This document shows positions 1 to 64,000 of a stretch of 64,000 nucleotides of DNA, piece after piece. Position 1 is the first letter of the stretch, and every line of letters begins with the position of its first letter. Source of the stretch: a virus; the IMG/VR virus record IMGVR_UViG_3300017991_000085, positions 1-64,000 of that record, one strand, 5' to 3'. The notes beneath the pieces were generated by a model, which made no database searches, was not told the DNA's origin, and saw only the letters and a program-made list of their open reading frames with translations. Position numbers and translations under genes: made by a program.

Positions 1-3000
1 CTTATTAGTTATTGAACTACCGGCGCCCTTCGATCTATCAGCAGCCCAAAACTGTGCTAAGTAGGGCGTTGTAAAAGCGGCAGCCTCAGTTGTTATGTTT
101 GAAAGAACACCAACCACTCTAACTGTGGCATTTGATGTAGCTTCCATCTCAGTCGCGATGCCGCCCTGACTTGTTCCACCAAGAGGGTTTGCAGAACCTG
201 TTCTTAGAATATAATTTGCCGATGCAGCACCGCCAACCCCCATTCTTGCTGCGAATTCTGAAGGATTGGTTGTCGAAAGATTAATCCCGTAATCGCCAGT
301 GAATGCTATATTGTCTGCTAAGAAAGCATTATTAACGCCTGAAGTTTGCGGAACGCCAGCATAAGCAATCTGTCGCGTAATAGTTGATGCCGCGCCCTTA
401 CCTGGATTATAGGCATAAAACCTAGCAAATACCGGGCAAGTAAACGCTACATTATTCGTAGTAGAGTTGACAGCGACCCCGTAAAAACTTGCTATAGCAG
501 AAGAATTAGCAATCGTATCTACCCGGATTCCCCGTTGGTTTGTTTCTGTTGTTGAGGTATTTGTTACAAGTAATACTGCATTAATATTTGGGCTACCATC
601 GCCAATCGCACAGCGCTTAGACCTATCAAAAGTCATAACAGGTGTGCTTAAGCTTACAGAGCCAATACAAAATTTAAGTTGATCCGAATCTTGAAAATCT
701 TGTCCGATAATCCAACTATTACTCGGTCTACTAAATCTTATAGCAGAATAAGCAGCGCTTGATCCGGCCCCGCTAATTGATACAACTGCTTTACTATCTG
801 CTGTATTAGAATTATTTACAACATTAAGAAAAACTGTTCCAGCATCTTCAGTTCGAGATACTGTAAAATCTCCGGCCGTATTAAAATAGCCAGAAAGTTG
901 GGTCGTCTGTTTGAACTCAATATAATCTGGTTTAGATCCATGGGTAGGTCCATACATCCAGATATTTCCACCGCTAGCAGATCCCGTTCCAGATGCTATT
1001 TTCAAAATACCATCGCTTGATTCACAATAAATAATCGAATCGCCAGTAGAAGACATCCCCAAACGCATCCAACGCTGGGTGGCTGATCCGCTAAAAATAG
1101 CAACTTCATATCCGCCGCCTGCAATACCTAAATAATCAGCACCGGCTCTATAAAGCCCAGTATCTGGATCAGAAGCAAATGTTATAGACGGGGCCGCAGC
1201 CGAACCATTAGGGAACTGCATAGGGCCAGCTAAATAACTTGGATTAGTTGTAGCAAGATAGATACCCCAGTCTCCTGTAAACGAAAGACTGTCTGTTAAG
1301 AGGGCATTATTAACGCCCTGAGTAGGCATCACTCCATAAAAAGCCACATCTCTTGTTATTGTGCTAGCCGCTCCTTTAGTCTTATTATAACTAGCAAATC
1401 CAACTCTAGAAGAACAAGTAAAAGAAGCATCTGCTGTTCCATGCGTGGCTACAAATCCAATAGAAGAAGTTGTGGCAGCAGAAGTAGCATTGTGTTCGAC
1501 TCTCACACCTTCTTGGATAACTCCTGAAAGCGGATTGGCTTGACCAATACGAAGAATATTCGATGAGCCGTAAGTTCCGCCTAACCCAACTGTACCTGCG
1601 ACTCGAAGCCAATTAGATGTCCCGCCAATATCAATGCTTCCAGCAAAATAACTCGGAGCTGTTCCTTCAGAATAAATTTGATAATTATTGGCAGCCCCCG
1701 ATTGAGCTCCAATCCTTAGCCCTGTTTTTGTAGTCCCAGTATTTAATGAACTAGACTCAATACAAATTAATGCATAATTAGTAACCGCTAGTGTTCCAGT
1801 TCCAACTAGACTTGGAGTCCCGGCATTAATTGACGAACTCCACGAAGATGAATTATTTGTATATGTTACTCCAACTGGGACTGTATAAGCTATTCCAGCA
1901 CTGTGAAGCGTTCGATGATTCCCGGTATCCGCAATATCAGTTGTTATGGTTCGATATAGATTAAAACGCCCTCCACTGCGACTCCCTGCTAAAACTTCAT
2001 CTGTTCCCCAAAGAGCTCTTGCCTCTAAAGCAGCGTAGTAATGCCCTGCGTCTCCAGATGGCATTACTTTATAAACTAAAAGAGCAGCATTATCTTCGTA
2101 AAGCGGAACTGTAGTTCCAATTCTTACTGAATCTGCAAAATAACTAGGACTTGTTCCCGAACTATAAAGTTGCCAATTATTTGTAGCTCCGGTTTGAGCA
2201 CCAATATAGATACCGTACTTATTTGTACCTGTATCTACCGAATCGTCATTAATGGCAATTTTTCTGTAATCAGTATAATCAATTGCCCCGCCCCCAGCGA
2301 TATTCATAGCCTCAACCCAAATATCACTCAAAATGCCAGAAGCATTTGTTACAGTTTGGCCTGCAGCGACCGAAAACGTTTTACCAACATCAATACCGCG
2401 AATTGTATTCGTATCGGTGACTGAAGTCGTGATGGTTCTTCCACCCTTAACTTCCAATCCGACTTGACCGCTGCCAATATTAGAATCTGCAGTTTGTTCA
2501 GTTTTAATATCGACGCCATAAGCATGGCCATTCCCACTCCACAAACCGTAAACTTTCAACGGCCACCCATCGGTAGCCGCGTCCGGAACAATTCCGATTC
2601 CCATTCCATATGGGACATAAACATGGTAATCATTTTGAAGCTTTAAAGCAGTTCCAGCCGATCCTGCATTATAAGTCTGAAGTAGCATATGAGAGCTATT
2701 ATCGGCTCCATCGCGAACAACTTGAATGGCCCCAACATTAACCTCTGCGCCAGGAATGTCGGCATCTTCAAATGTAAAGTTGATTGATCCGCCAAATCCA
2801 TCGGCCATATTACCGGAGCATCTCGCTCTAGCTTCAAGAACGCGATAAACTCCAGTCGTCGCCGAACCAACCATTTCCGCAAGAAGAGCCATATCGGTTC
2901 CACCTTCAACGTGAAGACGCGCGCTGTCGGCCGCTGCAGAGGTATTCCCAATTTTTACATTCTTATTGGCATCAATAAGCTTTAGATAGGTTGTATTACC

Positions 3001-4530
3001 AACATTAACTTCAACCTCGCTCGGCTGCGATCCGTGAGCATCTCCGTATAAACGAAACTGTCCGCCTGCAGCTGATCCAGTATCTCCCGTAATAACTAAT
3101 CTTCCGGTACTGATTCCGTGAAAAATAGATACGCTAGATGCGGCTGGCATCCCCGATCCAACCTGAATTGAATTTCCAATCACCAATGCAGTGCTATCTA
3201 GACGCGGAACAGTTAAAGTTCCTTCATCGTCTAAGCGCATCAATTGGGTCCCATCTGGAGAATTCAATGTAGTCGAATTGGTTTTCCAAATGAAATCTGC
3301 AACGGTAGAATTGTTTCCATAATCAGAAATAAAATATACCGAAGCTGTTCCTTCACTAGCAATAGCAAACTGCTCATCATACGCCCTAATATGAGCAGTC
3401 ATTGTATTATCAGTAATCTGAAGATCAGATCCTTCGTCGCTACTAACAACCTTTAACGGGGCATCTCCGGCCGACGTTATTACCATTCCCAATGCGGTTA
3501 AAATTGCAATATTGGGGTCTTTTATTAATTTTCCAGTAACTCCATCAAATACTGGAATTGAATTGTCTACTGAAACTGCCGGGCCTTGCACGTCTCCTGC
3601 CGCTGAAGTATCAATTGAAACCCACGCTCCATTCAAATATAATAGAAGAGCATGATCTCCTGTATTATCATAGTAGAGATCTCCATTAGTAGGAACCCCC
3701 GGAGCTGCTCCCTGAGGAGTTAACGAAAGATATGTTCCGACAGTTACATTTCCTGTAGTGAGGACTTGATCTCCAAATCTTACCTTCCCTGTATTAGTAT
3801 AAATCGCGTAATTATTTGTTCCGCCTGCAATTGTTCCAACATAAAGCCCATATTTATTGGTAACGCCTACGACCGAATTTGCTTTAATATAAGCCGCGGC
3901 GGCATGAGAGATAGCTAAACTACCAGAGCCGGCATTTTCAATTCCATTAAGAACTAAATCGACCACACCCATAGTCCCGTCACTATGAGTATAAGTAACC
4001 ACTCCTCCATCTGGATCTAAAACGGATTTTAACTCTAAAGCTGTTAAAATTCCGGCAGTGTCTTCAGTGCTGGTAGATACTTTACGTCTAATTTCAGAGT
4101 AAATTGTAGATTGATTTACTGTATTGGCTGAATCTGAATCAAGCAATAGTTTGGCGCCAATAGTTGTATCTACTGATCCAGCTGTTGCTTCGTTGTAAGC
4201 AGTTAGTTTTTCGCTATTTCCTTTTACTGTGGTAGTCAAGCCAATTCGTAAAGCATTTCCTCCTGAATTGGTCGGAGCGACGCCAATACCAATATTTCCC
4301 GATTCAAGATTAACTACAAGAATATTATCAACTTTAGTGGAATCATCGTCTTTAACGGAATACAATTTATAGTTTCCGCCAGATACGACTTCGCGAATCG
4401 TTTTTTTATCAAGCGCGCCACTTAGATCTTTTATTGTGCGCAAAGGATCTGCGACACTAGTCTGAGTAATATTCCGTTGGACCAGTAAGTCTCTTTCTAC
4501 GGTCTGATCGCCTTTAAGCTTTCTAGGCAT
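1..4530 (-). CDS. Giant repetitive tail fibre protein, partial (C-terminus beyond window)
   Basis: The minus frame is open from an ATG at 4530 to the window edge, at least 1510 codons without a stop; I checked the frame line by line. GGAG lies just upstream of the start. The N-terminus contains a KGDQTVERDL segment resembling the start of the 4929 gene, so it may dock to the same site. The body is Gly/Ser/Thr/Asn/Ala-rich with recurring phrases such as TNPSYLAG, GANxxALL, TGLYRAGADYLGIAGGG and SKGAxSxIT, typical of trimeric beta-rich fibre shafts. At least three related units of about 110-120 residues occupy roughly bases 1-1600. Being last in the baseplate operon fits a receptor-binding or whisker fibre. 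The C-terminal tip (possibly a self-cleaving chaperone) is not visible. Confidence 0.85.
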   Translation of the reverse strand, partial: MPRKLKGDQTVERDLLVQRNITQTSVADPLRTIKDLSGALDKKTIREVVSGGNYKLYSVKDDDSTKVDNILVVNLESGNIGIGVAPTNSGGNALRIGLTTTVKGNSEKLTAYNEATAGSVDTTIGAKLLLDSDSANTVNQSTIYSEIRRKVSTSTEDTAGILTALELKSVLDPDGGVVTYTHSDGTMGVVDLVLNGIENAGSGSLAISHAAAAYIKANSVVGVTNKYGLYVGTIAGGTNNYAIYTNTGKVRFGDQVLTTGNVTVGTYLSLTPQGAAPGVPTNGDLYYDNTGDHALLLYLNGAWVSIDTSAAGDVQGPAVSVDNSIPVFDGVTGKLIKDPNIAILTALGMVITSAGDAPLKVVSSDEGSDLQITDNTMTAHIRAYDEQFAIASEGTASVYFISDYGNNSTVADFIWKTNSTTLNSPDGTQLMRLDDEGTLTVPRLDSTALVIGNSIQVGSGMPAASSVSIFHGISTGRLVITGDTGSAAGGQFRLYGDAHGSQPSEVEVNVGNTTYLKLIDANKNVKIGNTSAAADSARLHVEGGTDMALLAEMVGSATTGVYRVLEARARCSGNMADGFGGSINFTFEDADIPGAEVNVGAIQVVRDGADNSSHMLLQTYNAGSAGTALKLQNDYHVYVPYGMGIGIVPDAATDGWPLKVYGLWSGNGHAYGVDIKTEQTADSNIGSGQVGLEVKGGRTITTSVTDTNTIRGIDVGKTFSVAAGQTVTNASGILSDIWVEAMNIAGGGAIDYTDYRKIAINDDSVDTGTNKYGIYIGAQTGATNNWQLYSSGTSPSYFADSVRIGTTVPLYEDNAALLVYKVMPSGDAGHYYAALEARALWGTDEVLAGSRSGGRFNLYRTITTDIADTGNHRTLHSAGIAYTVPVGVTYTNNSSSWSSSINAGTPSLVGTGTLAVTNYALICIESSSLNTGTTKTGLRIGAQSGAANNYQIYSEGTAPSYFAGSIDIGGTSNWLRVAGTVGLGGTYGSSNILRIGQANPLSGVIQEGVRVEHNATSAATTSSIGFVATHGTADASFTCSSRVGFASYNKTKGAASTITRDVAFYGVMPTQGVNNALLTDSLSFTGDWGIYLATTNPSYLAGPMQFPNGSAAAPSITFASDPDTGLYRAGADYLGIAGGGYEVAIFSGSATQRWMRLGMSSTGDSIIYCESSDGILKIASGTGSASGGNIWMYGPTHGSKPDYIEFKQTTQLSGYFNTAGDFTVSRTEDAGTVFLNVVNNSNTADSKAVVSISGAGSSAAYSAIRFSRPSNSWIIGQDFQDSDQLKFCIGSVSLSTPVMTFDRSKRCAIGDGSPNINAVLLVTNTSTTETNQRGIRVDTIANSSAIASFYGVAVNSTTNNVAFTCPVFARFYAYNPGKGAASTITRQIAYAGVPQTSGVNNAFLADNIAFTGDYGINLSTTNPSEFAARMGVGGAASANYILRTGSANPLGGTSQGGIATEMEATSNATVRVVGVLSNITTEAAAFTTPYLAQFWAADRSKGAGSSITNK

Positions 4531-4556
4531 TCTAGGCTCCTAATATATACAAATCG

Positions 4557-4850
4557 TTACTTTACTTCTTCTAATGATTTTAGTATTGCAGCAGGCTGAT
4601 CAAAGGTTCCATCGCTATTCTCAAGATATTTAATTGTAAGCTCAATCTTATATTTTTTATCAAGATCAAGTTTAGAAAGATCAACAAGCTCTTTTTTTAC
4701 AACAAAATGTCTGATATCATCAATGGTTTGCTCGTCATTGTTCTTATAGGGGCTATTCCACTCAAGAACTTCAATATCGGTTTTATCCCTATTAACACGA
4801 ATGACCGCTCTTTGATCAAAACTATACGTTTCTAGTGTATCTTTTTTCAT
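4557..4850 (-). CDS. Hypothetical protein between fibre genes
   Basis: 97 residues, ATG with GGAG 7 bases upstream. Acidic, mixed alpha/beta composition with segments IEVLEWNSPYKNND and KKYKIELTIKYLEN. No family recognised. It lies between the small tail protein at 4929 and the giant fibre, and is separated from the former by a perfect 11-bp hairpin. A fibre assembly helper or small virion protein is possible from position only. Confidence 0.6.
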   Translation of the reverse strand: MKKDTLETYSFDQRAVIRVNRDKTDIEVLEWNSPYKNNDEQTIDDIRHFVVKKELVDLSKLDLDKKYKIELTIKYLENSDGTFDQPAAILKSLEEVK

Positions 4851-4886
4851 TTTATTTCTCCTTTTGTTTTATTTTACTAATAGAGC

Positions 4887-4913
4887 GTTGGGCTAGCGTT
4901 AAGCTAGCCCAAC
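4887..4913 (-). repeat. Perfect 11-bp inverted repeat (hairpin) between tail genes
   Basis: GTTGGGCTAGC, a 5-base loop, then the exact reverse complement. It sits in the only gap between the 4929 and 4557 genes. No T-run follows on either strand, so a classical intrinsic terminator is not supported. An mRNA processing or stability hairpin, or a Rho-assisted terminator limiting read-through into the fibre gene, is more likely. Confidence 0.65.
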
Positions 4914-4928
4914 ACCTACTATTATCAA

Positions 4929-5564
4929 TTACACAAGGACAATTTTGCCCGCAAATCGAAGATCAGGATCCTCGGTAGTGCGAAAAGCAGCATCGCCCGA
5001 AGCATTAATGCTAAGCTGATCAACGTCAACAATCAGATCATTACCGCCCGACGTCTCAAAAATCTGAACAATCGGATCGGCTCCACGACTATGAGACGCA
5101 TTAGTCACTGTAATGGTATAGTAACCACCAGCGGCTGCGCCCCAACTCGCACCAGCATCAAACGTTGATGTATAGCGCGTAGCAACGAGAGATAGATCAT
5201 CTTCAAGGAAGTTCACATACCACTCCCCAGCAGCATCTGAATTATCAACACATGTAAAAGAATAAGCTTTTCCAACCGCAACGGTTTTCAATGCACCAGC
5301 TTGATCATCTTTAACATTGAGACTATCAGTTGAGCCAAAGTTCTGAATAATGACCATCCAGCCTTCACTGAGCGTAGTCGCATCAGGAAGGGTAACAGTT
5401 TGCTCTCCGAGGTCGTCAGTTGTAAGCCTTTGCCACTTGTGCGAATGAAGGTCCAAAATTCGCTCTGCATCTAGTGCGGCAGGCTGAATAAGGCCTTCAT
5501 TAACTCTGCGATCAGCATCAAGAGTTCTTTTAACCCTAAGATCGCCTTTTACTTCTTTCGCCAT
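4929..5564 (-). CDS. Small tail/baseplate appendage protein
   Basis: 211 residues, ATG with a GGGAGA ribosome site. It starts with KGDLRVKRTLDAD, like the KGD..V.R.L start of the giant fibre. The middle contains HKWQRLTTDD, common in phage proteins that wrap onto fibre tips, and the C-terminus ends in PDLRFAGKIVLV, matching the end of the 5640 protein. This suggests a beta-sandwich appendage decorating the baseplate or fibre. The exact role is not recognised. Confidence 0.65.
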   Translation of the reverse strand: MAKEVKGDLRVKRTLDADRRVNEGLIQPAALDAERILDLHSHKWQRLTTDDLGEQTVTLPDATTLSEGWMVIIQNFGSTDSLNVKDDQAGALKTVAVGKAYSFTCVDNSDAAGEWYVNFLEDDLSLVATRYTSTFDAGASWGAAAGGYYTITVTNASHSRGADPIVQIFETSGGNDLIVDVDQLSINASGDAAFRTTEDPDLRFAGKIVLV

Positions 5565-5602
5565 TTACACATCTCCCTTTCATTAATGAACAGTTAGACT
5601 AA

Positions 5603-5627
5603 CTTATATTGAACGTTACAATATAAG
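5603..5627 (-). repeat. Perfect 9-bp inverted repeat downstream of the 5640 gene
   Basis: CTTATATTG, 7-base loop, CAATATAAG. A palindromic GTTAGACTAAC lies next to it at about 5592-5602. It follows the stop of the 5640 gene on the transcribed strand; no clear T-run, so role as terminator is uncertain. Confidence 0.45.
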
Positions 5628-5639
5628 CACTTATTTATT

Positions 5640-6359
5640 TTATTGTACGCGTAAAATATTTGCATGTCCCGCAAACCTTAAATCGGGGACAGACGGTACA
5701 ATAATTCGAAGGTTATTATTATCATACTTTAATTTTGTAATAATAACCTGCTGTCCAGTATCGTCATATACCTCACAAACGATGTTACTGGAACCAGCGT
5801 TGTGAGGAAAATTTACATAATAAGTAGCTCCATCAAGAACCCATGAAGTAGTCGAATTAAAATTAAATACTTGTCCGGGAACATTAGGATCGTCAGCTTG
5901 TACAACAACAATCAAACCAGAAAACCGCGTATCGGGGACCGCAGTTACTTCAATCCGAATAGTGTTCCCATCAATAACAGTTTTAGCGTCTACATTAACT
6001 TCCTCATTAAAATTATCATAAACTGTACAAAACACTTGAGTGGAGCCCAAATTGTGTTGAAAATCTATATAATAAATATCCCCACTTAGCGTCCAATTAG
6101 TAGTCCCATTAAAACTAGAAGAATATCCATCAGGAGTTGCAAGAGCTCCGCCCTGAAGAACTCCATTGACAGCTGTAACTAAGCCATTTAAATTATCAAC
6201 TTTTAACTCTTGCTGAACTTCAACTTGCCCAGTGGCATTGTGAACTCGAATAAGCTCAACCCCGCCAGCCGTAATAATAGTATCTCCTGAAGGATACTCT
6301 TGATAAATTAAAGTTTTCTTAAGTTTAGATGATTGTTTATCGCCTAACTTTAGAGCCAT
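5640..6359 (-). CDS. Tail appendage protein with two tandem beta domains
   Basis: 239 residues, ATG with AGGAT upstream. After a short N-terminal region (1-80), two domains of about 75 residues repeat the pattern FNxTTxWxLxGxxYYxxFxHNxGSxxxxCxVYD ... RIxVxxVPDxRFxG, at roughly residues 82-160 and 165-237. Such tandem domains are seen in phage baseplate or fibre-associated proteins and probably mediate oligomerisation or surface binding. Immediately downstream of the 365-residue appendage protein. Confidence 0.65.
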   Translation of the reverse strand: MALKLGDKQSSKLKKTLIYQEYPSGDTIITAGGVELIRVHNATGQVEVQQELKVDNLNGLVTAVNGVLQGGALATPDGYSSSFNGTTNWTLSGDIYYIDFQHNLGSTQVFCTVYDNFNEEVNVDAKTVIDGNTIRIEVTAVPDTRFSGLIVVVQADDPNVPGQVFNFNSTTSWVLDGATYYVNFPHNAGSSNIVCEVYDDTGQQVIITKLKYDNNNLRIIVPSVPDLRFAGHANILRVQ

Positions 6360-6363
6360 TTTT

Positions 6364-7461
6364 TTATCCTATGAGTCGATCGATTATAATAATATCGCTT
6401 CCATCTCGCTTCACAACAATATATCGATTATCCTGATCGACATATGAACTGCTTGCAACAGTTTGAAAAACGATATTTGTTGTTTGAGTCGGGTCAATAT
6501 CGATAAATGCAATCTCTCCGGCCCCAATTGATAGCGGACTCCCTGCTGCTAAAATTGTATTAACAAAAGCAACCCCTGTAATGTCAATAGTGAAATCAGA
6601 GGTCCATGTCATATCAGATCCATCCCAAGCGATAGTTCCGCCTCCACGTAAAAACAACTCTCTTCCCAATTGGCTAATCGAAGTAGGAGTGGGATCAGTC
6701 CACGAAACGCCGACCGCACTTCCAAACTTGATTACTTTCAATTCAGTCATGACAGCATCGGCCCAATCCTTGAACGACTGAATTTGCTTGTCTCCTTTAA
6801 GAATTTCACTGCCATCGGGCGCTAAATCGCTGTTAGGTTCTCCTCTACTCGTCCAAGGAAACTCATAATCTTCATCGTAAGGTTCTCCGGGAACAAGTCT
6901 AAAAAACAAATTTCTACTATCAATGGCTGAAGTAATGCTTCCGGCGGCTACGGCGACCTTATAGAGGGGAACTTTTGTCCCGCCACTAAATCCTGTCGTA
7001 TTAACAGTAATCGTAGCAACAATATTTTCAACCGTATCGATAATCTGAGTATAGTCCGCTCCCTCTCCGGCATTTGCATTTGGATCTCTGAATGTCCTCG
7101 TTGCTGGGACTGCGGGCTCTCTTGAGATATCTAATTCAATGTAATTTGTTTGCCCATCGGTTAAAGTAATTTCTTCAGCTGCAACTAAAGACGACCCAAC
7201 ATAAAAACTAGGGCCAGAAGAATCTGTATGAAGAATGGTAGACTCTTCCATTTTTATATAAACAGGAGAAGCAGTTGGAGTCCTTTGTGTTAATGCCGCA
7301 TCATCAAAAATTTCAAACCCATTAATTATAGCGGTAGAGCTAGTAAAAATCCTTCGAAACATTTGATTGAAATCATCACAAACAAACGTCTCTATATTAT
7401 CATAATCTGTCTTGTCTAATCGTTCTTGAGGTCTTATTCTTGTTTTTTGCAGAACGGCCAT
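6364..7461 (-). CDS. Baseplate-attached tail fibre/appendage protein
   Basis: 365 residues, ATG with GGAGG 5 bases upstream. The N-terminal half (RPQERLDKTDYDNIETF, later YIKMEESTILH) fits a baseplate-attachment domain. The C-terminal about 90 residues (TWTSDFTIDI ... AFIDIDPTQTTNI ... YVDQDNRYIVVKRDGSDIIIIDRLIG) are clearly paralogous to the C-terminus of the 28415 protein. First gene of the fibre group and preceded by a candidate promoter, so it may be transcribed separately from the baseplate genes. Confidence 0.65.
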   Translation of the reverse strand: MAVLQKTRIRPQERLDKTDYDNIETFVCDDFNQMFRRIFTSSTAIINGFEIFDDAALTQRTPTASPVYIKMEESTILHTDSSGPSFYVGSSLVAAEEITLTDGQTNYIELDISREPAVPATRTFRDPNANAGEGADYTQIIDTVENIVATITVNTTGFSGGTKVPLYKVAVAAGSITSAIDSRNLFFRLVPGEPYDEDYEFPWTSRGEPNSDLAPDGSEILKGDKQIQSFKDWADAVMTELKVIKFGSAVGVSWTDPTPTSISQLGRELFLRGGGTIAWDGSDMTWTSDFTIDITGVAFVNTILAAGSPLSIGAGEIAFIDIDPTQTTNIVFQTVASSSYVDQDNRYIVVKRDGSDIIIIDRLIG

Positions 7462-7492
7462 TTTTCCTCCAACTACATCAATACATTATAAT

Positions 7493-7522
7493 ATTATATT
7501 ATATTTGTGTGGTCGTTTTAAA
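7493..7522 (-). promoter_or_regulatory. Candidate promoter TTTAAA-18-TATAAT before fibre genes
   Basis: On the minus strand TTTAAA is followed after exactly 18 bases by TATAAT, the same spacing as the two stronger copies at 30515 and 58870. The -35-like box lies just after the stop of the 7526 gene. The region is very AT-rich, so chance matches are possible; the shared spacing raises it above background. Confidence 0.45.
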
Positions 7523-7525
7523 TTA

Positions 7526-9235
7526 TTAATCTCGACAAAGATTAAACAAATACTCTGGGGTATTAATAATAAACCTTATGACAACTCCCGCTGCTTTAAT
7601 TTGTCTAATCAACGTTTGAGCGACTAGTCTGGCCTCTTGAGGGTCAACCATATATACTGGCTTGTCAATCCCACTTGAGCGAGGAATGTGAGGTGTCAAA
7701 TCAGGGTCTAACAAATTAATTGTATCCCCGGCAGTATGATCGTATTGAAAAATATGTCCTGGATCAATTAACAAGCTTGAATTAGTTGGCCTTCCGCGGT
7801 ATGCAATTGGACCCTCTTCATTTGCTCTGCCAAAATTAAACACCAGATACCCGCTAGCATCAGGAATATCACTGGAATCATCGGCCACAATAATCGGATA
7901 AATGTTCCCTGTTGTAATTGCTTGATTCAAAATTGTCTTTTCTCTTTGAACTGTATAAGGAGAATCTGCAGGGTCATATACAAATGACCCAATCCAGTTT
8001 TCGTAGAAAACAACAAATCCGTTTTTCCCGGTCGCTATAGACACTCTCGACAGATCAACAGCAGCTCCAAATTGCAAAATAACGTTATTAATTCCAGTCG
8101 TATGAGATTGAATGGTGAATTCCTCTGTATTCTGCGAAAAGGTTTTACCTACATATACATCAGCGACAACTTGATTATCAAAATCGCACGTGACGGTTTT
8201 TCCCACGTTATCTACAGCAGTAACGATTCCGTTGTCAGAATGAAAAAAATGGCTATTAGCTAAACCAATAGCAGGAGCTAAATCTGGAATTATTACAACG
8301 ATTTCTCTGTTATTTACCTCATAAATAACCGTCGGAGATGGCAAATCAGATATTAGTTTTTCGCCAGTTTCAAATTGTAAGATTATATTAGCCGATCCGC
8401 CAGTAACACTAATAGATCCCGCCGCGCCGGGAGTATCGGTTCTCAGATTCAATTGAGGGACATTAGTTTCACTATTCACTACGTCGGCTACAACAACTTC
8501 GCTTTGATCATTTATTAGCTCTATAAGCTCATCGACCGTTGCCGCGGAAGTATCGCTGAAATACGTGGGATCAAAATCTAAGATAATACCTCGTTCTGCA
8601 TCGCAATCTAATTCTAACACTTTAGAAGTATACACAACTCCTACACCGGAAGCCGCGCTTCCTCTATACTTAGTAGCCAAAGACAAGGTATTATTATCAA
8701 TAATTCTAATTACTTTGACAAAGAAACTATTATCGTCTGTTGACAGTTTAATATACTGTCCTACGGTAATCTCGGCTATAAAAAAAGTCCCAGCTCCAAT
8801 AATAGTATTGGAGTCGTTAACAAAAGAAACCGTCCCCGTCAAAGGAATCGAAGTTCCAAAATTATAAGGCTCGGAGGTTTGAGCAGTTATGTTCGCCCTC
8901 GAAAATAAAGGACCCCAAAAAATATCAAGCAGCTTATACATTGTCACTAAGACCTGCTTAGGATCAAAACTCATAACAGGAACTAGCTGTCTAAATTGGT
9001 CGTCAGATAAATTAGCTGCTAAAGGCTTACTAACACCAACATTTGATCCTAATGCTGTTAGATATTTATCGCTTGCCAAATTAACAAAAATCTGATTTTT
9101 TGCTTCTTCAATTTGCAAAACTAAATTTTCGTTTTCTTGAGCCCAAGCTTCAACTAGGCCTCGAACGAAAGACCCCTGGATCCTGGTCGGGTACATATTA
9201 GGAATAGTTTTAATATAGCGATCTAATTTACTCAT
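7526..9235 (-). CDS. Baseplate wedge protein
   Basis: 569 residues, ATG with an AGGA site. The N-terminus (LDRYIKTIPNMYPTRIQGSFVRGLVEAWAQENENLVLQ) followed by ASDKYLTALGSNVGV resembles the helical start of baseplate proteins encoded just after the J-like wedge protein (P2 gpI position). The remaining beta-rich region is insertion-like. Function from position: connects the baseplate wedge to tail fibres. Confidence 0.6.
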   Translation of the reverse strand: MSKLDRYIKTIPNMYPTRIQGSFVRGLVEAWAQENENLVLQIEEAKNQIFVNLASDKYLTALGSNVGVSKPLAANLSDDQFRQLVPVMSFDPKQVLVTMYKLLDIFWGPLFSRANITAQTSEPYNFGTSIPLTGTVSFVNDSNTIIGAGTFFIAEITVGQYIKLSTDDNSFFVKVIRIIDNNTLSLATKYRGSAASGVGVVYTSKVLELDCDAERGIILDFDPTYFSDTSAATVDELIELINDQSEVVVADVVNSETNVPQLNLRTDTPGAAGSISVTGGSANIILQFETGEKLISDLPSPTVIYEVNNREIVVIIPDLAPAIGLANSHFFHSDNGIVTAVDNVGKTVTCDFDNQVVADVYVGKTFSQNTEEFTIQSHTTGINNVILQFGAAVDLSRVSIATGKNGFVVFYENWIGSFVYDPADSPYTVQREKTILNQAITTGNIYPIIVADDSSDIPDASGYLVFNFGRANEEGPIAYRGRPTNSSLLIDPGHIFQYDHTAGDTINLLDPDLTPHIPRSSGIDKPVYMVDPQEARLVAQTLIRQIKAAGVVIRFIINTPEYLFNLCRD

Positions 9236-9236
9236 T

Positions 9237-12200
9237 TTATCCTACAACTATGTCTGTATCTCTAATTCTCGGAACCTCATTATCTGCAATAACAATGTTC
9301 GAACTAGGAGTAGAAATCTCGACATCCGTGACGCCCTCTACAGAAATAATTCGACACGACAACTCCTGTACAATTACGTCTTCTCCGACTCCCAGTCCGT
9401 TAATATATTGTGAAATAGCATTCTTAATATCTTCTTGAATTGTTGTTAATGTTATTCCCTCTGCCAAAGTAACGTTGACTTCAACAGAAACTTGCTTAAC
9501 TGTAGGAGGCAAAACTTCGATTTGAATTCCCGCTGCTTTAACTCCGGGAAAAGTTATCGGATCCGAACCTAGTCCATCGACTGTTCTTTGGACTCTTCGC
9601 AGGAGTCCGGTATAATATTTATATCCATCTAGCCCTCTGACTTCATTGGTTTGAAACTGAAGCTTATCGTTCGCATCTTCACCTGTCACTTGAACACTTC
9701 CGCTTTCACCGGTAATTGTCGAGCTAATTTGAACCCTACTTGTCCCAATTAATTCGACATTTGAACGAAGAGCCATTGTTGTTACAAAACTATTATTAAG
9801 ATATCTAACGACATTTTCAGCAGTAATTGGAACAACAATAAACGTGTCTCCTATTGCGAGACCAAAAGGGGCCGCTACTGTTAAGCTAATCCGACCATTT
9901 CCAGTAACCGGATTATAGCTATTTACTGTCGTAATATGTCCGGCACTTGCTCCTGTTTTAATAACAACTCTGTATCCTAGAATCTCATTACTCTCGGTAA
10001 ATTTTGATCCAAAAGCGTCCCCAGTTACACTAATATCGGCATCAAAAACACTTGGACTTACAACGTTTCTAATCGTTCCATCTACATTCATTGTAATTGT
10101 ATAAACAGCATCTCCGTCCATAACAACAATCAACTCATCTCCCTCATCAAAAATAAAATTCTCAGTTGTAGAAATTACTGCGGCCGTGTGAGACTCTAAG
10201 CTCTGAACCCACTCTCCAATCGGAAACCCAAGTGAAGGAGCGGTAGATACAGTAATTTCAATACTCCCGGAGGAAGTAAGATTGTTTGTTCTTATAAGAA
10301 CTTTTCCATTGCTTAACGCAAAAGCCGTCGCCCCGCCGATATCTTCGTTGATAACTTCAGCCACCTCAGCGGCTGTCGCTTGTGCAATATTAGCAAAATC
10401 AGCTGTATTAAATGTTGCAACTTGACCGCCGCCGCCATCAATTTCGACTGTAATTGCTTCTCCATTAGATAGATTGTATGGCTCGGCAAATGCAGTAACT
10501 AAAAATCCTCTTGTCTGATTAGATCCAGCTGTATACTGATCTCCAACAGAGGCTGGCGTTTCAAGTTCAATTTGTCCATTAAATCTATTTAACGTGTAAT
10601 CTTTACTCGATCCAATAACGGCGTTTGTATCAAAACCAAACTCGACGTTAGCCACTCCGCCTGTTACCTGAATACTTGAAATAGCACTATTTTCTAAATT
10701 AGATCTAAGAGTAATTCTCAAATCTTCAGAGGTTACTATAGCAGTTACTCCAGCTAAATCTTCGTTTAAAACAGCAACAACCTCTTCGGCAGTCGCGGCA
10801 TTAATATTGGCAAAATCAACAGTATTAAAAGTCGCGGTTTGAATATTAGCGGCTTTACCATCAACAATTACTGTTAGGGTATCCCCATTATTCAAATTAT
10901 ACAATTGAGGGTTTGCGCACTCAATAGAAGCTGTTGTTCCGTCTTTATTTAACAAACTAATTGAAAGTCCATCAAACTTATATAGCCTCAAAGACTCATT
11001 TAATCCGGTTGGAAAATTCAATTTGTCTGATGCATTAGCTGTCCCGCCAGTAACTTGAATTGACTCGTTTTCTTGAGCTTTTGCTCTAATAGTAACTTTT
11101 GTTCCATTCTCAGAAGTTCTCGCTTCAATCAATGTAGCATTATCATTAATCGACTCGACCACTTCTTCTGCTGTAGCAATTCCAGGATTAGCAAAATTAT
11201 CCGAACTGAAAGTAACTATTTCTTCTACCCCGTTAGCCTCATAGATAAGAGTTTCGTTAGCGATTCCTAACGAATAAGACTCCGAATTAATTGTCTCAAC
11301 CTGTGCTTTAATAACAGGGGGAGTGTCTAGCTGTAAAAATTCTTCTCCGCCAGTGGCAGAATTTAAAATTATCTCTCTTCCTTGGCCAGCAAACGAAGGC
11401 TCAAATCCTGTTCCATCGTCAATATATAAAAAAGCTAAATCATTTAACGTAGTCGAATCAACAAAATTTGCAGACACAACGCGCTTGTTCTCGTCGGGAT
11501 CGGTAATACCTACTATTGTTGATATAATCGACTGAGCCGTTCCGCGGCTTAAGCCTTGAATATGAGCTCTAATTCTATCTCTTAGTTGTTCGTCTGTTTC
11601 TTCATCTGCTCCATTAGTAAATGTTTCTGGATTTGTAACCTCAGCTCCTTCAAATGGCAACGAATCAAACTCATTGATAGCCCCAATTGGAGCGTTTCCA
11701 TCCGCGCCGGGAGAAAGAGCTGTCACTAAAACATTTTCAACCTCTTCTTCGCCATCAAGAATCGTTTCCTCATTATTTACCGAATATAGGACTTCCTCAT
11801 TAATATCGCTTGCGGGAATCTTAACGGTTGTCCCAGCGGGAATTGCCCTATCCCCGCCCTGCGATAAAATAACCGACTCTTCGGTTCCATGATCATTTGA
11901 AAGACCTGCGGATAGATAGATTGTCCAATAGCTAACAAAATTTTCTTTTCCATTACTTCCTAGAGCAGTATTAACAGGAACTGTCTCAACGTTGTCGGTT
12001 CCACGACCGATAATTACTGACCAGGTTCCAGATGTTGGAAAGCTTGTTGCATCGTCGACGTATATTTTTATTCCTCCAGTAACAGGGCCCGGCAAGTTGT
12101 CATAAATATTAGTTTCAATTTTTACAATATTGCTATCGCTAATTGTAACTAAGCCAGAAGCCGATTGAGCGGCAATTCTTCCTTCTAGTCCATACTCGAT

Positions 12201-12419
12201 TGCTCTATTAACTAAATCATCTCCCGCAGTAGTGTTAAGATTGTAGTTTCTAATAATCTGAAGCATGTCGTAATTTTCTTGAAATGCTTCTTGCGCTGCA
12301 GCTTCGAGCAAAGTTCGAATAACCGAAGCCCTATTAATATCGTTAACTGGGGTTTCAGCAAGCATTTTAGCTATCATATCGGCTAATATTTGCTGTCTCG
12401 ATCTAAGATTGAATGCCAT
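9237..12419 (-). CDS. Baseplate J-like wedge protein
   Basis: 1060 residues. The N-terminal helix (RQQILADMIAKMLAETPVNDIN) and the motif TDEQLRDRIRAHIQGLSRGTAQSIISTIVGI are hallmarks of the baseplate J / T4 gp6 / Mu gp47 family; the C-terminus (VKQVSVEVNVTLAEGITL ... ISQYINGLGVGEDVIVQEL) is also typical. The large insert (about 350-900) carries repeated segments NxGDxLTVxVDGxxxxxxTFNTxDFANIxxATAEEVxxxINED, at least five copies, an internal beta repeat. It forms the ring of the contractile baseplate. RBS AAGGATG. Confidence 0.9.
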   Translation of the reverse strand: MAFNLRSRQQILADMIAKMLAETPVNDINRASVIRTLLEAAAQEAFQENYDMLQIIRNYNLNTTAGDDLVNRAIEYGLEGRIAAQSASGLVTISDSNIVKIETNIYDNLPGPVTGGIKIYVDDATSFPTSGTWSVIIGRGTDNVETVPVNTALGSNGKENFVSYWTIYLSAGLSNDHGTEESVILSQGGDRAIPAGTTVKIPASDINEEVLYSVNNEETILDGEEEVENVLVTALSPGADGNAPIGAINEFDSLPFEGAEVTNPETFTNGADEETDEQLRDRIRAHIQGLSRGTAQSIISTIVGITDPDENKRVVSANFVDSTTLNDLAFLYIDDGTGFEPSFAGQGREIILNSATGGEEFLQLDTPPVIKAQVETINSESYSLGIANETLIYEANGVEEIVTFSSDNFANPGIATAEEVVESINDNATLIEARTSENGTKVTIRAKAQENESIQVTGGTANASDKLNFPTGLNESLRLYKFDGLSISLLNKDGTTASIECANPQLYNLNNGDTLTVIVDGKAANIQTATFNTVDFANINAATAEEVVAVLNEDLAGVTAIVTSEDLRITLRSNLENSAISSIQVTGGVANVEFGFDTNAVIGSSKDYTLNRFNGQIELETPASVGDQYTAGSNQTRGFLVTAFAEPYNLSNGEAITVEIDGGGGQVATFNTADFANIAQATAAEVAEVINEDIGGATAFALSNGKVLIRTNNLTSSGSIEITVSTAPSLGFPIGEWVQSLESHTAAVISTTENFIFDEGDELIVVMDGDAVYTITMNVDGTIRNVVSPSVFDADISVTGDAFGSKFTESNEILGYRVVIKTGASAGHITTVNSYNPVTGNGRISLTVAAPFGLAIGDTFIVVPITAENVVRYLNNSFVTTMALRSNVELIGTSRVQISSTITGESGSVQVTGEDANDKLQFQTNEVRGLDGYKYYTGLLRRVQRTVDGLGSDPITFPGVKAAGIQIEVLPPTVKQVSVEVNVTLAEGITLTTIQEDIKNAISQYINGLGVGEDVIVQELSCRIISVEGVTDVEISTPSSNIVIADNEVPRIRDTDIVVG

Positions 12420-12430
12420 TATTTACATCC

Positions 12431-14473
12431 TTATAAAGGTAATGTTACCGGAACGGGCTGCTGTATCCATTTTATTTTTAAATCTACTTCCATTTTCACC
12501 GTATTGCCCTCAATATTAACGGAAAGATTAGTGATTCGCTCAAATCTTGAATCTTTTAATATTGCCTCTCTAATTTGATCTGCTACGTTCTCAACGGTGG
12601 TCATTTTCTCGCCAACGGCTAATCCAATTCCAATATCAGTATGATACTTCAAATCCCCTCTTTCAAGAGTAAGGTTAATTATAACTGCTTGTCCGGCATT
12701 ATCGGCTCCTGCAACTAGCTTAAAATCTCCCTTGTTAGAAAATTCAAGATCAAAATTCTTATCAAGTTTAATATCAACACCAAGATTTTTTTCTGCAGCT
12801 GTCAGCGCGGCCGTAATAGGATAATCCTTAGTAACAGGAATATCAAAATCAACAGCTTGTTCAGCTTGCGGAAGAAGCAGCTTATCTCCAGGTTGCTTAA
12901 TCCTCGGATCGGTGGGTGCGTCTTGGATATAAGGCGGTTTCAAATTATTAAGCACCGCGATATCTATCCACTTTTCAGGATCATTAAAATATTGAGAAGC
13001 AATATCTTCTAGGGTTGTATCAAAAGGAATTGTTATTTCTTCAACGGACCCGGGGATAACAACAGGAATTCTCTTATTAAATACAGTATTAATTTGATTA
13101 ATGTTTTCTTCAAGCGTATTTCTAAACGGCAAATTAGTAGATACCATGTAATCAAGAGCTTTATCAATAGTATCAAAAGCGCCTAAAACGTCAGATTCGC
13201 TATCAGAAGGCCTTCTTCCTTCTCCCGGAGTAAATGTTTGGAGTCGATTAGTAAATGCATTATAATCTTCATTCCCTAAGCCAAACGCTTCGCTTGCATT
13301 GTCATAAATTCTTTGATTTTCTTCCTTTAAGGTCTCGTAAAACTCTCTTGAAGAATTTTTAACGCTACTAACTTCTTCATTAAACTCGCGCTTTTCGTCG
13401 TCATTTAAAAAATCTAAGGTAACTTGTTCCGCTGCTTCAGGAGGAAGAAAATCATTGGTATATTTCTTTGTTGCTTCTCTTTTAATATTTTTAGGAATAG
13501 CTACTTCTCTAAACGCCGGATTTCCTTCTCTTTTTAAACTTGCAATCAGGTTATAATAAGCAGCCTTAGACCCCGCCGTAAGCTTATTTGCAAGCGAACT
13601 TGGCATATCATAGATACTATAAATTGCTCCGATCAAAGCTTTCGTAGCTAAGGTTGCTTTTCTTAATGGCTCTAAAAATGTCTGAGCGATGTTTCCCTCA
13701 ATGTTTCTTAAAATAGCCTGATTCTTTAACATCACTCCCCTGGCAATTGTAAGCTTCTCATTTACCTCACTAATTACATTGTCAAAGTCTTGAAACATTC
13801 CAGGCAGCGGATCGGCTATTGTTTGCTCTGCTTCGACTGCTCCAAGAACGCGCATTTGAATTGTATAGTCATATAAAAAACCTCTAGAAGCGGATCTTTT
13901 CAAAGAAAATGATTCCGGCTCAACAATAAAAACTTCGTTGTCTTTTCTATTAATGAATAAGAGCCTCAACTCTAATTTGTTTTTCTTTTCCTCAGCATAT
14001 GCTCTAAAATAATTTCTTAGCTCTTGAAAATGCTCATATCCTGTTCTCAAATCAGATCGACCGGCAATAACCTTACCGCTACTCTGAGCTCCTCCAACTC
14101 CTTTAAAGGGATGAAGGCCAGTCGTTCCAGAAATTATTAAGGTTTTAAAAATAATTCCATTATGTTCGACAACTATTCCGCCCTGTGTCGGGGTAATTAA
14201 AATAGAAAATTGTTCATCTTGTTGCAAATCTGACGGATTAATATGTAACTTAAACTCAGAATATCCCTCGGCCGCTGACTCAGGCTTTAAAGGCCTATTG
14301 TTGTTAATGACCTTGAAGCTATATGGAAGACTAAGTTTCCAGTTTTTACCCTTAATAGTGTTCGTTATAAGAGAGAGATCTGGATATAGAGCTCCCCTTT
14401 TACCCGCAGCTTCTCCTGTGAAGAAGTCCACTGTATTCTGAACCTGTTTGATAATTTCGCCAATTCCAGCCAT
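12431..14473 (-). CDS. LysM-containing baseplate protein fused to a gp25-like wedge domain
   Basis: 680 residues. Residues 1-210 resemble phage tail/hub adaptors (FKLHINPSDLQQDEQFSILITPTQGG). A LysM-like module (DTTLEDIASQYFNDPEKWIDIAVLNNLKPPYI) lies near 490-530. The last about 120 residues (DFKLVAGADNAGQAVIINLTLERGDL ... GIGLAVG ... IREAILKDSRFERI) match the gp25/GpW-type baseplate wedge domain, which is usually a separate small gene. Position between spike and J-like genes supports a hub-to-wedge connector. RBS AGGG. Confidence 0.8.
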   Translation of the reverse strand: MAGIGEIIKQVQNTVDFFTGEAAGKRGALYPDLSLITNTIKGKNWKLSLPYSFKVINNNRPLKPESAAEGYSEFKLHINPSDLQQDEQFSILITPTQGGIVVEHNGIIFKTLIISGTTGLHPFKGVGGAQSSGKVIAGRSDLRTGYEHFQELRNYFRAYAEEKKNKLELRLLFINRKDNEVFIVEPESFSLKRSASRGFLYDYTIQMRVLGAVEAEQTIADPLPGMFQDFDNVISEVNEKLTIARGVMLKNQAILRNIEGNIAQTFLEPLRKATLATKALIGAIYSIYDMPSSLANKLTAGSKAAYYNLIASLKREGNPAFREVAIPKNIKREATKKYTNDFLPPEAAEQVTLDFLNDDEKREFNEEVSSVKNSSREFYETLKEENQRIYDNASEAFGLGNEDYNAFTNRLQTFTPGEGRRPSDSESDVLGAFDTIDKALDYMVSTNLPFRNTLEENINQINTVFNKRIPVVIPGSVEEITIPFDTTLEDIASQYFNDPEKWIDIAVLNNLKPPYIQDAPTDPRIKQPGDKLLLPQAEQAVDFDIPVTKDYPITAALTAAEKNLGVDIKLDKNFDLEFSNKGDFKLVAGADNAGQAVIINLTLERGDLKYHTDIGIGLAVGEKMTTVENVADQIREAILKDSRFERITNLSVNIEGNTVKMEVDLKIKWIQQPVPVTLPL

Positions 14474-14477
14474 TATA

Positions 14478-14669
14478 TTACCCTGTTATTCCTCCAGTTT
14501 GAGGCCCGCTATGTTCGACTGTCACTTCTGCGTTAGCGATTAAATGATCAATAATTGCCTTTGAAATTGCCTGCCAAATCGCCAGAACCTGCGGAGTCTC
14601 GGCTCCGCCCGTAACGCTCTTTATTGCGTCAACAATTTCTTGCCCTAGCTGATCTTTATTCATTGCCAT
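14478..14669 (-). CDS. Small conserved protein next to the tail spike
   Basis: 63 residues: MAMNKDQLGQEIVDAIKS then a helical stretch IWQAISKAIIDHLIANAEV and a polar GGITG tail. Small proteins of this layout commonly follow baseplate spike genes in contractile-tail phages; function unknown. Starts 3 bases after the spike stop, with GGGGGAT as ribosome site. Confidence 0.65.
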   Translation of the reverse strand: MAMNKDQLGQEIVDAIKSVTGGAETPQVLAIWQAISKAIIDHLIANAEVTVEHSGPQTGGITG

Positions 14670-14672
14670 GTT

Positions 14673-15764
14673 TTATCCCCCAGCCTTTATTTTATTGTAG
14701 CCCGCTACATGAGGGGCCATCAAAAATGGATCATAGCTTCCTGTAGTAACGATGTCTTTCCCGTTCCCTTGAATTTCAACATTACTACTTGCATCAATCG
14801 TAACCTTCCCACCGCTATTAAGATCGACATCTCCCGAAACATTAATTTGCCATTTTTGACCTATTGTCTCAGTTACATCTTTTTGATAATTGTTAGTAAC
14901 AGTATCTTTTACAGTCTCTGTATGTGTTCCTTCGACGGTTGTTTGCTTATTTCCGCCAACGGTCGTTGTTTCGTCTGTTCCAACCGTATTAATCTGCTTT
15001 TCGCCAGATATGTTTTTGACATCTTTATTTGCGTTAACTTCAATGGTCTTATTAGGAATATCAAGCTGAATAAAAGCTTCTGGATTCTCAATTCGGATTG
15101 TCTCGCTAACTCTATCAATTAAGATTTTTTGATTCTTATTATCAGTAACAAATACCTTTCCATCTTTGTCAATCTTAATCTCTGTAGGAGCCGTGCCAGA
15201 TCGTACTGGAGTATGAGGGGTTTTTGGGTTTCTCTTGCCGCCAAAATAAGTAATGATCAACTCACCATCATCATTAATTTTCCACCGGAGACCATTAAAT
15301 TCCCCCACCAAAGTTTCACCATCGCTAACTGCTGGTTTTTCAACAAGATTTCCCGGATGAGGATAGGCTCCCAGAATTACAGCCGAATTGTAGTGACCGC
15401 TAATAAACCCAACAATTACATACGAGTTATCAAAGTTTTGAGCGGCTTCTGTAGCGCTCATTTTCCCGCCCGTTAGGTTGGTCGTTCTTTTATTGTAAAC
15501 CCATTCACAAAAATTATTGATTCCGCCAAATGAATTTAGCGACACTACATTACTTAATCTTTCTCCTTCTCTGCTTCCGCCCTCAATAAGGACATTATAC
15601 TCGGTTCCAAATCCATAAACATTTCTAGAATCCGTTTTTGGAATAACGTCCGTGACGACTGCTTTATAGATTTCAAAATTATTAAAAACTCTCGAATTGC
15701 CAGACCTACGCGCTGCTGGAGTATTAGAGCTGATAATTGTTCCATCTACCATTCTTCTCGTCAT
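14673..15764 (-). CDS. Baseplate central spike (gp5/gpV-like) protein
   Basis: About 363 residues. I chose the ATG at 15764 because GGAGAG lies 5 bases upstream; the frame extends to a TTG at 15785 without a better site. The N-terminal half has an OB-fold-like region (YKAVVTDVIPKTDSRNVYGFGTEYNVLIEGG). The C-terminal half is a repetitive beta-helix (KTIEVNANKDVKNI, EKQINTVGTDETTTVGGN, KQTTVEGTHTETVKDTVTNN, GDVDLNSGGKVTIDA), typical of the membrane-piercing tip. No lysozyme domain is evident. Confidence 0.8.
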   Translation of the reverse strand: MTRRMVDGTIISSNTPAARRSGNSRVFNNFEIYKAVVTDVIPKTDSRNVYGFGTEYNVLIEGGSREGERLSNVVSLNSFGGINNFCEWVYNKRTTNLTGGKMSATEAAQNFDNSYVIVGFISGHYNSAVILGAYPHPGNLVEKPAVSDGETLVGEFNGLRWKINDDGELIITYFGGKRNPKTPHTPVRSGTAPTEIKIDKDGKVFVTDNKNQKILIDRVSETIRIENPEAFIQLDIPNKTIEVNANKDVKNISGEKQINTVGTDETTTVGGNKQTTVEGTHTETVKDTVTNNYQKDVTETIGQKWQINVSGDVDLNSGGKVTIDASSNVEIQGNGKDIVTTGSYDPFLMAPHVAGYNKIKAGG

Positions 15765-15777
15765 CGTCTCTCCGCAA

Positions 15778-17232
15778 TTACGCAAAAGTCGGACCGCTTG
15801 GAAAATCCCCTAGCAGCTCAAGTTCGTCAACAAATTGACCGTTTGATTTAATTCCATGCGTTACTTCTAGCGAAGTGAATATTGGCTGTAAATAGCTCCA
15901 CTGAATGGAAATACTTTCCACCATATACAATCGCTCTCTATCTTTTAGCTCAACCATCTCGCCTATCTGAAAATTGGACATGTTCGCAACGACTATTGTC
16001 CCGTTCTCATATCTGTAATAATCGTGCCAATAATTGGCCATTCTCTCTGACCATTTGATAATATTATTCCACTCTACAAAAGAAGATGTGCTTTCTTTAG
16101 TGACGGCAAATTCGGTATTTCTATCAATCATATTCAGACCATATCTTCTTATGGAATCAATATTTGTTAGAGGTAATCCCTTTTTACCAGCAGCATTTAA
16201 AAAATTAATACCAGTTAAATTGCTTGTTGACGATCTAACTAAGGTATAGTTATATCTTTCGTGATCGCTAAAACCAAGATCGTCTGATATAATGTTAAGC
16301 TCAGGAATAGAAACTCTTTGATCTTTCGGAGTCAGCTTTTTCAACTCATCGTTGGTCATAGGAATTCGTCTAAAAATCAATGTTGGAGCCATTCCTAAAT
16401 TTTCTTTTCTCAAATCAATGAATATCTCATTCTGAATGGGATTAGAAGCCTGAGTTAACACACTCCAAACATTCCCGCTAGTAATTCTACTTACATCTCT
16501 AAAAATACTATATCCTTCAATATCTTTTCCAATCTTCTGACGCAATATGTCAAAAAACGCCGTTGTAGATCCTTTCTTTCTCGTTTCCCCTTTTAAAGCA
16601 TTAAACACTCGCGGCGGAAGAAGTAATTGAAACAATGACTGAGTATTTGTTTCTGAGTCAACGGTGGCGTCTTTATATTTACCGCCAAAGAAAACGTTAA
16701 AATATTCCTTGACAAAATCTACCGGAGATCCTTCTAGTTTGAATCCGCTAGCTGTTAGTGCTAATTCTTGTATTCTTCTATCATGAAATGGAGCGAAATA
16801 CATCTGCGTCTTTTCTAATATCTTTCCAATTCCTCTTCCAGCGATTATCAAAACACGAGTAACGGCTCCATTTTCCATGACCTGTTTACTCACAGAAACT
16901 CTATCTATGCTTCCAACCAGCTTAAGCCCTCTGTTTGTAGAATAATCAATATTTTCAGCTTTATCTAAATAGATCATAATCCAGTCGCCAGGTCTAACTT
17001 TAGCCACACTATCATTCGGTTTCATTTCTATAGTAAAAGTAGCGGCTGGATCGTTCTTAGTTCGAGTAATACTACACGAAGTTATTCCTTTTTCAACATC
17101 TATTTCTACCGTATCTAACAGCTCACTGTCGTTCATTTCTCTTTCATTAAACTTATTTTCCAGAATCTGATTCGCGAAAGAAAAAATTCTTACAGCGCAT
17201 TCCGTTCTTGTATTTTCTAAAATATTTGGCAT
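15778..17232 (-). CDS. Baseplate hub protein (gp27/gpD-like)
   Basis: 484 residues, directly between tape measure and spike genes, the usual hub location. The N-terminal part (VEIDVEKGITSCSITRTKNDPAATFTIEMKP ... VRPGDWIMIYLDK) is a beta-barrel pattern of hub proteins and RVLIIAGRGIGKILEKTQMYF follows. Start ATG overlaps the tape-measure stop (TAATG), so translation is coupled. It should anchor the tube to the central spike. Confidence 0.7.
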   Translation of the reverse strand: MPNILENTRTECAVRIFSFANQILENKFNEREMNDSELLDTVEIDVEKGITSCSITRTKNDPAATFTIEMKPNDSVAKVRPGDWIMIYLDKAENIDYSTNRGLKLVGSIDRVSVSKQVMENGAVTRVLIIAGRGIGKILEKTQMYFAPFHDRRIQELALTASGFKLEGSPVDFVKEYFNVFFGGKYKDATVDSETNTQSLFQLLLPPRVFNALKGETRKKGSTTAFFDILRQKIGKDIEGYSIFRDVSRITSGNVWSVLTQASNPIQNEIFIDLRKENLGMAPTLIFRRIPMTNDELKKLTPKDQRVSIPELNIISDDLGFSDHERYNYTLVRSSTSNLTGINFLNAAGKKGLPLTNIDSIRRYGLNMIDRNTEFAVTKESTSSFVEWNNIIKWSERMANYWHDYYRYENGTIVVANMSNFQIGEMVELKDRERLYMVESISIQWSYLQPIFTSLEVTHGIKSNGQFVDELELLGDFPSGPTFA

Positions 17233-19349
17233 TACCCATTATTCCCTGCGGGCCTATCTATATTAAAAGCAGGATTACGAGCATCCATACCGCCTTTAGG
17301 AAGAGCAGCTTTTATCTGTCTTATTTGTTCTCTAAGCGTAGAGATAGTTTCTTTTTGACTTTCACTAAGCTCTTTATTGTTATTTATAATATCAGCTATC
17401 CCTTCTCGTAAAGGAGCAGTAACTTTTTCGAATACAGTAGCTAAATTAGCTTTAGCGGCTTCATATTCTTTAGAAGCAGCGGTTCTCTCTTCTTTAGTCA
17501 GCTCTCTTCCACGACCTCTAGCATGCCATTCGTGGGTAGCTAAAGCTCCAACTCTTGCTTTTTGTGTTTTACGCCAAGCTTGCTGAAACTCTCCAGCGCC
17601 AGTCTCGCCTAATGTTTCCGCTTCTTCAACTGTTAGAGCTTGATCTTTTTCTAGCTTTCTCCTAGCGGTAGCAAGGGTCATCTGGGTCATTTTATCTTCA
17701 GCTTCCTGAGCAACGGCTCCAATCTCTCCCATAAACGGAAGCTTACCTAACAGCTTTACCATAGTCCAGATCCCCTTATTGATCATCACAGTAAGAGGAA
17801 CCATTGCATCGCCGAGATCCAATTTCAATTCTTCTAACATTGCCTCTTGAACTTTTACTTGCCCATCTATAGACTCAACGATATCGCCTGTAGTCTTTTT
17901 GTTCTTCTCCATTTCATCTTTAATTTTTTGCTGCAGATCTTTCGACTCTTGAGCTTCCGGATTCTTAACCATCGCTCTTACTAGCTGGTCGGCAAGACTC
18001 ATACTAACGCCTAAGGTTTCTTGCATCCTAATTGCGCCCATTCTTGTTCGCTGTTCTCTCTCTTCGGGATTTGCAGATCTAATCTGCTCTAAAGACATTC
18101 CGCCAGCGCCAGCTTCTGTAATGGTTCTTAAAAACTGATTTCCTAAGCCTACCGCTGTTCTACCTTTTTCACCAGGAACTGCTTCTCCAAATCCAAATCT
18201 TTGCCTCCACAACAAATCGGCCATTGACTTGCTTCCGGCCCCTGGCATTCTTTTCAACGCTCTTAAAGCTAACATTTGATTCGGGCCGCTTGATGCAGTA
18301 AAAGCAGCAGTCATTCCTGTTAAAGCGGCAAATCCTCTTGCCGGAGTCTCCTTAAAAAATCCTGATTTTCTAGCTAAAGCTTCTACAATTCCAGTCGTTC
18401 CGGCAATATTAGCGGACCCCGACTGAGCCATTGCAGAAGTAGCTTGAGCCGTCATCTGTAAAAAATTTAAAGCTCTTGATTTATCAAAGCCTTGAGCAGT
18501 AGCTCTAGCGTATATCTCTTCCATTTGTCTTGCAATCTGTTGCCCTCTTAAACCCTGTTGTCGAAAGGCACCCCCTATTTGCATAGTTTCGCCGAGCTCC
18601 ATTCCTGTCCCGCGGGCAAACTGAGCAAATCTCCCCATGGTTCCCGCTCTACCTAATTCGGGTCCCATAGTTCTTAAGCCCTGAGCCGCAGCCGCTAGTG
18701 TCTCCTGAGCTCCAAATCCCTGCCCTATCCCCGCTTCTCTGAGACCCTCTAATCCTCTCCTACTTGTAGGTCCGCCCAAACCCATAATTTGCATATTCTG
18801 ACCGGCGATTCCTCTCCTCGGGCCACCAAGCATACTTGCGCCAGCATACAAAGCTAAGGGAATTGCAGCAATTGCTCCCGCAACCCCTAACTTAGTCAGC
18901 AACCCCATTCCAGCTCCACCGCCCATCCCGCCACCGGCCCCAAGCCTTGCTATTCCTCCCATTCCAGAAGTCATTTTCTGTAACATACCAGAAAATTGTT
19001 TTCCTTTTTCCGCTACTTCCCAGGTCTGGATCTCTTTGCCAATCTGTCTAGCAAACCTTTTAGTGACAATCAAATGTTTATTAAGCTTATCAATTTCTTG
19101 AGGAGATTTTGCAGTTTTCAAGCTCGCAGCCAACTCGTCGATAGCTTTCTTTGTAGCTTGCTGCATCGTTTTAAGATTGCCGATTACCTCAGTACTCTTC
19201 GTTTTGAAGATATCAAGAGATTCGGTTTTAAGATTAACACCAAGTTCCTTCCGACTAAAAGCTTCTAGCTTGTCAGATAGACCTTTGAACTTAGTTTCAA
19301 AATCTTTAAAATCGCCTTTTATTAGTAATGTATGTTCGCTTCTAGGCAT
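17232..19349 (-). CDS. Tail tape measure protein
   Basis: 705 residues: N-terminal coiled-coil region (1-125), a Gly/Met-rich stretch (about 130-150), a strongly hydrophobic segment LTKLGVAGAIAAIPLALYA, then long helical Ala/Gln/Arg-rich sequence with a second hydrophobic patch and a coiled-coil C-terminus. It follows two overlapping chaperone ORFs. At the usual 0.15 nm per residue the tail would be about 105 nm (inference). TAATG coupling with the preceding gene. Confidence 0.85.
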   Translation of the reverse strand: MPRSEHTLLIKGDFKDFETKFKGLSDKLEAFSRKELGVNLKTESLDIFKTKSTEVIGNLKTMQQATKKAIDELAASLKTAKSPQEIDKLNKHLIVTKRFARQIGKEIQTWEVAEKGKQFSGMLQKMTSGMGGIARLGAGGGMGGGAGMGLLTKLGVAGAIAAIPLALYAGASMLGGPRRGIAGQNMQIMGLGGPTSRRGLEGLREAGIGQGFGAQETLAAAAQGLRTMGPELGRAGTMGRFAQFARGTGMELGETMQIGGAFRQQGLRGQQIARQMEEIYARATAQGFDKSRALNFLQMTAQATSAMAQSGSANIAGTTGIVEALARKSGFFKETPARGFAALTGMTAAFTASSGPNQMLALRALKRMPGAGSKSMADLLWRQRFGFGEAVPGEKGRTAVGLGNQFLRTITEAGAGGMSLEQIRSANPEEREQRTRMGAIRMQETLGVSMSLADQLVRAMVKNPEAQESKDLQQKIKDEMEKNKKTTGDIVESIDGQVKVQEAMLEELKLDLGDAMVPLTVMINKGIWTMVKLLGKLPFMGEIGAVAQEAEDKMTQMTLATARRKLEKDQALTVEEAETLGETGAGEFQQAWRKTQKARVGALATHEWHARGRGRELTKEERTAASKEYEAAKANLATVFEKVTAPLREGIADIINNNKELSESQKETISTLREQIRQIKAALPKGGMDARNPAFNIDRPAGNNG

Positions 19350-19735
19350 TATTCACCGAGCACATCAAATTTCTCTTCAAATCCTATCTTTTGTTCATCT
19401 CGAGAAGAGTTGAGAGTTTTACTATTGTTGTATTCCTCTTCTCCCATTTGTTTTCTGAACCAATCTTCGTCTGATTTTCTTATCCCCTCACGAATCTCAT
19501 AGTCTTTAGTTTCTTCTCCATCTTCATTCCTAAAGGTATCTTTGAAGTACATAATAAGGAGCTCTTCAAAGGTTTTTTCTAATAAGAGGGGATGATTGTC
19601 GGGTAAATTAAACTTATCACTCCACCAATCTTTTAAAAATTCTTCCAGCTCTTCAAGAGTAGCAGGATCTTTTTTGACTTTGTTATATGCTATTCGTTTA
19701 AGATTTTGGAAGCTTATCTTGACTTTCTTCTCCAT
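19349..19735 (-). CDS. Tail assembly chaperone, second ORF
   Basis: 128 residues, charged and helical (ATLEELEEFLKDWWSDKFNLP). The ATG lies inside the end of the preceding 133-residue ORF, overlapping by 38 bases in the +1 (or -2) frame, with GGAG 9 bases upstream. Position immediately before the tape measure is that of the G/T chaperone pair. Independent initiation is plausible; a -2 or +1 recoding event producing a fusion is an alternative I cannot prove. Confidence 0.7.
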   Translation of the reverse strand: MEKKVKISFQNLKRIAYNKVKKDPATLEELEEFLKDWWSDKFNLPDNHPLLLEKTFEELLIMYFKDTFRNEDGEETKDYEIREGIRKSDEDWFRKQMGEEEYNNSKTLNSSRDEQKIGFEEKFDVLGE

Positions 19736-20099
19736 AAATCTTCTCCGCCCACTCTTTTTCGAACTTCAATGTTTCCTTATACACCTCTTCGACTACATTC
19801 AAATCATGTAGGTTGTACCCATGGTCGGTTTCTTCCCACCAAACAGGACATTTTTGGATAGTGTATCTTAGAATTGAAATCATTGAATGGAACAGCTGGA
19901 TGTTAGGATCGAGATTTGCTAAATCTCCATCAAGTCTTGTGCGCATAACCTGAGCTTTGGCTCTATCGCCAATACTAGGCTTACGATAAGTAAAATCCCC
20001 TTTATACATCTGGTTGGTCGTCTCGCCAATTACAGACAAATGAAAGGTGTGCTCCATAGAAGGGAGAGAAGTAGTCAGTTTTTTACTTGTATTGCTCAT
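19698..20099 (-). CDS. Tail assembly chaperone, first ORF
   Basis: 133 residues, ATG with AAAGGAT 7 bases upstream. Segment EHTFHLSVIGETTNQMYKGDFTYRKPSIGDRAKAQVMRTRL resembles small tail proteins encoded between tube and tape-measure genes. It probably coats the tape-measure protein during tail assembly together with the overlapping downstream ORF. Confidence 0.7.
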   Translation of the reverse strand: MSNTSKKLTTSLPSMEHTFHLSVIGETTNQMYKGDFTYRKPSIGDRAKAQVMRTRLDGDLANLDPNIQLFHSMISILRYTIQKCPVWWEETDHGYNLHDLNVVEEVYKETLKFEKEWAEKIYGEESQDKLPKS

Positions 20100-20125
20100 T
20101 ATATTATCCTTTTATTTTAATTTTT

Positions 20126-20178
20126 GATGTAGACTTCCACCTTTTCTACATCCGCGAATCCAACCGCACATAATGTGC
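20126..20178 (-). repeat. Two inverted repeats after the tail tube gene
   Basis: GATGTAGA / TCTACATC (20126-20133 with 20145-20152) and GCACAT A ATGTGC (20166-20178), the latter directly at the tube gene stop. They occupy the only non-coding gap between tube and chaperone genes. No T-run, so attenuation or mRNA stabilisation of the highly expressed tube message is more likely than full termination. Confidence 0.45.
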
Positions 20179-20592
20179 TTATTGACCAGCTTCGTCAGAA
20201 GCTTTAATGCCAATAAAATTCCAAGTCTCGGTAAAAACGCCGCGAGCGTCAACCGTACCAGAACGAGTAGTCATTTTCACTCGCTCAATAAGAAGAAGCG
20301 TAGTTTCAGTTTGACTATCGATAATTTCAGCCGTGAGTTCAGGTTGCTGTAAAATCTCTGCTAACTTAGGTTGAATACCAAGATTAACAGCAGATTGATT
20401 AGCAATTCTAAACGTCGTACAACTAAAATCAACCGTATACCCTGTTTCAGCCTGCTCAATGGGTTCGATTCTATCTAAAACATCAATTGGCTGAAGAGTA
20501 TGATTGATATTATAGTTGCAATTAGAGGCATAAACTACTTTCTCACCATTAATTTTGAAAATAGCTCTTGCACCAGTTGTAACAATTGACAT
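20179..20592 (-). CDS. Tail tube protein
   Basis: 137 residues, ATG with GGAGAG upstream. MSIVTTGARAIFKINGEKVVYASNCNYNINHTLQPIDVLD and the following beta-rich sequence match the compact tube family of contractile tails (gp19-like fold). It follows the sheath directly, the canonical order sheath-tube-chaperones-tape measure. Confidence 0.85.
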   Translation of the reverse strand: MSIVTTGARAIFKINGEKVVYASNCNYNINHTLQPIDVLDRIEPIEQAETGYTVDFSCTTFRIANQSAVNLGIQPKLAEILQQPELTAEIIDSQTETTLLLIERVKMTTRSGTVDARGVFTETWNFIGIKASDEAGQ

Positions 20593-20607
20593 TATACTCT
20601 CCTTTTA

Positions 20608-21564
20608 TTATGCTGATTGTCTAATGTTATCAAGCCTAATTGTCGCAAGAATAAAATCAATACCTTGCACAGGCGTAATAGTTACGTCCACATAGGCCGT
20701 ATTCCCGACCAAAGTAACTGTTAGAGCTTTATACCCTAACAAATCGTTGGTATCGTCGCCAACGATAATATCTTCTCTCAAGTAACCAGTCATCCTAGCT
20801 TTCACCGCATTAGCAATACTCTCAGCGCTACCTGTTTTTGCTTTTGTCCCGATAAAGATATTCTCAAGATATCCTCTCAAATCGAAAGCAACATAAAACG
20901 CAGCTCCAAGAACCGACGGCCTGTTATAGACGAAATTATCATCTTTGGAGTATGTAGAATTGTGAACCACAACCCTAATTCCACCAGAAGATGGTTTCTC
21001 GACAATTAACAACCCGTTATCGATTGCTTGATTAAACTGTTTGGCAGGATCAAACAGCTCCAAAGCGCTCGGAGTAACGCCTTGTTTCTTAAGATGTCTA
21101 ATGCCAAAAGCATTAATATATTTGAAGGTCACCGGCTCTCCAATTTCCGCTCCCGCTTGCATTCCAGCCACTAGACATGCAAGGATGTGCGGCTGTTTAA
21201 AAACCAGCTCTCCACTATTATCTACGACTTGAACATCTTGCATAGCAAGTGAAACAAGTTCACTATTCAACGAAAGAGACTGAGACTTACACTCTTCAAA
21301 TGCTCCGCGATATCCGACATATACCTGTCTCTCGCTTCGATTCTGAGTATTTCCCATCTTCTTAGCGTGATTGAGTGCAGCAACTTGAACAGACTCAATA
21401 TCATAAGACGAAGCTGCATCTGTAATCGTTGAATCTTCGACAATATCATCTGAAGCGTCTTGTGAAATCAAAGGAACCAACATATTGATTCTTTCTGATT
21501 CAAGAGCTGTAAATCCGGCAGAAAAATCAGAACTCGCCGAAGCTCCTCGAGCCCCGCCAGACAA
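20608..21564 (-). CDS. Tail sheath protein, C-terminal part (frame-split)
   Basis: 318 residues from a nominal TTG at 21564 lacking a ribosome site; the frame is open back to 21648. It starts in the middle of the sheath consensus (LPDVLSKTFLSGGARGASASSDFSAGFTALESERINMLVPLISQDASDDI) and continues through LACLVAGMQAGAEIG and VEKPSSGGIRVVVHNSTY to the C-terminal domain. Together with the 21621 ORF it forms one complete sheath of roughly 710 residues. A -1 shift (one missing base) near 21640 joins the two frames. Confidence 0.85.
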   Translation of the reverse strand: MSGGARGASASSDFSAGFTALESERINMLVPLISQDASDDIVEDSTITDAASSYDIESVQVAALNHAKKMGNTQNRSERQVYVGYRGAFEECKSQSLSLNSELVSLAMQDVQVVDNSGELVFKQPHILACLVAGMQAGAEIGEPVTFKYINAFGIRHLKKQGVTPSALELFDPAKQFNQAIDNGLLIVEKPSSGGIRVVVHNSTYSKDDNFVYNRPSVLGAAFYVAFDLRGYLENIFIGTKAKTGSAESIANAVKARMTGYLREDIIVGDDTNDLLGYKALTVTLVGNTAYVDVTITPVQGIDFILATIRLDNIRQSA

Positions 21565-21620
21565 AAACGTCTTACTGAGAACGTCTGGCAGGCCTTTAGA
21601 ACTTGAAGGTTCAAGCTCTG

Positions 21621-22781
21621 TCAGCTGCGAACTTTGAGAAATAAACTGCTAACAGCATATGAGTCAGCTTTAATTCTTCCAGGTTTATTAGCTCCAGACG
21701 CGACCCCAATTGCGCTTACCCTATCAAGAACCGATGGCGAAAGTCCGCCATTAATCCCTGAAGGAATAGAAGCACTGTAATCGGCCTGCGCATTAATGAA
21801 AGAAGCTAAATCATTCAACGTAGAATAATCAGATAGATCGAGAGATAGTGAAGCCGGACCGCCAACGGCAACAGTCGTGAGTTGCGTCGCACTAATTGTC
21901 AAAGAACAAGTAGTTGCATCGCATCCAATTTCCATGAAAATGTCTCCACCAAGAGGTCCGGTTGAATCATCTGTGTTCTCTTGCGTTCCGTCCGACTGCC
22001 TTTCAATAAGCATAGATCGATTCGGCTCTTGTGAAGGAACGGATAGTCCAGCTGAAAGATTAAACAGCGGATCGGAGCTAACAATCTCAAAACTTCTTCC
22101 AGCTCCAAGCTTATGAGCGCTTGCATCTGCGTCTTGAGAGATAATCAGCTTATCTCCATCATTTGTTGCGGTCAAAGTTGGAGGAACAGTCCAATTTGCA
22201 TCGTTATTAAAATCAGCAAGAAGCGCAGCTATATCAGCCATGTTCCCGCTAACCGTATAAACGTTGACTGCTCCGCCATTTTCTCTCACTGTAATCTGAG
22301 CGCCTGACTCGTCTCCAGTGAAAACAATACTCGAACTAGATTGAGTTGTAGCCTCAACAACTGACAAATCTTGCTCAATGGTAGCGCTAATTAAGTTCCC
22401 TTCAGCTCCATATGAAGCAGCTTTCAGATCTCCAAAACTATCGGCAAGCGTCAAAGATGCTTGAAGAGAAGCGTTGGTCTTAAAAACTTTAAGCCTATTG
22501 GCGCCATTAGCAACTCGTCCATCATTTGATGGATTAACAAGCGCTAGAGCAGCGTCAACAATAGGTCCGCTTCCATAATATGCGATCAGATCAGGTAGCT
22601 GAGTGCTATCCCACTCTGTCACGCCATCAACTGATCCTGGAGCGCCTCTCAGAGACTCTCCAACAATCCCGACGATTCCGACAGCAACGGAGGGCAAACC
22701 GCCATCAAGCTGAACCTTGAGCGCACTATACGCTCCGGGCTTCCTTAGCGAGGCTCCATTAAAATTCCTAATTATGGCCAT
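21621..22781 (-). CDS. Tail sheath protein, N-terminal part (frame-split)
   Basis: 386 residues, ATG with AAGGAG 7 bases upstream. The start IIRNFNGASLRKPGAYSALKVQLDGGLPSVAVGIVGIVGES is the typical sheath N-terminus. It ends abruptly after KPGRIKADSYAVSS, exactly where sheath proteins continue into the GLP...FLSGGARG segment encoded in the next frame. An additional T in the TTT at about 21639-21641 would restore SSFISQSSQLTELEPSSSKGLP, which fits the family. Confidence 0.85.
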   Translation of the reverse strand: MAIIRNFNGASLRKPGAYSALKVQLDGGLPSVAVGIVGIVGESLRGAPGSVDGVTEWDSTQLPDLIAYYGSGPIVDAALALVNPSNDGRVANGANRLKVFKTNASLQASLTLADSFGDLKAASYGAEGNLISATIEQDLSVVEATTQSSSSIVFTGDESGAQITVRENGGAVNVYTVSGNMADIAALLADFNNDANWTVPPTLTATNDGDKLIISQDADASAHKLGAGRSFEIVSSDPLFNLSAGLSVPSQEPNRSMLIERQSDGTQENTDDSTGPLGGDIFMEIGCDATTCSLTISATQLTTVAVGGPASLSLDLSDYSTLNDLASFINAQADYSASIPSGINGGLSPSVLDRVSAIGVASGANKPGRIKADSYAVSSLFLKVRS

Positions 22782-22803
22782 GGTTAATCTCCTTTTTATC
22801 GCC

Positions 22804-23034
22804 TTAATACTTGTTCAATATCTCAATAAAATCCTCTAGCGAGGCTTTCAAAGATGGCATTCTTTTCGCGACAAATACTTTTACTGATTCTTTGTCCCAC
22901 AAACTAGCTAAGGGACTTTGTAATTTAAAAATTCTAAAAGCTTTATCGAACCCTATTACTTCCGCGGCCTCATCGCGCTTTGGCTCATCTTTCATCACCT
23001 TCTCCTTTGTATTTTTTCTTTTTTTCTTTTTCAT
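22804..23034 (-). CDS. Small basic hypothetical protein before the sheath
   Basis: 76 residues: a Lys-rich N-terminus followed by IGFDKAFRIFKLQSPLASLWDKESVKVFVAKRMPSLKASLEDFIEIL. ATG with AAGGAC upstream. Family not recognised; located between the tail-completion and sheath genes. Confidence 0.6.
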   Translation of the reverse strand: MKKKKRKNTKEKVMKDEPKRDEAAEVIGFDKAFRIFKLQSPLASLWDKESVKVFVAKRMPSLKASLEDFIEILNKY

Positions 23035-23043
23035 ATTTGGTCC

Positions 23044-24009
23044 TTAATTTTCTAAATCTGGGTCTTCTAATGTTCTTACTGTCATCTCGTCTTCATTCTC
23101 TCTCGGAATTTGATCAGGTCTGCGCTGCGTCCTGACAACTGATTCAACAGTATCAACGAGGGTGACCAATCCCGTCTCGTATTTATGGTAAACTAACGCT
23201 TTAAGCGTTATAAATCTAGTATAAATATTTGACGGTATCTTACTAACATCAAATCCAAAATCAGAAGCATCCAAGGCCGTTATTCTTAATCCCCGAGTAA
23301 AAAGATCGTCTTTCCTAGATAGCAAAATGTATTTAACAATATTATACAGCCATTTGGTCTGAAGAGCGTTCTCGGTATGAATCCCAACCATAACATTTTC
23401 TCTATCAGGAATTGTCTGCTCTTCTCTCCTCTGAAAATTAGTTTGAGAAATAATTGTGCATCCCACTAAATTAAGAGTCAAATCTTTTTCAACGCCAAAT
23501 TTTTTATTTCCACTTTCATTAGTAATCGCGCCCTTAATTTCATACTGATTTCCAGAGCCATCTTTAAATATATGCCCTCTTCTTATTGGCGCTAAATTAG
23601 GATCCGCAGTTGATACATCAATAATTCCTGTTACCGAGTTATAACTATCACAATCAAAAGAGCTTACAAACTCTGTAGGAGCAGCTGCATAATCGTGATT
23701 TTCACCAAAATCCCCTAACACCGCATGTTGCTCGTCTTCCGATGCATCCATCAAATGAATTGAAATGCAAGGCGTTTTGGTATCTACTTGAGCAAATGAA
23801 TGAACAACATGAATAGTATCTTGAACTCCCACCATTGTCGAAATCGAATCAATTTCACCTTGGCCATATTTTACCGACAAATGAGAAGCTAAAAGCTCTG
23901 AAAACACATCTGGGACTTGATCATCACTAGTGGCAAGTTTATTTTTCATATCCACAAGCCCGTCGCGGATAATCGATTCAATAACCAGATCTGTAAAAAT
24001 GAAACCCAT
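23044..24009 (-). CDS. Neck/tail terminator-type structural protein
   Basis: 321 residues. IFTDLVIESIIRDGLVDMKN followed by beta-rich sequence with CISIHLMDASEDEQHAVLGDFGENHD and later NVMVGIHTENALQTKWLYNIVKYILLSRKDDLFTRGL. Genes with this pattern sit between neck and sheath genes in contractile phages and are candidates for the tail terminator that caps the tube. Start is coupled by TAATG to the preceding gene and has no clear ribosome site of its own. Confidence 0.55.
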   Translation of the reverse strand: MGFIFTDLVIESIIRDGLVDMKNKLATSDDQVPDVFSELLASHLSVKYGQGEIDSISTMVGVQDTIHVVHSFAQVDTKTPCISIHLMDASEDEQHAVLGDFGENHDYAAAPTEFVSSFDCDSYNSVTGIIDVSTADPNLAPIRRGHIFKDGSGNQYEIKGAITNESGNKKFGVEKDLTLNLVGCTIISQTNFQRREEQTIPDRENVMVGIHTENALQTKWLYNIVKYILLSRKDDLFTRGLRITALDASDFGFDVSKIPSNIYTRFITLKALVYHKYETGLVTLVDTVESVVRTQRRPDQIPRENEDEMTVRTLEDPDLEN

Positions 24010-24722
24010 TATTCAAATATCGCTTTTAGTATTTTGTCTACTTGTTTTTCCAAATAATCTTCAACCTCGGGAAATAAATGAGCTCCGCCATATCCAGGAT
24101 GAATCCACTTACTCGGATCACTATTGTCGCTCACTCTTCTAAATGTCATATAAAAGCTCTGTGTTTTCTCTTTATACCTTTTCTGTACTTTAACCAGCCC
24201 CTGCAATCTCTCAATCCCTGTTTCTTTTACCGCAGCAACAATTCCCTCTAATGGCCTTCCGGTTGTTTTATCCTTAAAAATCTTTTGCATCTTGTTGGCC
24301 GAAATTACTTCTTGTAGTTGCTCCCTCAACCCCGGAGCCATGATCGCTTGCTTTGATTTCGGTCTGTATGTTTGAGGGACTGTATTATATCGAGTTCCTT
24401 TTTCTGTCGTTTTAGCATTTGGTCCTTTTAACAAACCAGGCTTCATATCAAATGTTGAGAAGCCGTCTTCTATGTGTCCCATCGTATCATCTAAATAGAT
24501 AATGTATGAATCAGGGCCAATTTGTTCCCAATGCAAAGCGTTTATGTAGTCATCTCGGGTTGTTTTTAACTTATCTTGCGCTCTCCTTACTAATTCATTA
24601 TATGTCGCGGTTGCAGTTTGCTTTAATGCGCTTTGAAGTTGTTTTATCGCCGTTTTCGCTGCAAACCGTAAATCTATTCCAAGTTCCTTTGCCTTGCTAT
24701 CTATACTAATATTCTTACCCAT
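24009..24722 (-). CDS. Head-tail joining protein (HK97 gp10-like)
   Basis: 237 residues. N-terminal helix (FAAKTAIKQLQSALKQTATATYNELVRRAQDKL), then MGHIEDGFSTFDMKPGLL and the C-terminal signature FRRVSDNSDPSKWIHPGYGGAHLFPEVEDYLEKQVDKIL, which is characteristic of gp10-type neck/tail-completion proteins. Both ends are coupled by TAATG overlaps. Confidence 0.7.
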   Translation of the reverse strand: MGKNISIDSKAKELGIDLRFAAKTAIKQLQSALKQTATATYNELVRRAQDKLKTTRDDYINALHWEQIGPDSYIIYLDDTMGHIEDGFSTFDMKPGLLKGPNAKTTEKGTRYNTVPQTYRPKSKQAIMAPGLREQLQEVISANKMQKIFKDKTTGRPLEGIVAAVKETGIERLQGLVKVQKRYKEKTQSFYMTFRRVSDNSDPSKWIHPGYGGAHLFPEVEDYLEKQVDKILKAIFE

Positions 24723-25495
24723 TATGGATTCTGTTCGTTAATAATCTTGTTAGGTGTTAGTAAGTTTTCGTCTAAATCTTTTCTCTCAATCAAAAAATCT
24801 CTCTTACAATTCCATTGCTGCGGTAGCTCGATCGGCTCTTTATGATCTCTTTTAGCTCCAAGCTGTGAGAACCTATTAATATGAACTGCATTTACTGCTC
24901 TAAACGTTACTGGATAATTGTAATGTAGTGTATAAATCTTTCCTTTGTCCGGCCTGCGAACTTCAATCCATTGGATATTTCCATTTACGCCAACTTGAAA
25001 ATCTGTATCCTGATAATATCTAACTCCATCTATGTCAATTAAAACATTAACAGAATGTGCGGGGTATTTCAAATTATCAATATCCCCATCTTGACGTTGA
25101 ACTAGTTCAATCATTGGAGTCGTAAAGTCCATTAGTTCAATTTTAGCCCAGTAAAAAACTTCAACCCCTGTTGGAAAGGTCATTACAACTCCTTGTTCGT
25201 CCCAAGCTCCTTCTACATTAAACTGTTTCGTTAGATCCTGATTTCCAACAAATGCCCATGTTTCAACTGGTTCAAGGTCAATAAATCCGTCTTTTGTTTT
25301 ACAAATCGAACAATTAATCTCATGCTCAGCGGAATCAATACTTTTCCTATTTGGACACAATACTGTGCGATATACTCTAACCCGCACCCCTTGATCCTCA
25401 ATCATCTGATTTACTTTAGCAGGATTAAGCGAAATAGTATTAAATTTAGGATCAAAGGATTTTGTTTTTGGTATTTTTTTATTAATTACGGCCAT
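24722..25495 (-). CDS. Neck structural protein with Cys/His cluster
   Basis: 257 residues. Near residue 45 the sequence VLCPNRKSIDSAEHEINCSICKTKDGFIDLEP contains a Cys-x-n-His-x3-Cys-x2-Cys arrangement that could bind zinc; the rest is beta-rich with DIDGVRYYQDTDFQV and YTLHYNYPVTFRAVNAVHINR. Similar proteins occur in the neck clusters of myoviruses. Exact role (head-completion or stopper) is inferred from position. Confidence 0.6.
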   Translation of the reverse strand: MAVINKKIPKTKSFDPKFNTISLNPAKVNQMIEDQGVRVRVYRTVLCPNRKSIDSAEHEINCSICKTKDGFIDLEPVETWAFVGNQDLTKQFNVEGAWDEQGVVMTFPTGVEVFYWAKIELMDFTTPMIELVQRQDGDIDNLKYPAHSVNVLIDIDGVRYYQDTDFQVGVNGNIQWIEVRRPDKGKIYTLHYNYPVTFRAVNAVHINRFSQLGAKRDHKEPIELPQQWNCKRDFLIERKDLDENLLTPNKIINEQNP

Positions 25496-26994
25496 TACGA
25501 CCTTTCTTTCATCCCATCCATTTTGCCCGCTTTACCATCCCGACCCATTCCGCCACTTCCTTCGTTCTCAATCTTACTTTGCTCGGTTGAAGAACCAGCA
25601 TCTGGAGAGGGAGCTGAAGAAGTTTTTTGCTGAATTTCGCTCACTCCACCATTCCCCGCTTCTCCATTCTCCGAACGCTCAGGGGTAATATCCGATTTCT
25701 TCTGAGTAGAGGGTTGAGGTTGCATCATAGCATTTAAACGTGAGGCAAATTGCTGTATTTCGTCGTTTCCACCTCTGGCATCACTCATATGATAGCTTCC
25801 ATCAGGATCCATCTTTGGCATTTGAGACGCAAAAGAATCCTGCGTCCCCGGATTATTGCTCTGAATTTTTTCGTTCTCGCCGCTTCCATCTACACTCGGC
25901 TCATCTCCTGTATTAGGGCTGGCATTTAGTCCGGACTTCTCCATGTTCTCTTCACGCATCTGAATTCTATATAGTCCGATATTCTCACTAGCCTTGTAAA
26001 AATCCTTTGACTCAACCAAAGCCCCGCTCTTATTCATTTCAGGCATTGTATCGTCAAGTTTATTGGCTTTTACTTTCAAGAGGGCAAAAGTCTTTGGAAA
26101 CAAATCACCAAGGGTTTCTCTCCAAGAAGTATTGGTTTCTTTAAAAGACTTCTTCAGCTGCTTCATTCCCTCAATCCCGTATTTCCCTTTCAAAATTGAG
26201 AAGGCGCGACGACTGGCTTGCTCTTTCTTCTCAGACTTACAAAAATCTTTAATCATTCGCCTAAAAGCCTTTTTACCTTTCATAATCTTTTCATCGGTAT
26301 CGAGAGACTCTGGGAGTCCATACTCTTCCTGATAATGCGTAAAGCTCTTTTTAACGGTTTTTTGGCCTTGTAATCTCTTCTGAAAAGCTTCTCGTCTATT
26401 TTCTGGCAGCTTGCTAATTAATTCACTAATATTAGAAGCGCTTTTGATCTCTTTAACGGTATGCCCGGATTTCTTCAACTCTTCATAAAGATCTTTAACC
26501 AACGACTTCCTGCCCTTTTCGTTATTACGATTCATAATCGCTCCCTTACTTTTATGAACATTGATTGTAATATTAATATCTCCCTTTGACGACGGCACCA
26601 CAATATTCTCCGCCTCAACGGGTTGCGGAGCTTCGGTGTCTTCGCCCCTCTCCTCTAGCTCTGGGAGAGAAGCAATCGATGCAGGCTCAATATACTCTTT
26701 AACCTCGAGCATTTTAACAATCTCGGGAAGAGTTTTTTTATCAAACTTCAGCGGAATTTCGCCTGTATCGCTCACTTCACTTTTAACAAAACTTCCGCTA
26801 TATACTCCGTCATCGTCTTTTCTTAAACTTAAAACCCCTGAGGGTAGATCGACATCTTTAAAATCGTTTACCTTCATTCCTCTTGTCTTCATCCACATAT
26901 AGAATTTGTACTTCTCTGGGATTGACATTGAAGACAGAGTATGAGAACTGATATCGGTAACCGAAGTTGATGTTTCATGTGGAACAAATGGCAT
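25495..26994 (-). CDS. Structural-region protein of unknown function
   Basis: 499 residues with three regions: an N-terminal domain (1-110), a central Lys/Arg-rich helical region (150-330; KAFRRMIKDFCKSEKKEQASRRAFSILKGKYGIEGMKQLKKSF), and a long low-complexity Ser/Gly/Asn/Gln-rich tail. Coupled to neighbours by TAATG. Not recognised; an assembly or internal virion protein inserted between connector and neck genes is possible. Confidence 0.55.
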   Translation of the reverse strand: MPFVPHETSTSVTDISSHTLSSMSIPEKYKFYMWMKTRGMKVNDFKDVDLPSGVLSLRKDDDGVYSGSFVKSEVSDTGEIPLKFDKKTLPEIVKMLEVKEYIEPASIASLPELEERGEDTEAPQPVEAENIVVPSSKGDINITINVHKSKGAIMNRNNEKGRKSLVKDLYEELKKSGHTVKEIKSASNISELISKLPENRREAFQKRLQGQKTVKKSFTHYQEEYGLPESLDTDEKIMKGKKAFRRMIKDFCKSEKKEQASRRAFSILKGKYGIEGMKQLKKSFKETNTSWRETLGDLFPKTFALLKVKANKLDDTMPEMNKSGALVESKDFYKASENIGLYRIQMREENMEKSGLNASPNTGDEPSVDGSGENEKIQSNNPGTQDSFASQMPKMDPDGSYHMSDARGGNDEIQQFASRLNAMMQPQPSTQKKSDITPERSENGEAGNGGVSEIQQKTSSAPSPDAGSSTEQSKIENEGSGGMGRDGKAGKMDGMKERS

Positions 26995-27824
26995 TAGATC
27001 ACGTCTATCCTTATTCCTTTGTAATTATCTTTAGCTTTCTGGAGTAGCCCTGGCTTCTTTCCGCCGCCACCGCCAAATCCGCCACCGCTTCCGCCATAAA
27101 GCTGACTCTCGTACTGAATAATACGAGCGCCATATCCAGCGTTAGTGGCGGACGATGTAGTCGCAATGCTTTGACTTAACCCATCTAACCCAATAGACTG
27201 AGATGCAATTCCCGCCCCTGTAATTAAGTCTCCAGCAATATTCAGAACATCGATTGCAGCCCTCAATCCAATAATATTATTTAACAAAACAGGAATTTTG
27301 TCAAGCTCAAATCCCGCCGTATACTCAATCTGTAGCATCTGCGGAATCAACCTTCTTTGAAGGGCTAAATGCGGAAGAAGAACCCCCGTGTTCGTTAATA
27401 CGAGCGGAACTGATCCGCTATCGGGAACAAGTCTCAAAATTCCCGTATCCTCCTCAACCCTAAACCAACTCACTGGATATTCAATCAAATCTTGATGAGT
27501 TGGAAACTTTACTTTCACCGACTCAACGGAAAGTACCGGATAAACATCAAGCCTAATAAAATTCCAATTCCAATAAGTATCAACATTCCGATAGTCGTGC
27601 CACTCTTGATTTTCATTCGCTTCGCTAAACACAAGCGGGCGAATAGGAATATCTAACTCTTCCTCTAGCCAACCAACTGCGTTATTGATAAGCTCAGAAA
27701 GAGTCTGGTTTGATAACTCTTTTCCATCGTCGTCTTTGGTATTAACGCCGTGAAGATACCTTCTCTTCAAAACAGACGGCGTAATTAAAGCTTCGGTTCT
27801 CGATGTAAAGTTTCTATTTGACAT
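26994..27824 (-). CDS. Head-tail connector (adaptor) protein
   Basis: 276 residues. NNAVGWLEEELDIPIRPLVF, then VDTYWNWNFIRLDVYPVLSVESVKVKFP, LQIEYTAGFELDKIPVLLNNIIGLRAAIDVLNIAGDLI, GAGIASQSIGLDGLSQSIATTSSATNAGYGARI. This is the layout of gp6-like head-tail connector proteins: an N-terminal helical bundle, beta insert and conserved helical C-terminus. The C-terminal Gly-rich linker (GGSGGGFGGGGG) is notable. First gene of the neck cluster. Confidence 0.7.
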   Translation of the reverse strand: MSNRNFTSRTEALITPSVLKRRYLHGVNTKDDDGKELSNQTLSELINNAVGWLEEELDIPIRPLVFSEANENQEWHDYRNVDTYWNWNFIRLDVYPVLSVESVKVKFPTHQDLIEYPVSWFRVEEDTGILRLVPDSGSVPLVLTNTGVLLPHLALQRRLIPQMLQIEYTAGFELDKIPVLLNNIIGLRAAIDVLNIAGDLITGAGIASQSIGLDGLSQSIATTSSATNAGYGARIIQYESQLYGGSGGGFGGGGGKKPGLLQKAKDNYKGIRIDVI

Positions 27825-28032
27825 CTAACTCTCTTAAATGTTTAACAATATCGCCCTCTAATTTTTCCATCTCGCTTTTAAGTCTCATATGCTCAAGCTT
27901 TAGGCGACTTAACTCACACTCTTTTTCAAATATTGCCGTTTCTACTTGAAGAATTTTTTTATCTAACTCAGTAAACAGTCTCTGATTCTTTTTAGCTTTT
28001 TTTTCTTCAAACCCCGTGACTTTCCGCTTCAT
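27814..28032 (-). CDS. Small coiled-coil protein
   Basis: 72 residues, almost entirely predicted coiled coil (VETAIFEKECELSRLKLEHMRLKSEMEKLEGDIVKHL), coupled by TAATG to the upstream gene and overlapping the connector start by 11 bases. Role unknown; similar tiny coiled-coil genes recur at 34871 and 36044. Confidence 0.6.
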   Translation of the reverse strand: MKRKVTGFEEKKAKKNQRLFTELDKKILQVETAIFEKECELSRLKLEHMRLKSEMEKLEGDIVKHLRELDVK

Positions 28033-28406
28033 TAGAAAGACCTAACCTTTGACAGCAGCTTCATCTTGTTAATTCCTCTGGCTATTCTCGTTTGACCGGC
28101 ATCAACAATTGTGACGAGAATATTTCCGCTAATCAATTCGGCAGTTTCGGCTGCAGTAAGGGCAGCAATAATAACACTTCTATGAGTAGTGTTGATCGTC
28201 GCTGCTTTAGTCAAATTTGTATTATCCTTTTTTCGTAAAACGATACTTACTGTGGCGGTCAACGGAATCAAGTAAACACTGTTTGATAACTCATCAAAAA
28301 TTTGAAGCTTAATTATTCTATCTTCATCGGCAAAAAACTCGAACTCATTAACCTCTTGAAATCGAGCTGCATTCAGTTCATTAAGCACTTTTACTTCTAA
28401 TGACAT
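28032..28406 (-). CDS. Small virion protein, BppU-N-like
   Basis: 124 residues. The segment FFADEDRIIKLQIFDELSNSVYLIPLTATVSIVLRKKD resembles the N-terminal region of the neighbouring 28415 protein (FYGSEGDKVFRAQILEEVSGVPYHISVAATVKLTF), so the two are paralogous. The pattern is like the N-terminal baseplate/fibre attachment domains of phage upper baseplate proteins. RBS AAGGTG. Confidence 0.55.
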   Translation of the reverse strand: MSLEVKVLNELNAARFQEVNEFEFFADEDRIIKLQIFDELSNSVYLIPLTATVSIVLRKKDNTNLTKAATINTTHRSVIIAALTAAETAELISGNILVTIVDAGQTRIARGINKMKLLSKVRSF

Positions 28407-28414
28407 TATACACC

Positions 28415-29269
28415 TTACACAAGCATATCATAGATTGTTATTTCGTCTTCTAGACGCTTTGCCATGATATATCGACCCTGCTGATCAACAAAACTAGATT
28501 CATCAACAACCGTTACCGCAATTGTTTGAGATGTAGTAAGACTAACATCAATGTAAGCTACTTGATCATTAGCACTAAAAACAATTGGGGAGCTTACAGT
28601 ATAATCAATTGTATTAATAACAGTTGTCCCAGGAATATGAATTTCTATATCTTTATCAAAAATTAACTGCCCTGTCGATAGATCCCAAGTAAATGCCGCT
28701 TCTGTAGTCAGAGTCAGGTTTGATTGCTCAATAGGATTAGAAATAGCGGCAATTTTTGTTTTCTCTTGGCCCCCGACGGTTTCCTTTGTAATCTGAATTC
28801 CTGCCCCAGCTAACAACTCATCTAACAAAAATCCAGCAACAGGATCTGTTCCGCTTGTTTTAACAGTCTCTCCCCCTGCTCCCGTTCCAGAAGGCTGCTG
28901 ACCTGAGGCCTCTGTATAGGTTAGTTTTCTCACCGCTCCGCCATAGTAAGCAATCGTCGTTCCGAACCCCTCTGTAATCTGAACTTGAACTCCACCTGTG
29001 GTAATGAAAGGTAGAGTGTCTCCAGGGATCGTTACTTCAACAAGACTTCTGTTACCTAGAATAGCCCCGTCAAGAACTATGTTTTCTTCGGCGCCGGGAA
29101 AAGTAAGCTTAACGGTAGCCGCGACACTAATGTGATACGGGACCCCACTAACTTCTTCAAGAATCTGAGCTCGAAAAACTTTATCTCCCTCGCTCCCATA
29201 GAAGGAGAATGTGCTGATATCAATGATCTCGTCGCTATATCCGTCTATAACATTGAATATCAGACTCAT
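28415..29269 (-). CDS. Two-domain appendage protein
   Basis: 284 residues, ATG with GGGAG. N-terminal about 120 residues are paralogous to the whole of the 28032 protein; a linker (TGAGGETVKTSGTDPVAGFLLDELLAGAGIQIT) follows; C-terminal about 90 residues (AFTWDLSTGQLIF ... VAYIDVSLTTSQTIAV ... FVDQQGRYIMAKRLEDEITIYDML) are paralogous to the end of the 6364 fibre protein. This modular make-up suggests a short fibre or whisker attached at neck or baseplate. Confidence 0.65.
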   Translation of the reverse strand: MSLIFNVIDGYSDEIIDISTFSFYGSEGDKVFRAQILEEVSGVPYHISVAATVKLTFPGAEENIVLDGAILGNRSLVEVTIPGDTLPFITTGGVQVQITEGFGTTIAYYGGAVRKLTYTEASGQQPSGTGAGGETVKTSGTDPVAGFLLDELLAGAGIQITKETVGGQEKTKIAAISNPIEQSNLTLTTEAAFTWDLSTGQLIFDKDIEIHIPGTTVINTIDYTVSSPIVFSANDQVAYIDVSLTTSQTIAVTVVDESSFVDQQGRYIMAKRLEDEITIYDMLV

Positions 29270-29761
29270 CTAATACTCCCACCTTCTATCTCTATCGACT
29301 CTTGTATCAATATGAACCCACGTCGAAGCAACGCCAACCGCTCTCACCCCTTCTGAACGGGCGATATCTTCTAAATCAGATCCCGAAAGCCCAATTATTT
29401 TAAAATCGACCGCTCTAACTTTTCCGCTTTCGTCGGGAACGTGCTTACTATTTGGATGTCCGCCGATTTTTTTATTGTGTTTTTTACATCTCTTTCCTGA
29501 TGTAATGGTTATTTTTGTGTCCTTACCAAACTGACAGCTAATCTTTTTTCTAATAGCTTCTAACCATTTGATAATTTGACCGTCCACCACAGCAGGAGGG
29601 CAACTGCCACAGCTACAATTAAACTCTTTGCGTCTAAAATGAGCAGAGAGCTTATCGCCTGGGCCCAAAGGGGCTTCTTTTTTCTTTTTTTCATCTAAAA
29701 GAACCACTTTAGGGCCCCTAGAATCAGAGCTCCCAAAGAGACGGCTAAACCAATTGCCCAT
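29270..29761 (-). CDS. M15-family peptidase endolysin
   Basis: 163 residues. LSAHFRRKEFNCSCGSC is the common N-terminal motif of phage M15 D-Ala-D-Ala carboxypeptidase/L-Ala-D-Glu endopeptidases; SGKRCKKHN precedes the zinc ligands SKH107 and VD119, with WVHID at 150 as the third. It cuts peptidoglycan cross-bridges during lysis. The first 30 residues form a basic, unusual extension. Overlaps the XhlA-like gene by 67 bases, making a lysis cassette. Confidence 0.85.
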   Translation of the reverse strand: MGNWFSRLFGSSDSRGPKVVLLDEKKKKEAPLGPGDKLSAHFRRKEFNCSCGSCPPAVVDGQIIKWLEAIRKKISCQFGKDTKITITSGKRCKKHNKKIGGHPNSKHVPDESGKVRAVDFKIIGLSGSDLEDIARSEGVRAVGVASTWVHIDTRVDRDRRWEY

Positions 29762-30102
29762 TTTAGGTAACCTTTGTAGTCTTTCAATGTTTTAGATTCT
29801 ACCTTTTCTGCTGTTTGCATCAAGGCAATATCTTTTTCGTTTTGTCCAATTCTCTTATCTTGTTCGTCGTCTTTTTTATTAAATCGTTCAAACTGTTGAT
29901 TAACAGTTGCGACTAACATTTGAACACTAGACTCAATTCTAGGGATAGCTCCGTTTTGTTTGGCGAGACTAATACGAATCCCATCGACTTTCTCGCCAAG
30001 ATCTACTTGAGCTAGTTTTAAGTCTCCAGTTGTTTGCTGAAGGGTTGTAATTTCTTGTTTTAAGAGTTGAAATTCGATGGTCCGCTCTTTATCTTCGGGC
30101 AC
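29695..30102 (-). CDS. XhlA/holin-like membrane-anchored coiled-coil protein
   Basis: 135 residues, GTG start with GGAGGAG 7 bases upstream. Residues 5-110 are coiled-coil (LLKQEITTLQQTTGDLKLAQ ... QDKRIGQNEKDIALMQ); residues 112-133 form one C-terminal membrane segment (LKWAIGLAVSLGALILGALKWFF). This is the topology of haemolysin XhlA-type lysis accessory proteins, and the endolysin overlaps it. An intrinsic terminator lies just upstream of the gene, so read-through or a separate promoter must supply it. Confidence 0.75.
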   Translation of the reverse strand: MPEDKERTIEFQLLKQEITTLQQTTGDLKLAQVDLGEKVDGIRISLAKQNGAIPRIESSVQMLVATVNQQFERFNKKDDEQDKRIGQNEKDIALMQTAEKVESKTLKDYKGYLKWAIGLAVSLGALILGALKWFF

Positions 30103-30118
30103 TGGGCTCTCCTCCTAG

Positions 30119-30143
30119 AAAAAATTAAAGCACAAGGCTTTAA
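30119..30143 (-). terminator. Rho-independent terminator after the 30148 gene
   Basis: On the transcribed strand TTAAAGC, loop CTTGT, GCTTTAA, followed directly by six T. It begins 5 bases after the stop of the 30148 gene and precedes the lysis genes. A 7-bp stem plus T-run is modest but is the clearest intrinsic terminator in the window. Confidence 0.65.
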
Positions 30144-30147
30144 AGTT

Positions 30148-30462
30148 TTATGCTCTGAAAATCACAAATGAGAGCACAGCGTCATTATTCGTCACACCCG
30201 CTGGCGTAATTTTCAAATTTCCAGCCTCGCACTCGGCAAGAATAAGCCCAACCGGGGCTCCTGTGTCGTCGCTAACGAGAGAAACGATAGCGATATCGCC
30301 GGCTGCAATGCCTTCAATCGCTACGTTTGTCGGGGAAGCCGCAAGAACAACCCGACCGACGGCGAGAGGGGCAAGCTTCTCTTCAATTTTATCTTCTTTC
30401 TTCAGGGGAACCGCCGCGCGAACGTACTTCACCTGTTTATCGCTAAGTCTTTTGTTTGCCAT
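30148..30462 (-). CDS. Small virion-type protein
   Basis: 104 residues, ATG with AAGGAG. An N-terminal basic segment (KQVKYVRAAVPLKKED) then a compact beta sequence AIEGIAAGDIAIVSLVSDDTG ... GNLKITPAGVTNNDAVLSFVIFRA, a pattern seen in small phage decoration or fibre-associated proteins. It has its own promoter (30515) and terminator (30119), implying strong independent expression, as for an abundant virion protein. Function otherwise unknown. Confidence 0.6.
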   Translation of the reverse strand: MANKRLSDKQVKYVRAAVPLKKEDKIEEKLAPLAVGRVVLAASPTNVAIEGIAAGDIAIVSLVSDDTGAPVGLILAECEAGNLKITPAGVTNNDAVLSFVIFRA

Positions 30463-30514
30463 TGCTAACTCCTTTTACATGTAAAATTGATTAATTATGG
30501 GTATATACCTTACA

Positions 30515-30552
30515 ATTATAGTATCTTTTTATGTACAATTTAAATTAAATTG
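30515..30552 (-). promoter_or_regulatory. Structural-gene promoter, TTTAAA-18-TATAAT class
   Basis: The minus strand reads CAATTTAATTTAAA, 15 bases, TACTATAAT. The same 14-mer, the same 15-base gap and the same TACTATAAT occur at 58870-58907. The 14-mer overlaps the stop of the 30545 gene. It should drive the 30148 gene and, past the terminator, the lysis genes. Confidence 0.7.
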
Positions 30553-31060
30553 ATTTGACAATTTTGTCAAAACACTCGCTATTTTTGACCCATTCATGCA
30601 ACTCTATGGGTGTCATAGATTCTTTGTCTAACCCCTTAAGGACAACATCTGCTGTCTCGCGCAATAATTCCTGAGCAAGCTCTGTACAAATGAGTTCATT
30701 TCTCGACCCCAGTGGGTTTTTAATTGTAATTCCTATCTTCTTAAACACAATCTTAATAGCAAAACCAAGAACTTCGAGATAGTCATATGGTTTATGTCCA
30801 TATTTATCTATCAGCTTGTCAAGAGCTGCGTCTCCGCCTTCTGGTTTATATCTGTAGCGATATATCGTGTCGTATCTTTTGATAAAATATTGCCACCAAT
30901 CAGGCTCGACTCCAAAACACGACGCTTCTACCATCCACTCATGCTCAGGCTCACTATAACGAATAGCTACGTGAGATACTTTTTCACAGCCCCTTTTCGA
31001 GCTAAACAACATGATAGCCTTAGATATTAGCGATTTTCCCTCGCAAAAGATAATTTCCAT
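30545..31060 (-). CDS. Permuted papain-fold (YiiX-like) cysteine peptidase/amidase
   Basis: 171 residues. The motif VSHVAIRY (His30) followed by EWMVEAS and, far downstream, ELICTELAQELL (Cys125) matches the circularly permuted NlpC/P60-like (YiiX/G6R) fold, in which His precedes Cys. TPIELHEWV at the end is typical of phage members. It may trim peptidoglycan or lipids during entry or lysis. Coupled to the appendage gene by TAATG. Confidence 0.65.
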   Translation of the reverse strand: MEIIFCEGKSLISKAIMLFSSKRGCEKVSHVAIRYSEPEHEWMVEASCFGVEPDWWQYFIKRYDTIYRYRYKPEGGDAALDKLIDKYGHKPYDYLEVLGFAIKIVFKKIGITIKNPLGSRNELICTELAQELLRETADVVLKGLDKESMTPIELHEWVKNSECFDKIVKSI

Positions 31061-31848
31061 TATGACACTATTTTATTCCTAAATGTTTCGAGAACAACCA
31101 TAATATCGTGGCTATCTCCAGCTCCATGTTTTATAATAACGCGCATTTTATTTGAGTGATATGTCTCACTATATGACAAAAATGTAGATGCTCTTCCGTC
31201 AGCTGTAACTTGATCTCCTGGATCAATGTACGACATATTAACCCCGCCAATCATAGGAATGGATCCCCCACTAGATGCCGGGATATCAGGAGCGGCAGTC
31301 ACCCAAACACGGATGTCGCCTGAAGGAGTACTCTTCTGACGACACGAGCCGCCAATAATTTCATAGTCATATGGTGGTTCAAAATCTACTATAGTCTTAA
31401 CAGCATTTCCTTCATTTTCCTCACTTGTGATTTCATCGTCGCTCGAATCATATAATTTTAAAGTAACTCCGCTACGATCAGTCCCATCGTCTAGCTTACT
31501 ATACACACTATCAAGATCCGAAGTAGTAAATTCAATAGGAATAAGATTATAAATCCAACCCAAATTTGATGCTTTTATTCTACTAATCCGGGCGCCATCA
31601 ATATCGGTTGGACCCAACAAATAGTTAACTGTTCCCTTTAGCCAATCAACTCCACTATTGACATCTAAATCGCTATCTCCATCGTTAACGACTAAATCTT
31701 CGCTGCCGATATCTGAAACAACTGTACTATCTGCTCCCCATTGAAGATCTTCTCCTACTTGAAGCTGATAGAAATCATTATTTTGAATTGTGACTCCACA
31801 CCACGTTCCTTCTGCGCCGGACTTATTGTATATCTTAATTACTCTCAT
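31060..31848 (-). CDS. Tail appendage paralogue 1
   Basis: About 262 residues; ATG at 31848 chosen because it forms ATGA with the upstream stop and has AAAGG 7 bases before (the open frame extends to a TTG). N-terminal IKIYNKSGAEGTWCGVTIQNNDFYQL, then SEDLVVNDGDSDLDVNSGVDWLKG, shared with the 32522 and 33240 proteins; later sequence is beta-rich and includes IPMIGGVNMSYIDPGDQ. Member of a run of mixed-module appendage genes. Confidence 0.6.
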   Translation of the reverse strand: MRVIKIYNKSGAEGTWCGVTIQNNDFYQLQVGEDLQWGADSTVVSDIGSEDLVVNDGDSDLDVNSGVDWLKGTVNYLLGPTDIDGARISRIKASNLGWIYNLIPIEFTTSDLDSVYSKLDDGTDRSGVTLKLYDSSDDEITSEENEGNAVKTIVDFEPPYDYEIIGGSCRQKSTPSGDIRVWVTAAPDIPASSGGSIPMIGGVNMSYIDPGDQVTADGRASTFLSYSETYHSNKMRVIIKHGAGDSHDIMVVLETFRNKIVS

Positions 31849-32522
31849 GTTGCAGCCTTTCTCAGCCAAACAAGAACCTTCGAATCATTTGGCTTATCGT
31901 TCCCTGTTGCTGTAACTTTTGCAGACAATCCATATCCCTGCCCGATTGTAACGGAAAATTGAGGACTAACATACGTCTTACTTGAGATTGACGGCGAGGT
32001 ATAAATCAATGTTTCATTCCCTCCCGTAATTGGATCGTATTTATAGAGCTTAATTACAACATCATCTGGAACAATCTTGTTTGAGAATGTAATTTTTCGA
32101 ATCTCCATATTATAACCCATAACTTCTGGCGATTGATTTGATGGAAGATTATCAAATGTATTCATAAAAGCGTCTGTTGTGGTTCCAGATCGTCCAAACC
32201 CAAGAGTATCAAGATCGGCCTCATAGGCCTCCTCAAAAACAACATCTACATTTATTGATCCGTCTTCGTTATCGGTTACAATTACTCCATTATTAAAATT
32301 AATTGTCTCCGTACTAACATTAACAGATTCTCCGCTTTTTTTGGTTTCAACAGTCCCTAGAACAATCCAACGGCTCTTAGTCTGAGACCACACTTTGAAT
32401 TTATTGTCGGCAGAATCAATACAAAAATATCCATGTGCCGGACTCTCTGGCAAAGGTTGAGGGACAACAATATTGTTTCTCCCTTCTATAACTACCCTAT
32501 CGCCTTTGAATCTAAATCCCAT
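31845..32522 (-). CDS. Tail appendage paralogue 2
   Basis: 225 residues. N-terminal region (GYFCIDSADNKFKVWSQTKSRWIVLG) resembles the tail-tip wrapping domain in fibre proteins; the C-terminal about 110 residues (FGRSGTTTDAFMNTF ... GYNMEIRKITFS ... VVIKLYKYD ... GYGLSAKVTATGNDKPNDSKVLVWLRK) are paralogous to the C-termini of the 33240 and, more distantly, 33983 proteins. Confidence 0.6.
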   Translation of the reverse strand: MGFRFKGDRVVIEGRNNIVVPQPLPESPAHGYFCIDSADNKFKVWSQTKSRWIVLGTVETKKSGESVNVSTETINFNNGVIVTDNEDGSINVDVVFEEAYEADLDTLGFGRSGTTTDAFMNTFDNLPSNQSPEVMGYNMEIRKITFSNKIVPDDVVIKLYKYDPITGGNETLIYTSPSISSKTYVSPQFSVTIGQGYGLSAKVTATGNDKPNDSKVLVWLRKAAT

Positions 32523-33238
32523 TAGTCAATAACTCTCTGCCAATATTTATTGTAAATAGATACAATGATAGGATCATTGGTTGGATTATCATAGCCTTCT
32601 TCATTTGCAATTCTTTCTAGTCCCATGAAAATATATTTTTCATCATTGGCGAATAGAGATACAGGGAGAGTAATTTCGTAAGAAAATATTCTAAATGGAT
32701 CTGTCGTAACCGGCACAGGTCCGACATCAAAATTTAGATCAGATGTATTCAAATATTTATCTTCATTTCCATTAGATGTAAGAAGATGGATTCTATAAGA
32801 TGCATACTTATTTGGTTGATCATTGTCTATACAAAAATGTGCTACAATTACATAATAGTCTCCAATTATATTTTCCGCTTTTGATCTAAGATAGCCCTTA
32901 TCCCCAATTTGTACTTTATAGCCCATTGTGGCGCCATTTAATTCCACTACTTCCGGGCTCTTCGTTCCAACACCAGGTACTATATCCATCCGGGTATGCA
33001 TCTTTACAATTTTACGTTGTAGATAGCCACTTCCAACGTTTGGACTTAAGTCTTCTATCCCATCGTTAACTATTAATTTTGGAGGATCGCTGGTAATGTC
33101 ACTTAAGGTTTTCTGGTAAGTGGAAAATCCAACTCTCTCTTGGTCTGATTGAATGGTATAATACTCTCCCGGCTCAATTACGATACCAAACCAAACATCA
33201 GTTACTTCTTGATTATTTTTTAGCTTGATTATTTCCAT
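32522..33238 (-). CDS. Tail appendage paralogue 3
   Basis: 238 residues. N-terminal module IKLKNNQEVTDVWFGIVIEPGEYYTIQ ... LIVNDGIEDLSPNVGSGYLQRKIV is shared with 31060 and 33240 proteins. C-terminal half is beta-sandwich-like (YYVIVAHFCIDNDQPNKYASYRIHLL). Starts one base after the TAG of the preceding gene. Confidence 0.6.
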   Translation of the reverse strand: MEIIKLKNNQEVTDVWFGIVIEPGEYYTIQSDQERVGFSTYQKTLSDITSDPPKLIVNDGIEDLSPNVGSGYLQRKIVKMHTRMDIVPGVGTKSPEVVELNGATMGYKVQIGDKGYLRSKAENIIGDYYVIVAHFCIDNDQPNKYASYRIHLLTSNGNEDKYLNTSDLNFDVGPVPVTTDPFRIFSYEITLPVSLFANDEKYIFMGLERIANEEGYDNPTNDPIIVSIYNKYWQRVID

Positions 33239-33239
33239 A

Positions 33240-33983
33240 CTATCTTTGTCTTGTCCAAACTAAAACATTTAAATCACTAGGTTTTGGATTTCCAACATTG
33301 ATTGCCTTTACATAAAGTCCCCAACCCTTATCGACGGAGACTGCTAAATCCGTCGTAGTATATCCTGAGTAACCTGTAAAGTTTCCATTAGCTATGCTAA
33401 AAGTCTCAGAATAAATCATCGTCCGGACTGAGTGATTAGAATCTGCCTTCCATAGCTCTAAAGTAAAAGGAGCGGCAAGAGCTGAAACTGAAACAGAAAA
33501 CCCACGAAAAATAATATTGTACTTTAACGTGTCAGGAGAATCATAACTAACAATATTATTTAAAGTTAAGAGATAAGTATTATTCGAAGTGCTTCCTTGC
33601 CTAGCATATTGAAATTTATCTAAATCATTATCAAATGCTCCCGACTTCGCATATTCAATTGCCTCTTGAACAGTGTCTTTGTCGTTAGGAAACCCATTTG
33701 CTCTCCTATCGTCGGTCCAAAATCTGACGTTCCACGCCTCATCTGGATGTTTCAAAAACTTAATCGCTTCGTAAACATTAAGATTTTCGTGCCCGTCATT
33801 AACTACGAGGCTCCCGGCTGTAATCAAAGTATCAATTTGAGAGGCTGGAGTTTTATCAACTCCCGAGGCCCACAACGAGTAATTTTCTGGATCAATAGTG
33901 ATCGTTTCTCCGGCCTGGATTAATATCCCCGTATGAACGATACTAATGTTTCCCCCAGTAGTGTTTGTAATAATCTTAGGCAT
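33240..33983 (-). CDS. Tail appendage paralogue 4
   Basis: 247 residues. N-terminal module (IITNTTGGNISIVHTGILIQAGETITIDPENYSLWASG ... SLVVNDGHENLNVYEAIKFLK) plus C-terminal module (FQYARQGSTSNNTYLLTLNN ... LKYNIIFRGFSVSVSALAAPFTLELWKAD ... GWGLYVKAINVGNPKPSDLNVLVWTR). It is the clearest example of both modules in one protein. TAATG coupling. Confidence 0.6.
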   Translation of the reverse strand: MPKIITNTTGGNISIVHTGILIQAGETITIDPENYSLWASGVDKTPASQIDTLITAGSLVVNDGHENLNVYEAIKFLKHPDEAWNVRFWTDDRRANGFPNDKDTVQEAIEYAKSGAFDNDLDKFQYARQGSTSNNTYLLTLNNIVSYDSPDTLKYNIIFRGFSVSVSALAAPFTLELWKADSNHSVRTMIYSETFSIANGNFTGYSGYTTTDLAVSVDKGWGLYVKAINVGNPKPSDLNVLVWTRQR

Positions 33984-34852
33984 TATGGTCCAATCGATCC
34001 GCCCAGAATTAGCGACACAACCGGATTAGTTGCCTTATCGGACCCGGTTGCTGACGCTATATAAACTGCTAGCTCTTTCCCGCGCGTGACATTTATACCG
34101 GTAACAATAAAATTTCCACTTCTTTGAGTAACCATATTTACAGTAGTAAGAAGAGTATAAGTAGTCCCATCGTGTTCATAAACTAAAACATCAAATGTGT
34201 TTGGTACTTCATTTGAAACTGAAATTTGTTCAAGCGTACCATTATAAAAAGGAAAAGTACGGCCGGTTCGATTAGACGGAACAGTGTCATTTAAAATCCA
34301 CTGATTTCTAACCGTACCGCTCATACCCCATGTAAAGCCCGGACTAGCACTTAGTTTTAGTTCTGTTGCTAATTCTTCAATTGCATCCCGAACATTGGTT
34401 GATTCTAAATCGCTTATCGATTTTGTGAAAGAAAGACTCCTAGCATCTAAAACTTCCCAATTATTGTTATCCTTGTGTTCTACTAAAATAAGAACGCCAG
34501 GATAAATTGTAACAATACTGCTTCCTAAATTATCTTGAATAATGATTTGCTCGGTGCCAGAATTTTTAATCCAAATCTGTCTCCCACTCAAAGCATCGTC
34601 TGTAGCTATAAGACCACACGGCAACCTAACCGTAGCGGCTGTTGTTTGGTGAGTTTCAACTATACCGGGGATATTCTTAAGAAATTGAATAACTCTACTA
34701 ACGTTAATTCGGCGATAAGTTCCTAGTTCAGGGGGTGTGTAGGCAGCGCCGGCGACGGCAGCAAAATCAGACTCTAAAATGTCTACGTAATTAAATGCCG
34801 CTCCGCCGAAGGCTTTGATAGTCTGTACAATCTCTTTTTCGCCTGCGGACAC
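33983..34852 (-). CDS. Tail appendage protein with fibre-type N-terminus
   Basis: 289 residues, GTG start with AGGGG upstream. Residues 55-145 contain a fibre-like beta segment (TVRLPCGLIATDDALSGRQIWIKNSG ... NNWEVLDARS); C-terminal about 110 residues (FTWGMSGTVRNQWILN ... VLVYEHDGTTYTLL ... GKELAVYIASATGSDKATNPVVSLILGG) are a distant member of the appendage C-terminal family. Possibly the longest member of the neighbouring array. Confidence 0.6.
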   Translation of the reverse strand: MSAGEKEIVQTIKAFGGAAFNYVDILESDFAAVAGAAYTPPELGTYRRINVSRVIQFLKNIPGIVETHQTTAATVRLPCGLIATDDALSGRQIWIKNSGTEQIIIQDNLGSSIVTIYPGVLILVEHKDNNNWEVLDARSLSFTKSISDLESTNVRDAIEELATELKLSASPGFTWGMSGTVRNQWILNDTVPSNRTGRTFPFYNGTLEQISVSNEVPNTFDVLVYEHDGTTYTLLTTVNMVTQRSGNFIVTGINVTRGKELAVYIASATGSDKATNPVVSLILGGSIGP

Positions 34853-34870
34853 TGCCTACCCCTACCTTGT

Positions 34871-35059
34871 TTATTCTAATCCAAGTTCCTTCAATAAAGC
34901 AGATTCCTCTTGTTCAAGATTTTTCAAAGACTCTTCTCTTTTCTTTTTCTCTTCAACAAGTCTCTTCAGCTCAACGATATCGGAACGTTTAGCTCTCTCT
35001 CTGCTACTAAGGTCTTGGATTTCGTTTTTTAGCTCTTTGAGCTTATCTCTAACGCCCAT
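34871..35059 (-). CDS. Small coiled-coil protein
   Basis: 62 residues, heptad-rich (DKLKELKNEIQDLSSRERAK ... VEEKKKREESLKNLEQEESALLKEL). GGAG ribosome site. Probably an oligomerising assembly factor for the adjacent appendages; no family recognised. Confidence 0.6.
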   Translation of the reverse strand: MGVRDKLKELKNEIQDLSSRERAKRSDIVELKRLVEEKKKREESLKNLEQEESALLKELGLE

Positions 35060-35084
35060 TTTTATCTCCTAGACTTTAATAGTA

Positions 35085-36044
35085 TTAGTCGAGAGTACCA
35101 ACAATCAGCATCACACCATTAAAAGCAGTTCCAAGGCCTGCCTTCAAGATAGTAATATTGCCGCTTGAATCAAACTGAACTTCAGCGTCCACGATTTCGT
35201 CCGGAGTTTGATCGGTATTAACAATCTGAACAACGTACGAACCGGCGACAGTCAATCCGTGAGGACCAATCTGCCCAGCTCCTGGAGCTCCAGTCTGTAA
35301 ACAAGTAATTTCATTGTTTGTTCCAGCAGCCCAATCAGCCGCAGCAAACGGAATGCGCTTCATTGTAGCAGTAACTTCACCTGGAGTCGGAAGAACGTTA
35401 ATCCTCCAAACACCGCCACTCACATGATGAAGTAAATAGTCACCAGTCGTCTCAATATCAAACGAAGCAGCTCCATTAATAGTCGAACTACTACTCAACG
35501 TAATTTTATTAGTTGAGCTAATATCCGAATTCTGAATAGAAAGATAGCAAAATCTACCATCGAGAGGAGCGCTACCTTGTGCAACATTTTCTGCTTCCAT
35601 GTTATCGAGAGCTAAGGTTCTAGCTGCGCCCAATACTCCTGTTGAAACGAGAACGTGAGGAGCGTCAGTTTCCATAGCGCCATTTCCAGCTTTAAGAAGG
35701 ATATCCTGAATATCAGTGTCGGGAGATCCATCAAACACAACGTCCACGCCTGCTTCATCAACAGGAGCCGGACTCACCACGATATCCGAAGTACTATTAA
35801 CTACAGTAATAGTAAATGGACCCGGGTTTAGAATAGAATCCGTACTGAATTCTGCTCCCACAACTTGCATCCAAGCAGGGAAAGTTCCGGCAGATAATGT
35901 AATTTTACCAGTCGCGTTAGTAAAAGTAACATCATTGGCTTGGCCCGAACTATCAAAGCTTTGGTTGTGGCCTTGAGTAATGTCCCAGTTTTCGCCGGAA
36001 AAACCAGCGCTTGCAAAGACATGTTCGTAATTAAGTTTAGCCAT
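35085..36044 (-). CDS. Virion appendage protein with GQIGPH module
   Basis: 319 residues. N-terminal region AKLNYEHVFASAGFSGENWDIT, central beta-rich segment, and C-terminal module (FAAADWAAGTNNEITC ... GAPGAGQIGPHGLTVAGSYVVQI ... GTAFNGVMLIVG) paralogous to the 36225 protein. Likely a surface-exposed virion fibre. GGAG ribosome site. Confidence 0.6.
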   Translation of the reverse strand: MAKLNYEHVFASAGFSGENWDITQGHNQSFDSSGQANDVTFTNATGKITLSAGTFPAWMQVVGAEFSTDSILNPGPFTITVVNSTSDIVVSPAPVDEAGVDVVFDGSPDTDIQDILLKAGNGAMETDAPHVLVSTGVLGAARTLALDNMEAENVAQGSAPLDGRFCYLSIQNSDISSTNKITLSSSSTINGAASFDIETTGDYLLHHVSGGVWRINVLPTPGEVTATMKRIPFAAADWAAGTNNEITCLQTGAPGAGQIGPHGLTVAGSYVVQIVNTDQTPDEIVDAEVQFDSSGNITILKAGLGTAFNGVMLIVGTLD

Positions 36045-36235
36045 TATTTATTCTCCTTTGTCGACAAAATGTTTTCGACTTGCCTTAAGAACCCCTCCGG
36101 AACGTCCGTCTGTCTTAATGCATTGACAATTAAAAATAGTACTACTTCCAATTTTTCTATTCGCCTAAGCAACCTCTCCTTGTCGCCTAGATTAGTTTTG
36201 ATCTCTGTTTTTTGTATTTTTTCATTATTCTGCAT
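36044..36235 (-). CDS. Small coiled-coil protein between appendage genes
   Basis: 63 residues; ATG at 36235 with AAAGG 9 bases upstream (the open frame begins one codon earlier at TTG). Charged helix QNNEKIQKTEIKTNLGDKER then a helix LEVVLFLIVNAL. Overlaps the end of the 36225 gene by 11 bases. Third tiny helical gene in this region. Confidence 0.55.
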   Translation of the reverse strand: MQNNEKIQKTEIKTNLGDKERLLRRIEKLEVVLFLIVNALRQTDVPEGFLRQVENILSTKENK

Positions 36236-36716
36236 CAATGATTACCTTTCCATTAAATGCAGGAGGTAGCGAAGTTTTCCTCAGGTATATACTCTTTGTA
36301 TTCCCATTAATTACGATAGAAGTAAAAACCTCTTTTCCTATATTTACCGCGATTTTCTTATAAACTTGGACCTGAAAACAATTTGCTGCATCATATGTAT
36401 GAGGTCCAATTTGCCCAGGACCAGGGATTCCTGTAGCAATAATCTCAATCTGATTATTCACCCAATCGCTTATAGCAAAATCGAGACAAACCTTCTCATT
36501 ATGAAGAAACGGGTCATGATAATGACCACCCTGACATTCGTTCTGAGGATGATTGACGTTAAAGATAGTATTGCCATCGTGTGCTTTGGCAATTAAATTA
36601 TTTCCGATAGAGGCGGCTTTAGCTCCACCGTCTCTAACCCCGTGAAATATCTTTGAACGTCGACCCCAGAAAACGTCAAATGTAATAAGTTTTTTGACGA
36701 ACTCTGTAAGTGTCAC
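36225..36716 (-). CDS. Virion appendage protein, GQIGPH paralogue
   Basis: 163 residues, GTG start with AGGTAGG. C-terminal half (FAISDWVNNQIEIIATGIPGPGQIGPHTYDAANCFQVQVYK ... LPPAFNGKVII) aligns with the end of the 35085 protein. N-terminal half is rich in His/Asn/Gly (GNNLIAKAHDGNTIFNVNHPQNECQGGHYHD). Role unknown beyond likely virion surface location. Confidence 0.55.
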   Translation of the reverse strand: MTLTEFVKKLITFDVFWGRRSKIFHGVRDGGAKAASIGNNLIAKAHDGNTIFNVNHPQNECQGGHYHDPFLHNEKVCLDFAISDWVNNQIEIIATGIPGPGQIGPHTYDAANCFQVQVYKKIAVNIGKEVFTSIVINGNTKSIYLRKTSLPPAFNGKVIIDAE

Positions 36717-36792
36717 TTAAACCTACCTTACTATACCCATTCTTCCGCATCCGATATTCCGCTTTACTCGCCCAATTCCGATGAACAGGTGG

Positions 36793-36806
36793 TTTAAATT
36801 AAATTG
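36793..36806 (-). repeat. Third copy of the 14-mer promoter-associated box
   Basis: CAATTTAATTTAAA on the minus strand, identical to the boxes at 30539 and 58894 and, like the 30539 copy, overlapping an upstream stop codon (that of the 36794 gene). No TATAAT occurs at the expected distance here, so it is either a degenerate promoter or has another role. Confidence 0.5.
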
Positions 36807-37303
36807 TAAATTAGAGGATCAGACTCTTCCGATTCTCCTTCCAAGTTTTGTACTTTCACTGTTAAACTAACACTAGCCGGAGTCGAATATCCGGCTCCAG
36901 CTAAATCAATTGAAAACGAAAAAGCATTAACAGCAAGGGTCCCGGTTTCTTTCAATCTAGTTCCATCTGCATAAATGTAAACAACATCTCCATCGTCGTC
37001 TGTACAAGTTCCATTAACCGTAATTGTAGTAGCCGCATTTGGAGACGCGGGAACGGTTCCAGTAATAACAGGCTTTGGCGGGACCCCTAAATCCTCATAA
37101 GTAACGGCGTCTGTTGTAGTGCGAGGAATAATACGCGTTAAAGTACAACAGTTTTCATCATACTTAAATCTAGTGACATGAACACGGCGCTGCCCTAACT
37201 TTGCTAGATAGGAAAACTCGCGAATCTCAATCACGTTTAAGCAACTATCATAAATAAGCCGGGTTTTAGTTTTATCCGGCGCATCCTTTACTTTTTGGGG
37301 CAT
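36794..37303 (-). CDS. Ig-like virion protein
   Basis: 169 residues. N-terminal domain RLIYDSCLNVIEIREFSYLAKLGQRRVHVTRFKYD, then residues 77-165 form an Ig-like domain (PKPVITGTVPASPNAATTITVNGTCTDDDGDVVYIYADGTRL ... VSLTVKVQNLEGESEES). Such domains decorate heads or tails and bind surface sugars weakly. TAATG coupling with the 37303 gene. Confidence 0.6.
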   Translation of the reverse strand: MPQKVKDAPDKTKTRLIYDSCLNVIEIREFSYLAKLGQRRVHVTRFKYDENCCTLTRIIPRTTTDAVTYEDLGVPPKPVITGTVPASPNAATTITVNGTCTDDDGDVVYIYADGTRLKETGTLAVNAFSFSIDLAGAGYSTPASVSLTVKVQNLEGESEESDPLIYNLI

Positions 37304-37773
37304 TAGGCTTCAGCTACTTTCTTAGACTTTTCCTTCTTGGCTACGTTCTTTTTTTCTTTCTTCTCTTTTTTGAATTCTTCAAAAACTTCGTCAAGAAGAA
37401 TCAATGTCTTTGTTGCAACCTTAACATCGCCAAGATCGTCAAGTTTAATTGTGTCATCAATCACAAACTCAATATTGAGAAGATCGTCAAGATCCTTTGC
37501 CAGAGCTTTTGTGGAGTCTGGCGTAAAGGTATACTGGCTATTCTCAATCTTTGGCTTCCCTTTTACTGCGCCCTTTTCTTCATCATTCTCTTCCCACTTA
37601 ATGCAATGCTTCTCTAGAACCTGAGTTCGCGTACTGTGGAAAAGTTCCATTGATTTTCCCACCTGATCGAGGATCTTCTTCAATCGATAGGCGGTGCGAA
37701 CTGGAACGTCCTTCTCGGACAGATCCTTGAGAGCAACCATAAAGTCGTCGGACGCAAATACTGCATTCTTCAT
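37303..37773 (-). CDS. Hypothetical helical protein of the appendage operon
   Basis: 156 residues, GGAGG ribosome site. Pattern KDVPVRTAYRLKKILDQVGKSMELFHSTRTQVLEKH, then VATKTLILLDEVFEEF and a Lys-rich tail. It resembles small tail-region proteins of other phages in layout (helical N-terminus, beta middle), but I do not recognise a specific family. Confidence 0.55.
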   Translation of the reverse strand: MKNAVFASDDFMVALKDLSEKDVPVRTAYRLKKILDQVGKSMELFHSTRTQVLEKHCIKWEENDEEKGAVKGKPKIENSQYTFTPDSTKALAKDLDDLLNIEFVIDDTIKLDDLGDVKVATKTLILLDEVFEEFKKEKKEKKNVAKKEKSKKVAEA

Positions 37774-37821
37774 AATCTTACCTCCTTGGTAATTTTATTA
37801 TAGTATTATTTTATTATACAA

Positions 37822-38022
37822 TTATGATTCGCCATCTGTGTCTGAATCATAAATTATGTATTGAGCCGCTGCCTGAGCTCCATCAAAACGAATAAACCTA
37901 TGATCGGGTCCCGTATTAATCACAAGGCTTTCTTTATCAAGGATCGCAATTCCATTTGTCATCCCCGTAGGAGCAGCCATTCCAATATCTCCAATTGACA
38001 TAAATTGTCCCGCCAGATCCAT
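37822..38022 (-). CDS. C-terminal part of a frame-split small virion-like protein
   Basis: 66 residues; its ATG at 38022 has no ribosome site and lies inside the 37937 ORF. MSIGDIGMAAPTGMTNGIAILDKESLVINTGPDHRFIRFDG reads as the natural continuation of VRITNGSGG in the other frame. Joining the frames requires loss of one base near the GGG at about 38014-38016, or a +1 shift. Confidence 0.55.
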   Translation of the reverse strand: MDLAGQFMSIGDIGMAAPTGMTNGIAILDKESLVINTGPDHRFIRFDGAQAAAQYIIYDSDTDGES

Positions 38023-38188
38023 TAGTAATACGAACAGGCATTCTTTTGCCTACTTCAATCTCAGTAGCTGGAACCGCACCAAGTGATCTAACCGCAAACC
38101 CTGCATCCATATTTCGCTGGTTAAAAGTACTATCTTCGAACTGTAGATTGGTAACAGTCCTTTCATTTCTAGCTCTTTTACTTCCCAT
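37937..38188 (-). CDS. N-terminal part of a frame-split small virion-like protein
   Basis: 83 residues from ATG 38188. The coherent part runs to VGKRMPVRITNGSGG; the last about 20 residues (TIYVNWRYWNGCSYGDDKWNCDP) look like out-of-frame translation of the region that the 37822 ORF reads sensibly. A joined protein of about 120 residues would be a small beta-sandwich virion protein. Confidence 0.55.
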   Translation of the reverse strand: MGSKRARNERTVTNLQFEDSTFNQRNMDAGFAVRSLGAVPATEIEVGKRMPVRITNGSGGTIYVNWRYWNGCSYGDDKWNCDP

Positions 38189-38469
38189 TATTTGTTCCCT
38201 TTATTTTTCTTCAAGTCTTCTTCTTTGTTCTCTCTGCGAAGCTTCTCAATCTCCGCTCGATAAAAGAACCCCAGATCTCTATACTTCTTAAAGTCAGAGA
38301 ATCTGAAGCTAATCTCTAGATCCCGACCGGTACCTTTTTCGTCATCAAAAACAAAATAAACTTTCGATTTGTTGTTTTTCCCCATTCCCCATTCAGCGCA
38401 TAGATACTTAAGCCCCTCCATTTCCAAGTAGGGACATAGAGCAAGATTGTCGGTCTTAAATTGCTTCAT
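38188..38469 (-). CDS. DUF5659-like small protein
   Basis: 93 residues. KTDNLALCPYLEMEGLKYL followed by SKVYFVFDDEKGTG and a C-terminal YRAEIEKLRRENK helix fits the DUF5659 pattern of small phage/bacterial proteins of unknown function. First gene after a 160-base leader with a TATAAT promoter, so it heads the appendage operon. Confidence 0.55.
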   Translation of the reverse strand: MKQFKTDNLALCPYLEMEGLKYLCAEWGMGKNNKSKVYFVFDDEKGTGRDLEISFRFSDFKKYRDLGFFYRAEIEKLRRENKEEDLKKNKGNK

Positions 38470-38632
38470 AAACTTTTTCCTTTTTTTTATTGTTGTATCA
38501 ATTCGTCAACGCCAACTTTAACTGCGTTGCTGTTTTGGCTCAAGGAAGATTACAATCTCAATGTTGTAAGATCCTGACGAGTTGAACACCGTACACGATT
38601 AATATTATACCGGATTCTGCAAAATAATTAAA
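38470..38632 (-). promoter_or_regulatory. Promoter (TTTAAT-17-TATAAT, 38604-38632) and about 130-base untranslated leader
   Basis: The 163-base gap has no credible gene. At its upstream end TTTAAT-17-TATAAT lies on the minus strand, leaving an untranslated leader of about 130 bases before the 38469 ATG. The leader contains CAACGC...GCGTTG and AGATT-GT-AATCT inverted repeats, so it may fold. The promoter likely starts the appendage/neck transcript. Confidence 0.5.
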
Positions 38633-38824
38633 TTATTTGGTGAAGGTTACGTCTTTTAACTTTGATTGTTTGGATTCTTTTTTCTCCTTCTTTTTCTGAC
38701 GAGCTTCCCACTCCCACTTACAATATTTCTTGTCAACATATTCCGACGCTTCTTCATAGGTGTCAAACTGAGTATCAACCCACTTACCTTCTTTGTCCTT
38801 CTCTCGGACATAACATTTTGACAT
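38633..38824 (-). CDS. Small charged hypothetical protein
   Basis: 63 residues, SKCYVREKDKEGKWVDTQFDTYEEASEYVDKKYCKWEWEARQ then a Lys-rich tail; pattern of small phage proteins with a single beta-beta-alpha unit. ATG with GGGAG upstream. Last gene before the promoter/leader gap. Confidence 0.6.
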   Translation of the reverse strand: MSKCYVREKDKEGKWVDTQFDTYEEASEYVDKKYCKWEWEARQKKKEKKESKQSKLKDVTFTK

Positions 38825-39130
38825 TTAGTACTCCCAGATAAGAAACGGGATAGATAACCCGATGCCTCCTGAGTTAGCTAAGATATCATAGGGATCTGCT
38901 TGAGGATCTTTAATGTATTCCTTTGCCAATCCCAATCCCATAGTGACCATACTACTTCCTATTATACACTCATTCTTGCTTAATTTCAATTGGTTTTTGC
39001 AGACTACATAAAGAACATGATTAATGGCGAAAGACCCGCCGATATGATAAAGCTTATCTTCATTGTCAAAAGAATAAACATTTGACCCTAGTATCAAAAA
39101 CAACAAAACAACGATAACTTGTCTAATCAC
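38825..39130 (-). CDS. YfiM-like (DUF2279) secreted or membrane protein
   Basis: About 101 residues from GTG 39130, preferred because GGTGGGA sits just upstream and the start overlaps the previous TAG; an ATG 12 bases earlier is possible. Signal-peptide-like IVVLLFLILGSNVYS, then DNEDKLYHIGGSFAINHVLY and GLGLAKEYIKDPQADPYDILANSGGI match the DUF2279/YfiM pattern (DKxxHxxGSF, GxxKExxD, DxxAN). Located in the periplasm or outer membrane of a Gram-negative host; function unknown. Confidence 0.65.
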   Translation of the reverse strand: MIRQVIVVLLFLILGSNVYSFDNEDKLYHIGGSFAINHVLYVVCKNQLKLSKNECIIGSSMVTMGLGLAKEYIKDPQADPYDILANSGGIGLSIPFLIWEY

Positions 39131-39711
39131 TAGTCCCACCATGATCTGGAATATTTAGCAAACAATTTGCCAAAAATCTCTAAATCTCTTGACATAATCT
39201 TTTCTTCCATGTCTGCGCACTCAAACATCTCTTTTCTTTCTTGCTCTTCGTCTTCTGGAGTTTTGACATTTTCTCTTTCCATAGTCATTCGTCTGCAATT
39301 ATTTTTCAAGACTGGGCCAAATGTTGTCTTAAAGCTTCCCCATTTTCTATCATGTCGGTCCCAAATTCTATCATGATATTCCCACCTGTGACTCATTCGA
39401 TGCATAATCTTAATACAAATTCTAAGAGCTTGAAGGACGTCTTTTTCATGTTCTGCGCTTCCATTTTCGAGAGCATAAAACATTCGCTTCATTTTGAATT
39501 CCATTAACTCAAACAAGAAATCGGCATCCCAATCCTCGCCCTTCCAGATTACTGAGAAATAAGAGAGCATCTTTTTAATTGTGTAGCAGAAATGCCATAC
39601 CCGGCTGTAGGGGTTATGAATAACATCAAACCAATCTGATAGGTAGATTCGATTCCATATCGATGGTTTCGTTTCATCTTGATCTTTAAGTGCTTTCATT
39701 AGTGTTCTCAC
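39130..39711 (-). CDS. Conserved phage hypothetical protein
   Basis: 193 residues, GTG start with GGAG 6 bases upstream. Aromatic- and Met-rich: YLSDWFDVIHNPYSRVWHFCYTIKKML and EDWDADFLFELMEFKMKRMFYALENG, a pattern (WDxDxLxxLxxxKxxRM) found in hypothetical proteins of many phages. No known function. Confidence 0.65.
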   Translation of the reverse strand: MRTLMKALKDQDETKPSIWNRIYLSDWFDVIHNPYSRVWHFCYTIKKMLSYFSVIWKGEDWDADFLFELMEFKMKRMFYALENGSAEHEKDVLQALRICIKIMHRMSHRWEYHDRIWDRHDRKWGSFKTTFGPVLKNNCRRMTMERENVKTPEDEEQERKEMFECADMEEKIMSRDLEIFGKLFAKYSRSWWD

Positions 39712-39714
39712 ATC

Positions 39715-40071
39715 TTACTCCAGTATCATTTTAATCGCATTGGGAGTTCGATTAGGCTTCCCATCTTCATAGTAAATGGTTTCGCCTAATCCAAGTTCGC
39801 TCTTTGCTCTTTCAATATCAAAAATACTTAACTCGTATTCTCCGCTAGGATTATAGATTCCTTTTCCGTACATTATGTCAAACTTATTCTCAGTGTGTTG
39901 GAGATTCATGCAATGACCAAGTTCATGCATCATCAAAGCTCTAAGATAATCGTTTCCTTTGTCAACGTAATACGTTCTCGAGCCATCTTCGTTAGTCAGC
40001 GGAACGCCAAACTCATATTTCTTAACTCTGATATCGCACCTAATCTTTGCTCCACACCCCTTGCCCAACAC
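39715..40071 (-). CDS. Metzincin-like metalloprotease, catalytic part (frame-split)
   Basis: 118 residues from a nominal GTG without ribosome site. MHELGHCMNLQH (H49, H53, H59) is a full HExxHxxxxxH zinc motif, followed by FDIMYG, a plausible Met-turn. The beginning GCGAKIRCDIRVKKYEFG continues the sequence GDACWARG of the 39996 ORF in another frame. One extra G in the GGGG run near 40055 would join them into a single lipoprotein-like protease. Confidence 0.7.
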   Translation of the reverse strand: MLGKGCGAKIRCDIRVKKYEFGVPLTNEDGSRTYYVDKGNDYLRALMMHELGHCMNLQHTENKFDIMYGKGIYNPSGEYELSIFDIERAKSELGLGETIYYEDGKPNRTPNAIKMILE

Positions 40072-40481
40072 GCATCCCCTGCAGCCTTCTCATCTAGCTC
40101 ATCTCCTAGCCAGTGAATTGTATTGATATAGTCATCGGTATCGTAGGGAGTATCAGATCGGCCATCGTATTTAAACACTTCTACGCCAAGAGCTCTATTC
40201 CACTCCTCCATTGCTTCTTTAATGTATTGGATTCTTTCTTGCGGGAAATCGCTGTGGACATAAAACTTGGCCGGAAATTCATCCTTTCCGCAACCACTAA
40301 CCTCTTCTCCGCAACCAACCATAATCACAATCAAATAAATAACAACTAACAATAAGATGAATCTCACAAGAATCTTCAGCCAAATATTTTGAGTCACTCG
40401 CTCTCTAAACGAAAGATGAGGTTTCCTCAAATCTGGGAACTTAATTATCTTTGTTGGCGTCCTTCTTTTTTGCTTTTTCAC
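39996..40481 (-). CDS. Metzincin-like protease, membrane-anchored N-terminal part (frame-split)
   Basis: 161 residues, GTG start with AAAGG. A basic cytoplasmic stretch (1-33), a membrane segment (LKILVRFILLLVVIYLIVIMVGC) with a lipobox-like MVGC, then FPAKFYVHSDFPQERIQYIKEAMEEWNRALGVEVFKYDG, the N-terminal half of a matrixin-like fold. From about residue 140 the ORF reads out of frame; the catalytic zinc motif is in the 39715 ORF. Confidence 0.7.
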   Translation of the reverse strand: MKKQKRRTPTKIIKFPDLRKPHLSFRERVTQNIWLKILVRFILLLVVIYLIVIMVGCGEEVSGCGKDEFPAKFYVHSDFPQERIQYIKEAMEEWNRALGVEVFKYDGRSDTPYDTDDYINTIHWLGDELDEKAAGDACWARGVEQRLGAISELRNMSLAFR

Positions 40482-40695
40482 AAACGCACCTTTTAGTCCC
40501 GGTCATCAGATTAATGTTTACTTCTCCCGTAAACACAAACCCTGTCCGCTCCATTCCTTTGAAGCGACAGAGTTGGTTACACGCTGACATCATCTCTTCA
40601 TAATTAAGACAAATATCGCCAACATCTGCCTTTACTACATTCATTATACAGAGAAACAATAGAGCTCCCAGCGCTATTAAAACATATCTAATCAT
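40441..40695 (-). CDS. Small secreted Cys-rich protein
   Basis: 84 residues with signal peptide (LIALGALLFLCIMNVVKA), then a mature domain with five Cys (DICLNYEEMMSACNQLCRF ... RCVCEKAKKKD). ATG overlaps the previous stop as ATGA; GAGGG ribosome site. Probably periplasmic; one of a row of exported proteins. Confidence 0.65.
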   Translation of the reverse strand: MIRYVLIALGALLFLCIMNVVKADVGDICLNYEEMMSACNQLCRFKGMERTGFVFTGEVNINLMTGTKRCVCEKAKKKDANKDN

Positions 40696-40913
40696 TTTTC
40701 CCTCACAGTATGTTCAAAAATTGAGACGCAGCATAGGTCTCCTTCAATATCAGAAGCCCCTTTTTTTGTGAAATCAAGAACTACGGTTTCTTTACGAGGA
40801 TGCTCTTTGCTCATTTTCCGACGTATTCGTTCGGCCGCCTCGCGGGCCGCTTTAAGTGTTTTATAAAAAAGCTCATGGCAATCCCAATCATTTAAAACAC
40901 CATAGATTTTCAT
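40692..40913 (-). CDS. Small hypothetical protein
   Basis: 73 residues; ATG at 40913 forms ATGA with the zinc-ribbon gene stop and has GGAG 8 bases upstream. MKIYGVLNDWDCHELFYKTLKAAREAAERIRRK and a C-terminal CCVSIFEHTVRE suggest a small alpha/beta protein. Not recognised. Confidence 0.6.
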   Translation of the reverse strand: MKIYGVLNDWDCHELFYKTLKAAREAAERIRRKMSKEHPRKETVVLDFTKKGASDIEGDLCCVSIFEHTVREK

Positions 40914-41092
40914 TTCCAATACTCCACGTCGCCCTTATTTTTAGGCATTCTGTGATCGCACTTCTCGCACCACCAAAGAGACTTCCAATTCTTAGCCTCT
41001 TTGACTATAACCATATCCCCATCGCATTTAGGACACTTCTTGCGAGGGCGTCCTTTCTCTTGCTTTTGTTGTGTTGGTTTCCAAGCTGCCAT
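40910..41092 (-). CDS. Small zinc-ribbon protein
   Basis: 60 residues: KKCPKCDGDMVIVKEAKNWKSLWWCEKCDHRMP contains two CxxC pairs 20 residues apart, a zinc ribbon. TAATG coupling with the lipoprotein gene, GGAGG upstream. Possibly nucleic-acid binding. Confidence 0.65.
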   Translation of the reverse strand: MAAWKPTQQKQEKGRPRKKCPKCDGDMVIVKEAKNWKSLWWCEKCDHRMPKNKGDVEYWK

Positions 41093-41634
41093 TATTCCTC
41101 CAGCATATCGCGATTAATGACACGTGTTATCACGCCATTGTTCGTTTGAAACACTTGTAGGTTAATCGCTAACAATTCATCGTCGTTAAACGAAATTACG
41201 ACCTCATATCGATAAGTCCGGGTTGCTGTAGTCGATAGGCTCGATCCTGTATCACTATCACAATTTCCACTTGCAAGAGCAACAGTGGTTCCGTAAAGCA
41301 GAACATCATTATGAATATTAATCGAACTCCCATTCAGCAAAAGAGAACAAATTGAGCCATCAGGATTTAATGTCTCATAGCGCGCGGTAACGCTATACAT
41401 TTCTTCATGATTGACGTTGACGATAACATAGCCAGAAAATGGCAAATAATACTCACCAACAAATTCAGGAAGAGTTGGAACTTCGGCAACAACTGTTTCT
41501 CCTGACTCGCCCTTATCGCCTTGCTCTCCCTGCGGCCCATTATTGGTAACCGTCTCGACTACCTTCTCGCTTCCGCAGCTAATCAAAAATAAACCAATCA
41601 AAACTAACGCAATTCCAAGTAATGTCTTCCTCAT
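41092..41634 (-). CDS. Lipoprotein with short collagen-like segment
   Basis: 180 residues. Signal peptide LLGIALVLIGLFLISC with lipobox LISC (Cys20), then GPQGEQGDKGESGET, five Gly-x-y triplets, and a beta-rich C-terminal domain (GYVIVNVNHEEMYSVTARYETL ... RTYRYEVVISFNDDELLAINL). The lipobox implies anchoring in a Gram-negative envelope during infection; superinfection exclusion is one hypothesis. GAGGAGAGG ribosome site; preceded by the folded 41657-41757 region. Confidence 0.7.
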   Translation of the reverse strand: MRKTLLGIALVLIGLFLISCGSEKVVETVTNNGPQGEQGDKGESGETVVAEVPTLPEFVGEYYLPFSGYVIVNVNHEEMYSVTARYETLNPDGSICSLLLNGSSINIHNDVLLYGTTVALASGNCDSDTGSSLSTTATRTYRYEVVISFNDDELLAINLQVFQTNNGVITRVINRDMLEE

Positions 41635-41656
41635 TGTCCTCTCCTCCTTAAAAAGG

Positions 41657-41757
41657 GCGCTGGGGGTCTGGTTAGCTGCTAGCTACTCTGAGCTTTATAC
41701 CCTGTGCACTTACCGGGTCTAGAACCCGGGTTGGGCGAGCCAGCCTCGCCCCAGCGC
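41657..41757 (-). ncRNA. Strongly folded intergenic RNA, cloverleaf-like
   Basis: The 181-base gap between the phosphoesterase and lipoprotein genes holds a perfect 9-bp closing stem, 41657-41665 with 41749-41757 (GCGCTGGGG/CCCCAGCGC). Inside are CCGGG-TTCTAGA-CCCGG (41713-41729), CGAG-GCTGG-CTCG (near 41736-41748) and TAGCT...AGCTA. On the transcribed strand the closing stem is followed by CCTTTTT. A tRNA-like fold with a 7-base loop that would read CTA as anticodon is suggestive, but there is no T-arm. A riboswitch-like leader or stable RNA is equally possible. Confidence 0.5.
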
Positions 41758-41815
41758 TATGTCTTGTACATTACTCCCGACGGAGCGGCTTTTATAATAC
41801 CCACTTGGGGCGAAT

Positions 41816-42313
41816 TTACCCCTCTATTATACATTTCAATGTTTCATACTCCACGGGTTCATAATCCCAAACTTCTACTGAAACGTTGATCAGCTTCTTA
41901 TCTTTTTCTATTTTCCAAAGACCATGAACATGGCCGTGGATCAACCAATCGTCTTTTAGCAAAGTGACTTTAATAGCTGGATCATGAGCAAGATAAATAT
42001 TGTCAACTTTTAAACTAGTATGTACACTCACAAACCCGGCCTCAACATAGGCAAAAGGTTTCAGTTTATCGTGATTGCCGAGAACTAAATGCTTATCTCC
42101 ATTTAGTCTTCTAATAAAAGATCCGATATGTTCGGCATTTGTTCCCCAGGCAAAATCTCCCAAATGATAAACTGTATCGTCTATTCCCACAATTGTATTC
42201 CAAACAGCTACCATTTTCTCATTCATTTGAGAGGAATTCTTAAAGGGACGGTTGGTGTGTCTAATAATATTGGTATGCGAGAAGTGATGATCGGATGTAA
42301 AGAAAACAGACAC
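41816..42313 (-). CDS. Calcineurin-like metallophosphoesterase
   Basis: 165 residues, GTG start overlapping the upstream TAG, GGAGG ribosome site. FFTSDHHFSHTNII, DTVYHLGDFAW, LNGDKHLVLGNHDK and WLIHGHVHG give the metal-binding motifs DxH, GDxx, GNHD and GHxH of the short phage metallophosphoesterase family. Substrate unknown. Confidence 0.85.
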   Translation of the reverse strand: MSVFFTSDHHFSHTNIIRHTNRPFKNSSQMNEKMVAVWNTIVGIDDTVYHLGDFAWGTNAEHIGSFIRRLNGDKHLVLGNHDKLKPFAYVEAGFVSVHTSLKVDNIYLAHDPAIKVTLLKDDWLIHGHVHGLWKIEKDKKLINVSVEVWDYEPVEYETLKCIIEG

Positions 42314-42603
42314 TACTTAACCTCCTTTACCTCAAACTTACGACAATACTCATTCTGACCGCTCGCCTTGTAGTACTCTTTCAGCATTGTATAGATATAG
42401 TACGCCTTGCAGTAGTCCCACCTGTACTCTGCTCCATCGGTTTTGATTGAAAGGCCATTTCCATTGTCGTGAAGCTTCCCGCAAGCACCGCCAGGCTTAG
42501 TCCAGCTCTTATCAAATTCAGAGTATTTCATATTTGCGTTATGATCATCGCACTCTACCTCATAAAGGCCACCCTCCTGAGGAACAAGTAGAAACTTTTT
42601 CAT
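42313..42603 (-). CDS. Hypothetical protein
   Basis: 96 residues: KFLLVPQEGGLYEVECDDHNANMKYSEFDKSW, Gly/Asn-rich middle and a C-terminal helix YYIYTMLKEYYKASGQ. Four Cys. GGGAGG ribosome site. No family recognised; TAG/GTG overlap with the phosphoesterase suggests joint translation. Confidence 0.6.
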   Translation of the reverse strand: MKKFLLVPQEGGLYEVECDDHNANMKYSEFDKSWTKPGGACGKLHDNGNGLSIKTDGAEYRWDYCKAYYIYTMLKEYYKASGQNEYCRKFEVKEVK

Positions 42604-42604
42604 A

Positions 42605-42892
42605 TCACTCCTCCCAATTCATCGGGGCATTGCTTTCGCACTCAAAAGCATAATCCATAGATTTCGGACAATCATCATCAAAACAGCAAACGACTTCCCG
42701 ATAGGTCCCGAAATCATGAGAAAAGCTTTTCACCACAAGCTTGGCATTTTCAGGTTCTGGACCAAGCTTCTTACGAATTAGATCGATAAACCGACGACAT
42801 TCCTGGCGAGATTTCATCTCGTAATCTTCATCTCCAAGCTGAGCACACAGCTCGTCCCCTGGAGCAGGTCCTATCTCAACAAAATCTTTCAT
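42605..42892 (-). CDS. Acidic hypothetical protein
   Basis: 95 residues, acidic, with FVEIGPAPGDELCAQLGDEDYEMKSRQECRRFIDLIRKKLG and CCFDDDCPKSMDYAFECE. The N-terminal GPAPxxExCxQxGxxDY pattern occurs in small phage proteins of unknown function. RBS GGAGGAGG. Confidence 0.6.
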   Translation of the reverse strand: MKDFVEIGPAPGDELCAQLGDEDYEMKSRQECRRFIDLIRKKLGPEPENAKLVVKSFSHDFGTYREVVCCFDDDCPKSMDYAFECESNAPMNWEE

Positions 42893-42926
42893 ATATCCTC
42901 CTCCTCTATCTTAATTATATCCTATC

Positions 42927-43229
42927 TCAAGAGAAAGATCCAGCTAAAAGTACATAGATTACAAAGCTGTTCCACAGTATAATCGCCCCATGCAAAACCC
43001 CAAGGATTCCAAGAGCGTAGACAGCTTTAGGGTAGTATTTGGCCGTTAGTCCTAAAATTGCTACTACCCAGCAAAATAATAGTAACAAAGCCCAATCAAC
43101 CCCTATTAGCCTCATCAGATAATTCGCTATTGGATTGGCCTCGCTCCCACCCATGCCTAGCGCAATTCGCGTTAAATACACATCAAGAAACTTAAGCATT
43201 ATGTTGAGAGCTAATAGTTGTTTGATCAT
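42927..43229 (-). CDS. DUF5658-like membrane protein
   Basis: 100 residues with three membrane segments. LKFLDVYLTRIALGMGGSEANPIANYLM matches the DUF5658 pattern (LDxxxTxxxLxxGGxEANPI). Function unknown; inner membrane. It follows the folded 43251-43372 RNA, which would form its 5' leader. Confidence 0.65.
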   Translation of the reverse strand: MIKQLLALNIMLKFLDVYLTRIALGMGGSEANPIANYLMRLIGVDWALLLLFCWVVAILGLTAKYYPKAVYALGILGVLHGAIILWNSFVIYVLLAGSFS

Positions 43230-43250
43230 TCCCTTTCCTTTTTCTGTGTA

Positions 43251-43372
43251 CTCGGCCCGATGGACGTGTTAGGACGGCCATCGGGTGGACGTATTCGCAG
43301 AGGCCATAGAGAGTGGCGGTTTTCTATGGCTTACCCTAACACCTAACCGTCCGATCCGCCTACAGACCCGAG
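43251..43372 (-). ncRNA. Structured intergenic RNA with pseudoknot potential
   Basis: The 169-base gap upstream of the DUF5658 gene contains four perfect helices: outer CTCGG/CCGAG (43251-43255 with 43368-43372), GTGTTAGG/CCTAACAC (43266-43273 with 43335-43342), GCCATAGA/TCTATGGC (43303-43310 with 43323-43330) and CCCGATGG/CCATCGGG (43256-43263 with 43278-43285). The last two-sided helix crosses the second, so they form a pseudoknot or are mutually exclusive. No credible ORF. Riboswitch-like leader, ribozyme or stable small RNA; class not recognised. Confidence 0.55.
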
Positions 43373-43398
43373 CACTATATTTGAGCACACGCCTCCGC

Positions 43399-44367
43399 TT
43401 ATTTATAGTCATACAAATCACCTATTGATGTATCGGTATGGACACACGAAATCGCCTGAGCAAGAAGTCTAGCTACCGATATAATCTGAATCTTATCAGA
43501 GTTTTCGATTCGTTCTTCAAGCTTAATTGTATCGGTTATAATTAATTCTGTTAATGATTCGGACCGTTCTATTCTATCCATTGTCCATCCGGAAAGTACC
43601 GGATGGGTAACTGCTGCCCTTACATCTTCCGCTCCTTTTTCTTTCAACACGTCGGCCGCTAAAAGCAGCGTTCCGGCCGTATCACACATATCATCAAGAA
43701 TAAAAATATCTCTTCCCTTCACATCTCCAATAATCTCCATCGTCTCAATTTTATTATGCTCATTCCGCCTCTTACTCATCACCGCCAAAGGGACACCTAA
43801 ATGTTTAGCAAATATGTGAGCCCTCCCCGCGCCTCCAGCATCTGGCGAAACAATTGTAAGCTTATCGTCCCATGAATAGCGCTCTTCAATGTATTGAACA
43901 AATAATGGGCCGGCTAAAAGATGATCAACTGGAATGTTGAAGAAACCTTGGATTTGCGGTGAATGAAGATCAATAGTAATCACTCGATCTGCTCCTGAAA
44001 CCGTGATCAGATCTGCTACTAATTTAGCTGTGATAGCTGTTCGAGGGGAAGTCTTGCGATCTTGTCTTGCATACCCGAAGTAAGGAATTACAGCCGTCAC
44101 TCTACCAGCTGAAGCTCTCTTTAGGGCATCGATTATGATTAGAAGCTCCATTAAGGTTTCATTGGCAGGCGAGCTAGTGGATTGAACAACGAACACATCC
44201 TCTCCTCTCACGCTTTCCTCTACCTTTACAAATAACTCTTTGTCGTCGAAGCGCCTTCCCGACATCTGGCCCAGAGTAACGCAACGACTAAGCAAAACGC
44301 TCAAATCCACAACTACACCGCTAGCAAGACTCATGGAAGCAGTTCCACAGAAAACTTTGATACCCAT
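43399..44367 (-). CDS. prs: Ribose-phosphate pyrophosphokinase (PRPP synthetase)
   Basis: 322 residues, near the usual bacterial length. VFVVQSTSSPANETLMELLIIIDALKRASAGRVTAVIPYFGYARQDRK, TIDLHSPQIQGFF, the flexible-loop SKRR and the PRPP-binding DDMCDTAGTL are all present (bacterial consensus DDMIDTGGT; here Ile to Cys). It makes PRPP from ribose 5-phosphate and ATP, feeding nucleotide and NAD synthesis. The radical SAM gene lies 9 bases upstream. An ADP-ribose pyrophosphokinase role, as in phage NAD-rebuilding pathways, is an alternative not decided by sequence. Confidence 0.9.
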   Translation of the reverse strand: MGIKVFCGTASMSLASGVVVDLSVLLSRCVTLGQMSGRRFDDKELFVKVEESVRGEDVFVVQSTSSPANETLMELLIIIDALKRASAGRVTAVIPYFGYARQDRKTSPRTAITAKLVADLITVSGADRVITIDLHSPQIQGFFNIPVDHLLAGPLFVQYIEERYSWDDKLTIVSPDAGGAGRAHIFAKHLGVPLAVMSKRRNEHNKIETMEIIGDVKGRDIFILDDMCDTAGTLLLAADVLKEKGAEDVRAAVTHPVLSGWTMDRIERSESLTELIITDTIKLEERIENSDKIQIISVARLLAQAISCVHTDTSIGDLYDYK

Positions 44368-44376
44368 TTCTTCTCC

Positions 44377-45201
44377 TCAAAAAATAATACTTGCCGGAGT
44401 ATCCCAGCTTGTATACATATGTCCATCTTCAGCAAAAATCAAGCTTCGGATATCATTTGTTCTATTACAGCTTTGCATACACGTGTCAATATGCATCACC
44501 GAAATTCCTTCGTAATCATAGACGCGCCCGCCATGGACCATCTCGCGCACCAAATCAAGACCTGCCTCATTCATTTGCTCTACATATTTATAATACAAGC
44601 TTTGTGGGGCAAATTTTTCAATCCACCCTCTAGTCCCCCAACCTCCCGACATACGTTGAGGACACATAATTCGTCGCAACGAGAATTGTCTAACCTTTGT
44701 TCGCTTACACTCCTCAATCATTCTTTGAAAAGTATCCTGAGCATTAAGAATGCTCGTTACATTCATCGCCACTCTAACTGTTATTCCTTCCTTATCGAGA
44801 TAGTCAAACAACTTCTCGAACTTCTGAAAGTCATTCATACAATCAAACGAGAAAGCAACAACATTGAACTTGAGGTCGCTAAACTGCGTAAGAAATTTAA
44901 CATCATTCTCCTCGAATCGATTCAAGAGACGAAGTCCGTTTGTTTGGACTTCGAGAGGAAAATCGTTGAACTGAGTGGTAAAATAGAACAAATCATCCCA
45001 GTTCATAAAAGGCTCGCCCTTGCCAGTAATCAAAACACACGCCACACCGGCAAGCTTAGCCATCATACGAACCTTACGAATATTTACGCCCATACGATAG
45101 ATGTTAGGCGTAACTTCTGGAGTCATATTACTTACGCAATATGCACACTTCTTATCACATCCCTTATTCGGCAGACAAATCGTCAGACTTTGCGCCTTCA
45201 T
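44377..45201 (-). CDS. Radical SAM enzyme
   Basis: 274 residues, ATG with GGAGGAG. GCDKKCAYC gives the CxxxCxxC 4Fe-4S motif (C15, C19, C22); LITGKGEPF is the GGE-like SAM contact; LEVQTNGLRLL a downstream barrel strand. Two later Cys clusters (MCPQRM, DTCMQSCN) could bind another cluster or substrate. Substrate unknown. Pairing with a PRPP synthetase suggests a role in nucleotide or cofactor metabolism. Confidence 0.8.
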   Translation of the reverse strand: MKAQSLTICLPNKGCDKKCAYCVSNMTPEVTPNIYRMGVNIRKVRMMAKLAGVACVLITGKGEPFMNWDDLFYFTTQFNDFPLEVQTNGLRLLNRFEENDVKFLTQFSDLKFNVVAFSFDCMNDFQKFEKLFDYLDKEGITVRVAMNVTSILNAQDTFQRMIEECKRTKVRQFSLRRIMCPQRMSGGWGTRGWIEKFAPQSLYYKYVEQMNEAGLDLVREMVHGGRVYDYEGISVMHIDTCMQSCNRTNDIRSLIFAEDGHMYTSWDTPASIIF

Positions 45202-45679
45202 TTTTCTCCTCCTCGATAACAGTATCAGTCAATAGATCAAGCTTAACGATCCGAATCTTATTCATATCTTTGGCCCCATATCGCGTATAATCTCTTCCTC
45301 CGTCAATCATTGCTTCGTTTGGGCACCCACAAGTGTGATAATGGTGTCGGCAGACGCTATATAATACCACATCACACTCCAAACAATGAATAGCATTCTG
45401 ATAGCGATATTTTTCCATTTCATCTTTATCCATTCCGCCTACAACTAGATGTCCAGGAGCATCCTCATCTAGTCCAATAAAAGTGTACGGATACTCCATG
45501 AACAAGAGCATGTAATCTTTATGATTCTTCTCACGATTAGGATTCGCATTATGATAAACAGCAACAGGTCTATCCCAATTACGAACGCTGAATTCATTGA
45601 TGAAGGTCAAGTCCCCTTCAAACTTCTCATAGACCTTTTTGTGATTAAAACCATACCAGTCTATCTTCTTAACTTTCAC
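45164..45679 (-). CDS. Cys/His-rich protein, DUF7695-like centre
   Basis: 171 residues, GTG start overlapping the upstream TGA, GGAGG upstream. Central HCLECDVVLYSVCRHHYHTCGCPNEAMIDGGRDYTRYG matches a small domain common in phage and bacterial proteins (CxxC...S..RHHY..C.CP....DGG.DY.R). N-terminal half includes VAVYHNANPNREKNHKDYMLLF. Overlaps the radical SAM start by 38 bases. Function unknown. Confidence 0.6.
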   Translation of the reverse strand: MKVKKIDWYGFNHKKVYEKFEGDLTFINEFSVRNWDRPVAVYHNANPNREKNHKDYMLLFMEYPYTFIGLDEDAPGHLVVGGMDKDEMEKYRYQNAIHCLECDVVLYSVCRHHYHTCGCPNEAMIDGGRDYTRYGAKDMNKIRIVKLDLLTDTVIEEEKNEGAKSDDLSAE

Positions 45680-45987
45680 CAGCGTTCCTCCTCATATTTG
45701 TTAATTTCCTCAAGCTTATATTTCTCCTTCAACCACTCTTCAACCAGCTCTTTGAGAGTAAACAGCTCGCTAAAGGCCTGGACAATCTTGCGGGCCTTTT
45801 CAACAACATCTCTTTGATTATTTTTCAGCTCATTGATCTGTAGCTCAAGGCGTCCAATTTTGGCATCTTTATTCTTAACCTGACGCTCGAGTGTGATAAG
45901 CTGCTTCTTTACATCTTTTTTAAGCTGGGCTTCAATCTCGGCATATGTTTCGGCCGGAACCGATACCTTGACTGTCTTAGCCTTCAT
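45676..45987 (-). CDS. Coiled-coil hypothetical protein
   Basis: 103 residues from the ATG at 45987 (GGGGAG upstream; the open frame extends further). KTVKVSVPAETYAEIEAQLKKDVKK, a long heptad stretch QVKNKDAKIGRLELQINELKN, and LKELVEEWLKEKYKLEEIN. Likely oligomeric; no family recognised. Confidence 0.6.
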   Translation of the reverse strand: MKAKTVKVSVPAETYAEIEAQLKKDVKKQLITLERQVKNKDAKIGRLELQINELKNNQRDVVEKARKIVQAFSELFTLKELVEEWLKEKYKLEEINKYEEERW

Positions 45988-46198
45988 TATTCTCCCCCTC
46001 CAAGTATCTACCATTTAAGGTTTCCTCCTGCTGTAAATCTTGTTCTGCTAATTGAAGAGCAGTTTCAAGCGCTTCCTCAGCTCGTGCCAAATATTCATCA
46101 ACAACATCAAGAGGGCGTGCATAATCAACCTCAGCAATAACTTTCAGGTTTTCCTTAATCTTGGCTACCCTTTTTTGATACCACTTGAGTTTTTTCAT
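45977..46198 (-). CDS. Small helical protein
   Basis: 73 residues, helical and charged (WYQKRVAKIKENLKVIAEVDYARPLDVVDEYLARAEEALETALQLAEQDL). GGAGGG ribosome site. Downstream of the tRNA; overlaps the coiled-coil gene by 11 bases. Confidence 0.6.
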   Translation of the reverse strand: MKKLKWYQKRVAKIKENLKVIAEVDYARPLDVVDEYLARAEEALETALQLAEQDLQQEETLNGRYLEGENNEG

Positions 46199-46280
46199 TT
46201 TTAAGCCCTCCTCGCCGGCCTAATATCTCGAATGGAAAATCTAAATCTATCATACCGACTCTGTGTTATTGACTTCTCAA

Positions 46281-46353
46281 CTCCGGGGATAGGATTCGAA
46301 CCTATATATTTCTGATTAACAGTCAGACTCATTGCCAGTTATGATACCCCGGA
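46281..46353 (-). tRNA. tRNA-Asn(GTT)
   Basis: 73 bases fold into a full cloverleaf: acceptor TCCGGGG/CCCCGGA, D-stem TCAT/ATGA with loop AACTGGCA, anticodon stem TCTGA/TCAGA with loop CTGTTAA (anticodon GTT), variable AATAT, T-arm ATAGG-TTCGAAT-CCTAT, discriminator G. No CCA is encoded. It is the only canonical tRNA in the window. Its 5' half overlaps the 3' end of the 46316 endonuclease ORF, whose TAA stop is in the anticodon loop. Confidence 0.93.
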
Positions 46354-46765
46354 ATTCAGAAGTCAATTCATATTTTTCAGCCCAATTAATCCCCTTTTTT
46401 TGATTATTTTTAGGCTTGTTTATTCTCAAAAAAGCTCCATTAGCACTACAAGTTTTAACCGGAATAACATAAATATTATCATTCTCTGGACAATATACTG
46501 CAAACAAATTGCAGCTATTTTTATAATCCATTTTCTTAGCTCTTTTTCCAGATCCAGAGAAATTATAAGTATAAAAATGAATTACTCCTCTTTTTAATCG
46601 ACCAGTCTTAATCTGAATCTTTAGTAATTTCCCCTCCATATCTGCGATTAGATCATACCTTTGATTATCTCCGAATGGAATAGATACAGTTATTCCCAAC
46701 TCAATAAATCTTGATATAACTTTGGCTTCAGAAATATCGCCAATCTGTTTTGTATTGTTCCTCAT
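46316..46765 (-). CDS. PD-(D/E)XK (I-Ssp6803I-like) endonuclease
   Basis: 149 residues from ATG 46765, which makes ATGA with the preceding stop (a GTG 12 bases upstream is possible). TKQIGDISEAKVISRFIELGITVSIPFGDNQRYDLIADMEGKLLKIQIKTGRLKRG has E13, D38 and QIK (Q51, K53), the active-site pattern of the PDDEXK_5 family, known from intron-encoded homing endonuclease I-Ssp6803I. The last 12 codons (about 38 bases) run through the 5' half of tRNA-Asn. It may be a free-standing mobile endonuclease that targets or marks this tRNA locus. Confidence 0.75.
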   Translation of the reverse strand: MRNNTKQIGDISEAKVISRFIELGITVSIPFGDNQRYDLIADMEGKLLKIQIKTGRLKRGVIHFYTYNFSGSGKRAKKMDYKNSCNLFAVYCPENDNIYVIPVKTCSANGAFLRINKPKNNQKKGINWAEKYELTSEFRGIITGNESDC

Positions 46766-46968
46766 AATATTAACCACTCGCCAGCACTCTCCTCCTTCTC
46801 TTCGTCCACCTCAATGCACTCAATTATACAAATTCCCCCTATTAACATATAACTGAGATCAACATCCCACGAGTTATCAACGGTCGTCCAATAATCATCT
46901 TCGCCGAAACGATATCGATATTTCTTCACACAACCCCATGTCGTTGGTACATCGCTCTCGCATCGAAT
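46762..46968 (-). CDS. Small hypothetical protein, possibly with a non-canonical ATT start
   Basis: 68 residues if translation starts at ATT 46968, which has TGAGGA six bases upstream; a GTG at 46929 (55 residues) is the conservative choice. Coherent sequence RCESDVPTTWGCVKKYRYRFGEDDYWTTVDNSWDVDLSYMLIGGICIIECIEVDEE. Stop TGA overlaps the ATG of the endonuclease. No family recognised. Confidence 0.5.
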   Translation of the reverse strand: MRCESDVPTTWGCVKKYRYRFGEDDYWTTVDNSWDVDLSYMLIGGICIIECIEVDEEKEESAGEWLIL

Positions 46969-46980
46969 CTTTTTTCCTCA

Positions 46981-47124
46981 CTAACGCCTACGGCGCCTAT
47001 CTGGAATAAGCTGAATCAAGAATAAAAGACACGCTGCGATTCCTACGCCCATTTTGTCTCCAAAACAATACCCGATAATCAAACCGAGAACGATAATTGC
47101 GACTCCAGTTGGATTCCAATTCAT
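46981..47124 (-). CDS. Small single-pass membrane protein
   Basis: 47 residues, ATG overlapping the previous TGA (ATGA) with GGAGG 6 bases upstream. Two hydrophobic stretches (VAIIVLGLIIGYCFG and GIAACLLFLIQLIP) and a C-terminal RRRRR tail, so probably an inner-membrane hairpin. Too short for most gene callers. Confidence 0.65.
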   Translation of the reverse strand: MNWNPTGVAIIVLGLIIGYCFGDKMGVGIAACLLFLIQLIPDRRRRR

Positions 47125-47399
47125 TTGTTTTCCTCCTCGTATTCAATTCTTGTACACCCAGCATTTGGCATACCGAAATCCTCCAACGGGCCAAACTCAT
47201 TTTCCCCGAGCATATATCCTTCATAATACAGTTCTCCGTCATCGTCGAACATCTTGAACTTCCTACCGCGGGCAGTTATATGATCGTCATCAAAAGGGCA
47301 TCCATACGGTCCCGAAATTCCAACTGCGTTACAGTTAGTCTTCAGCGGAGCTTTTGAGTCCGCAATATGATCCTTTGTAATAACCCAACCGTATTCCAT
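47121..47399 (-). CDS. Hypothetical protein
   Basis: 92 residues from ATG 47399 (GAGGAG upstream; an in-frame extension to 47498 lacks a ribosome site and overlaps the 47413 gene). MEYGWVITKDHIADSKAPLKTNCNAVGISGPYGCPFDDDHITARGRKFKMFDDDGELYYEGYMLG is a compact pattern seen in small proteins of many phages and bacteria; function unknown. Confidence 0.65.
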   Translation of the reverse strand: MEYGWVITKDHIADSKAPLKTNCNAVGISGPYGCPFDDDHITARGRKFKMFDDDGELYYEGYMLGENEFGPLEDFGMPNAGCTRIEYEEENK

Positions 47400-47412
47400 C
47401 TTTATCTCCTCT

Positions 47413-47601
47413 TTACGCTGCAATTTGCTTTTCTGCAAACCGAGCTGCGTCCGCATAATTGGTAAATGTTTTATACTCGCTCTCGATATGTCGATCAACT
47501 CTCACATAAAATGTGTGCTCGTTGAGCTTAAGAATCTGGACAAAATGACCGCGGGTGTTCTCGCCTCTCCAAACCTCTGACTGGTGATAGTTGTTTTTCA
47601 T
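47413..47601 (-). CDS. Small hypothetical protein
   Basis: 62 residues, GGAGGA ribosome site. YHQS ... TRGHFVQILKLNEHTFYVRVDRHIESEYKTFTNYADAARFAEKQIA: beta-hairpin then an amphipathic helix. Not recognised. Confidence 0.6.
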   Translation of the reverse strand: MKNNYHQSEVWRGENTRGHFVQILKLNEHTFYVRVDRHIESEYKTFTNYADAARFAEKQIAA

Positions 47602-47613
47602 AAATCCTCCTCA

Positions 47614-47970
47614 CTAATCAAGCGTGATCTCATCACGCGTTTTAAGCTGAAAATCCCAACCGCTCAACACATACGTGTCCTCTTTCTCAACATCTTCGTT
47701 CACCTTGCTCCCGACTCGGTTACCACAAAACAGCGAGGTGAAATCCGATCCAACAATCACACCAGGCATCTCAACAAAAAAATCAGCCCCTGGTTTTTCC
47801 TGATAAACTGGATACCAGCCGGGCTGTACTTCAATGTTCGTGTACCACGCCTCTACCTCATAGTAGCGTGTAAAGACTGTTTCCTCATTCACGTGAAACC
47901 AGCCGATGCGCTTAAACTCAACCTCGACCGAATGACCGTCCCGAATAAGCTTGCGAGTGATTTTTTCCAT
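47614..47970 (-). CDS. Hypothetical protein, first gene behind an accessory promoter
   Basis: 118 residues, ATG with GGGAGGAC. Aromatic beta-rich sequence EVEAWYTNIEVQPGWYPVYQEKPGADFFVEMPGVIV. It lies 25 bases downstream of the TTGCCT-17-TATAAT promoter at 47995, so it heads an operon running left through the tRNA. No family recognised. Confidence 0.6.
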   Translation of the reverse strand: MEKITRKLIRDGHSVEVEFKRIGWFHVNEETVFTRYYEVEAWYTNIEVQPGWYPVYQEKPGADFFVEMPGVIVGSDFTSLFCGNRVGSKVNEDVEKEDTYVLSGWDFQLKTRDEITLD

Positions 47971-47994
47971 TTGATGTCCTCCCCTCTTTCTTAT

Positions 47995-48023
47995 ATTATA
48001 GCTGATTTCGCAGAAAAAGGCAA
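47995..48023 (-). promoter_or_regulatory. Sigma70-like promoter, TTGCCT-17-TATAAT class
   Basis: Minus strand TTGCCT, 17 bases starting TTTT, TATAAT, then ATAAG. The same TTGCCTTTTT, spacing and TATAATATAAG occur at 63459-63487 before the diguanylate cyclase gene. It lies in the gap between the 48035 and 47614 genes. Confidence 0.75.
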
Positions 48024-48034
48024 GGACTTTTTTG

Positions 48035-48238
48035 TCAAGAATGAATATTTTTTGTGCGATCCTCTAACACTGTGATTTCATTAGCTAATTCATCTCTACG
48101 TTCTTTGAGCTTAGCTTTGAATTGATCTGAGCTCTTATCTAGCTTAGCACAGCGTCTCGGTATATGATTGGGATCATTGAAGAATTTACGAGCTCGCTCC
48201 AAAGCACTAACTCTACGTTTTTCTTGGTTTTTCTTCAT
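48035..48238 (-). CDS. Small basic hypothetical protein
   Basis: 67 residues, Lys/Arg-rich (QEKRRVSALERARKFFNDPNHIPRRCAKLDKSSDQFKAKLKERRDEL). GGGAG ribosome site and ATGA overlap with the 48235 gene. Possibly nucleic-acid associated; no family recognised. Confidence 0.55.
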   Translation of the reverse strand: MKKNQEKRRVSALERARKFFNDPNHIPRRCAKLDKSSDQFKAKLKERRDELANEITVLEDRTKNIHS

Positions 48239-48396
48239 TTCTCATCTCCCTCCTCATAGGTAATAAGAACCTTAACTTTACCTTGAAACTCGCCAGGGAT
48301 ATCGGGATTATCATCCCACATCTCGCTAATATCTCTTTCCATATCATAGATATCTTCAAAACCGTAATATATTTTCTCAAAGAGAATCTTCTTCAT
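48235..48396 (-). CDS. Small acidic hypothetical protein
   Basis: 53 residues, found by reading the gap: ATG at 48396 with GGAG upstream, ATGA overlaps at both ends. KKILFEKIYYGFEDIYDMERDISEMWDDNPDIPGEFQGKVKVLITYEEGD. Clearly part of the same operon; function unknown. Confidence 0.65.
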   Translation of the reverse strand: MKKILFEKIYYGFEDIYDMERDISEMWDDNPDIPGEFQGKVKVLITYEEGDEK

Positions 48397-48896
48397 GCTG
48401 CTTCTCTCCTCATTATCTTAAACCTGAGAAACCATGCTGACGGCGATTCCAATCGACGCTCTACTACATAATGATGTTTGAGGATTTCCGCCATATCGCC
48501 CCAGCTTATCTTACTCTCAGCTCTTTTCTCTCCTCCATCTTTATTAACTACAGTATATTCCTTTTTAGCCGGATCATAATCAACGATCAGAAGATAGTGA
48601 CTATTATCAAGAGGATCGAGTCTATATGACAAAACAATAATCCCGCCTTCTCTAAGATGATTGTTAATATCGAGAATCCCAGGCCAATTTTTACGGGTAG
48701 TAGTCATGAGCTTAGACATGCTTCTAATGGCGCTAGTAAAATCATTCCAAGAACAACCGTTAGGATAGGTGCATTTACAAAGTCTTTGAAAGCGTTTTAG
48801 ATCTTTATAGGTATACTTAAATCCGGCCCACTTGAGCGCATTAATCAAAGCAACCGGCCCGCAACTGTAGGTGTCTTTTTGCTTAATATACCTCAT
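48393..48896 (-). CDS. C39-like cysteine peptidase
   Basis: 167 residues. KQKDTYSCGPVALINALKWAG (Cys12, Gln6 oxyanion) and SHYLLIVDYDPAKKEYTVVNKDGG (His and Asp/Asn) match the double-glycine/C39-type papain-like peptidase fold. No ABC transporter or leader peptide is nearby, so the substrate is unknown; it could process a host or phage protein. Overlaps both neighbours. Confidence 0.7.
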   Translation of the reverse strand: MRYIKQKDTYSCGPVALINALKWAGFKYTYKDLKRFQRLCKCTYPNGCSWNDFTSAIRSMSKLMTTTRKNWPGILDINNHLREGGIIVLSYRLDPLDNSHYLLIVDYDPAKKEYTVVNKDGGEKRAESKISWGDMAEILKHHYVVERRLESPSAWFLRFKIMRREAA

Positions 48897-49113
48897 TATC
48901 TTTCCTCAGTTTTTCTAGTATTTTTTGTTTGGCCTTTTCATCAAATTTGGGCTTTGTACATTGATCTCTCATGAAGAGGCGATAGCACTCCGGACTGCAA
49001 AGGTGTAATATTCCCACCTGAGTTTTAAGATGCACAAATCCTTTAGGCAATGGCTTAAAAGATGTCACCATTTTTTTACACCAATCGCATTCATACCCCT
49101 CGCCTTTAATCAT
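48883..49113 (-). CDS. Zinc-finger (FCS/MYM-like) protein
   Basis: 76 residues from ATG 49113, which overlaps the upstream TGA; the longer reading begins at a TTG without a good site. YECDWCKKMVTSFKPLPKGFVHLKTQVGILHLCSPECYRLFM gives CxxC and CSxEC pairs, a treble-clef type metal site. Likely nucleic-acid or protein binding. Confidence 0.6.
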   Translation of the reverse strand: MIKGEGYECDWCKKMVTSFKPLPKGFVHLKTQVGILHLCSPECYRLFMRDQCTKPKFDEKAKQKILEKLRKDNEVY

Positions 49114-49364
49114 TTCTTTTCCCAATCTTCCCAGTTTTGGCCTAACATCTTCATTGCCTTCTTGCAAATATCTTGACCAGCCATTTGAGTATCTCTCCAG
49201 TTACCATTCCACATGGCATCGCACATTTCAGCTATCGCACGCCAAGAATAGTTATGCTCCATATACATCCTGCGAATCCAGTTAGCTTGCCGCCTTGTCA
49301 TGTCTTCGAAGTTATCGTCCCACCTAGGCATTTTATTCAGGAACCTCGACCTTTTCATTCTCAT
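49110..49364 (-). CDS. HTH-like conserved phage protein
   Basis: 84 residues from ATG 49364 (TAATG with the previous stop, GAGGGG upstream). MTRRQANWIRRMYMEHNYSWRAIAEMCDAMWNGNWRDTQMAGQDICKKAMKMLG: the SWRAIAEMC segment is like the turn of a helix-turn-helix, and the QAxWIRRMY pattern recurs in phage hypotheticals. DNA binding is inferred. Confidence 0.6.
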   Translation of the reverse strand: MRMKRSRFLNKMPRWDDNFEDMTRRQANWIRRMYMEHNYSWRAIAEMCDAMWNGNWRDTQMAGQDICKKAMKMLGQNWEDWEKK

Positions 49365-49546
49365 TACCACCCCTCGGTCCTCCGTTCCTCGTCCTCTCTC
49401 TCCTCTGAATGCTCTTGACAGCATTTCATTGAACAATAGTGGTATTGGCGCTTCTTGCCTCGGATTACGATAGGCTTCATAATTTGTTCATAATCCAGAA
49501 CTTTTCTACATTGATCGCAAATATTGCAGTATAGCTTTTCTACCAT
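49364..49546 (-). CDS. Small zinc-finger protein
   Basis: 60 residues from ATG 49546 (AGGGG 4 bases upstream). LYCNICDQCRKVLDY ... YHYCSMKCCQEHSEERED has CxxCxxC and CxxxC clusters. An in-frame TTG at 49615 would add a basic 23-residue N-terminus but has no ribosome site. The remaining gap 49547-49665 shows no clear gene or terminator. Confidence 0.55.
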   Translation of the reverse strand: MVEKLYCNICDQCRKVLDYEQIMKPIVIRGKKRQYHYCSMKCCQEHSEEREDEERRTEGW

Positions 49547-49665
49547 GTCCCCTACTTTCTTTATACAGCAACTGTCTCGTCCACGCCGTCTGTTTTTATA
49601 TTTTTTACGGCTCAAGGATGGTCCGCTAAATTATTTTATATGCGGAAGACCCTGACAGACGATTG

Positions 49666-49893
49666 CTATTTTTTAATTTGATTCCAATTGAGACCTTTCT
49701 TAATAACACTAACCCCGCCAGTCCTTAGACAAATCCAAGTCGTTCGTCCACATTTGTTACAGTGGTAGACTGTATTGAATTTGTCACAAACGTAATTCCA
49801 ATCCGACTCCCCACAGCCGCAAACCGTCCTATAATTATCCTGTTGTTCGGCTCTCCAGCTTTTGATATGCTGTTTAATTGTTGTGTTCTTCAT
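49666..49893 (-). CDS. Zinc-ribbon protein
   Basis: 75 residues. TVCGCGESDWNYVCDKFNTVYHCNKCGRTTWICL carries C-x-C and CxxC pairs plus two further Cys. ATG with AAGGCGG upstream. Overlaps the antitoxin-like gene by 20 bases. Confidence 0.6.
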   Translation of the reverse strand: MKNTTIKQHIKSWRAEQQDNYRTVCGCGESDWNYVCDKFNTVYHCNKCGRTTWICLRTGGVSVIKKGLNWNQIKK

Positions 49894-50101
49894 CCCATCC
49901 GCCTTCTGCTATTTGGTTGTCAATAAATTTGAACAGCTTTTCGTGCCTACCTATCTTGATCATATCGAGTGGGCTAATTCCTCCGAGAAGCGGGTTTGGC
50001 GTTTCGAACCAAAGTATGCCTTTTGCGTAACCGAGCACGCGCTCCACCTTCTTGTGGTATTTATTAACGCGCCTTTGTAGCTCGTATGGATCTTCTTTCA
50101 T
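49874..50101 (-). CDS. MbcA/ParS/Xre antitoxin C-terminal-domain-like protein
   Basis: 75 residues. VERVLGYAKGILWFETPNPLLGGISPLDMIKIGRHEKLFKFIDNQIAEGGW matches the toxin-binding domain of RES-Xre antitoxins (WFxTPNPxLGGxSPLDxI ... L..I..GG). No HTH domain precedes it and no RES toxin is visible nearby, so it is a stand-alone domain. The ribosome site is weak. It may neutralise or mimic a host toxin-antitoxin partner. Confidence 0.7.
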   Translation of the reverse strand: MKEDPYELQRRVNKYHKKVERVLGYAKGILWFETPNPLLGGISPLDMIKIGRHEKLFKFIDNQIAEGGWDEEHNN

Positions 50102-50125
50102 GATATTATCTATAGGTGTAAACGC

Positions 50126-50707
50126 CTATTCCTCCTCATTCTCTTCTAGGTCTTCTCGAGCCTTAATATCCTCATCGCTATCCCCTTCTCTCGCATGTTC
50201 ATTACAACTCACATAGAGCCATCCTTGGCCACGCAGGCTCCCATATTTACCGCATTCTTCGCACGTGTGATATGATACTCTCTCAGCGAGACTGATAAGA
50301 CTATGAATTCTACTATTACAAGCCTGAGTATAGAAGCGCAAACCCCCAAATTTCTCTTTTACCTGAGTAACTTCAAATACTCCCGAATCTGACCACATAA
50401 TCCAGCGAGCAATAGGCCCAAAGTCCGTTTTCCGATAAAGCCACTTTGGCTGATGTCTAAACATCAACCTATTCCACTTCCGAGCAAACCAACTTTTCAA
50501 AAGAGCCCGCCTGATTTTAAGCCAGGTGTGCCCACAATTTCTCTTGAGCTCGTCCTCGATAGCCAAACTGAGCATCCATAAGAGGTCAAACCAACCATCC
50601 CCACAACTGAAACCCCAACACATACAAGTCTGGCGCATGTCTTTGTAGTAGCCTCGATACAGGAGCGGAAAACGTTTAAGTAATTTTTTCGTATTCTCCT
50701 TATTCAT
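50126..50707 (-). CDS. Conserved phage protein with CxxC domain
   Basis: 193 residues. CWGFSCGDGWFDLLWMLSLAIE, QVKEKFGGLRFYTQACNSRIHSLISLAERVSYHTCEECGKYG and a C-terminal CNEH form a pattern (GDGW ... KEKFGxLRFY ... SxxxCExCG) seen in many phages of large genome size. Metal binding is likely; function unknown. AGGTGG ribosome site. Confidence 0.65.
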   Translation of the reverse strand: MNKENTKKLLKRFPLLYRGYYKDMRQTCMCWGFSCGDGWFDLLWMLSLAIEDELKRNCGHTWLKIRRALLKSWFARKWNRLMFRHQPKWLYRKTDFGPIARWIMWSDSGVFEVTQVKEKFGGLRFYTQACNSRIHSLISLAERVSYHTCEECGKYGSLRGQGWLYVSCNEHAREGDSDEDIKAREDLEENEEE

Positions 50708-50909
50708 ATTTAACCACCTCTCTACTATTGTTCCTTTTTAATAAATCATTTACATTAAGTTCAATTCTTATTTCAGGTTTAATCTCTTGACTGGGCTCTA
50801 AGTCGATATTTCTTATCGAATGATTGGTATTCTTCTTAGTGCTCAATATTCTGTCTTGTCCATAAACCGGGCCAAACACAATCATAAATATTATAATCAT
50901 CCAAATCAA
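50700..50909 (-). CDS. Small exported protein
   Basis: 69 residues, TTG start with GGAGG 7 bases upstream and a TTGA overlap. Signal peptide IWMIIIFMIVFGPVYGQ, then a short polar mature region. Periplasmic location expected; unknown function. Confidence 0.55.
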   Translation of the reverse strand: MIWMIIIFMIVFGPVYGQDRILSTKKNTNHSIRNIDLEPSQEIKPEIRIELNVNDLLKRNNSREVVKYE

Positions 50910-51190
50910 TCTAAATCCTCCAGAAAACGATCTAAATTCTCCTGTTCTTGTTCAGATGTAAGATCTTTGAATCCGTGCTTTTTCCTAATCTTCTTGGCAG
51001 AAATCTTCTTAACCTTTCCTCTCTTAGGCTGCCAAGGCTCGGAGACCCTTGTTCCAGTACTATCAACAAAAACCGGACCACATCCTTCACATAAAGCAGC
51101 CACTTTCTCTCCATCTTTGCACAGGCCGGTCAGATCCCCAAAATCTTGACCAAAAAGCTTGATTGAGCACTGTTTACAAAAATCTGCCAT
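50906..51190 (-). CDS. Zinc-ribbon protein
   Basis: 94 residues from ATG 51190 (GAAAGG upstream; longer reading begins earlier). FCKQCSIKLFGQDFGDLTGLCKD ... ALCEGCGPVFVDSTGTR has CxxC pairs around a Gly-rich loop; the C-terminus is basic then acidic. Common small phage zinc protein layout, function unknown. Confidence 0.6.
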   Translation of the reverse strand: MADFCKQCSIKLFGQDFGDLTGLCKDGEKVAALCEGCGPVFVDSTGTRVSEPWQPKRGKVKKISAKKIRKKHGFKDLTSEQEQENLDRFLEDLD

Positions 51191-51191
51191 T

Positions 51192-51419
51192 TTACCTTTC
51201 AATTGGAACAATATCTTGTCTCTCTGCTATAACAATCTCTTCTAGTGCATCCATTGCCTCATTTGCCTCATCTATCTTCCCGCGCACTCTCAGCGACTGA
51301 ATAGTTGTTAAATATCGCTTTCTGAGTCGATCGTGGTGTTGCATAGCCTCTGTTCTAGTGTTGAACTCCTTCTCGTCTACTCTTTCCTCGTTTGACTGCC
51401 TGACTAAAAAGTATTTCAT
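51192..51419 (-). CDS. Small hypothetical protein
   Basis: 75 residues, GAGGG ribosome site. KYFLVRQSNEERVDEKEFNTRTEAMQHHDRLRKRYLTTIQSL: beta strand plus helices; no family recognised. Confidence 0.6.
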   Translation of the reverse strand: MKYFLVRQSNEERVDEKEFNTRTEAMQHHDRLRKRYLTTIQSLRVRGKIDEANEAMDALEEIVIAERQDIVPIER

Positions 51420-51538
51420 TTAACCCTCTTTGGCCATTTGCCTACCATACCTCCAAAAATGTATGGAGCAAATCGCCCTAAACTAATTTCCCAATATTCA
51501 CAAAAATCCCAAATTTGCTTAAATACCCAACGAATCAT
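51416..51538 (-). CDS. Very small conserved-looking protein
   Basis: 40 residues, found by reading the gap after the HAD gene. RWVFKQIWDFCEYWEISLGRFAPYIFGGMVGKWPKRV, rich in Trp and aromatic residues, with an ATGA overlap into the 51192 gene. Very short proteins of this W..FCEYWEI.LGR.AP..FG.M.G type occur in other phages; peripheral membrane association is plausible. Confidence 0.6.
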   Translation of the reverse strand: MIRWVFKQIWDFCEYWEISLGRFAPYIFGGMVGKWPKRVK

Positions 51539-52091
51539 AATACTTCTTACCTGTAAAATATTCTACAATTATGTGCACATCTCCAAGCTGAAGACCATGC
51601 AAGGGATTTGTTTTATGCAAATGATCCATGTACGGCTCCATATCGGAGTAGTCGTCTAAAATTACAAACTTTGATGGATGCCCATTCTTCTTAATCCATT
51701 CATCAATCTCTGCCCCTCTCTCATGACGAGGTTCTGATATCCTAGATGGACACAACGTAGGAGTTACCCCTTTGATTCTCTTATAATAGTCTCCTTTGAG
51801 CCAATCTTTGAACATAGTTTGAAGCTCTTTTAAGTTCTTCCAATTGCGCCAGGCACTTGAAATAACAATCACAACATCTGGACATTTTTTAAGAATTTGA
51901 ATAAGGTTGCCGAGAGCAATTGGACAGGGACGTTGGTCCCAACTAGGAGGGATCGGATAATAAAGATTTCGATACATTACCTCACTCTGATATGAGTTCA
52001 GCACCCCATCAATATCAAGAAAAAGAACCTGGCGGTACTTTGGAATACTTGAGGTAAATTTTGTAGACTTGTTTGTATTTCTTTTTACCAT
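51519..52091 (-). CDS. HAD-family phosphatase
   Basis: 190 residues. VLFLDIDGVLNSY (nucleophile Asp), VVIVISSAWR, RGAEIDEWIKKNGHPSKFVILDDYSDM (late Asp) are the motifs of the HAD domain found in phage and Swiss-army-knife RNA-repair proteins. Substrate may be nucleotide or RNA 3' phosphate. The ATG at 52091 lacks a ribosome site and overlaps the 52015 gene by 77 bases, so the true start or a frame change upstream remains open. Confidence 0.75.
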   Translation of the reverse strand: MVKRNTNKSTKFTSSIPKYRQVLFLDIDGVLNSYQSEVMYRNLYYPIPPSWDQRPCPIALGNLIQILKKCPDVVIVISSAWRNWKNLKELQTMFKDWLKGDYYKRIKGVTPTLCPSRISEPRHERGAEIDEWIKKNGHPSKFVILDDYSDMEPYMDHLHKTNPLHGLQLGDVHIIVEYFTGKKYYDSLGI

Positions 52092-52284
52092 CGTAATCTA
52101 AATCCCAATAAAATGGGTCTCCATTTTTACTCATTTCAAACTCTAAACCCCAACATGTATACATACACTCTTTTGGACCAATCATTTGAGCCGCTTTCTC
52201 ATGCTCCTCAAGGGAGTCATCTAAAATATAGCAACCTCTATAATTATACTTCTTGTATAGTTTTTCCCAAAACTCCCTACTCAC
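52015..52284 (-). CDS. Hypothetical protein upstream of the HAD gene
   Basis: 89 residues, GTG start with GGAGATAAGGA. REFWEKLYKKYNYRGCYILDDSLEEHEKAAQMIG ... WDLDYDGKKKYKQVYKIYL. Long overlap with the HAD ORF is unusual and may hide a one-base error. Not recognised. Confidence 0.55.
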   Translation of the reverse strand: MSREFWEKLYKKYNYRGCYILDDSLEEHEKAAQMIGPKECMYTCWGLEFEMSKNGDPFYWDLDYDGKKKYKQVYKIYLKYSKVPPGSFS

Positions 52285-52585
52285 TCCTTATCTCCTCTGC
52301 CTCTGCAACTAGCTTTTGTCTTCTTTCTTCAAGTTTTTTGACGAGTTCATTGGCCTGTCTAACATAATCTTTTGCGTCTTTGATATCAATATCGCATTGC
52401 AAAATTTGACGCATTTTTATGGCATGCTCCTTATTAACTGCTCCTGGGGTATCTTTCACCAGACATTCCTCGCATACCCAACACCTATAAACTTCCTCGC
52501 CCGTCATAAACTTATATGTTCGAAACCCACTTCTTCCTATCGTTATCTCTTCGTTACATGAGCTACAAATAAAACCCACTTCCAT
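52277..52585 (-). CDS. Zinc-binding protein with helical tail
   Basis: 102 residues, GGAGG ribosome site. FICSSCNEEITIGRSGF ... EVYRCWVCEECLV has two CxxC pairs; C-terminal coiled coil (DYVRQANELVKKLEERRQKLVAEAEEI). First accessory gene after the capsid-gene hairpin. TGTATAAT in the gap at about 52603-52610 may start transcription, but a good -35 is lacking. Confidence 0.6.
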   Translation of the reverse strand: MEVGFICSSCNEEITIGRSGFRTYKFMTGEEVYRCWVCEECLVKDTPGAVNKEHAIKMRQILQCDIDIKDAKDYVRQANELVKKLEERRQKLVAEAEEIRSE

Positions 52586-52610
52586 TTCTATCCTCCGTAC
52601 TTATTATACA

Positions 52611-52648
52611 GGGAAAGGGATTAGTCTTTTTACAACTAACCCCTTCCC
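52611..52648 (-). terminator. Strong hairpin downstream of the major capsid gene
   Basis: GGGAAGGGGTTAGT / ACTAATCCCTTTCCC with a nine-base loop and one bulge, 33 bases after the capsid stop. There is no T-run, but the stem of about 14 pairs is long enough to pause or protect the capsid message. TGTATAAT follows it, so it may be both a partial terminator and next to a promoter for the accessory genes. Confidence 0.55.
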
Positions 52649-52680
52649 GTCTATATGAATCTGTAATTAGATTCTAGATC

Positions 52681-54147
52681 TTATGAACGCCCAATGTTCT
52701 TCACGATACAATTCTTGCGAGGTGTATACATATGAAGAGCACCGTACATCAGCTGCATCCATCGATAGTTCGTACCAAGCAATGCAAGGTCGATCTTCAT
52801 CATGGTAAGAAGCTGTTTGAACGCAAAGTTGTCCTCGTTTACCTGCATGAGGTAAGCTTTGGACAAACCAGGCATACTAGCGTTGAAGTCAATATCCAAA
52901 TCACGGAAGTCACCGTCACCAGCGTGGAAGTTTGCAGGCTTCACGCGGCCGATAAACTCATGATTGCTCGACCCAGCCTTGGGTGAGCGGAAGATATTGA
53001 AATACTGAACACCACTCGGATTCGAACCCGGGAGAATATCCAGCACGACTTTGTCGCCAGCGGCCACGGTAACTGCCTTAGCAGCGCTTGCCAACGTTTC
53101 ACCGTCGGAATACACTGCTGAACACTTATACTCGTAAGCGCCAACGTCAACAGCCGCAAACTGAGAACTACCAGAAGCCGGGCTGTTGTCGCCTGAGTTC
53201 GCATCCTGAAGGGTAGGGGCCGATTCAGCTGAAACGGCCGCAGCCAACGGAATACGACGAGGACGCTGGAACACGCCAGACTTAAGGTTGAAAGTACCAG
53301 AACCGGAAACGAACTGCTTCACAACGTAACCAGCTTTTCCTTCCATACCGAGCGTATTGATGCGCTCCTTGGCATAGAAAGCACGACTGAAGTCACTGTG
53401 GGCTTTCGTATCCATATACATATCCGTGCACATACCGAAATTGTTGGCCTGAACGAGGGCTGCCTCTTCGAGGATTTCCTCATCCAAAACCTCTCCACTC
53501 TGGAGATCATTTCGTTTGTCGAGGATGATGGTATCTGCGCCACTCAGCACATTGTAACCATCAAAGGCCTGAGCTTTAAACTCAGCCTGGCTCTCTTTGT
53601 CGCCAATCTGCTTATCAATACCGTCGAATTCGAGGCCATTGATTGAACTGTCGGCTGAAAAGAGGGCTCGCTCGAGCTGGGCCAGAATCCAAAGAGCACC
53701 ATTCTTGATCTCTCTCTGAACGATCGGACCATGAGCTTGCCTAACCAGCATAACGTCGTGGTTAATCTGTTTCTGAACGCCCATGTACTTGATCTGCACC
53801 ACGTTTCGGTCATAACCGGAATCCGCAGTTGCTGGAGCCGAGGCCATTGTGAAAAATGGAGGAATCTGGGCGCCATAACTGTTGTTCGTATTCGCTTGTT
53901 CAACCGTGTTGTATGCAGGAGTCTTCGGAATATCATTCCAAAGAAGCAGGTGCTTTTGTTCGTGGGTCACCACTCGGAGGGTCTTATCCAAAGATTCGAC
54001 CTGGAGAGCGGGAGCACCTGTAAAATCACCCGGAAGAGTATCCGAATAATTTTGGCTTGCAAAGCTGAGGGCTTTGCTGATTTCTTCAAGAAGCTGGGGA
54101 GCATCAGCTCCAAAACCAGTCAATGAAGAAGGATTGCTATTTTGCAT
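52681..54147 (-). CDS. Major capsid protein
   Basis: 488 residues, GGGAG ribosome site. Early segment ESLDKTLRVVTHEQKHLLLWNDIPKTPAYNTVEQANTNNSYG resembles major capsid proteins of large phages such as SPO1-type; VQIKYMGVQKQINHDVMLVRQAHGPIVQREIKNGALWILAQLERALFSAD and a C-terminal DFRDLDIDFNASMPGLSKAYLMQVNEDNFAFKQLLTMMKIDLALLG fit HK97-fold capsids. Residues about 320-420 (YEYKCSAVYSDGETLASAAKAVTVAAGDKV) look like an inserted Ig-like domain. Residues 25-53 are shared with the 54800 protein. Confidence 0.85.
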   Translation of the reverse strand: MQNSNPSSLTGFGADAPQLLEEISKALSFASQNYSDTLPGDFTGAPALQVESLDKTLRVVTHEQKHLLLWNDIPKTPAYNTVEQANTNNSYGAQIPPFFTMASAPATADSGYDRNVVQIKYMGVQKQINHDVMLVRQAHGPIVQREIKNGALWILAQLERALFSADSSINGLEFDGIDKQIGDKESQAEFKAQAFDGYNVLSGADTIILDKRNDLQSGEVLDEEILEEAALVQANNFGMCTDMYMDTKAHSDFSRAFYAKERINTLGMEGKAGYVVKQFVSGSGTFNLKSGVFQRPRRIPLAAAVSAESAPTLQDANSGDNSPASGSSQFAAVDVGAYEYKCSAVYSDGETLASAAKAVTVAAGDKVVLDILPGSNPSGVQYFNIFRSPKAGSSNHEFIGRVKPANFHAGDGDFRDLDIDFNASMPGLSKAYLMQVNEDNFAFKQLLTMMKIDLALLGTNYRWMQLMYGALHMYTPRKNCIVKNIGRS

Positions 54148-54162
54148 TGATTAATACTCCCT

Positions 54163-54783
54163 TTACTTTAACTCTTTAATTGCCTGTTCAACAACTTCTC
54201 GATCCTTGGCATCAAGAATCTGAGACGTTGCCTCATAACCACTCAGTGAGGCGCCGGAAATCTTTCCAGCTTTCCAAAGCTCTTCCATTGTATCAAGAAC
54301 CTGGGACTTAGAAATTTTCTTTGGTCCCTCATTCTCAGAAGCCGTATGAAATGACTTTTTAACTTCGTTCACCTTGTCAACCGACTGACGACCGGTCTTA
54401 GGAGCGCGAAGGGCTTTAGTCAACTCATTAACAGCTTCTCGGAGATCTTTGATTTCCTCTTGGACGACGCTCTGAATCGACTTCTTGAATTCCTCTTCTT
54501 TCTTAGCCGACTCTTCTTTTGCCTTCTGCTCTTTTGCAGCTTTCAGCAACTGAAGATCTTCAGCTGTAATCTCGATGGATTCAGGAGTCTCTTCATCTTC
54601 TGAGCCTTCTTCTGACTTCTCAACCTGCTCATCGCCAGTCTCGTCATCAGTAGAATCGGCTTCAGCCACCTCTTCGTCCTTGAGGTACTCATCGATAAGA
54701 TCATCGATGGACTTCTCAAGCTCTTCGTCAGTAACAGTTTCGCTGTCCTGCTCTTCAAGCTTGGTCTTCTCAAGATCAGACAT
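54163..54783 (-). CDS. Acidic head scaffold-like protein
   Basis: 206 residues from the second ATG (54783), 10 bases after GGAG; an ATG 9 bases earlier is too close to the site. Very acidic first half (ELEKSIDDLIDEYLKDEEVAEADS), a coiled coil (AKKEEEFKKSIQSVVQEEIKDLREAVNELTKAL), then a basic C-terminus. Placement just before the capsid gene and composition fit a scaffolding protein. Confidence 0.7.
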   Translation of the reverse strand: MSDLEKTKLEEQDSETVTDEELEKSIDDLIDEYLKDEEVAEADSTDDETGDEQVEKSEEGSEDEETPESIEITAEDLQLLKAAKEQKAKEESAKKEEEFKKSIQSVVQEEIKDLREAVNELTKALRAPKTGRQSVDKVNEVKKSFHTASENEGPKKISKSQVLDTMEELWKAGKISGASLSGYEATSQILDAKDREVVEQAIKELK

Positions 54784-54799
54784 TTTCACCATTCTCCTT

Positions 54800-55633
54800 T
54801 TATTGTTTGTTATCGGACTCAGATGTTGTATCTGAATCCCCCTGTAGAAGTTTCTTTTGCCACTTTTCCGTTGTAATCTCGATTATCGTTTGATAATCGG
54901 TTTCTGGAAACCTTTCTTTAACCTCCTTTAATATTGCTTTAAAGATTTGCTTACGTTTCTGTCTAGATATGTCATCATTTGCACTAAGTAAATCACAGCC
55001 TTTAATTTTGTTTTTGCCTTTACCGGGCCCCATCCCACGCCCACTAGAGCCCTGAACTGAACCTTTTCCATCTCTCTGGAATACTAACTTCTTCTTCCCT
55101 TCTTTAGTTGTCTCTACCTCGAACTGTCTATTCTTATCTTTCGGATCTTTGACAACAATAGCACCCTTCTTAATCCCTTCCTTTTTAGCCTTATCTTCCA
55201 TTGTCTTGAGACGAGTATAATAATCCGAAATTTCTGCTAAGTGATCTTTTGCAATTTCTTTAGCCTTGGTTTTATCCTTTGTATGCTCCATCTCAACTTT
55301 AATACCCATAGCTAACTGCTTTGGGTCAAAATCACTATCGGGCCTTCCAGCTGCCTTTCCTCCAGGGATTTTCTCAGCCTTGGCTAGATTTGATAAAAGC
55401 TTTTCGTCTTCTTTAATTACCTGCTCAACGTCCGACTTCTCTACATTTTCGCCCTTATGTTTCTGTTTGCGCTTTTTCTTCTTCTTTCTAGCAAGGCTCT
55501 CTGTTGTTGTTACCACAGCCCCACTCATGTCTCCTGGCAACGTATTGGCATAACTAGGACCGCCCGCACCAATAGTGAGCGCTTTTTTAAATACTCTAAG
55601 GAGCTGTTCTAGTTTTGTCTTTTCAATTTTCAT
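54800..55633 (-). CDS. Head protein sharing a capsid N-terminal segment
   Basis: 277 residues. Residues 18-48 (ALTIGAGGPSYANTLPGDMSGAVVTTTESL) align with residues 26-53 of the major capsid protein (ALSFASQNYSDTLPGDFTGAPALQVESL). A strongly basic patch KKKKKRKQKHK follows, then a charged helical region and a Gly-rich GSVQGSSGRGMGPGKGKNK. Could be an internal head protein or a processed targeting peptide carrier. Confidence 0.6.
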   Translation of the reverse strand: MKIEKTKLEQLLRVFKKALTIGAGGPSYANTLPGDMSGAVVTTTESLARKKKKKRKQKHKGENVEKSDVEQVIKEDEKLLSNLAKAEKIPGGKAAGRPDSDFDPKQLAMGIKVEMEHTKDKTKAKEIAKDHLAEISDYYTRLKTMEDKAKKEGIKKGAIVVKDPKDKNRQFEVETTKEGKKKLVFQRDGKGSVQGSSGRGMGPGKGKNKIKGCDLLSANDDISRQKRKQIFKAILKEVKERFPETDYQTIIEITTEKWQKKLLQGDSDTTSESDNKQ

Positions 55634-56850
55634 TAGTATTTAGATTTCATTTGCTCTTTTTCTGTTTTTTTTCCAATCTTAGCTACAAAAGCCTGATTGC
55701 GTTTCTCTTTTAGCTCTTTCATACGTTCCCCGAACTTCTTATCGGCCTCTTCTCCTTCTTTCCTTTTCGCTGTGACCTTACCTACGGCTGCTTGATTGCG
55801 TTTTTCTTTACGGGCTTTCATACGTTCGGCGAACTTCTTATCCCAATCTTCGCTCTCTTTTCGCTTTGAAGTAATCTTACCTAAAGCAGCCTGATTGCGA
55901 GACTCTTTTCCCGACTCATAAATTGGCTTACCGCTCTTTGTGCGACCAACAATTCTGCCACCTTTTGAGCCCTCTCCGCCAGCCTTCTTCAGTTTTGACT
56001 GTTTACGGGCTCTAAGCTCAGTCAACACCGCCCGCTTCGTGGTATCATCGAGCCCTCGAAGCACTTCATTTACTTTTGCTCCCGGGCTTATGATCTTATC
56101 AACAAGTTTACTAACGTCGCCATCTGTCTTCTTCATGCTCTTGCGATTTGTTGTTCCTCCAATCGATGCCCGACATACTGCATAAGGATTAACGCCTGGG
56201 CTCTCCTTTTTAACCTCTTTTACACAACGCTTTTCTTTTGGCGTACAACCCTTATTGAGATACTTTCTTGCCACATTAAGGATCTTCTCAAGCTTATCTT
56301 TATCAATCTCAACATATTCATCTTCGCCATCGTCAGTTGATTTACGCATACATTTCTTTGCGTCTTTTTGACCTTCTTTCAAGAGTTTTTCTTTTCCATC
56401 TTTTCCTTCGCCCATAAAGCTCTTTTTATCTTTTGAAAGCTTTTTGTGCTCTTTCTCAATAGCCGAAACTCTATCACTTAATGAACGCATTTCCTTATGC
56501 TCTTTTTTCTCCTCGCCCTTCGACTCTCCTCCGTCTTTTTTCAATGGCATAAGCTTTGTCTCGCTTTCTTTTGTCGATGGCTTCTTAGGCTTCTGTTTCT
56601 TCGGCTCTAGCTCATCTGATCCGGCTTCTTCGGCAGCTTTCTTATGCCCAACCTGATCAGTAGCTCGGGAGTCGTGGGGGTGGTGTTCATAGCGAGGCTT
56701 TGAATTAATCTCATCAATGTTCTTCGGACGATCTCCTGGAATCATCGCTTTCTTCTCGTCCTCGTGCCAATAAACATAATTACCGGGTGTACCGGTTCGC
56801 TTGGCATATTTCAACTTAGACTGTGATTTATCTTTTTCTTTATCTGTCAT
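55633..56850 (-). CDS. Highly charged head-module protein with three tandem repeats
   Basis: 405 residues, GAGGA ribosome site. KRTGTPGNYVYWHEDE at the start; SPGVNPYAVCRASIG (a motif common in phage head proteins) near 218; GGRIVGRTKSGKPIYESG near 300; then three C-terminal repeats of RNQAxxxKIxxKRKExExxDKKFxERMKxxKEK. Possibly a scaffold-like or internal protein, substrate of the prohead protease. TAATG to the 54800 gene. Confidence 0.6.
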   Translation of the reverse strand: MTDKEKDKSQSKLKYAKRTGTPGNYVYWHEDEKKAMIPGDRPKNIDEINSKPRYEHHPHDSRATDQVGHKKAAEEAGSDELEPKKQKPKKPSTKESETKLMPLKKDGGESKGEEKKEHKEMRSLSDRVSAIEKEHKKLSKDKKSFMGEGKDGKEKLLKEGQKDAKKCMRKSTDDGEDEYVEIDKDKLEKILNVARKYLNKGCTPKEKRCVKEVKKESPGVNPYAVCRASIGGTTNRKSMKKTDGDVSKLVDKIISPGAKVNEVLRGLDDTTKRAVLTELRARKQSKLKKAGGEGSKGGRIVGRTKSGKPIYESGKESRNQAALGKITSKRKESEDWDKKFAERMKARKEKRNQAAVGKVTAKRKEGEEADKKFGERMKELKEKRNQAFVAKIGKKTEKEQMKSKY

Positions 56851-56867
56851 TGTTTAATCCTCTACGG

Positions 56868-58823
56868 CTATTTCTTTCTGGCTTTTTCAATTTCCGCCTT
56901 TTTTAAGCTATGCTTAGCGTCCCAACGCCTAAGAAATTCCTTCTCACTGATGTTATACTTTGTTGGGTTCTTTTTCTTTGCCTCTTGAAACATCTTAAGA
57001 GCAACGCCACGATTACTAGCTATTCTCCCAGGCCCGCGATCGGCAAATGCCTGTCTTTGGATAGCTCTTGCTGACGTCCCTGGACCGGGCTTACGGCCGC
57101 TTCCAGGGCCCCCCTTTTCAAAAAGCTTGGCTCGCTGTTTCTTTTTCTCCTGTTCTTTCTTCCAGCTTTCTCCGGCTCTATATTCAGAAATCTTTTGTTT
57201 AGATTCTATTGCTCTATCAACCTTCTTTCCTTGATCTCGCGCTTGATTAAAATGACTGGTAGCTTTAACATTTTTTCCTTCTGCGACTGCACTGTGGAAA
57301 TCGGCTAGATGCTCGTGATATTTTGCTTTCTCTTTAGCAATCCCGCTACCAGAAACAGGAGCTCCTCCCTCAGTGCGACTTGGCTTAGATCTCTTCTCAG
57401 CTGCTTCTGCTTCCTTTCTGTGAGCGGCAGCAGCGTCTTTATGATCCTCTTTCGACCAATCATGATGATAGCCTACTGTATACCCGCTGTGACCTTTACC
57501 GTGTGAGGAATAAATAGGTTTGCCCGACTTCGTTCTTCCTATTACTTTTCCGCCTCTGGAGCCTTCTCCTGCTGCTTTATCGAGAGCTTCCGAAATCGCT
57601 TCAACGATTACGCTTTTAATGAAATGCTTCCTATCTTCTTTACGCGTAACAATTTTGGGCTTGAAATCTTCGCCAGGCTGGGCTTGATGATATTCAACGC
57701 GAGAAACATGTTCTTGATATGGAATGTGTAAGCTATTAACTGCTTCTTTAAAACGATTTAAGTGCCCGGGAGTATGAAATGAGTCTCCATGCTCACTAAT
57801 TATCTTTCCATGCTCATCTAAAAGTTTTTGAATTTTCTTGTACGTCTCGTTAGCATGGCTTTCGACAGCATCTCTACCTGGAGCATTATGTTCGCCCGCT
57901 CCTCGCTTTTTTCTTGGAGCCTTATCTTTTGCTCCCATGCGACGGGCCTTTTCGAGGACACTTAAAAGGGTCATTAAATTACTTTTTTTGACTCTTACTG
58001 CGCCCGGTGAAGGGGCGGAGGAGGCGACATCCCCTATCACCGGTTGACTAGCCACTGAAGGACTAGCCAGGGAAGAATCTTCATCTGTATATCCTAAAAG
58101 CTCGCCATCCTCCGACTTAGCAAGGGTTGGATTATCGTCGTAAGTAGAAAGCTCTACTGCTTCACTGTCCTTTTTCTTTTTCTTCTTTTCGCCATCCTGA
58201 ATTTTATCTGCCTGACTTGCGCCTTCGGCCTGAATCTTTTCTACCTCACCCTCTCCCACACTTTCAAGAATACAGGCCTTATCAATTTCTTCAATAGTAT
58301 CTGAGCACTCATTAACTTCAAACCTCTCAACAGATAAAGATTTGGCAATCTCTGCATAAGTGCTTGTATTGACTGGATCAAGTGTTAAGGCGACTTTCTC
58401 CACTCTCGCCCTTGCAATAACGCTCTTATCAATATCGTCTCGTTTAACAATCTTTCCCTCAATTGACATTTGCACTCTGTTCTTATCTGCTTTCTTCAAC
58501 GAGCGCATAATGTTATAGAAGGCCTGAGCGCGGGGTTGGTGCTTAAAAAGATAGCCCTCAACATACAACCCGTTCATTGTGTTTTGGGCATAATCGATCT
58601 TACCGAGAACATTTTCTGGGCCCTTTTGATGGTCGTTATTAAAAAGTCCTTTTCCGTTTTTCAACGGACCAATATCGAGCCCCGACTGCTGAACCACTTC
58701 ACCTTGTAAATCCTTATCACCTGTGGAAGCAATTCCTTTAATGCGCCATTCGTCTTCGTTCTCGCCTTTGGCGAGCTCGACGGGCACAAAAAATTTGAAG
58801 GTGTCTTGGTCGCTTTTCCCCAT
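56868..58823 (-). CDS. Prohead protease with long C-terminal extension
   Basis: 651 residues, ATG with GGAG. Residues 10-160 are a phage S78-type prohead protease: FNNDHQKGPENVLG (His65), NRVQMSIEGKI (Ser120) and KVALTLDPVN. The remaining about 490 residues are disordered, Ser/Lys-rich and contain GRTKSGKPIY (about 425) and FEKGGPGSGRKPGPG (about 575), motifs that recur in phage head proteins. It cuts scaffold and capsid N-termini during maturation. A class-2 promoter lies directly upstream. Confidence 0.85.
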   Translation of the reverse strand: MGKSDQDTFKFFVPVELAKGENEDEWRIKGIASTGDKDLQGEVVQQSGLDIGPLKNGKGLFNNDHQKGPENVLGKIDYAQNTMNGLYVEGYLFKHQPRAQAFYNIMRSLKKADKNRVQMSIEGKIVKRDDIDKSVIARARVEKVALTLDPVNTSTYAEIAKSLSVERFEVNECSDTIEEIDKACILESVGEGEVEKIQAEGASQADKIQDGEKKKKKKDSEAVELSTYDDNPTLAKSEDGELLGYTDEDSSLASPSVASQPVIGDVASSAPSPGAVRVKKSNLMTLLSVLEKARRMGAKDKAPRKKRGAGEHNAPGRDAVESHANETYKKIQKLLDEHGKIISEHGDSFHTPGHLNRFKEAVNSLHIPYQEHVSRVEYHQAQPGEDFKPKIVTRKEDRKHFIKSVIVEAISEALDKAAGEGSRGGKVIGRTKSGKPIYSSHGKGHSGYTVGYHHDWSKEDHKDAAAAHRKEAEAAEKRSKPSRTEGGAPVSGSGIAKEKAKYHEHLADFHSAVAEGKNVKATSHFNQARDQGKKVDRAIESKQKISEYRAGESWKKEQEKKKQRAKLFEKGGPGSGRKPGPGTSARAIQRQAFADRGPGRIASNRGVALKMFQEAKKKNPTKYNISEKEFLRRWDAKHSLKKAEIEKARKK

Positions 58824-58869
58824 CGTTTCTCCAGATTTATGAACGGATTTGTAGAGTGGTCAATATTTA

Positions 58870-58907
58870 ATTATAGTATAACATGGGGTATTTTTTAAAT
58901 TAAATTG
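58870..58907 (-). promoter_or_regulatory. Promoter of the head operon, TTTAAA-18-TATAAT class
   Basis: CAATTTAATTTAAA, 15 bases, TACTATAAT on the minus strand, about 45 bases before the prohead protease start. It is identical in 14-mer, gap and -10 to the 30515 copy. Expected to drive the head genes from the protease through the capsid. Confidence 0.75.
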
Positions 58908-58913
58908 TGCAAA

Positions 58914-59246
58914 TTAGTTATCACCAAACTCGCCTAGCTCTTTCATAATCTTGACAATCTGTGTCCGGAAGTTCTTCTTTGCCTCTTCCTCACGCAAAGC
59001 AATATTGTTGATCGATGTTGCCGTCAACTTGGCCACCTCTTCCAATGTATGTTCTCTTCCATTGTCCAACATATATTTGAAGAAGCAATAGTTGGCCTTT
59101 CGATCATCCACATACCAAACACACTCATTCTTGGCACAAGGTAGGACATTAAACCGGCCTGATTTCATCTTCTCAGCCTTCCGCCTTCCCATGCTACAAA
59201 CCCGAGTAGGATACTTATCCAGTTTTCGAGGACATCTCTGATCCAT
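58914..59246 (-). CDS. Cys-rich putative sigma-region-4-like HTH protein
   Basis: 110 residues. Cys-rich N-terminus (C5, C17, C37, C42, C54; KNECVWYVDDRKANYCFFKYML), then HTLEEVAKLTATSINNIALREEEAKKNFRTQIVKIMKEL, which mirrors sigma70 region 4 (TLEEVAxxxxxSxxxIxxxEExAxxxLR). A transcription regulator is likely, and tandem repeats that could be its operator lie upstream. The head-operon promoter follows its stop. Confidence 0.6.
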   Translation of the reverse strand: MDQRCPRKLDKYPTRVCSMGRRKAEKMKSGRFNVLPCAKNECVWYVDDRKANYCFFKYMLDNGREHTLEEVAKLTATSINNIALREEEAKKNFRTQIVKIMKELGEFGDN

Positions 59247-59295
59247 TTGACAAAACCTATAATTTGTCGGGAATTTATCTGGCCTATTTATGACA

Positions 59296-59337
59296 CATTA
59301 ATAGACCACTAATGGCCACTAATATCAAGTATTAATG
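59296..59337 (-). promoter_or_regulatory. Operator-like tandem repeats upstream of the HTH gene
   Basis: CATTAATA/TATTAATG inverted repeats (59296-59303 and 59330-59337) flank two direct 10-mers, GACCACTAAT and GGCCACTAAT (plus-strand reading, 59304-59323). On the minus strand TTGATA lies before and TATTAA after the direct repeats with a 19-base gap, so a weak promoter would span them. Autoregulation by the downstream HTH protein is a plausible inference. Confidence 0.45.
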
Positions 59338-59604
59338 ACGGAGCCACCAAAATCTTTGCCCAGCTTCTTCATTTTGCATAACCCAGCGATCAAGAACATT
59401 TTCTCCATCACACTTCTCGCATACGAGAAAATTAATACAGCTTCTAGATACCGCATAAACCCAGCGCCAAACATCTCCTACCTCAAACCTATGACCACAC
59501 ATATAACATCGAAAACCATCTCCACTCTCTCTCGGTCCCCATTTTGCTTGAACATCTTTTTCTGTTGCAACTCTAGGCTTCTGATCTACAAAGCTAGTAG
59601 TCAT
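59332..59604 (-). CDS. Zinc-binding hypothetical protein
   Basis: 90 residues, GGAG ribosome site. FRCYMCGHRFEVGDVWRWVYAVSRSCINFLVCEKCDGENVLDRWV contains two CxxC pairs around a hydrophobic core. TAA stop overlaps the operator-like inverted repeat. Function unknown. Confidence 0.6.
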   Translation of the reverse strand: MTTSFVDQKPRVATEKDVQAKWGPRESGDGFRCYMCGHRFEVGDVWRWVYAVSRSCINFLVCEKCDGENVLDRWVMQNEEAGQRFWWLRH

Positions 59605-59621
59605 TTTTATCTCCTGTATAG

Positions 59622-59888
59622 CTACTCTGCAGCTGACTCTTCTTTTTTCTTCTTCTGTATAACGGGGTTTTCTTCGTTATAAATAGGCAAACAAGTTCTA
59701 CACATCCAATATCGTTTATCTCTCGTTTTCCTCGTCTTTCTAGGTTTCCCACATCCATCACATTTGATATTGGCTATTGCACGTCTGCGATAGAATCTAA
59801 TAAGCTCAAATGCTCCTTCTGCAGCTATTCCTGCAAAGAAGATTATCATAAACCATATGGTGTACTCTATCATAGATTCGGCCGGCAT
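59622..59888 (-). CDS. Membrane protein with zinc-ribbon tail
   Basis: 88 residues: N-terminal membrane helix (YTIWFMIIFFAGIAAEGAFELI), basic linker, then KCDGCGKPRKTRKTRDKRYWMCRTCLP (CxxC...CxxC). Ribosome site is poor. Inner-membrane protein with cytoplasmic zinc ribbon; unknown role. Confidence 0.55.
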   Translation of the reverse strand: MPAESMIEYTIWFMIIFFAGIAAEGAFELIRFYRRRAIANIKCDGCGKPRKTRKTRDKRYWMCRTCLPIYNEENPVIQKKKKEESAAE

Positions 59889-59890
59889 TT

Positions 59891-60163
59891 TTATTTCTTG
59901 TAATCCTCTAAGATATGGCCTTTCGTTGCCAGGTAATCTGCAAAACCTGGATCTATTTGTCCAAGCACGTATACACTCCCTGACTCAGTTCGGGCTGTCA
60001 ACCGCTCGGGGTCAAACTCTGTCACATTCGATGTAATGATTCGCTTTCCATTCTCAAAATTTGGATTCCCATGAACCTCCCCTGCAAGAGCCCTTCGCCA
60101 CTGCTCGGGGGCCTTGTACGGATCACCAATTGACACTACAAATGACCAATTCTCTAACTTCAT
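59891..60163 (-). CDS. Hypothetical protein
   Basis: 90 residues, GAGGGG upstream. WSFVVSIGDPYKAPEQWRRALAGEVHGNPNFENGKRIITSNVTEFDPERLTARTESGSVYVLGQIDPGFADYL: the GxVxGNPxFxxGxxIxTS pattern is familiar from short phage proteins of unknown function. Confidence 0.6.
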   Translation of the reverse strand: MKLENWSFVVSIGDPYKAPEQWRRALAGEVHGNPNFENGKRIITSNVTEFDPERLTARTESGSVYVLGQIDPGFADYLATKGHILEDYKK

Positions 60164-60175
60164 CCTTTTCCCCTC

Positions 60176-60409
60176 CTAATACTTCTCCGGTAACGTGTCA
60201 AGCTCTGGGCTACAGCCACAGCACTGCGTATCCCCACTTAAGGCAAGATCTGTCTTTTCTGACAAATTCCTGAGAAATTCAATCAACCCTTTCTTATTAA
60301 ATTCCAGATCAGCGAGCTCTCCATTATTATAATGAGCTTTAACTAGCCCCTGTTCAATGGCCCAGTCCCAAATGTTCTGCCCTTCATCTTTTTTATACTT
60401 GTTTGTCAT
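60176..60409 (-). CDS. Small hypothetical protein
   Basis: 77 residues from ATG 60409 (GGAGAAAG upstream; the frame extends further without a site). NKYKKDEGQNIWDWAIEQGLVKAHYNNGELADLEFNKKGLIEFLRNL with a C-terminal CCGCS. Helical; no family recognised. Confidence 0.55.
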   Translation of the reverse strand: MTNKYKKDEGQNIWDWAIEQGLVKAHYNNGELADLEFNKKGLIEFLRNLSEKTDLALSGDTQCCGCSPELDTLPEKY

Positions 60410-60605
60410 CGTCTTTCTCCTTATCATCAAAAGACTCTTGATACGAAATATGAGCAACATGAACGCCTTCACTATAGAACGTTTTAACGCTTCCTATCAC
60501 AGCTCCTTTTATCTCAAGAATTTCTACAATTGCCCGCTCCAGCCTATCTTCAAATCCAATATCGTGCTCATCTCTTACAACTTTAATTCTAAAAACGCGT
60601 GTCAT
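60393..60605 (-). CDS. Cse60-like small protein
   Basis: 70 residues, GAGGAG upstream. FRIKVVRDEHDIGFEDRLERAIVEILEIKGAVIGSVKTFYSEGVHVAHISY follows the ferredoxin-like Cse60/sporulation small-protein pattern (short beta, helix, then SVxxxxxxxxxAxIxY). Function unknown. Confidence 0.5.
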   Translation of the reverse strand: MTRVFRIKVVRDEHDIGFEDRLERAIVEILEIKGAVIGSVKTFYSEGVHVAHISYQESFDDKEKDDDKQV

Positions 60606-61234
60606 TTTTCCACTCTCCTCTTATCGATCTTCTCTAAAATCTTACTTTTATCCTCGCAATATTTGTCCCAGTGTTTGTCACATAGACCTATCTTTCCAAG
60701 CTCCGGTACCATTACCCAACATTCCAGCTGCATCTTACAATACTTAACACTACACCTCAGATCTTTATCTTCATAATCTTGAAAAAAGCCTTTTTGAGCA
60801 GTGCCAGCAAATTCTGCTTCAATGTTTTGCCTATACAATTCTGCCGCTCCCTCCAGCGCATATCCTCTTTCATATTTGTACTTTCCCTCGTATGCTCTCT
60901 CCATCAACTGTTCCCCAACCTTGTCAACATATCTCTCCGCTCTTAATCCAATTTGTTTTGCTACATCATATGTCAAAGATCTGTTATGATACCGAGCAAA
61001 CTTTCTATCTAACTTACACTGCCAGTGTCCAAGCTCATGGAACAGGTGATTTAAAAATCGCTCTACATTCGTAAAACGACCCTTAGAGTCTCTCATGCTA
61101 ATTTTGATTTCTTTTGTCTCCAGATTGATCATAGCACCGCCGCATGTCGTCCAATCAAAGATCAATCCCAGCCCGCTTCTCAAAGCGATATCGATTCCTT
61201 TAGCTACATCTGGATGTTTCAAAAATCTATTCAC
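60602..61234 (-). CDS. HExxH metallopeptidase-like protein
   Basis: 210 residues from GTG 61234 (AAGGTGG upstream, overlapping the PilZ gene end); the longer ATG reading has a poor site. FLNHLFHELGHWQC supplies HExxH (His66, Glu67, His70), and a downstream AERYVDKVGEQLMERAY helix has Glu residues that could be the third ligand. Later Cys (CSVKYCKMQLEC ... CDKHW) suggest a second metal site. A peptidase domain is likely; target unknown. Confidence 0.65.
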   Translation of the reverse strand: MNRFLKHPDVAKGIDIALRSGLGLIFDWTTCGGAMINLETKEIKISMRDSKGRFTNVERFLNHLFHELGHWQCKLDRKFARYHNRSLTYDVAKQIGLRAERYVDKVGEQLMERAYEGKYKYERGYALEGAAELYRQNIEAEFAGTAQKGFFQDYEDKDLRCSVKYCKMQLECWVMVPELGKIGLCDKHWDKYCEDKSKILEKIDKRRVEK

Positions 61235-61589
61235 AATCCACCTTTGTGAATCCGCCCGTAAAACTAATCGCATATCCGAGGCGGCGATCTCTTTCTTTCC
61301 TTTTCCAGTTAACTCTCCTCACCTCTCCATATACTCTAAACGTGCTAGGTCCATACCAATTAGGATGCTTCAGTTTGACAAAAAGAACAACCTCCGCTCG
61401 AGGCCTAATCTTAATCTGATCCTCTTCTTTCACAATGATAAAGCAACCGCCAACGTTAAAATCATATACCGACCCCTTAGCAACTATCGTTCTAGTTTCC
61501 ATATCCATCATTGCTGCATTACTGCCAAGGAAGGTGAGAAGTCTGGGTTTCTTTCTTTTCTCTTCTTTATTTTCCATCCTCTGTTCCAC
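61227..61589 (-). CDS. PilZ-domain cyclic-di-GMP binding protein
   Basis: 120 residues, GTG start with AAAGG. R12-KKP-R16 forms RxxxR and 27 residues later D43-F-N45-V-G-G48 is the DxSxxG motif with Ser changed to Asn; a beta-barrel follows (RAEVVLFVKLKHPNWYG, STFRVYGEVRRVNW, LGYAISFTGG). Single-domain PilZ proteins sense cyclic-di-GMP. A diguanylate cyclase lies 1.2 kb upstream, so phage-encoded signalling is likely. Confidence 0.75.
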   Translation of the reverse strand: MEQRMENKEEKRKKPRLLTFLGSNAAMMDMETRTIVAKGSVYDFNVGGCFIIVKEEDQIKIRPRAEVVLFVKLKHPNWYGPSTFRVYGEVRRVNWKRKERDRRLGYAISFTGGFTKVDCE

Positions 61590-61609
61590 TTTAAACCTTT
61601 ACCTCTCTA

Positions 61610-61954
61610 TTATACATCATCATCATATCTTTGTCTGGTTATCCAACTAGCTACTTTTGAGATTATCTTTTCCATGGCGCCCGATTCGTGACAAACCAAC
61701 TCTAAGTAATAATCATGGTGATATTCTTTCAAGTCACTAATGATCATAAAAAGACTAAAATAAGGATCAGGCTCTTCTGCTTCTAACTCATAATAGTACA
61801 AAATATCAAGAGCATCAATGATCGGAAGAGACATCAGATCGGCGATATAAGACTGTCTGTCTTTTTGCAAGATCTCTTGAACCTCTCCAATCATCCGCTC
61901 AAGTTTCCTCTCTTTATAAGTCCTGAGATCAGTTACTGGTTTTTTCGGATCCAT
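61610..61954 (-). CDS. Hypothetical acidic helical protein
   Basis: 114 residues from ATG 61954; an earlier GTG at 61972 is possible. KERKLERMIGEVQEILQKDRQSYIADLMSLPIIDALDILYYYELEAEEPDPYFSLFMIISDL: helical with a Tyr-rich centre. No family recognised; lies between the PilZ gene and its upstream neighbour. Confidence 0.55.
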   Translation of the reverse strand: MDPKKPVTDLRTYKERKLERMIGEVQEILQKDRQSYIADLMSLPIIDALDILYYYELEAEEPDPYFSLFMIISDLKEYHHDYYLELVCHESGAMEKIISKVASWITRQRYDDDV

Positions 61955-62624
61955 GCCTGTAATTCCATTCACGCTTAACCGCAGCCAAAAACTCTTTCAC
62001 CGTTTGCCAGCGGGTCATTTCTCTGCCGGATGTTTTCACAAAATAAACGGGATAATGAATATAAATCTGATATAGATTATCAAAATAAGCATAAATTTTG
62101 TAGGGACCTTCATAAAACCAAGTATTATACCACTTCCACTCGGTTTTTCCTGGTGTTAGAATTCCACAATAAGCAAGGTAATCCAAAACTCTTTCTTCTC
62201 GAACTTTTTGCATCTCCTCTCTCACTTCCTCATACGGCCTATCACCAAACAATTCAGGAGTAGCTGTGCTCCAAACCGGTTTTCGATTTTTCATCTTCTC
62301 TTTGTGCTTTTTAGACATTTCTTTTTCATCCGCAACTTCAAAAGGAAAAACTCTTAAATCGTGCTCATAATAGATCTCGATGTCTGAGCCAACGAGCTCA
62401 GCAATTTTTCCTAACCAATTACGATCTTTATCCAGATCGACATCTCCATACCAAACGACCTCGCCATCGACTACTACATTTGAATTATAAACTGCCATTG
62501 CCGGCCCTCGACTTTTCGATGCGCTCACAAGACGCCCCGGACGACCGAGAAGAATACTCAAAATTGCTCCAGGGTCTTTATCTGAACACAGAGCTTGAAT
62601 CTTTTTTTTAATTTTTGTTCCCAT
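61929..62624 (-). CDS. Hypothetical protein
   Basis: 231 residues, GAGGAGAG upstream. RPGRLVSASKSRGPAMAVYNSNVVVDGEVVWYGDVDLDKDRNWLGKIAELVGSDIEIYYEHDLRVFPF, a beta-rich first half, then a charged helix and an aromatic C-terminus (WYNTWFYEGPYKIYAYFDNLYQIYIHYP). No family recognised. Confidence 0.6.
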   Translation of the reverse strand: MGTKIKKKIQALCSDKDPGAILSILLGRPGRLVSASKSRGPAMAVYNSNVVVDGEVVWYGDVDLDKDRNWLGKIAELVGSDIEIYYEHDLRVFPFEVADEKEMSKKHKEKMKNRKPVWSTATPELFGDRPYEEVREEMQKVREERVLDYLAYCGILTPGKTEWKWYNTWFYEGPYKIYAYFDNLYQIYIHYPVYFVKTSGREMTRWQTVKEFLAAVKREWNYRHGSEKTSN

Positions 62625-62817
62625 TTTTTCTCTCCTCTATTTCGTTAAGCCGACATAACCAAGTAAACAGCTTAGCAATTCGACATTCATAAAGAGCTAT
62701 CCGCTCTAAATTTCCTGGTCTAGCTCTTTCAAGCGGATCCCAGAAAAGCTTATTTATTTTTTCTTGAAGCTGGTCTCGTTTTCTTATTACCATTGCTTTC
62801 ATTGGATGAATGTACAT
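62608..62817 (-). CDS. Small basic helical protein
   Basis: 69 residues; overlaps the cyclase end by 68 bases, and GGGGTGATTAGAC precedes the ATG. MVIRKRDQLQEKINKLFWDPLERARPGNLERIALYECRIAKLFTWLCRLNEIEER. Helical, basic; start uncertain because in-frame ATGs lie at 62802 and 62793. Confidence 0.5.
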   Translation of the reverse strand: MYIHPMKAMVIRKRDQLQEKINKLFWDPLERARPGNLERIALYECRIAKLFTWLCRLNEIEERKNGNKN

Positions 62818-63445
62818 GTCTAATCACCCCATGGCCATAGCCTTCATGGCTAAAATCCATAATTGTAGTAAATACTAATGAATCTTTTTTTTCTTTAGCG
62901 ATATACATGCCCCGATCAGCCGCTGTAATTAGCTCTTCTGCTTTGTCTCCTTTACTATATGATACAACCCCCATACTGGCCGTAACCTTAATTGAATCAT
63001 ACTTAAACCTCATTTTCCTGTGGAGACGTTCGTAAAAATCAGCTGCTTTGTTAGGAGATTTGTTTAAGCTAATCACAACAAATTCTTCTCCTCCCCAGCG
63101 AAATGCCTTATCATAGGATCGAGTTTGCTGACGTAAAGTTTCTCCTACTTTTTTAAGAATTTTATCTCCTACTGCATGCCCATGAGTGTCGTTGATCTGT
63201 TTAAAGTTGTCCAAATCAATAAAACCAAGAGATAAAACTCCACCAATCCGATCGCATTGGTTGGTCAACTCTTCAAAATACCTATAGAAAGACTTGCGAT
63301 GATGCAAACCTGTAAGCTCATCGCAAAAACTAATGCCAAATTTTTCTAGAAAATCAATGAGTTTTGTGGCGAGAATGAGCGAACAATCGTTTTTGTGCTC
63401 ATCGATAAATAGAGTCAGTTCGCCTGTGAAATTGTCCTTTTTCAT
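62750..63445 (-). CDS. Phage-encoded diguanylate cyclase (GGDEF)
   Basis: 231 residues, AGGAG site, directly behind a sigma70-like promoter. After a 40-residue N-terminus without a recognisable sensor, DELTGLHHR, FIDLDNFKQINDTHGHAVGD, RWGGEEF (118-122) and AADRGMYIAKE are all intact, and RSYD (R109, D112) five residues before GGEEF is the product-inhibition I-site. It should make cyclic-di-GMP from GTP in the host cytoplasm and be feedback-inhibited. The C-terminal 35 residues are a polar extension. Confidence 0.88.
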   Translation of the reverse strand: MKKDNFTGELTLFIDEHKNDCSLILATKLIDFLEKFGISFCDELTGLHHRKSFYRYFEELTNQCDRIGGVLSLGFIDLDNFKQINDTHGHAVGDKILKKVGETLRQQTRSYDKAFRWGGEEFVVISLNKSPNKAADFYERLHRKMRFKYDSIKVTASMGVVSYSKGDKAEELITAADRGMYIAKEKKDSLVFTTIMDFSHEGYGHGVIRHVHSSNESNGNKKTRPASRKNK

Positions 63446-63458
63446 AGCTCCTACTTAT

Positions 63459-63487
63459 ATTATAGTAGACCTCTATCAAAAAGGCAA
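63459..63487 (-). promoter_or_regulatory. Sigma70-like promoter of the diguanylate cyclase gene
   Basis: TTGCCT, 17 bases beginning TTTT, TATAAT then ATAAG on the minus strand; predicted start about 10 bases before the AGGAG site. Shares TTGCCTTTTT and TATAATATAAG with the 47995 promoter. This points to host-polymerase transcription soon after infection. Confidence 0.78.
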
Positions 63488-63516
63488 GCTAAATTTTTAT
63501 GAGAGATTCCAACAGG

Positions 63517-63708
63517 TTACACTAAACTTAGAAAATCCCCCTCAGAAATCTTCTTTCCTGCTGCTAATCTCTCTAAATACTGGGCAGCTAACGTTCCGAT
63601 TTTTACGTTATTTTCTACCCAATGATAATCATCAACCTTGCGAAAAACGCGTTTTCGAGTCCCATTGCTTGTAACTTGCTTAATGACTATCACCAAGCCT
63701 CCTTCCAT
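63517..63708 (-). CDS. Small hypothetical protein upstream of the cyclase
   Basis: 63 residues from ATG 63708 (TGATG overlap with the previous stop, AAGGA upstream); a GTG at 63693 behind AAGGAGG is an alternative. VIVIKQVTSNGTRKRVFRKVDDYHWVENNVKIGTLAAQYLERLAAGKKI. Not recognised. Confidence 0.55.
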   Translation of the reverse strand: MEGGLVIVIKQVTSNGTRKRVFRKVDDYHWVENNVKIGTLAAQYLERLAAGKKISEGDFLSLV

Positions 63709-63998
63709 CAACAGTCCTTCTTATTTCTTGTATCAAAATAGTTTAAAATTCTATCATAAACAATCTCTTTCTCTTTCTCTAGTAGGCTTTGTCGTCTTAT
63801 AAATTCATCGCTTGTTCGTCTATAATATTCGATCAAACTCTTAGTCAATCTATCACTAAGATCTGCTAACTGAATCATCTTAATGGAAGGGCTTTGGCCT
63901 TCGGCTGTAAGAAGCCCGTTCCTCTGAGCGGACAGTTTCTCAATTCGTCTAATTATATCTGAGATCTCTCTTAAGTAATTCTCATACAGAGGAATCAT
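63708..63998 (-). CDS. Helical hypothetical protein at the window edge
   Basis: 96 residues, ATG at 63998, two bases from the window end so the ribosome site is not visible and a longer start cannot be excluded. Coiled-coil-like (YLREISDIIRRIEKLSAQRNGLL ... LTKSLIEYYRRTSDEFIRRQSLLEKEKEIVYDRIL). Function unknown. Confidence 0.55.
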   Translation of the reverse strand: MIPLYENYLREISDIIRRIEKLSAQRNGLLTAEGQSPSIKMIQLADLSDRLTKSLIEYYRRTSDEFIRRQSLLEKEKEIVYDRILNYFDTRNKKDC

Positions 63999-64000
63999 CA

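Follow-up and report, generated by a model that had tools for sequence, protein, structure and literature searches.

Introduction

Proteins with a GGDEF domain are encoded by phage YuA and its relatives, by Bordetella phages CN1, CN2 and LK3, by Bacillus phages G and SP-15, and by Myxococcus phage Mx1; the YuA record annotates gp44 as putatively involved in host cell conversion. GGDEF genes in phages and GGDEF domains in polyvalent proteins are already known, and SP-15 has a GGDEF and a PilZ gene in one genome. A precedent for the direct pairing of a diguanylate cyclase (DGC) with a receptor comes from B. subtilis, where the cyclase DgcP, and likewise DgcK, forms a direct pair with the PilZ receptor DgrA (MotI) (PMC7064775). 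P. aeruginosa phages tune host pili with small proteins that bind PilB or a host PilZ protein (Tip, Aqs1, Zip; PMC11656802). A literature search found no paper describing a GGDEF and PilZ pair in a phage.

Results

Gene Organization of the Locus

The window, i.e., the 64,000-nucleotide stretch of DNA that was analyzed, is part of a virus record of 90,697 bases. A GGDEF gene and a PilZ candidate gene are located in the same tightly packed minus-strand run within the head-morphogenesis block; 9 out of 11 junctions examined in this run are overlapping. The features of the region are:

63459..63487, minus strand: promoter-like sequence TTGCCT-17-TATAAT within the 71 bases that precede the GGDEF gene (its placement is doubtful, and such sites occur about as often as by chance)
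62750..63445, minus strand: 231-aa stand-alone protein with a GGDEF (diguanylate cyclase) domain (Pfam GGDEF, TIGR00254 and 6d9m matches)
62608..62817, minus strand: 69-aa ORF from the ORF list that overlaps the end of the GGDEF gene, without a Pfam match
61929..62624, minus strand: 231-aa ORF between the GGDEF and PilZ genes, function unknown (Pfam, PHROG, NCBIfam)
61610..61972, minus strand: 120-aa ORF, function unknown (Pfam, PHROG, NCBIfam), which stops 20 bases ahead of the PilZ start
61227..61589, minus strand: probable single-domain PilZ protein, 120 aa, GTG start (Pfam match below the cut-off, our own HMM, motifs)
60602..61273, minus strand: zincin-like metallopeptidase candidate, 223 aa, with HELGH (WLM 0.0067 and MPTase-PolyVal 0.028, both below the cut-off)
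56868..58823, minus strand: head maturation protease, the downstream flank of the cassette (phrog_1028, 3.3e-36)
52681..54147, minus strand: major head protein (phrog_752, 1.3e-65)

The GGDEF gene is located between the portal and the head protease/capsid genes. The PilZ candidate gene follows 1.16 kb downstream, likewise on the minus strand, in agreement with the ca. 1.2 kb and common direction given in an earlier note on this DNA, and its 3′ end shares 47 bases with the metallopeptidase candidate gene, whose product is 82% identical to its counterpart in a relative, G005. Searches for phosphodiesterase domains retrieved EAL in none of three records and HD_5 in none of five.

The same note had placed the GGDEF gene behind a strong promoter of its own. 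The sequence in question (TTGCCT-17-TATAAT, 63487-63459) matches at 10 out of 12 positions; the region contains 16 such sites versus 12.5 ± 3.9 in shuffles, and the −10 box ends 13 bases ahead of the GGDEF ATG, so transcription would be expected to start inside the ribosome-binding site. The assignment was therefore rejected. Since the 71-base gap ahead of the GGDEF gene is the longest among the 11 junctions, an internal promoter may still be located there. A second TATAAT, before the PilZ gene, shares bases with the stop codon of the preceding frame and was likewise discarded.

The GGDEF Protein

The product of the GGDEF gene matches Pfam GGDEF (PF00990) with an E-value of 1.6e-38 and 132.5 bits (cut-off 23.8) and NCBIfam TIGR00254 at 2.5e-41; the best match among solved structures is 6d9m (9.4e-26). 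The motifs DELTGL, FIDLDNFKQINDTHGHAVGD, RSYD, RWGGEEF and TASMGV are present. RSYD corresponds to the RxxD inhibitory site (I-site) and is located three residues ahead of RWGGEEF, i.e., five residues before the GGEEF loop (RSYDKAFRWGGEEF). In alignments with solved cyclases, the segments FIDLDNFKQIND...GD and RWGGEEF fall at the active-loop, metal and guanine positions, including an Asp and Asn/Asp residues that we take to bind metal and guanine, respectively. The earlier description of a complete GGDEF protein with a GGEEF loop and RxxD site is thus borne out. Judged by its sequence, the protein is unmistakably a diguanylate cyclase domain and bears the features typical of an active enzyme under product inhibition; it would be expected to synthesize c-di-GMP. 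No sensor domain was recognized in it; with one domain above the Pfam cut-off, it is not a multidomain polyvalent protein. A contig scan with the GGDEF query kept 80 of 582 loci, with 33–42% identity and from many phyla, and so a donor or host cannot be named.

Phage Mx1, the closest cultured relative found, resembles the window phage in its terminase (29% over 83% of the query) and in 26 coding-strand ORFs with matches. It also encodes a GGDEF protein (WNM70324.1, “nucleotide cyclase”) within its head block, between the prohead protease and capsid genes, which is 42% identical to the window protein over 48 aa. The Mx1 protein is divergent, as it aligns to profile positions 31–149 only (38.4 bits) and no RxxD was seen in it. 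Its gene follows the protease gene, whereas the window gene precedes it.

The occurrence of GGDEF genes in the head blocks of the window phage and of its distant relative Mx1 raises the question of virion delivery: the GGDEF protein could be packaged, enter the host with the DNA and act at the very start of infection. The gene's position beside portal and capsid genes in the window, and the similar position in Mx1, would fit. So would a viral contig (L004) in which ddrB-ParB, LPD5, LPD1, GGDEF and ART-PolyVal domains are combined in one polypeptide of at least 3099 aa, and the polyvalent proteins with GGDEF domains of Iyer et al. 2017, where injection was inferred for the class (PMC5512222). 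No packaging signal accompanies the window GGDEF protein, which, moreover, is a small protein that stands alone. Unrelated passenger genes may also be found among head genes, and we counted this against delivery, which we consider unlikely. It is still less likely that the cyclase and the PilZ protein are both virion cargo, a ready-made synthase and receptor delivered with the DNA. If this were true, the surface or motility of a new host would be altered before any phage gene is expressed, and the GGDEF proteins of Mx1 and of the L004 contig would be versions of the same strategy.

The PilZ Candidate

The 120-aa protein scores 14.4 bits (E 0.05) with Pfam PilZ (PF07238), below the cut-off of 22.5, in an alignment that covers profile positions 2–85 of 102. 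NCBIfam (E ≤ 1) and PHROG (E ≤ 0.1) gave no match, and a Pfam PilZ search over the whole virus record misses it. With a home-made HMM, built from 16 PilZ domains selected for their canonical look, it reached 14.8 bits and was the top of 406 phage ORFs (runner-up 5.4 bits); none of 2000 shuffles scored as high, the best reaching 9.0 bits. Residues 12–16 read RKKPR (RxxxR), and the [DN]xSxxG motif reads DFNVGG at residues 43–48, with the Asn for Ser replacement that had been pointed out before. Ser is present in 16 out of 16 domains of the HMM, a count made by eye and biased by the canonical-looking set. The similarity is above chance and the protein is probably a PilZ protein, a weaker verdict than the unqualified PilZ call of the earlier note.

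AlphaFold2 models of the protein had a mean pLDDT of 47.2 (single sequence) and 46.9 (five-row alignment), which is too weak for a fold claim, and the Foldseek lists are therefore hints. The first model retrieved the T4 tail terminator at rank 1 and MotI at ranks 2–3 (rank 2, E 0.16), while the YcgR PilZ domain was at rank 1 for the second (E 0.089). Both also matched tail terminator/tube proteins and FMN split barrels, and no match of either model was below E 0.001. These lists, the score below the Pfam cut-off and the location of the gene in the head block would be consistent with another small beta-barrel, e.g., a head or tail completion protein. Such an identity appears improbable to us given the plausible spacing of RxxxR and D-x-x-x-G-G, the extent of the profile alignment and the outcome of the shuffling.

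The PilZ candidate may bind c-di-GMP. In M. xanthus, PixB binds c-di-GMP with PilZ domains that are devoid of the Ser, while Myxococcus PlpA has the binding residues and yet does not bind (PMC8316039). As these precedents are opposed, the Asn for Ser replacement leaves binding unsettled.

Conservation in Relatives

Both genes are present in the near-identical phage G001, the two records representing essentially one phage. The second species, G005, keeps at least the 3′ end of the PilZ gene, its contig stopping before the cyclase; the last 33 PilZ residues are 73% identical, the frame is kept, and dN/dS is about 0.2 over these 33 codons, ca. 15 of which overlap the next gene, so that their conservation is not independent. 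Scans of viral sequences with two PilZ queries and with GGDEF, terminase, capsid, portal, protease and metallopeptidase queries revealed few relatives, and neither gene was found in the more distant ones within available sequence. The outcome that the earlier note had named as refuting its reading, two genes never conserved together in related phages, is not what the two records and G005 show.

A contig scan with the PilZ candidate as a query retrieved no relative, nor did a PilZ protein search restricted to five genomes of the phylum to which G011 belongs, or tblastn against phages with the window protein and a made-up PilZ consensus as queries. Three bacterial PilZ domains used against phages matched three records, Pseudomonas phage Y13 and two of Acinetobacter phage MD-2021a; these matches could represent genes of the phages themselves or sequence from a host.

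Comparison with Other Phages

A search for GGDEF and PilZ co-occurrence, suggested in the earlier note, retrieved the pair in Bacillus phage SP-15. Like the window phage, SP-15 encodes a stand-alone GGDEF protein (SP15_150) and a single-domain PilZ protein (SP15_170) in one genome. Unlike in the window, the two genes are about 15 kb apart, neither has an annotated head gene next to it within the stretches examined, and the PilZ protein keeps the canonical Ser (DISATG). SP-15 also belongs to another phage lineage (Thornevirus) and infects Bacillus. PilZ was undetected in five of six GGDEF-bearing phage records searched (Mx1, YuA, CN1, G and phiAX1); since Pfam PilZ misses the window's own protein, these absences are weak. 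Listeria phage LIS04 presents the reverse case, a PilZ-like protein with GGDEF not found, and together with Mx1 it indicates that the two genes are separable. YuA gp44 and its relatives (Yuavirus, Vojvodinavirus) share a GGDEF protein with the window phage, but the match spans only part of the domain, and the gene precedes the terminase genes and is not part of the head block. The B. subtilis pair is a further parallel, with DgrA (MotI) among the weak fold matches of our candidate; that system belongs to a cell rather than a phage, DgcP carries additional domains, and the architecture of MotI is two-domain, of the YcgR type. The combination of synthesis and sensing in one phage had been called unusual; this has to be toned down, since phage cyclases are not rare and SP-15 has both genes.

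The cyclase could also be an ordinary host-takeover gene that raises the general c-di-GMP pool and acts through host receptors. The GGDEF genes without a detected PilZ partner and the Ser to Asn change would be in line with this, as would the naming of a DGC as an auxiliary gene in a Mu-like virus (PMC7785012). B. bronchiseptica lysogens of GGDEF-bearing LK3 form more biofilm, an association, but their flagellar motility is also up, contrary to the simple expectation for high c-di-GMP (PMC8471281). The short distance between the two genes in one run, their joint presence in SP-15 and the insensitivity of the Pfam search argue the other way, and we view host takeover as possible but doubtful.

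Discussion

We tentatively favor the view that the GGDEF and PilZ genes constitute a small phage c-di-GMP module that acts on a host target. The soluble cyclase, without a recognized sensor, would make c-di-GMP in the infected cell, limited by its own inhibitory site; the stand-alone PilZ protein would bind it and serve as an adaptor on flagellar, pilus or exopolysaccharide machinery. Both would be made along with head proteins, probably late. Plausible gains include a block of superinfection, a change of surface receptors before lysis, or an immobile cell. Catalysis, ligand binding, co-expression, timing, target and benefit are all inferred here. Counted for the module are the GGDEF domain with its intact substrate, metal and inhibitory motifs, the above-chance PilZ similarity with the weak fold matches to MotI and YcgR, close packing, the shared strand, the location in the head block of a Mx1-like phage, the presence of both genes in G001, the PilZ frame kept in G005, the SP-15 pairing, and the precedents of DgcP with DgrA, PixB and the pilus-tuning P. 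aeruginosa phages; counted against it are the PilZ score below cut-off, the Asn for Ser replacement, the low pLDDT and the lack of a fold match below E 0.001, the overlap of ca. 15 of the 33 compared codons with the next gene, the failure to find either gene in the available sequence of distant relatives, and the separability of the genes.

A module of this kind could, alternatively, disturb cyclic-nucleotide defence through a decoy signal or sequestration. Known phage proteins degrade or sequester the signals of host defence, and in its fold the Panoptes synthase OptS resembles PleD, a GGDEF protein (PMC12657218). No c-di-GMP-using defence system is linked to the phage here, and we regard this reading as highly improbable.

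In the papers cited, phage effects on c-di-GMP were argued from a single cyclase gene. Here, a single gene run holds both a cyclase and a probable receptor, a self-contained unit that can be tested and that raises the question of whether, and to what end, a phage uses a second messenger of its host to signal to itself. The presence of both genes in SP-15, a phage of another lineage, suggests that such pairs may have emerged on more than one occasion. For the window phage, the intact-looking cyclase and its probable receptor suggest a small signalling unit, borrowed by the phage, with which the infected cell could be retuned.

The GGDEF and PilZ-like Proteins

The 231-aa GGDEF protein matched the Pfam GGDEF and TIGR00254 profiles with 132.5 and 141.2 bits, respectively, and its best solved-structure match was 6d9m (E 9.4e-26). 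The motifs DELTGL, FIDLDNFKQINDTHGHAVGD, RSYD-KAF-RWGGEEF, TASMGV and AADRGMYIAK are all kept. An earlier note had read a c-di-GMP circuit, a GGDEF synthase plus a PilZ receptor, in this DNA; as judged by profile matches and motifs, the cyclase domain is certain. No sensor domain was recognised by Pfam in the first ~38 residues. Bacterial relatives come from many phyla (33-42% identity for the best 80 of 582 loci in a genome scan). Among phages, 169 of 50,697 records matched at E <= 1e-3, none of them reaching 60% identity, a raw count that includes at least one host sequence: the match in ON470595 is DgcM beside ttcA and dbpA, plainly of host origin.

Against Pfam PilZ the 120-aa protein scored 14.4 bits, below the cut-off of 22.5 (E 0.05); its residues 11-110 align with positions 2-85 of the 102-position profile. 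With a home-made HMM built from 16 bacterial PilZ domains, hand-kept for canonical looks, it ranked first among 406 ORFs (14.8 bits; second, 5.4), and none of 2000 shuffles reached its score (best, 9.0). Its RxxxR motif is RKKPR. The Asn pointed out earlier in DFNVGG is indeed present where, by eye, 16/16 HMM domains carry Ser, a count biased by the selection for canonical looks. In M. xanthus PixB, neither PilZ domain has the conserved Ser, yet the protein bound c-di-GMP in vitro; PlpA, where the residues are present, is reported as non-binding (PMC8316039).

The structure prediction proposed in the earlier note yielded two AlphaFold2 models with a mean pLDDT of 47. In a Foldseek search with the first low-confidence model, the T4 tail terminator ranked first (E 0.11, probability 0.23), followed by MotI/DgrA at ranks 2-3 (E 0.16-0.18, probability 0.82 and 0.75). 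The second low-confidence model retrieved the YcgR PilZ domain at rank 1 (E 0.089, probability 0.96) alongside tail-tube and FMN-barrel matches. The MotI/DgrA and YcgR matches of these models are hints. Despite the marginal Pfam score, the ranking and the shuffles make it probable that the protein is a PilZ protein.

Genomic Context and the Proposed Promoter

The window comprises bases 1-64000 of a virus record 90,697 bases long. The late genes lie on the minus strand with further small ORFs interspersed. They are listed here in series order, with record positions followed by those in L005, a further stretch of the same record.

Late-gene series of the window phage
72148-74043 (L005 12148-14043), minus, terminase large subunit
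minus, portal (phrog_12, 5.8e-42)
minus, head morphogenesis protein (phrog_2468, 4.2e-5)
67469-68293 (L005 7469-8293), minus, trigger-factor-like protein in the head block (partial trigger factor match, 5.6e-26)
64179-65868 (L005 4179-5868), minus, ClpP-like protease and, overlapping its gene, HtrA/DegP-like protease, directly upstream of the cassette
62750-63445, minus, GGDEF gene
minus, three unassigned ORFs
61227-61589, minus, PilZ-like gene
minus, zincin-like protein
minus, head maturation protease (phrog_1028)
minus, major head protein (phrog_752)

The HtrA/DegP-like protease has a hydrophobic N-terminal stretch. The window has a single tRNA-Asn (GTT) gene, at 46280-46354 (minus).

In the gene run from 65060 to 60176, 9 of 11 junctions overlap, possibly an overstatement since each start was taken as first proposed by the tool; the two gaps are 71 bases ahead of the GGDEF gene and 20 ahead of the PilZ-like gene. 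The strong promoter previously assigned to the GGDEF gene was not borne out. The 16 promoter-like sites found are not above expectation (12.5 +/- 3.9 in shuffles), and the match in the 71-base gap is so near the ATG that the expected transcript start would fall inside the ribosome-binding site AGGAG.

The closest cultured relative found was Myxococcus phage Mx1 (terminase 29% identity, 83% of query). Against Mx1, 27 ORFs of the joined record matched (E <= 1e-4), one an antisense shadow, leaving 26 on the coding strand, among them matches to annotated tail sheath and baseplate genes. Because of these and the terminase, we infer an Mx1-like phage with a contractile tail. The G+C content is 40% vs 56% in Mx1. 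A DNA polymerase III alpha-like protein (record 84221-87373; 4221-7373 of the stretch L006) is common to Mx1 (28% over 764 aa). In the region 89343-90696 (L006 9343-10696), a FolE2-type GTP cyclohydrolase (1.2e-50) runs past the record end and adjoins a protein with a weak resemblance to DpdA (E 0.0095, well under the cut-off); a 7-deazaguanine DNA modification route is possible.

Conservation in Related Viral Records

IMGVR_UViG_3300018080_000123 (G001, 113.6 kb) is 99.97% identical to the window phage over the stretches compared and is therefore the same phage; it carries both genes, with an identical GGDEF protein. IMGVR_UViG_3300018080_000170 (G005, 70.4 kb), with 72-84% nucleotide identity in 14/19 aligned pieces, is by this measure a second species. 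Its contig starts within the PilZ gene, whose final 33 residues are 73% identical (dN/dS ~0.2 over 33 codons, ~15 of which overlap the next gene). The G005 record gave no GGDEF match, and the GGDEF region appears to fall outside the contig.

Among more distant relatives, Pfam models applied to the complete records L017, L018 and L019 detected neither GGDEF nor PilZ, and neither was found in the stretches of L135 and L136 covered, which reach 7.1 kb and only 1.6 kb, respectively, upstream of the protease gene; all of these records may be fragments. The cassette falls outside L008 and L009. Since Pfam PilZ also misses the window's own protein, the absence of PilZ rests on the home-made HMM, which found none in stretches of L008, L009, L017, L018, L135 and L136 (best 4.7 bits) or in Mx1 (best 7.3 bits, E 0.41). 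Both genes together are seen in two records of essentially one phage. As far as seen, the pair belongs to the accessory rather than the core genes of this lineage. The L009 terminase large subunit (IMGVR_UViG_3300031965_000590, 2-2215) has an in-frame insert of ~145 residues, starting CVTENTYVLSDG, that by eye resembles an intein.

Parallels in Other Phages

Mx1 also encodes a "nucleotide cyclase", so annotated, that has a GGDEF domain and is placed between the prohead protease and capsid genes (Pfam 38.4 bits; 42% identity to the window protein over 48 residues, E 1e-6). This protein aligns with just a portion of the domain profile, and RxxD was not seen in it. In L004 (IMGVR_UViG_3300022695_000064, 2950-12246), a polyvalent phage protein of at least 3099 aa combines ddrB-ParB, LPD5, LPD1, GGDEF (34.6 bits) and ART-PolyVal domains. 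It belongs to a kind for which GGDEF domains have been described and injection with the DNA inferred (PMC5512222).

The co-occurrence search suggested earlier found one case: of six GGDEF-bearing phage records, only Bacillus phage SP-15 had a Pfam PilZ match. It encodes a GGDEF protein (133541-134092) and a protein annotated with Pfam PilZ (148761-149114; 31.3 bits). In the main text of the SP-15 genome paper, the cyclase is mentioned a single time, in the legend of a figure, and the word PilZ is absent (PMC5977210); we found no description of the pairing in the literature searched. The SP-15 relative LIS04, a Listeria phage, gave no GGDEF match, but its LIS04_146 (OQ999172.1 139224-139538), annotated as hypothetical without PilZ, is PilZ-like (43.8% over 62% of query) and related to SP15_170, the PilZ protein of SP-15. 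PilZ-like matches in records labelled Pseudomonas phage Y13 (OQ572414.1 620-922) and Acinetobacter phage MD-2021a (CAKLQH020000011.1 77638-77829) may belong either to the phage or to its host.

Cyclases are already in print for LK3 and yuaviruses (PMC8471281), a Mu-like Cariaco Basin virus (PMC7785012) and, in a figure, Methylobacterium viruses of glacier ice (PMC8290583). Since phage cyclases are known and SP-15 has the same pairing, the proposed circuit, earlier called unusual, is of a known kind rather than wholly new. The gene pair is real, with c-di-GMP binding putative.

Possible Role of the Pair

The pair is most likely a local c-di-GMP module. As no sensor was recognised, expression, dimerisation and the I-site would govern how much c-di-GMP the cyclase makes. 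The PilZ protein may serve as receiver and adaptor, by analogy with the B. subtilis cyclase-receptor pair DgcP-DgrA (PMC7064775). Searches for EAL and HD_5 turned up no phosphodiesterase domain in the records that they covered. Because the small phage proteins Tip, Aqs1 and Zip tune pili by binding PilB or host PilZ (PMC11656802), action of the phage PilZ on pili is conceivable. Alternatively, both proteins might be delivered by the virion, if packaged. The position of the pair in the head block suggests late expression, and a superinfection block or a surface change would therefore be likelier gains from the module than early takeover.
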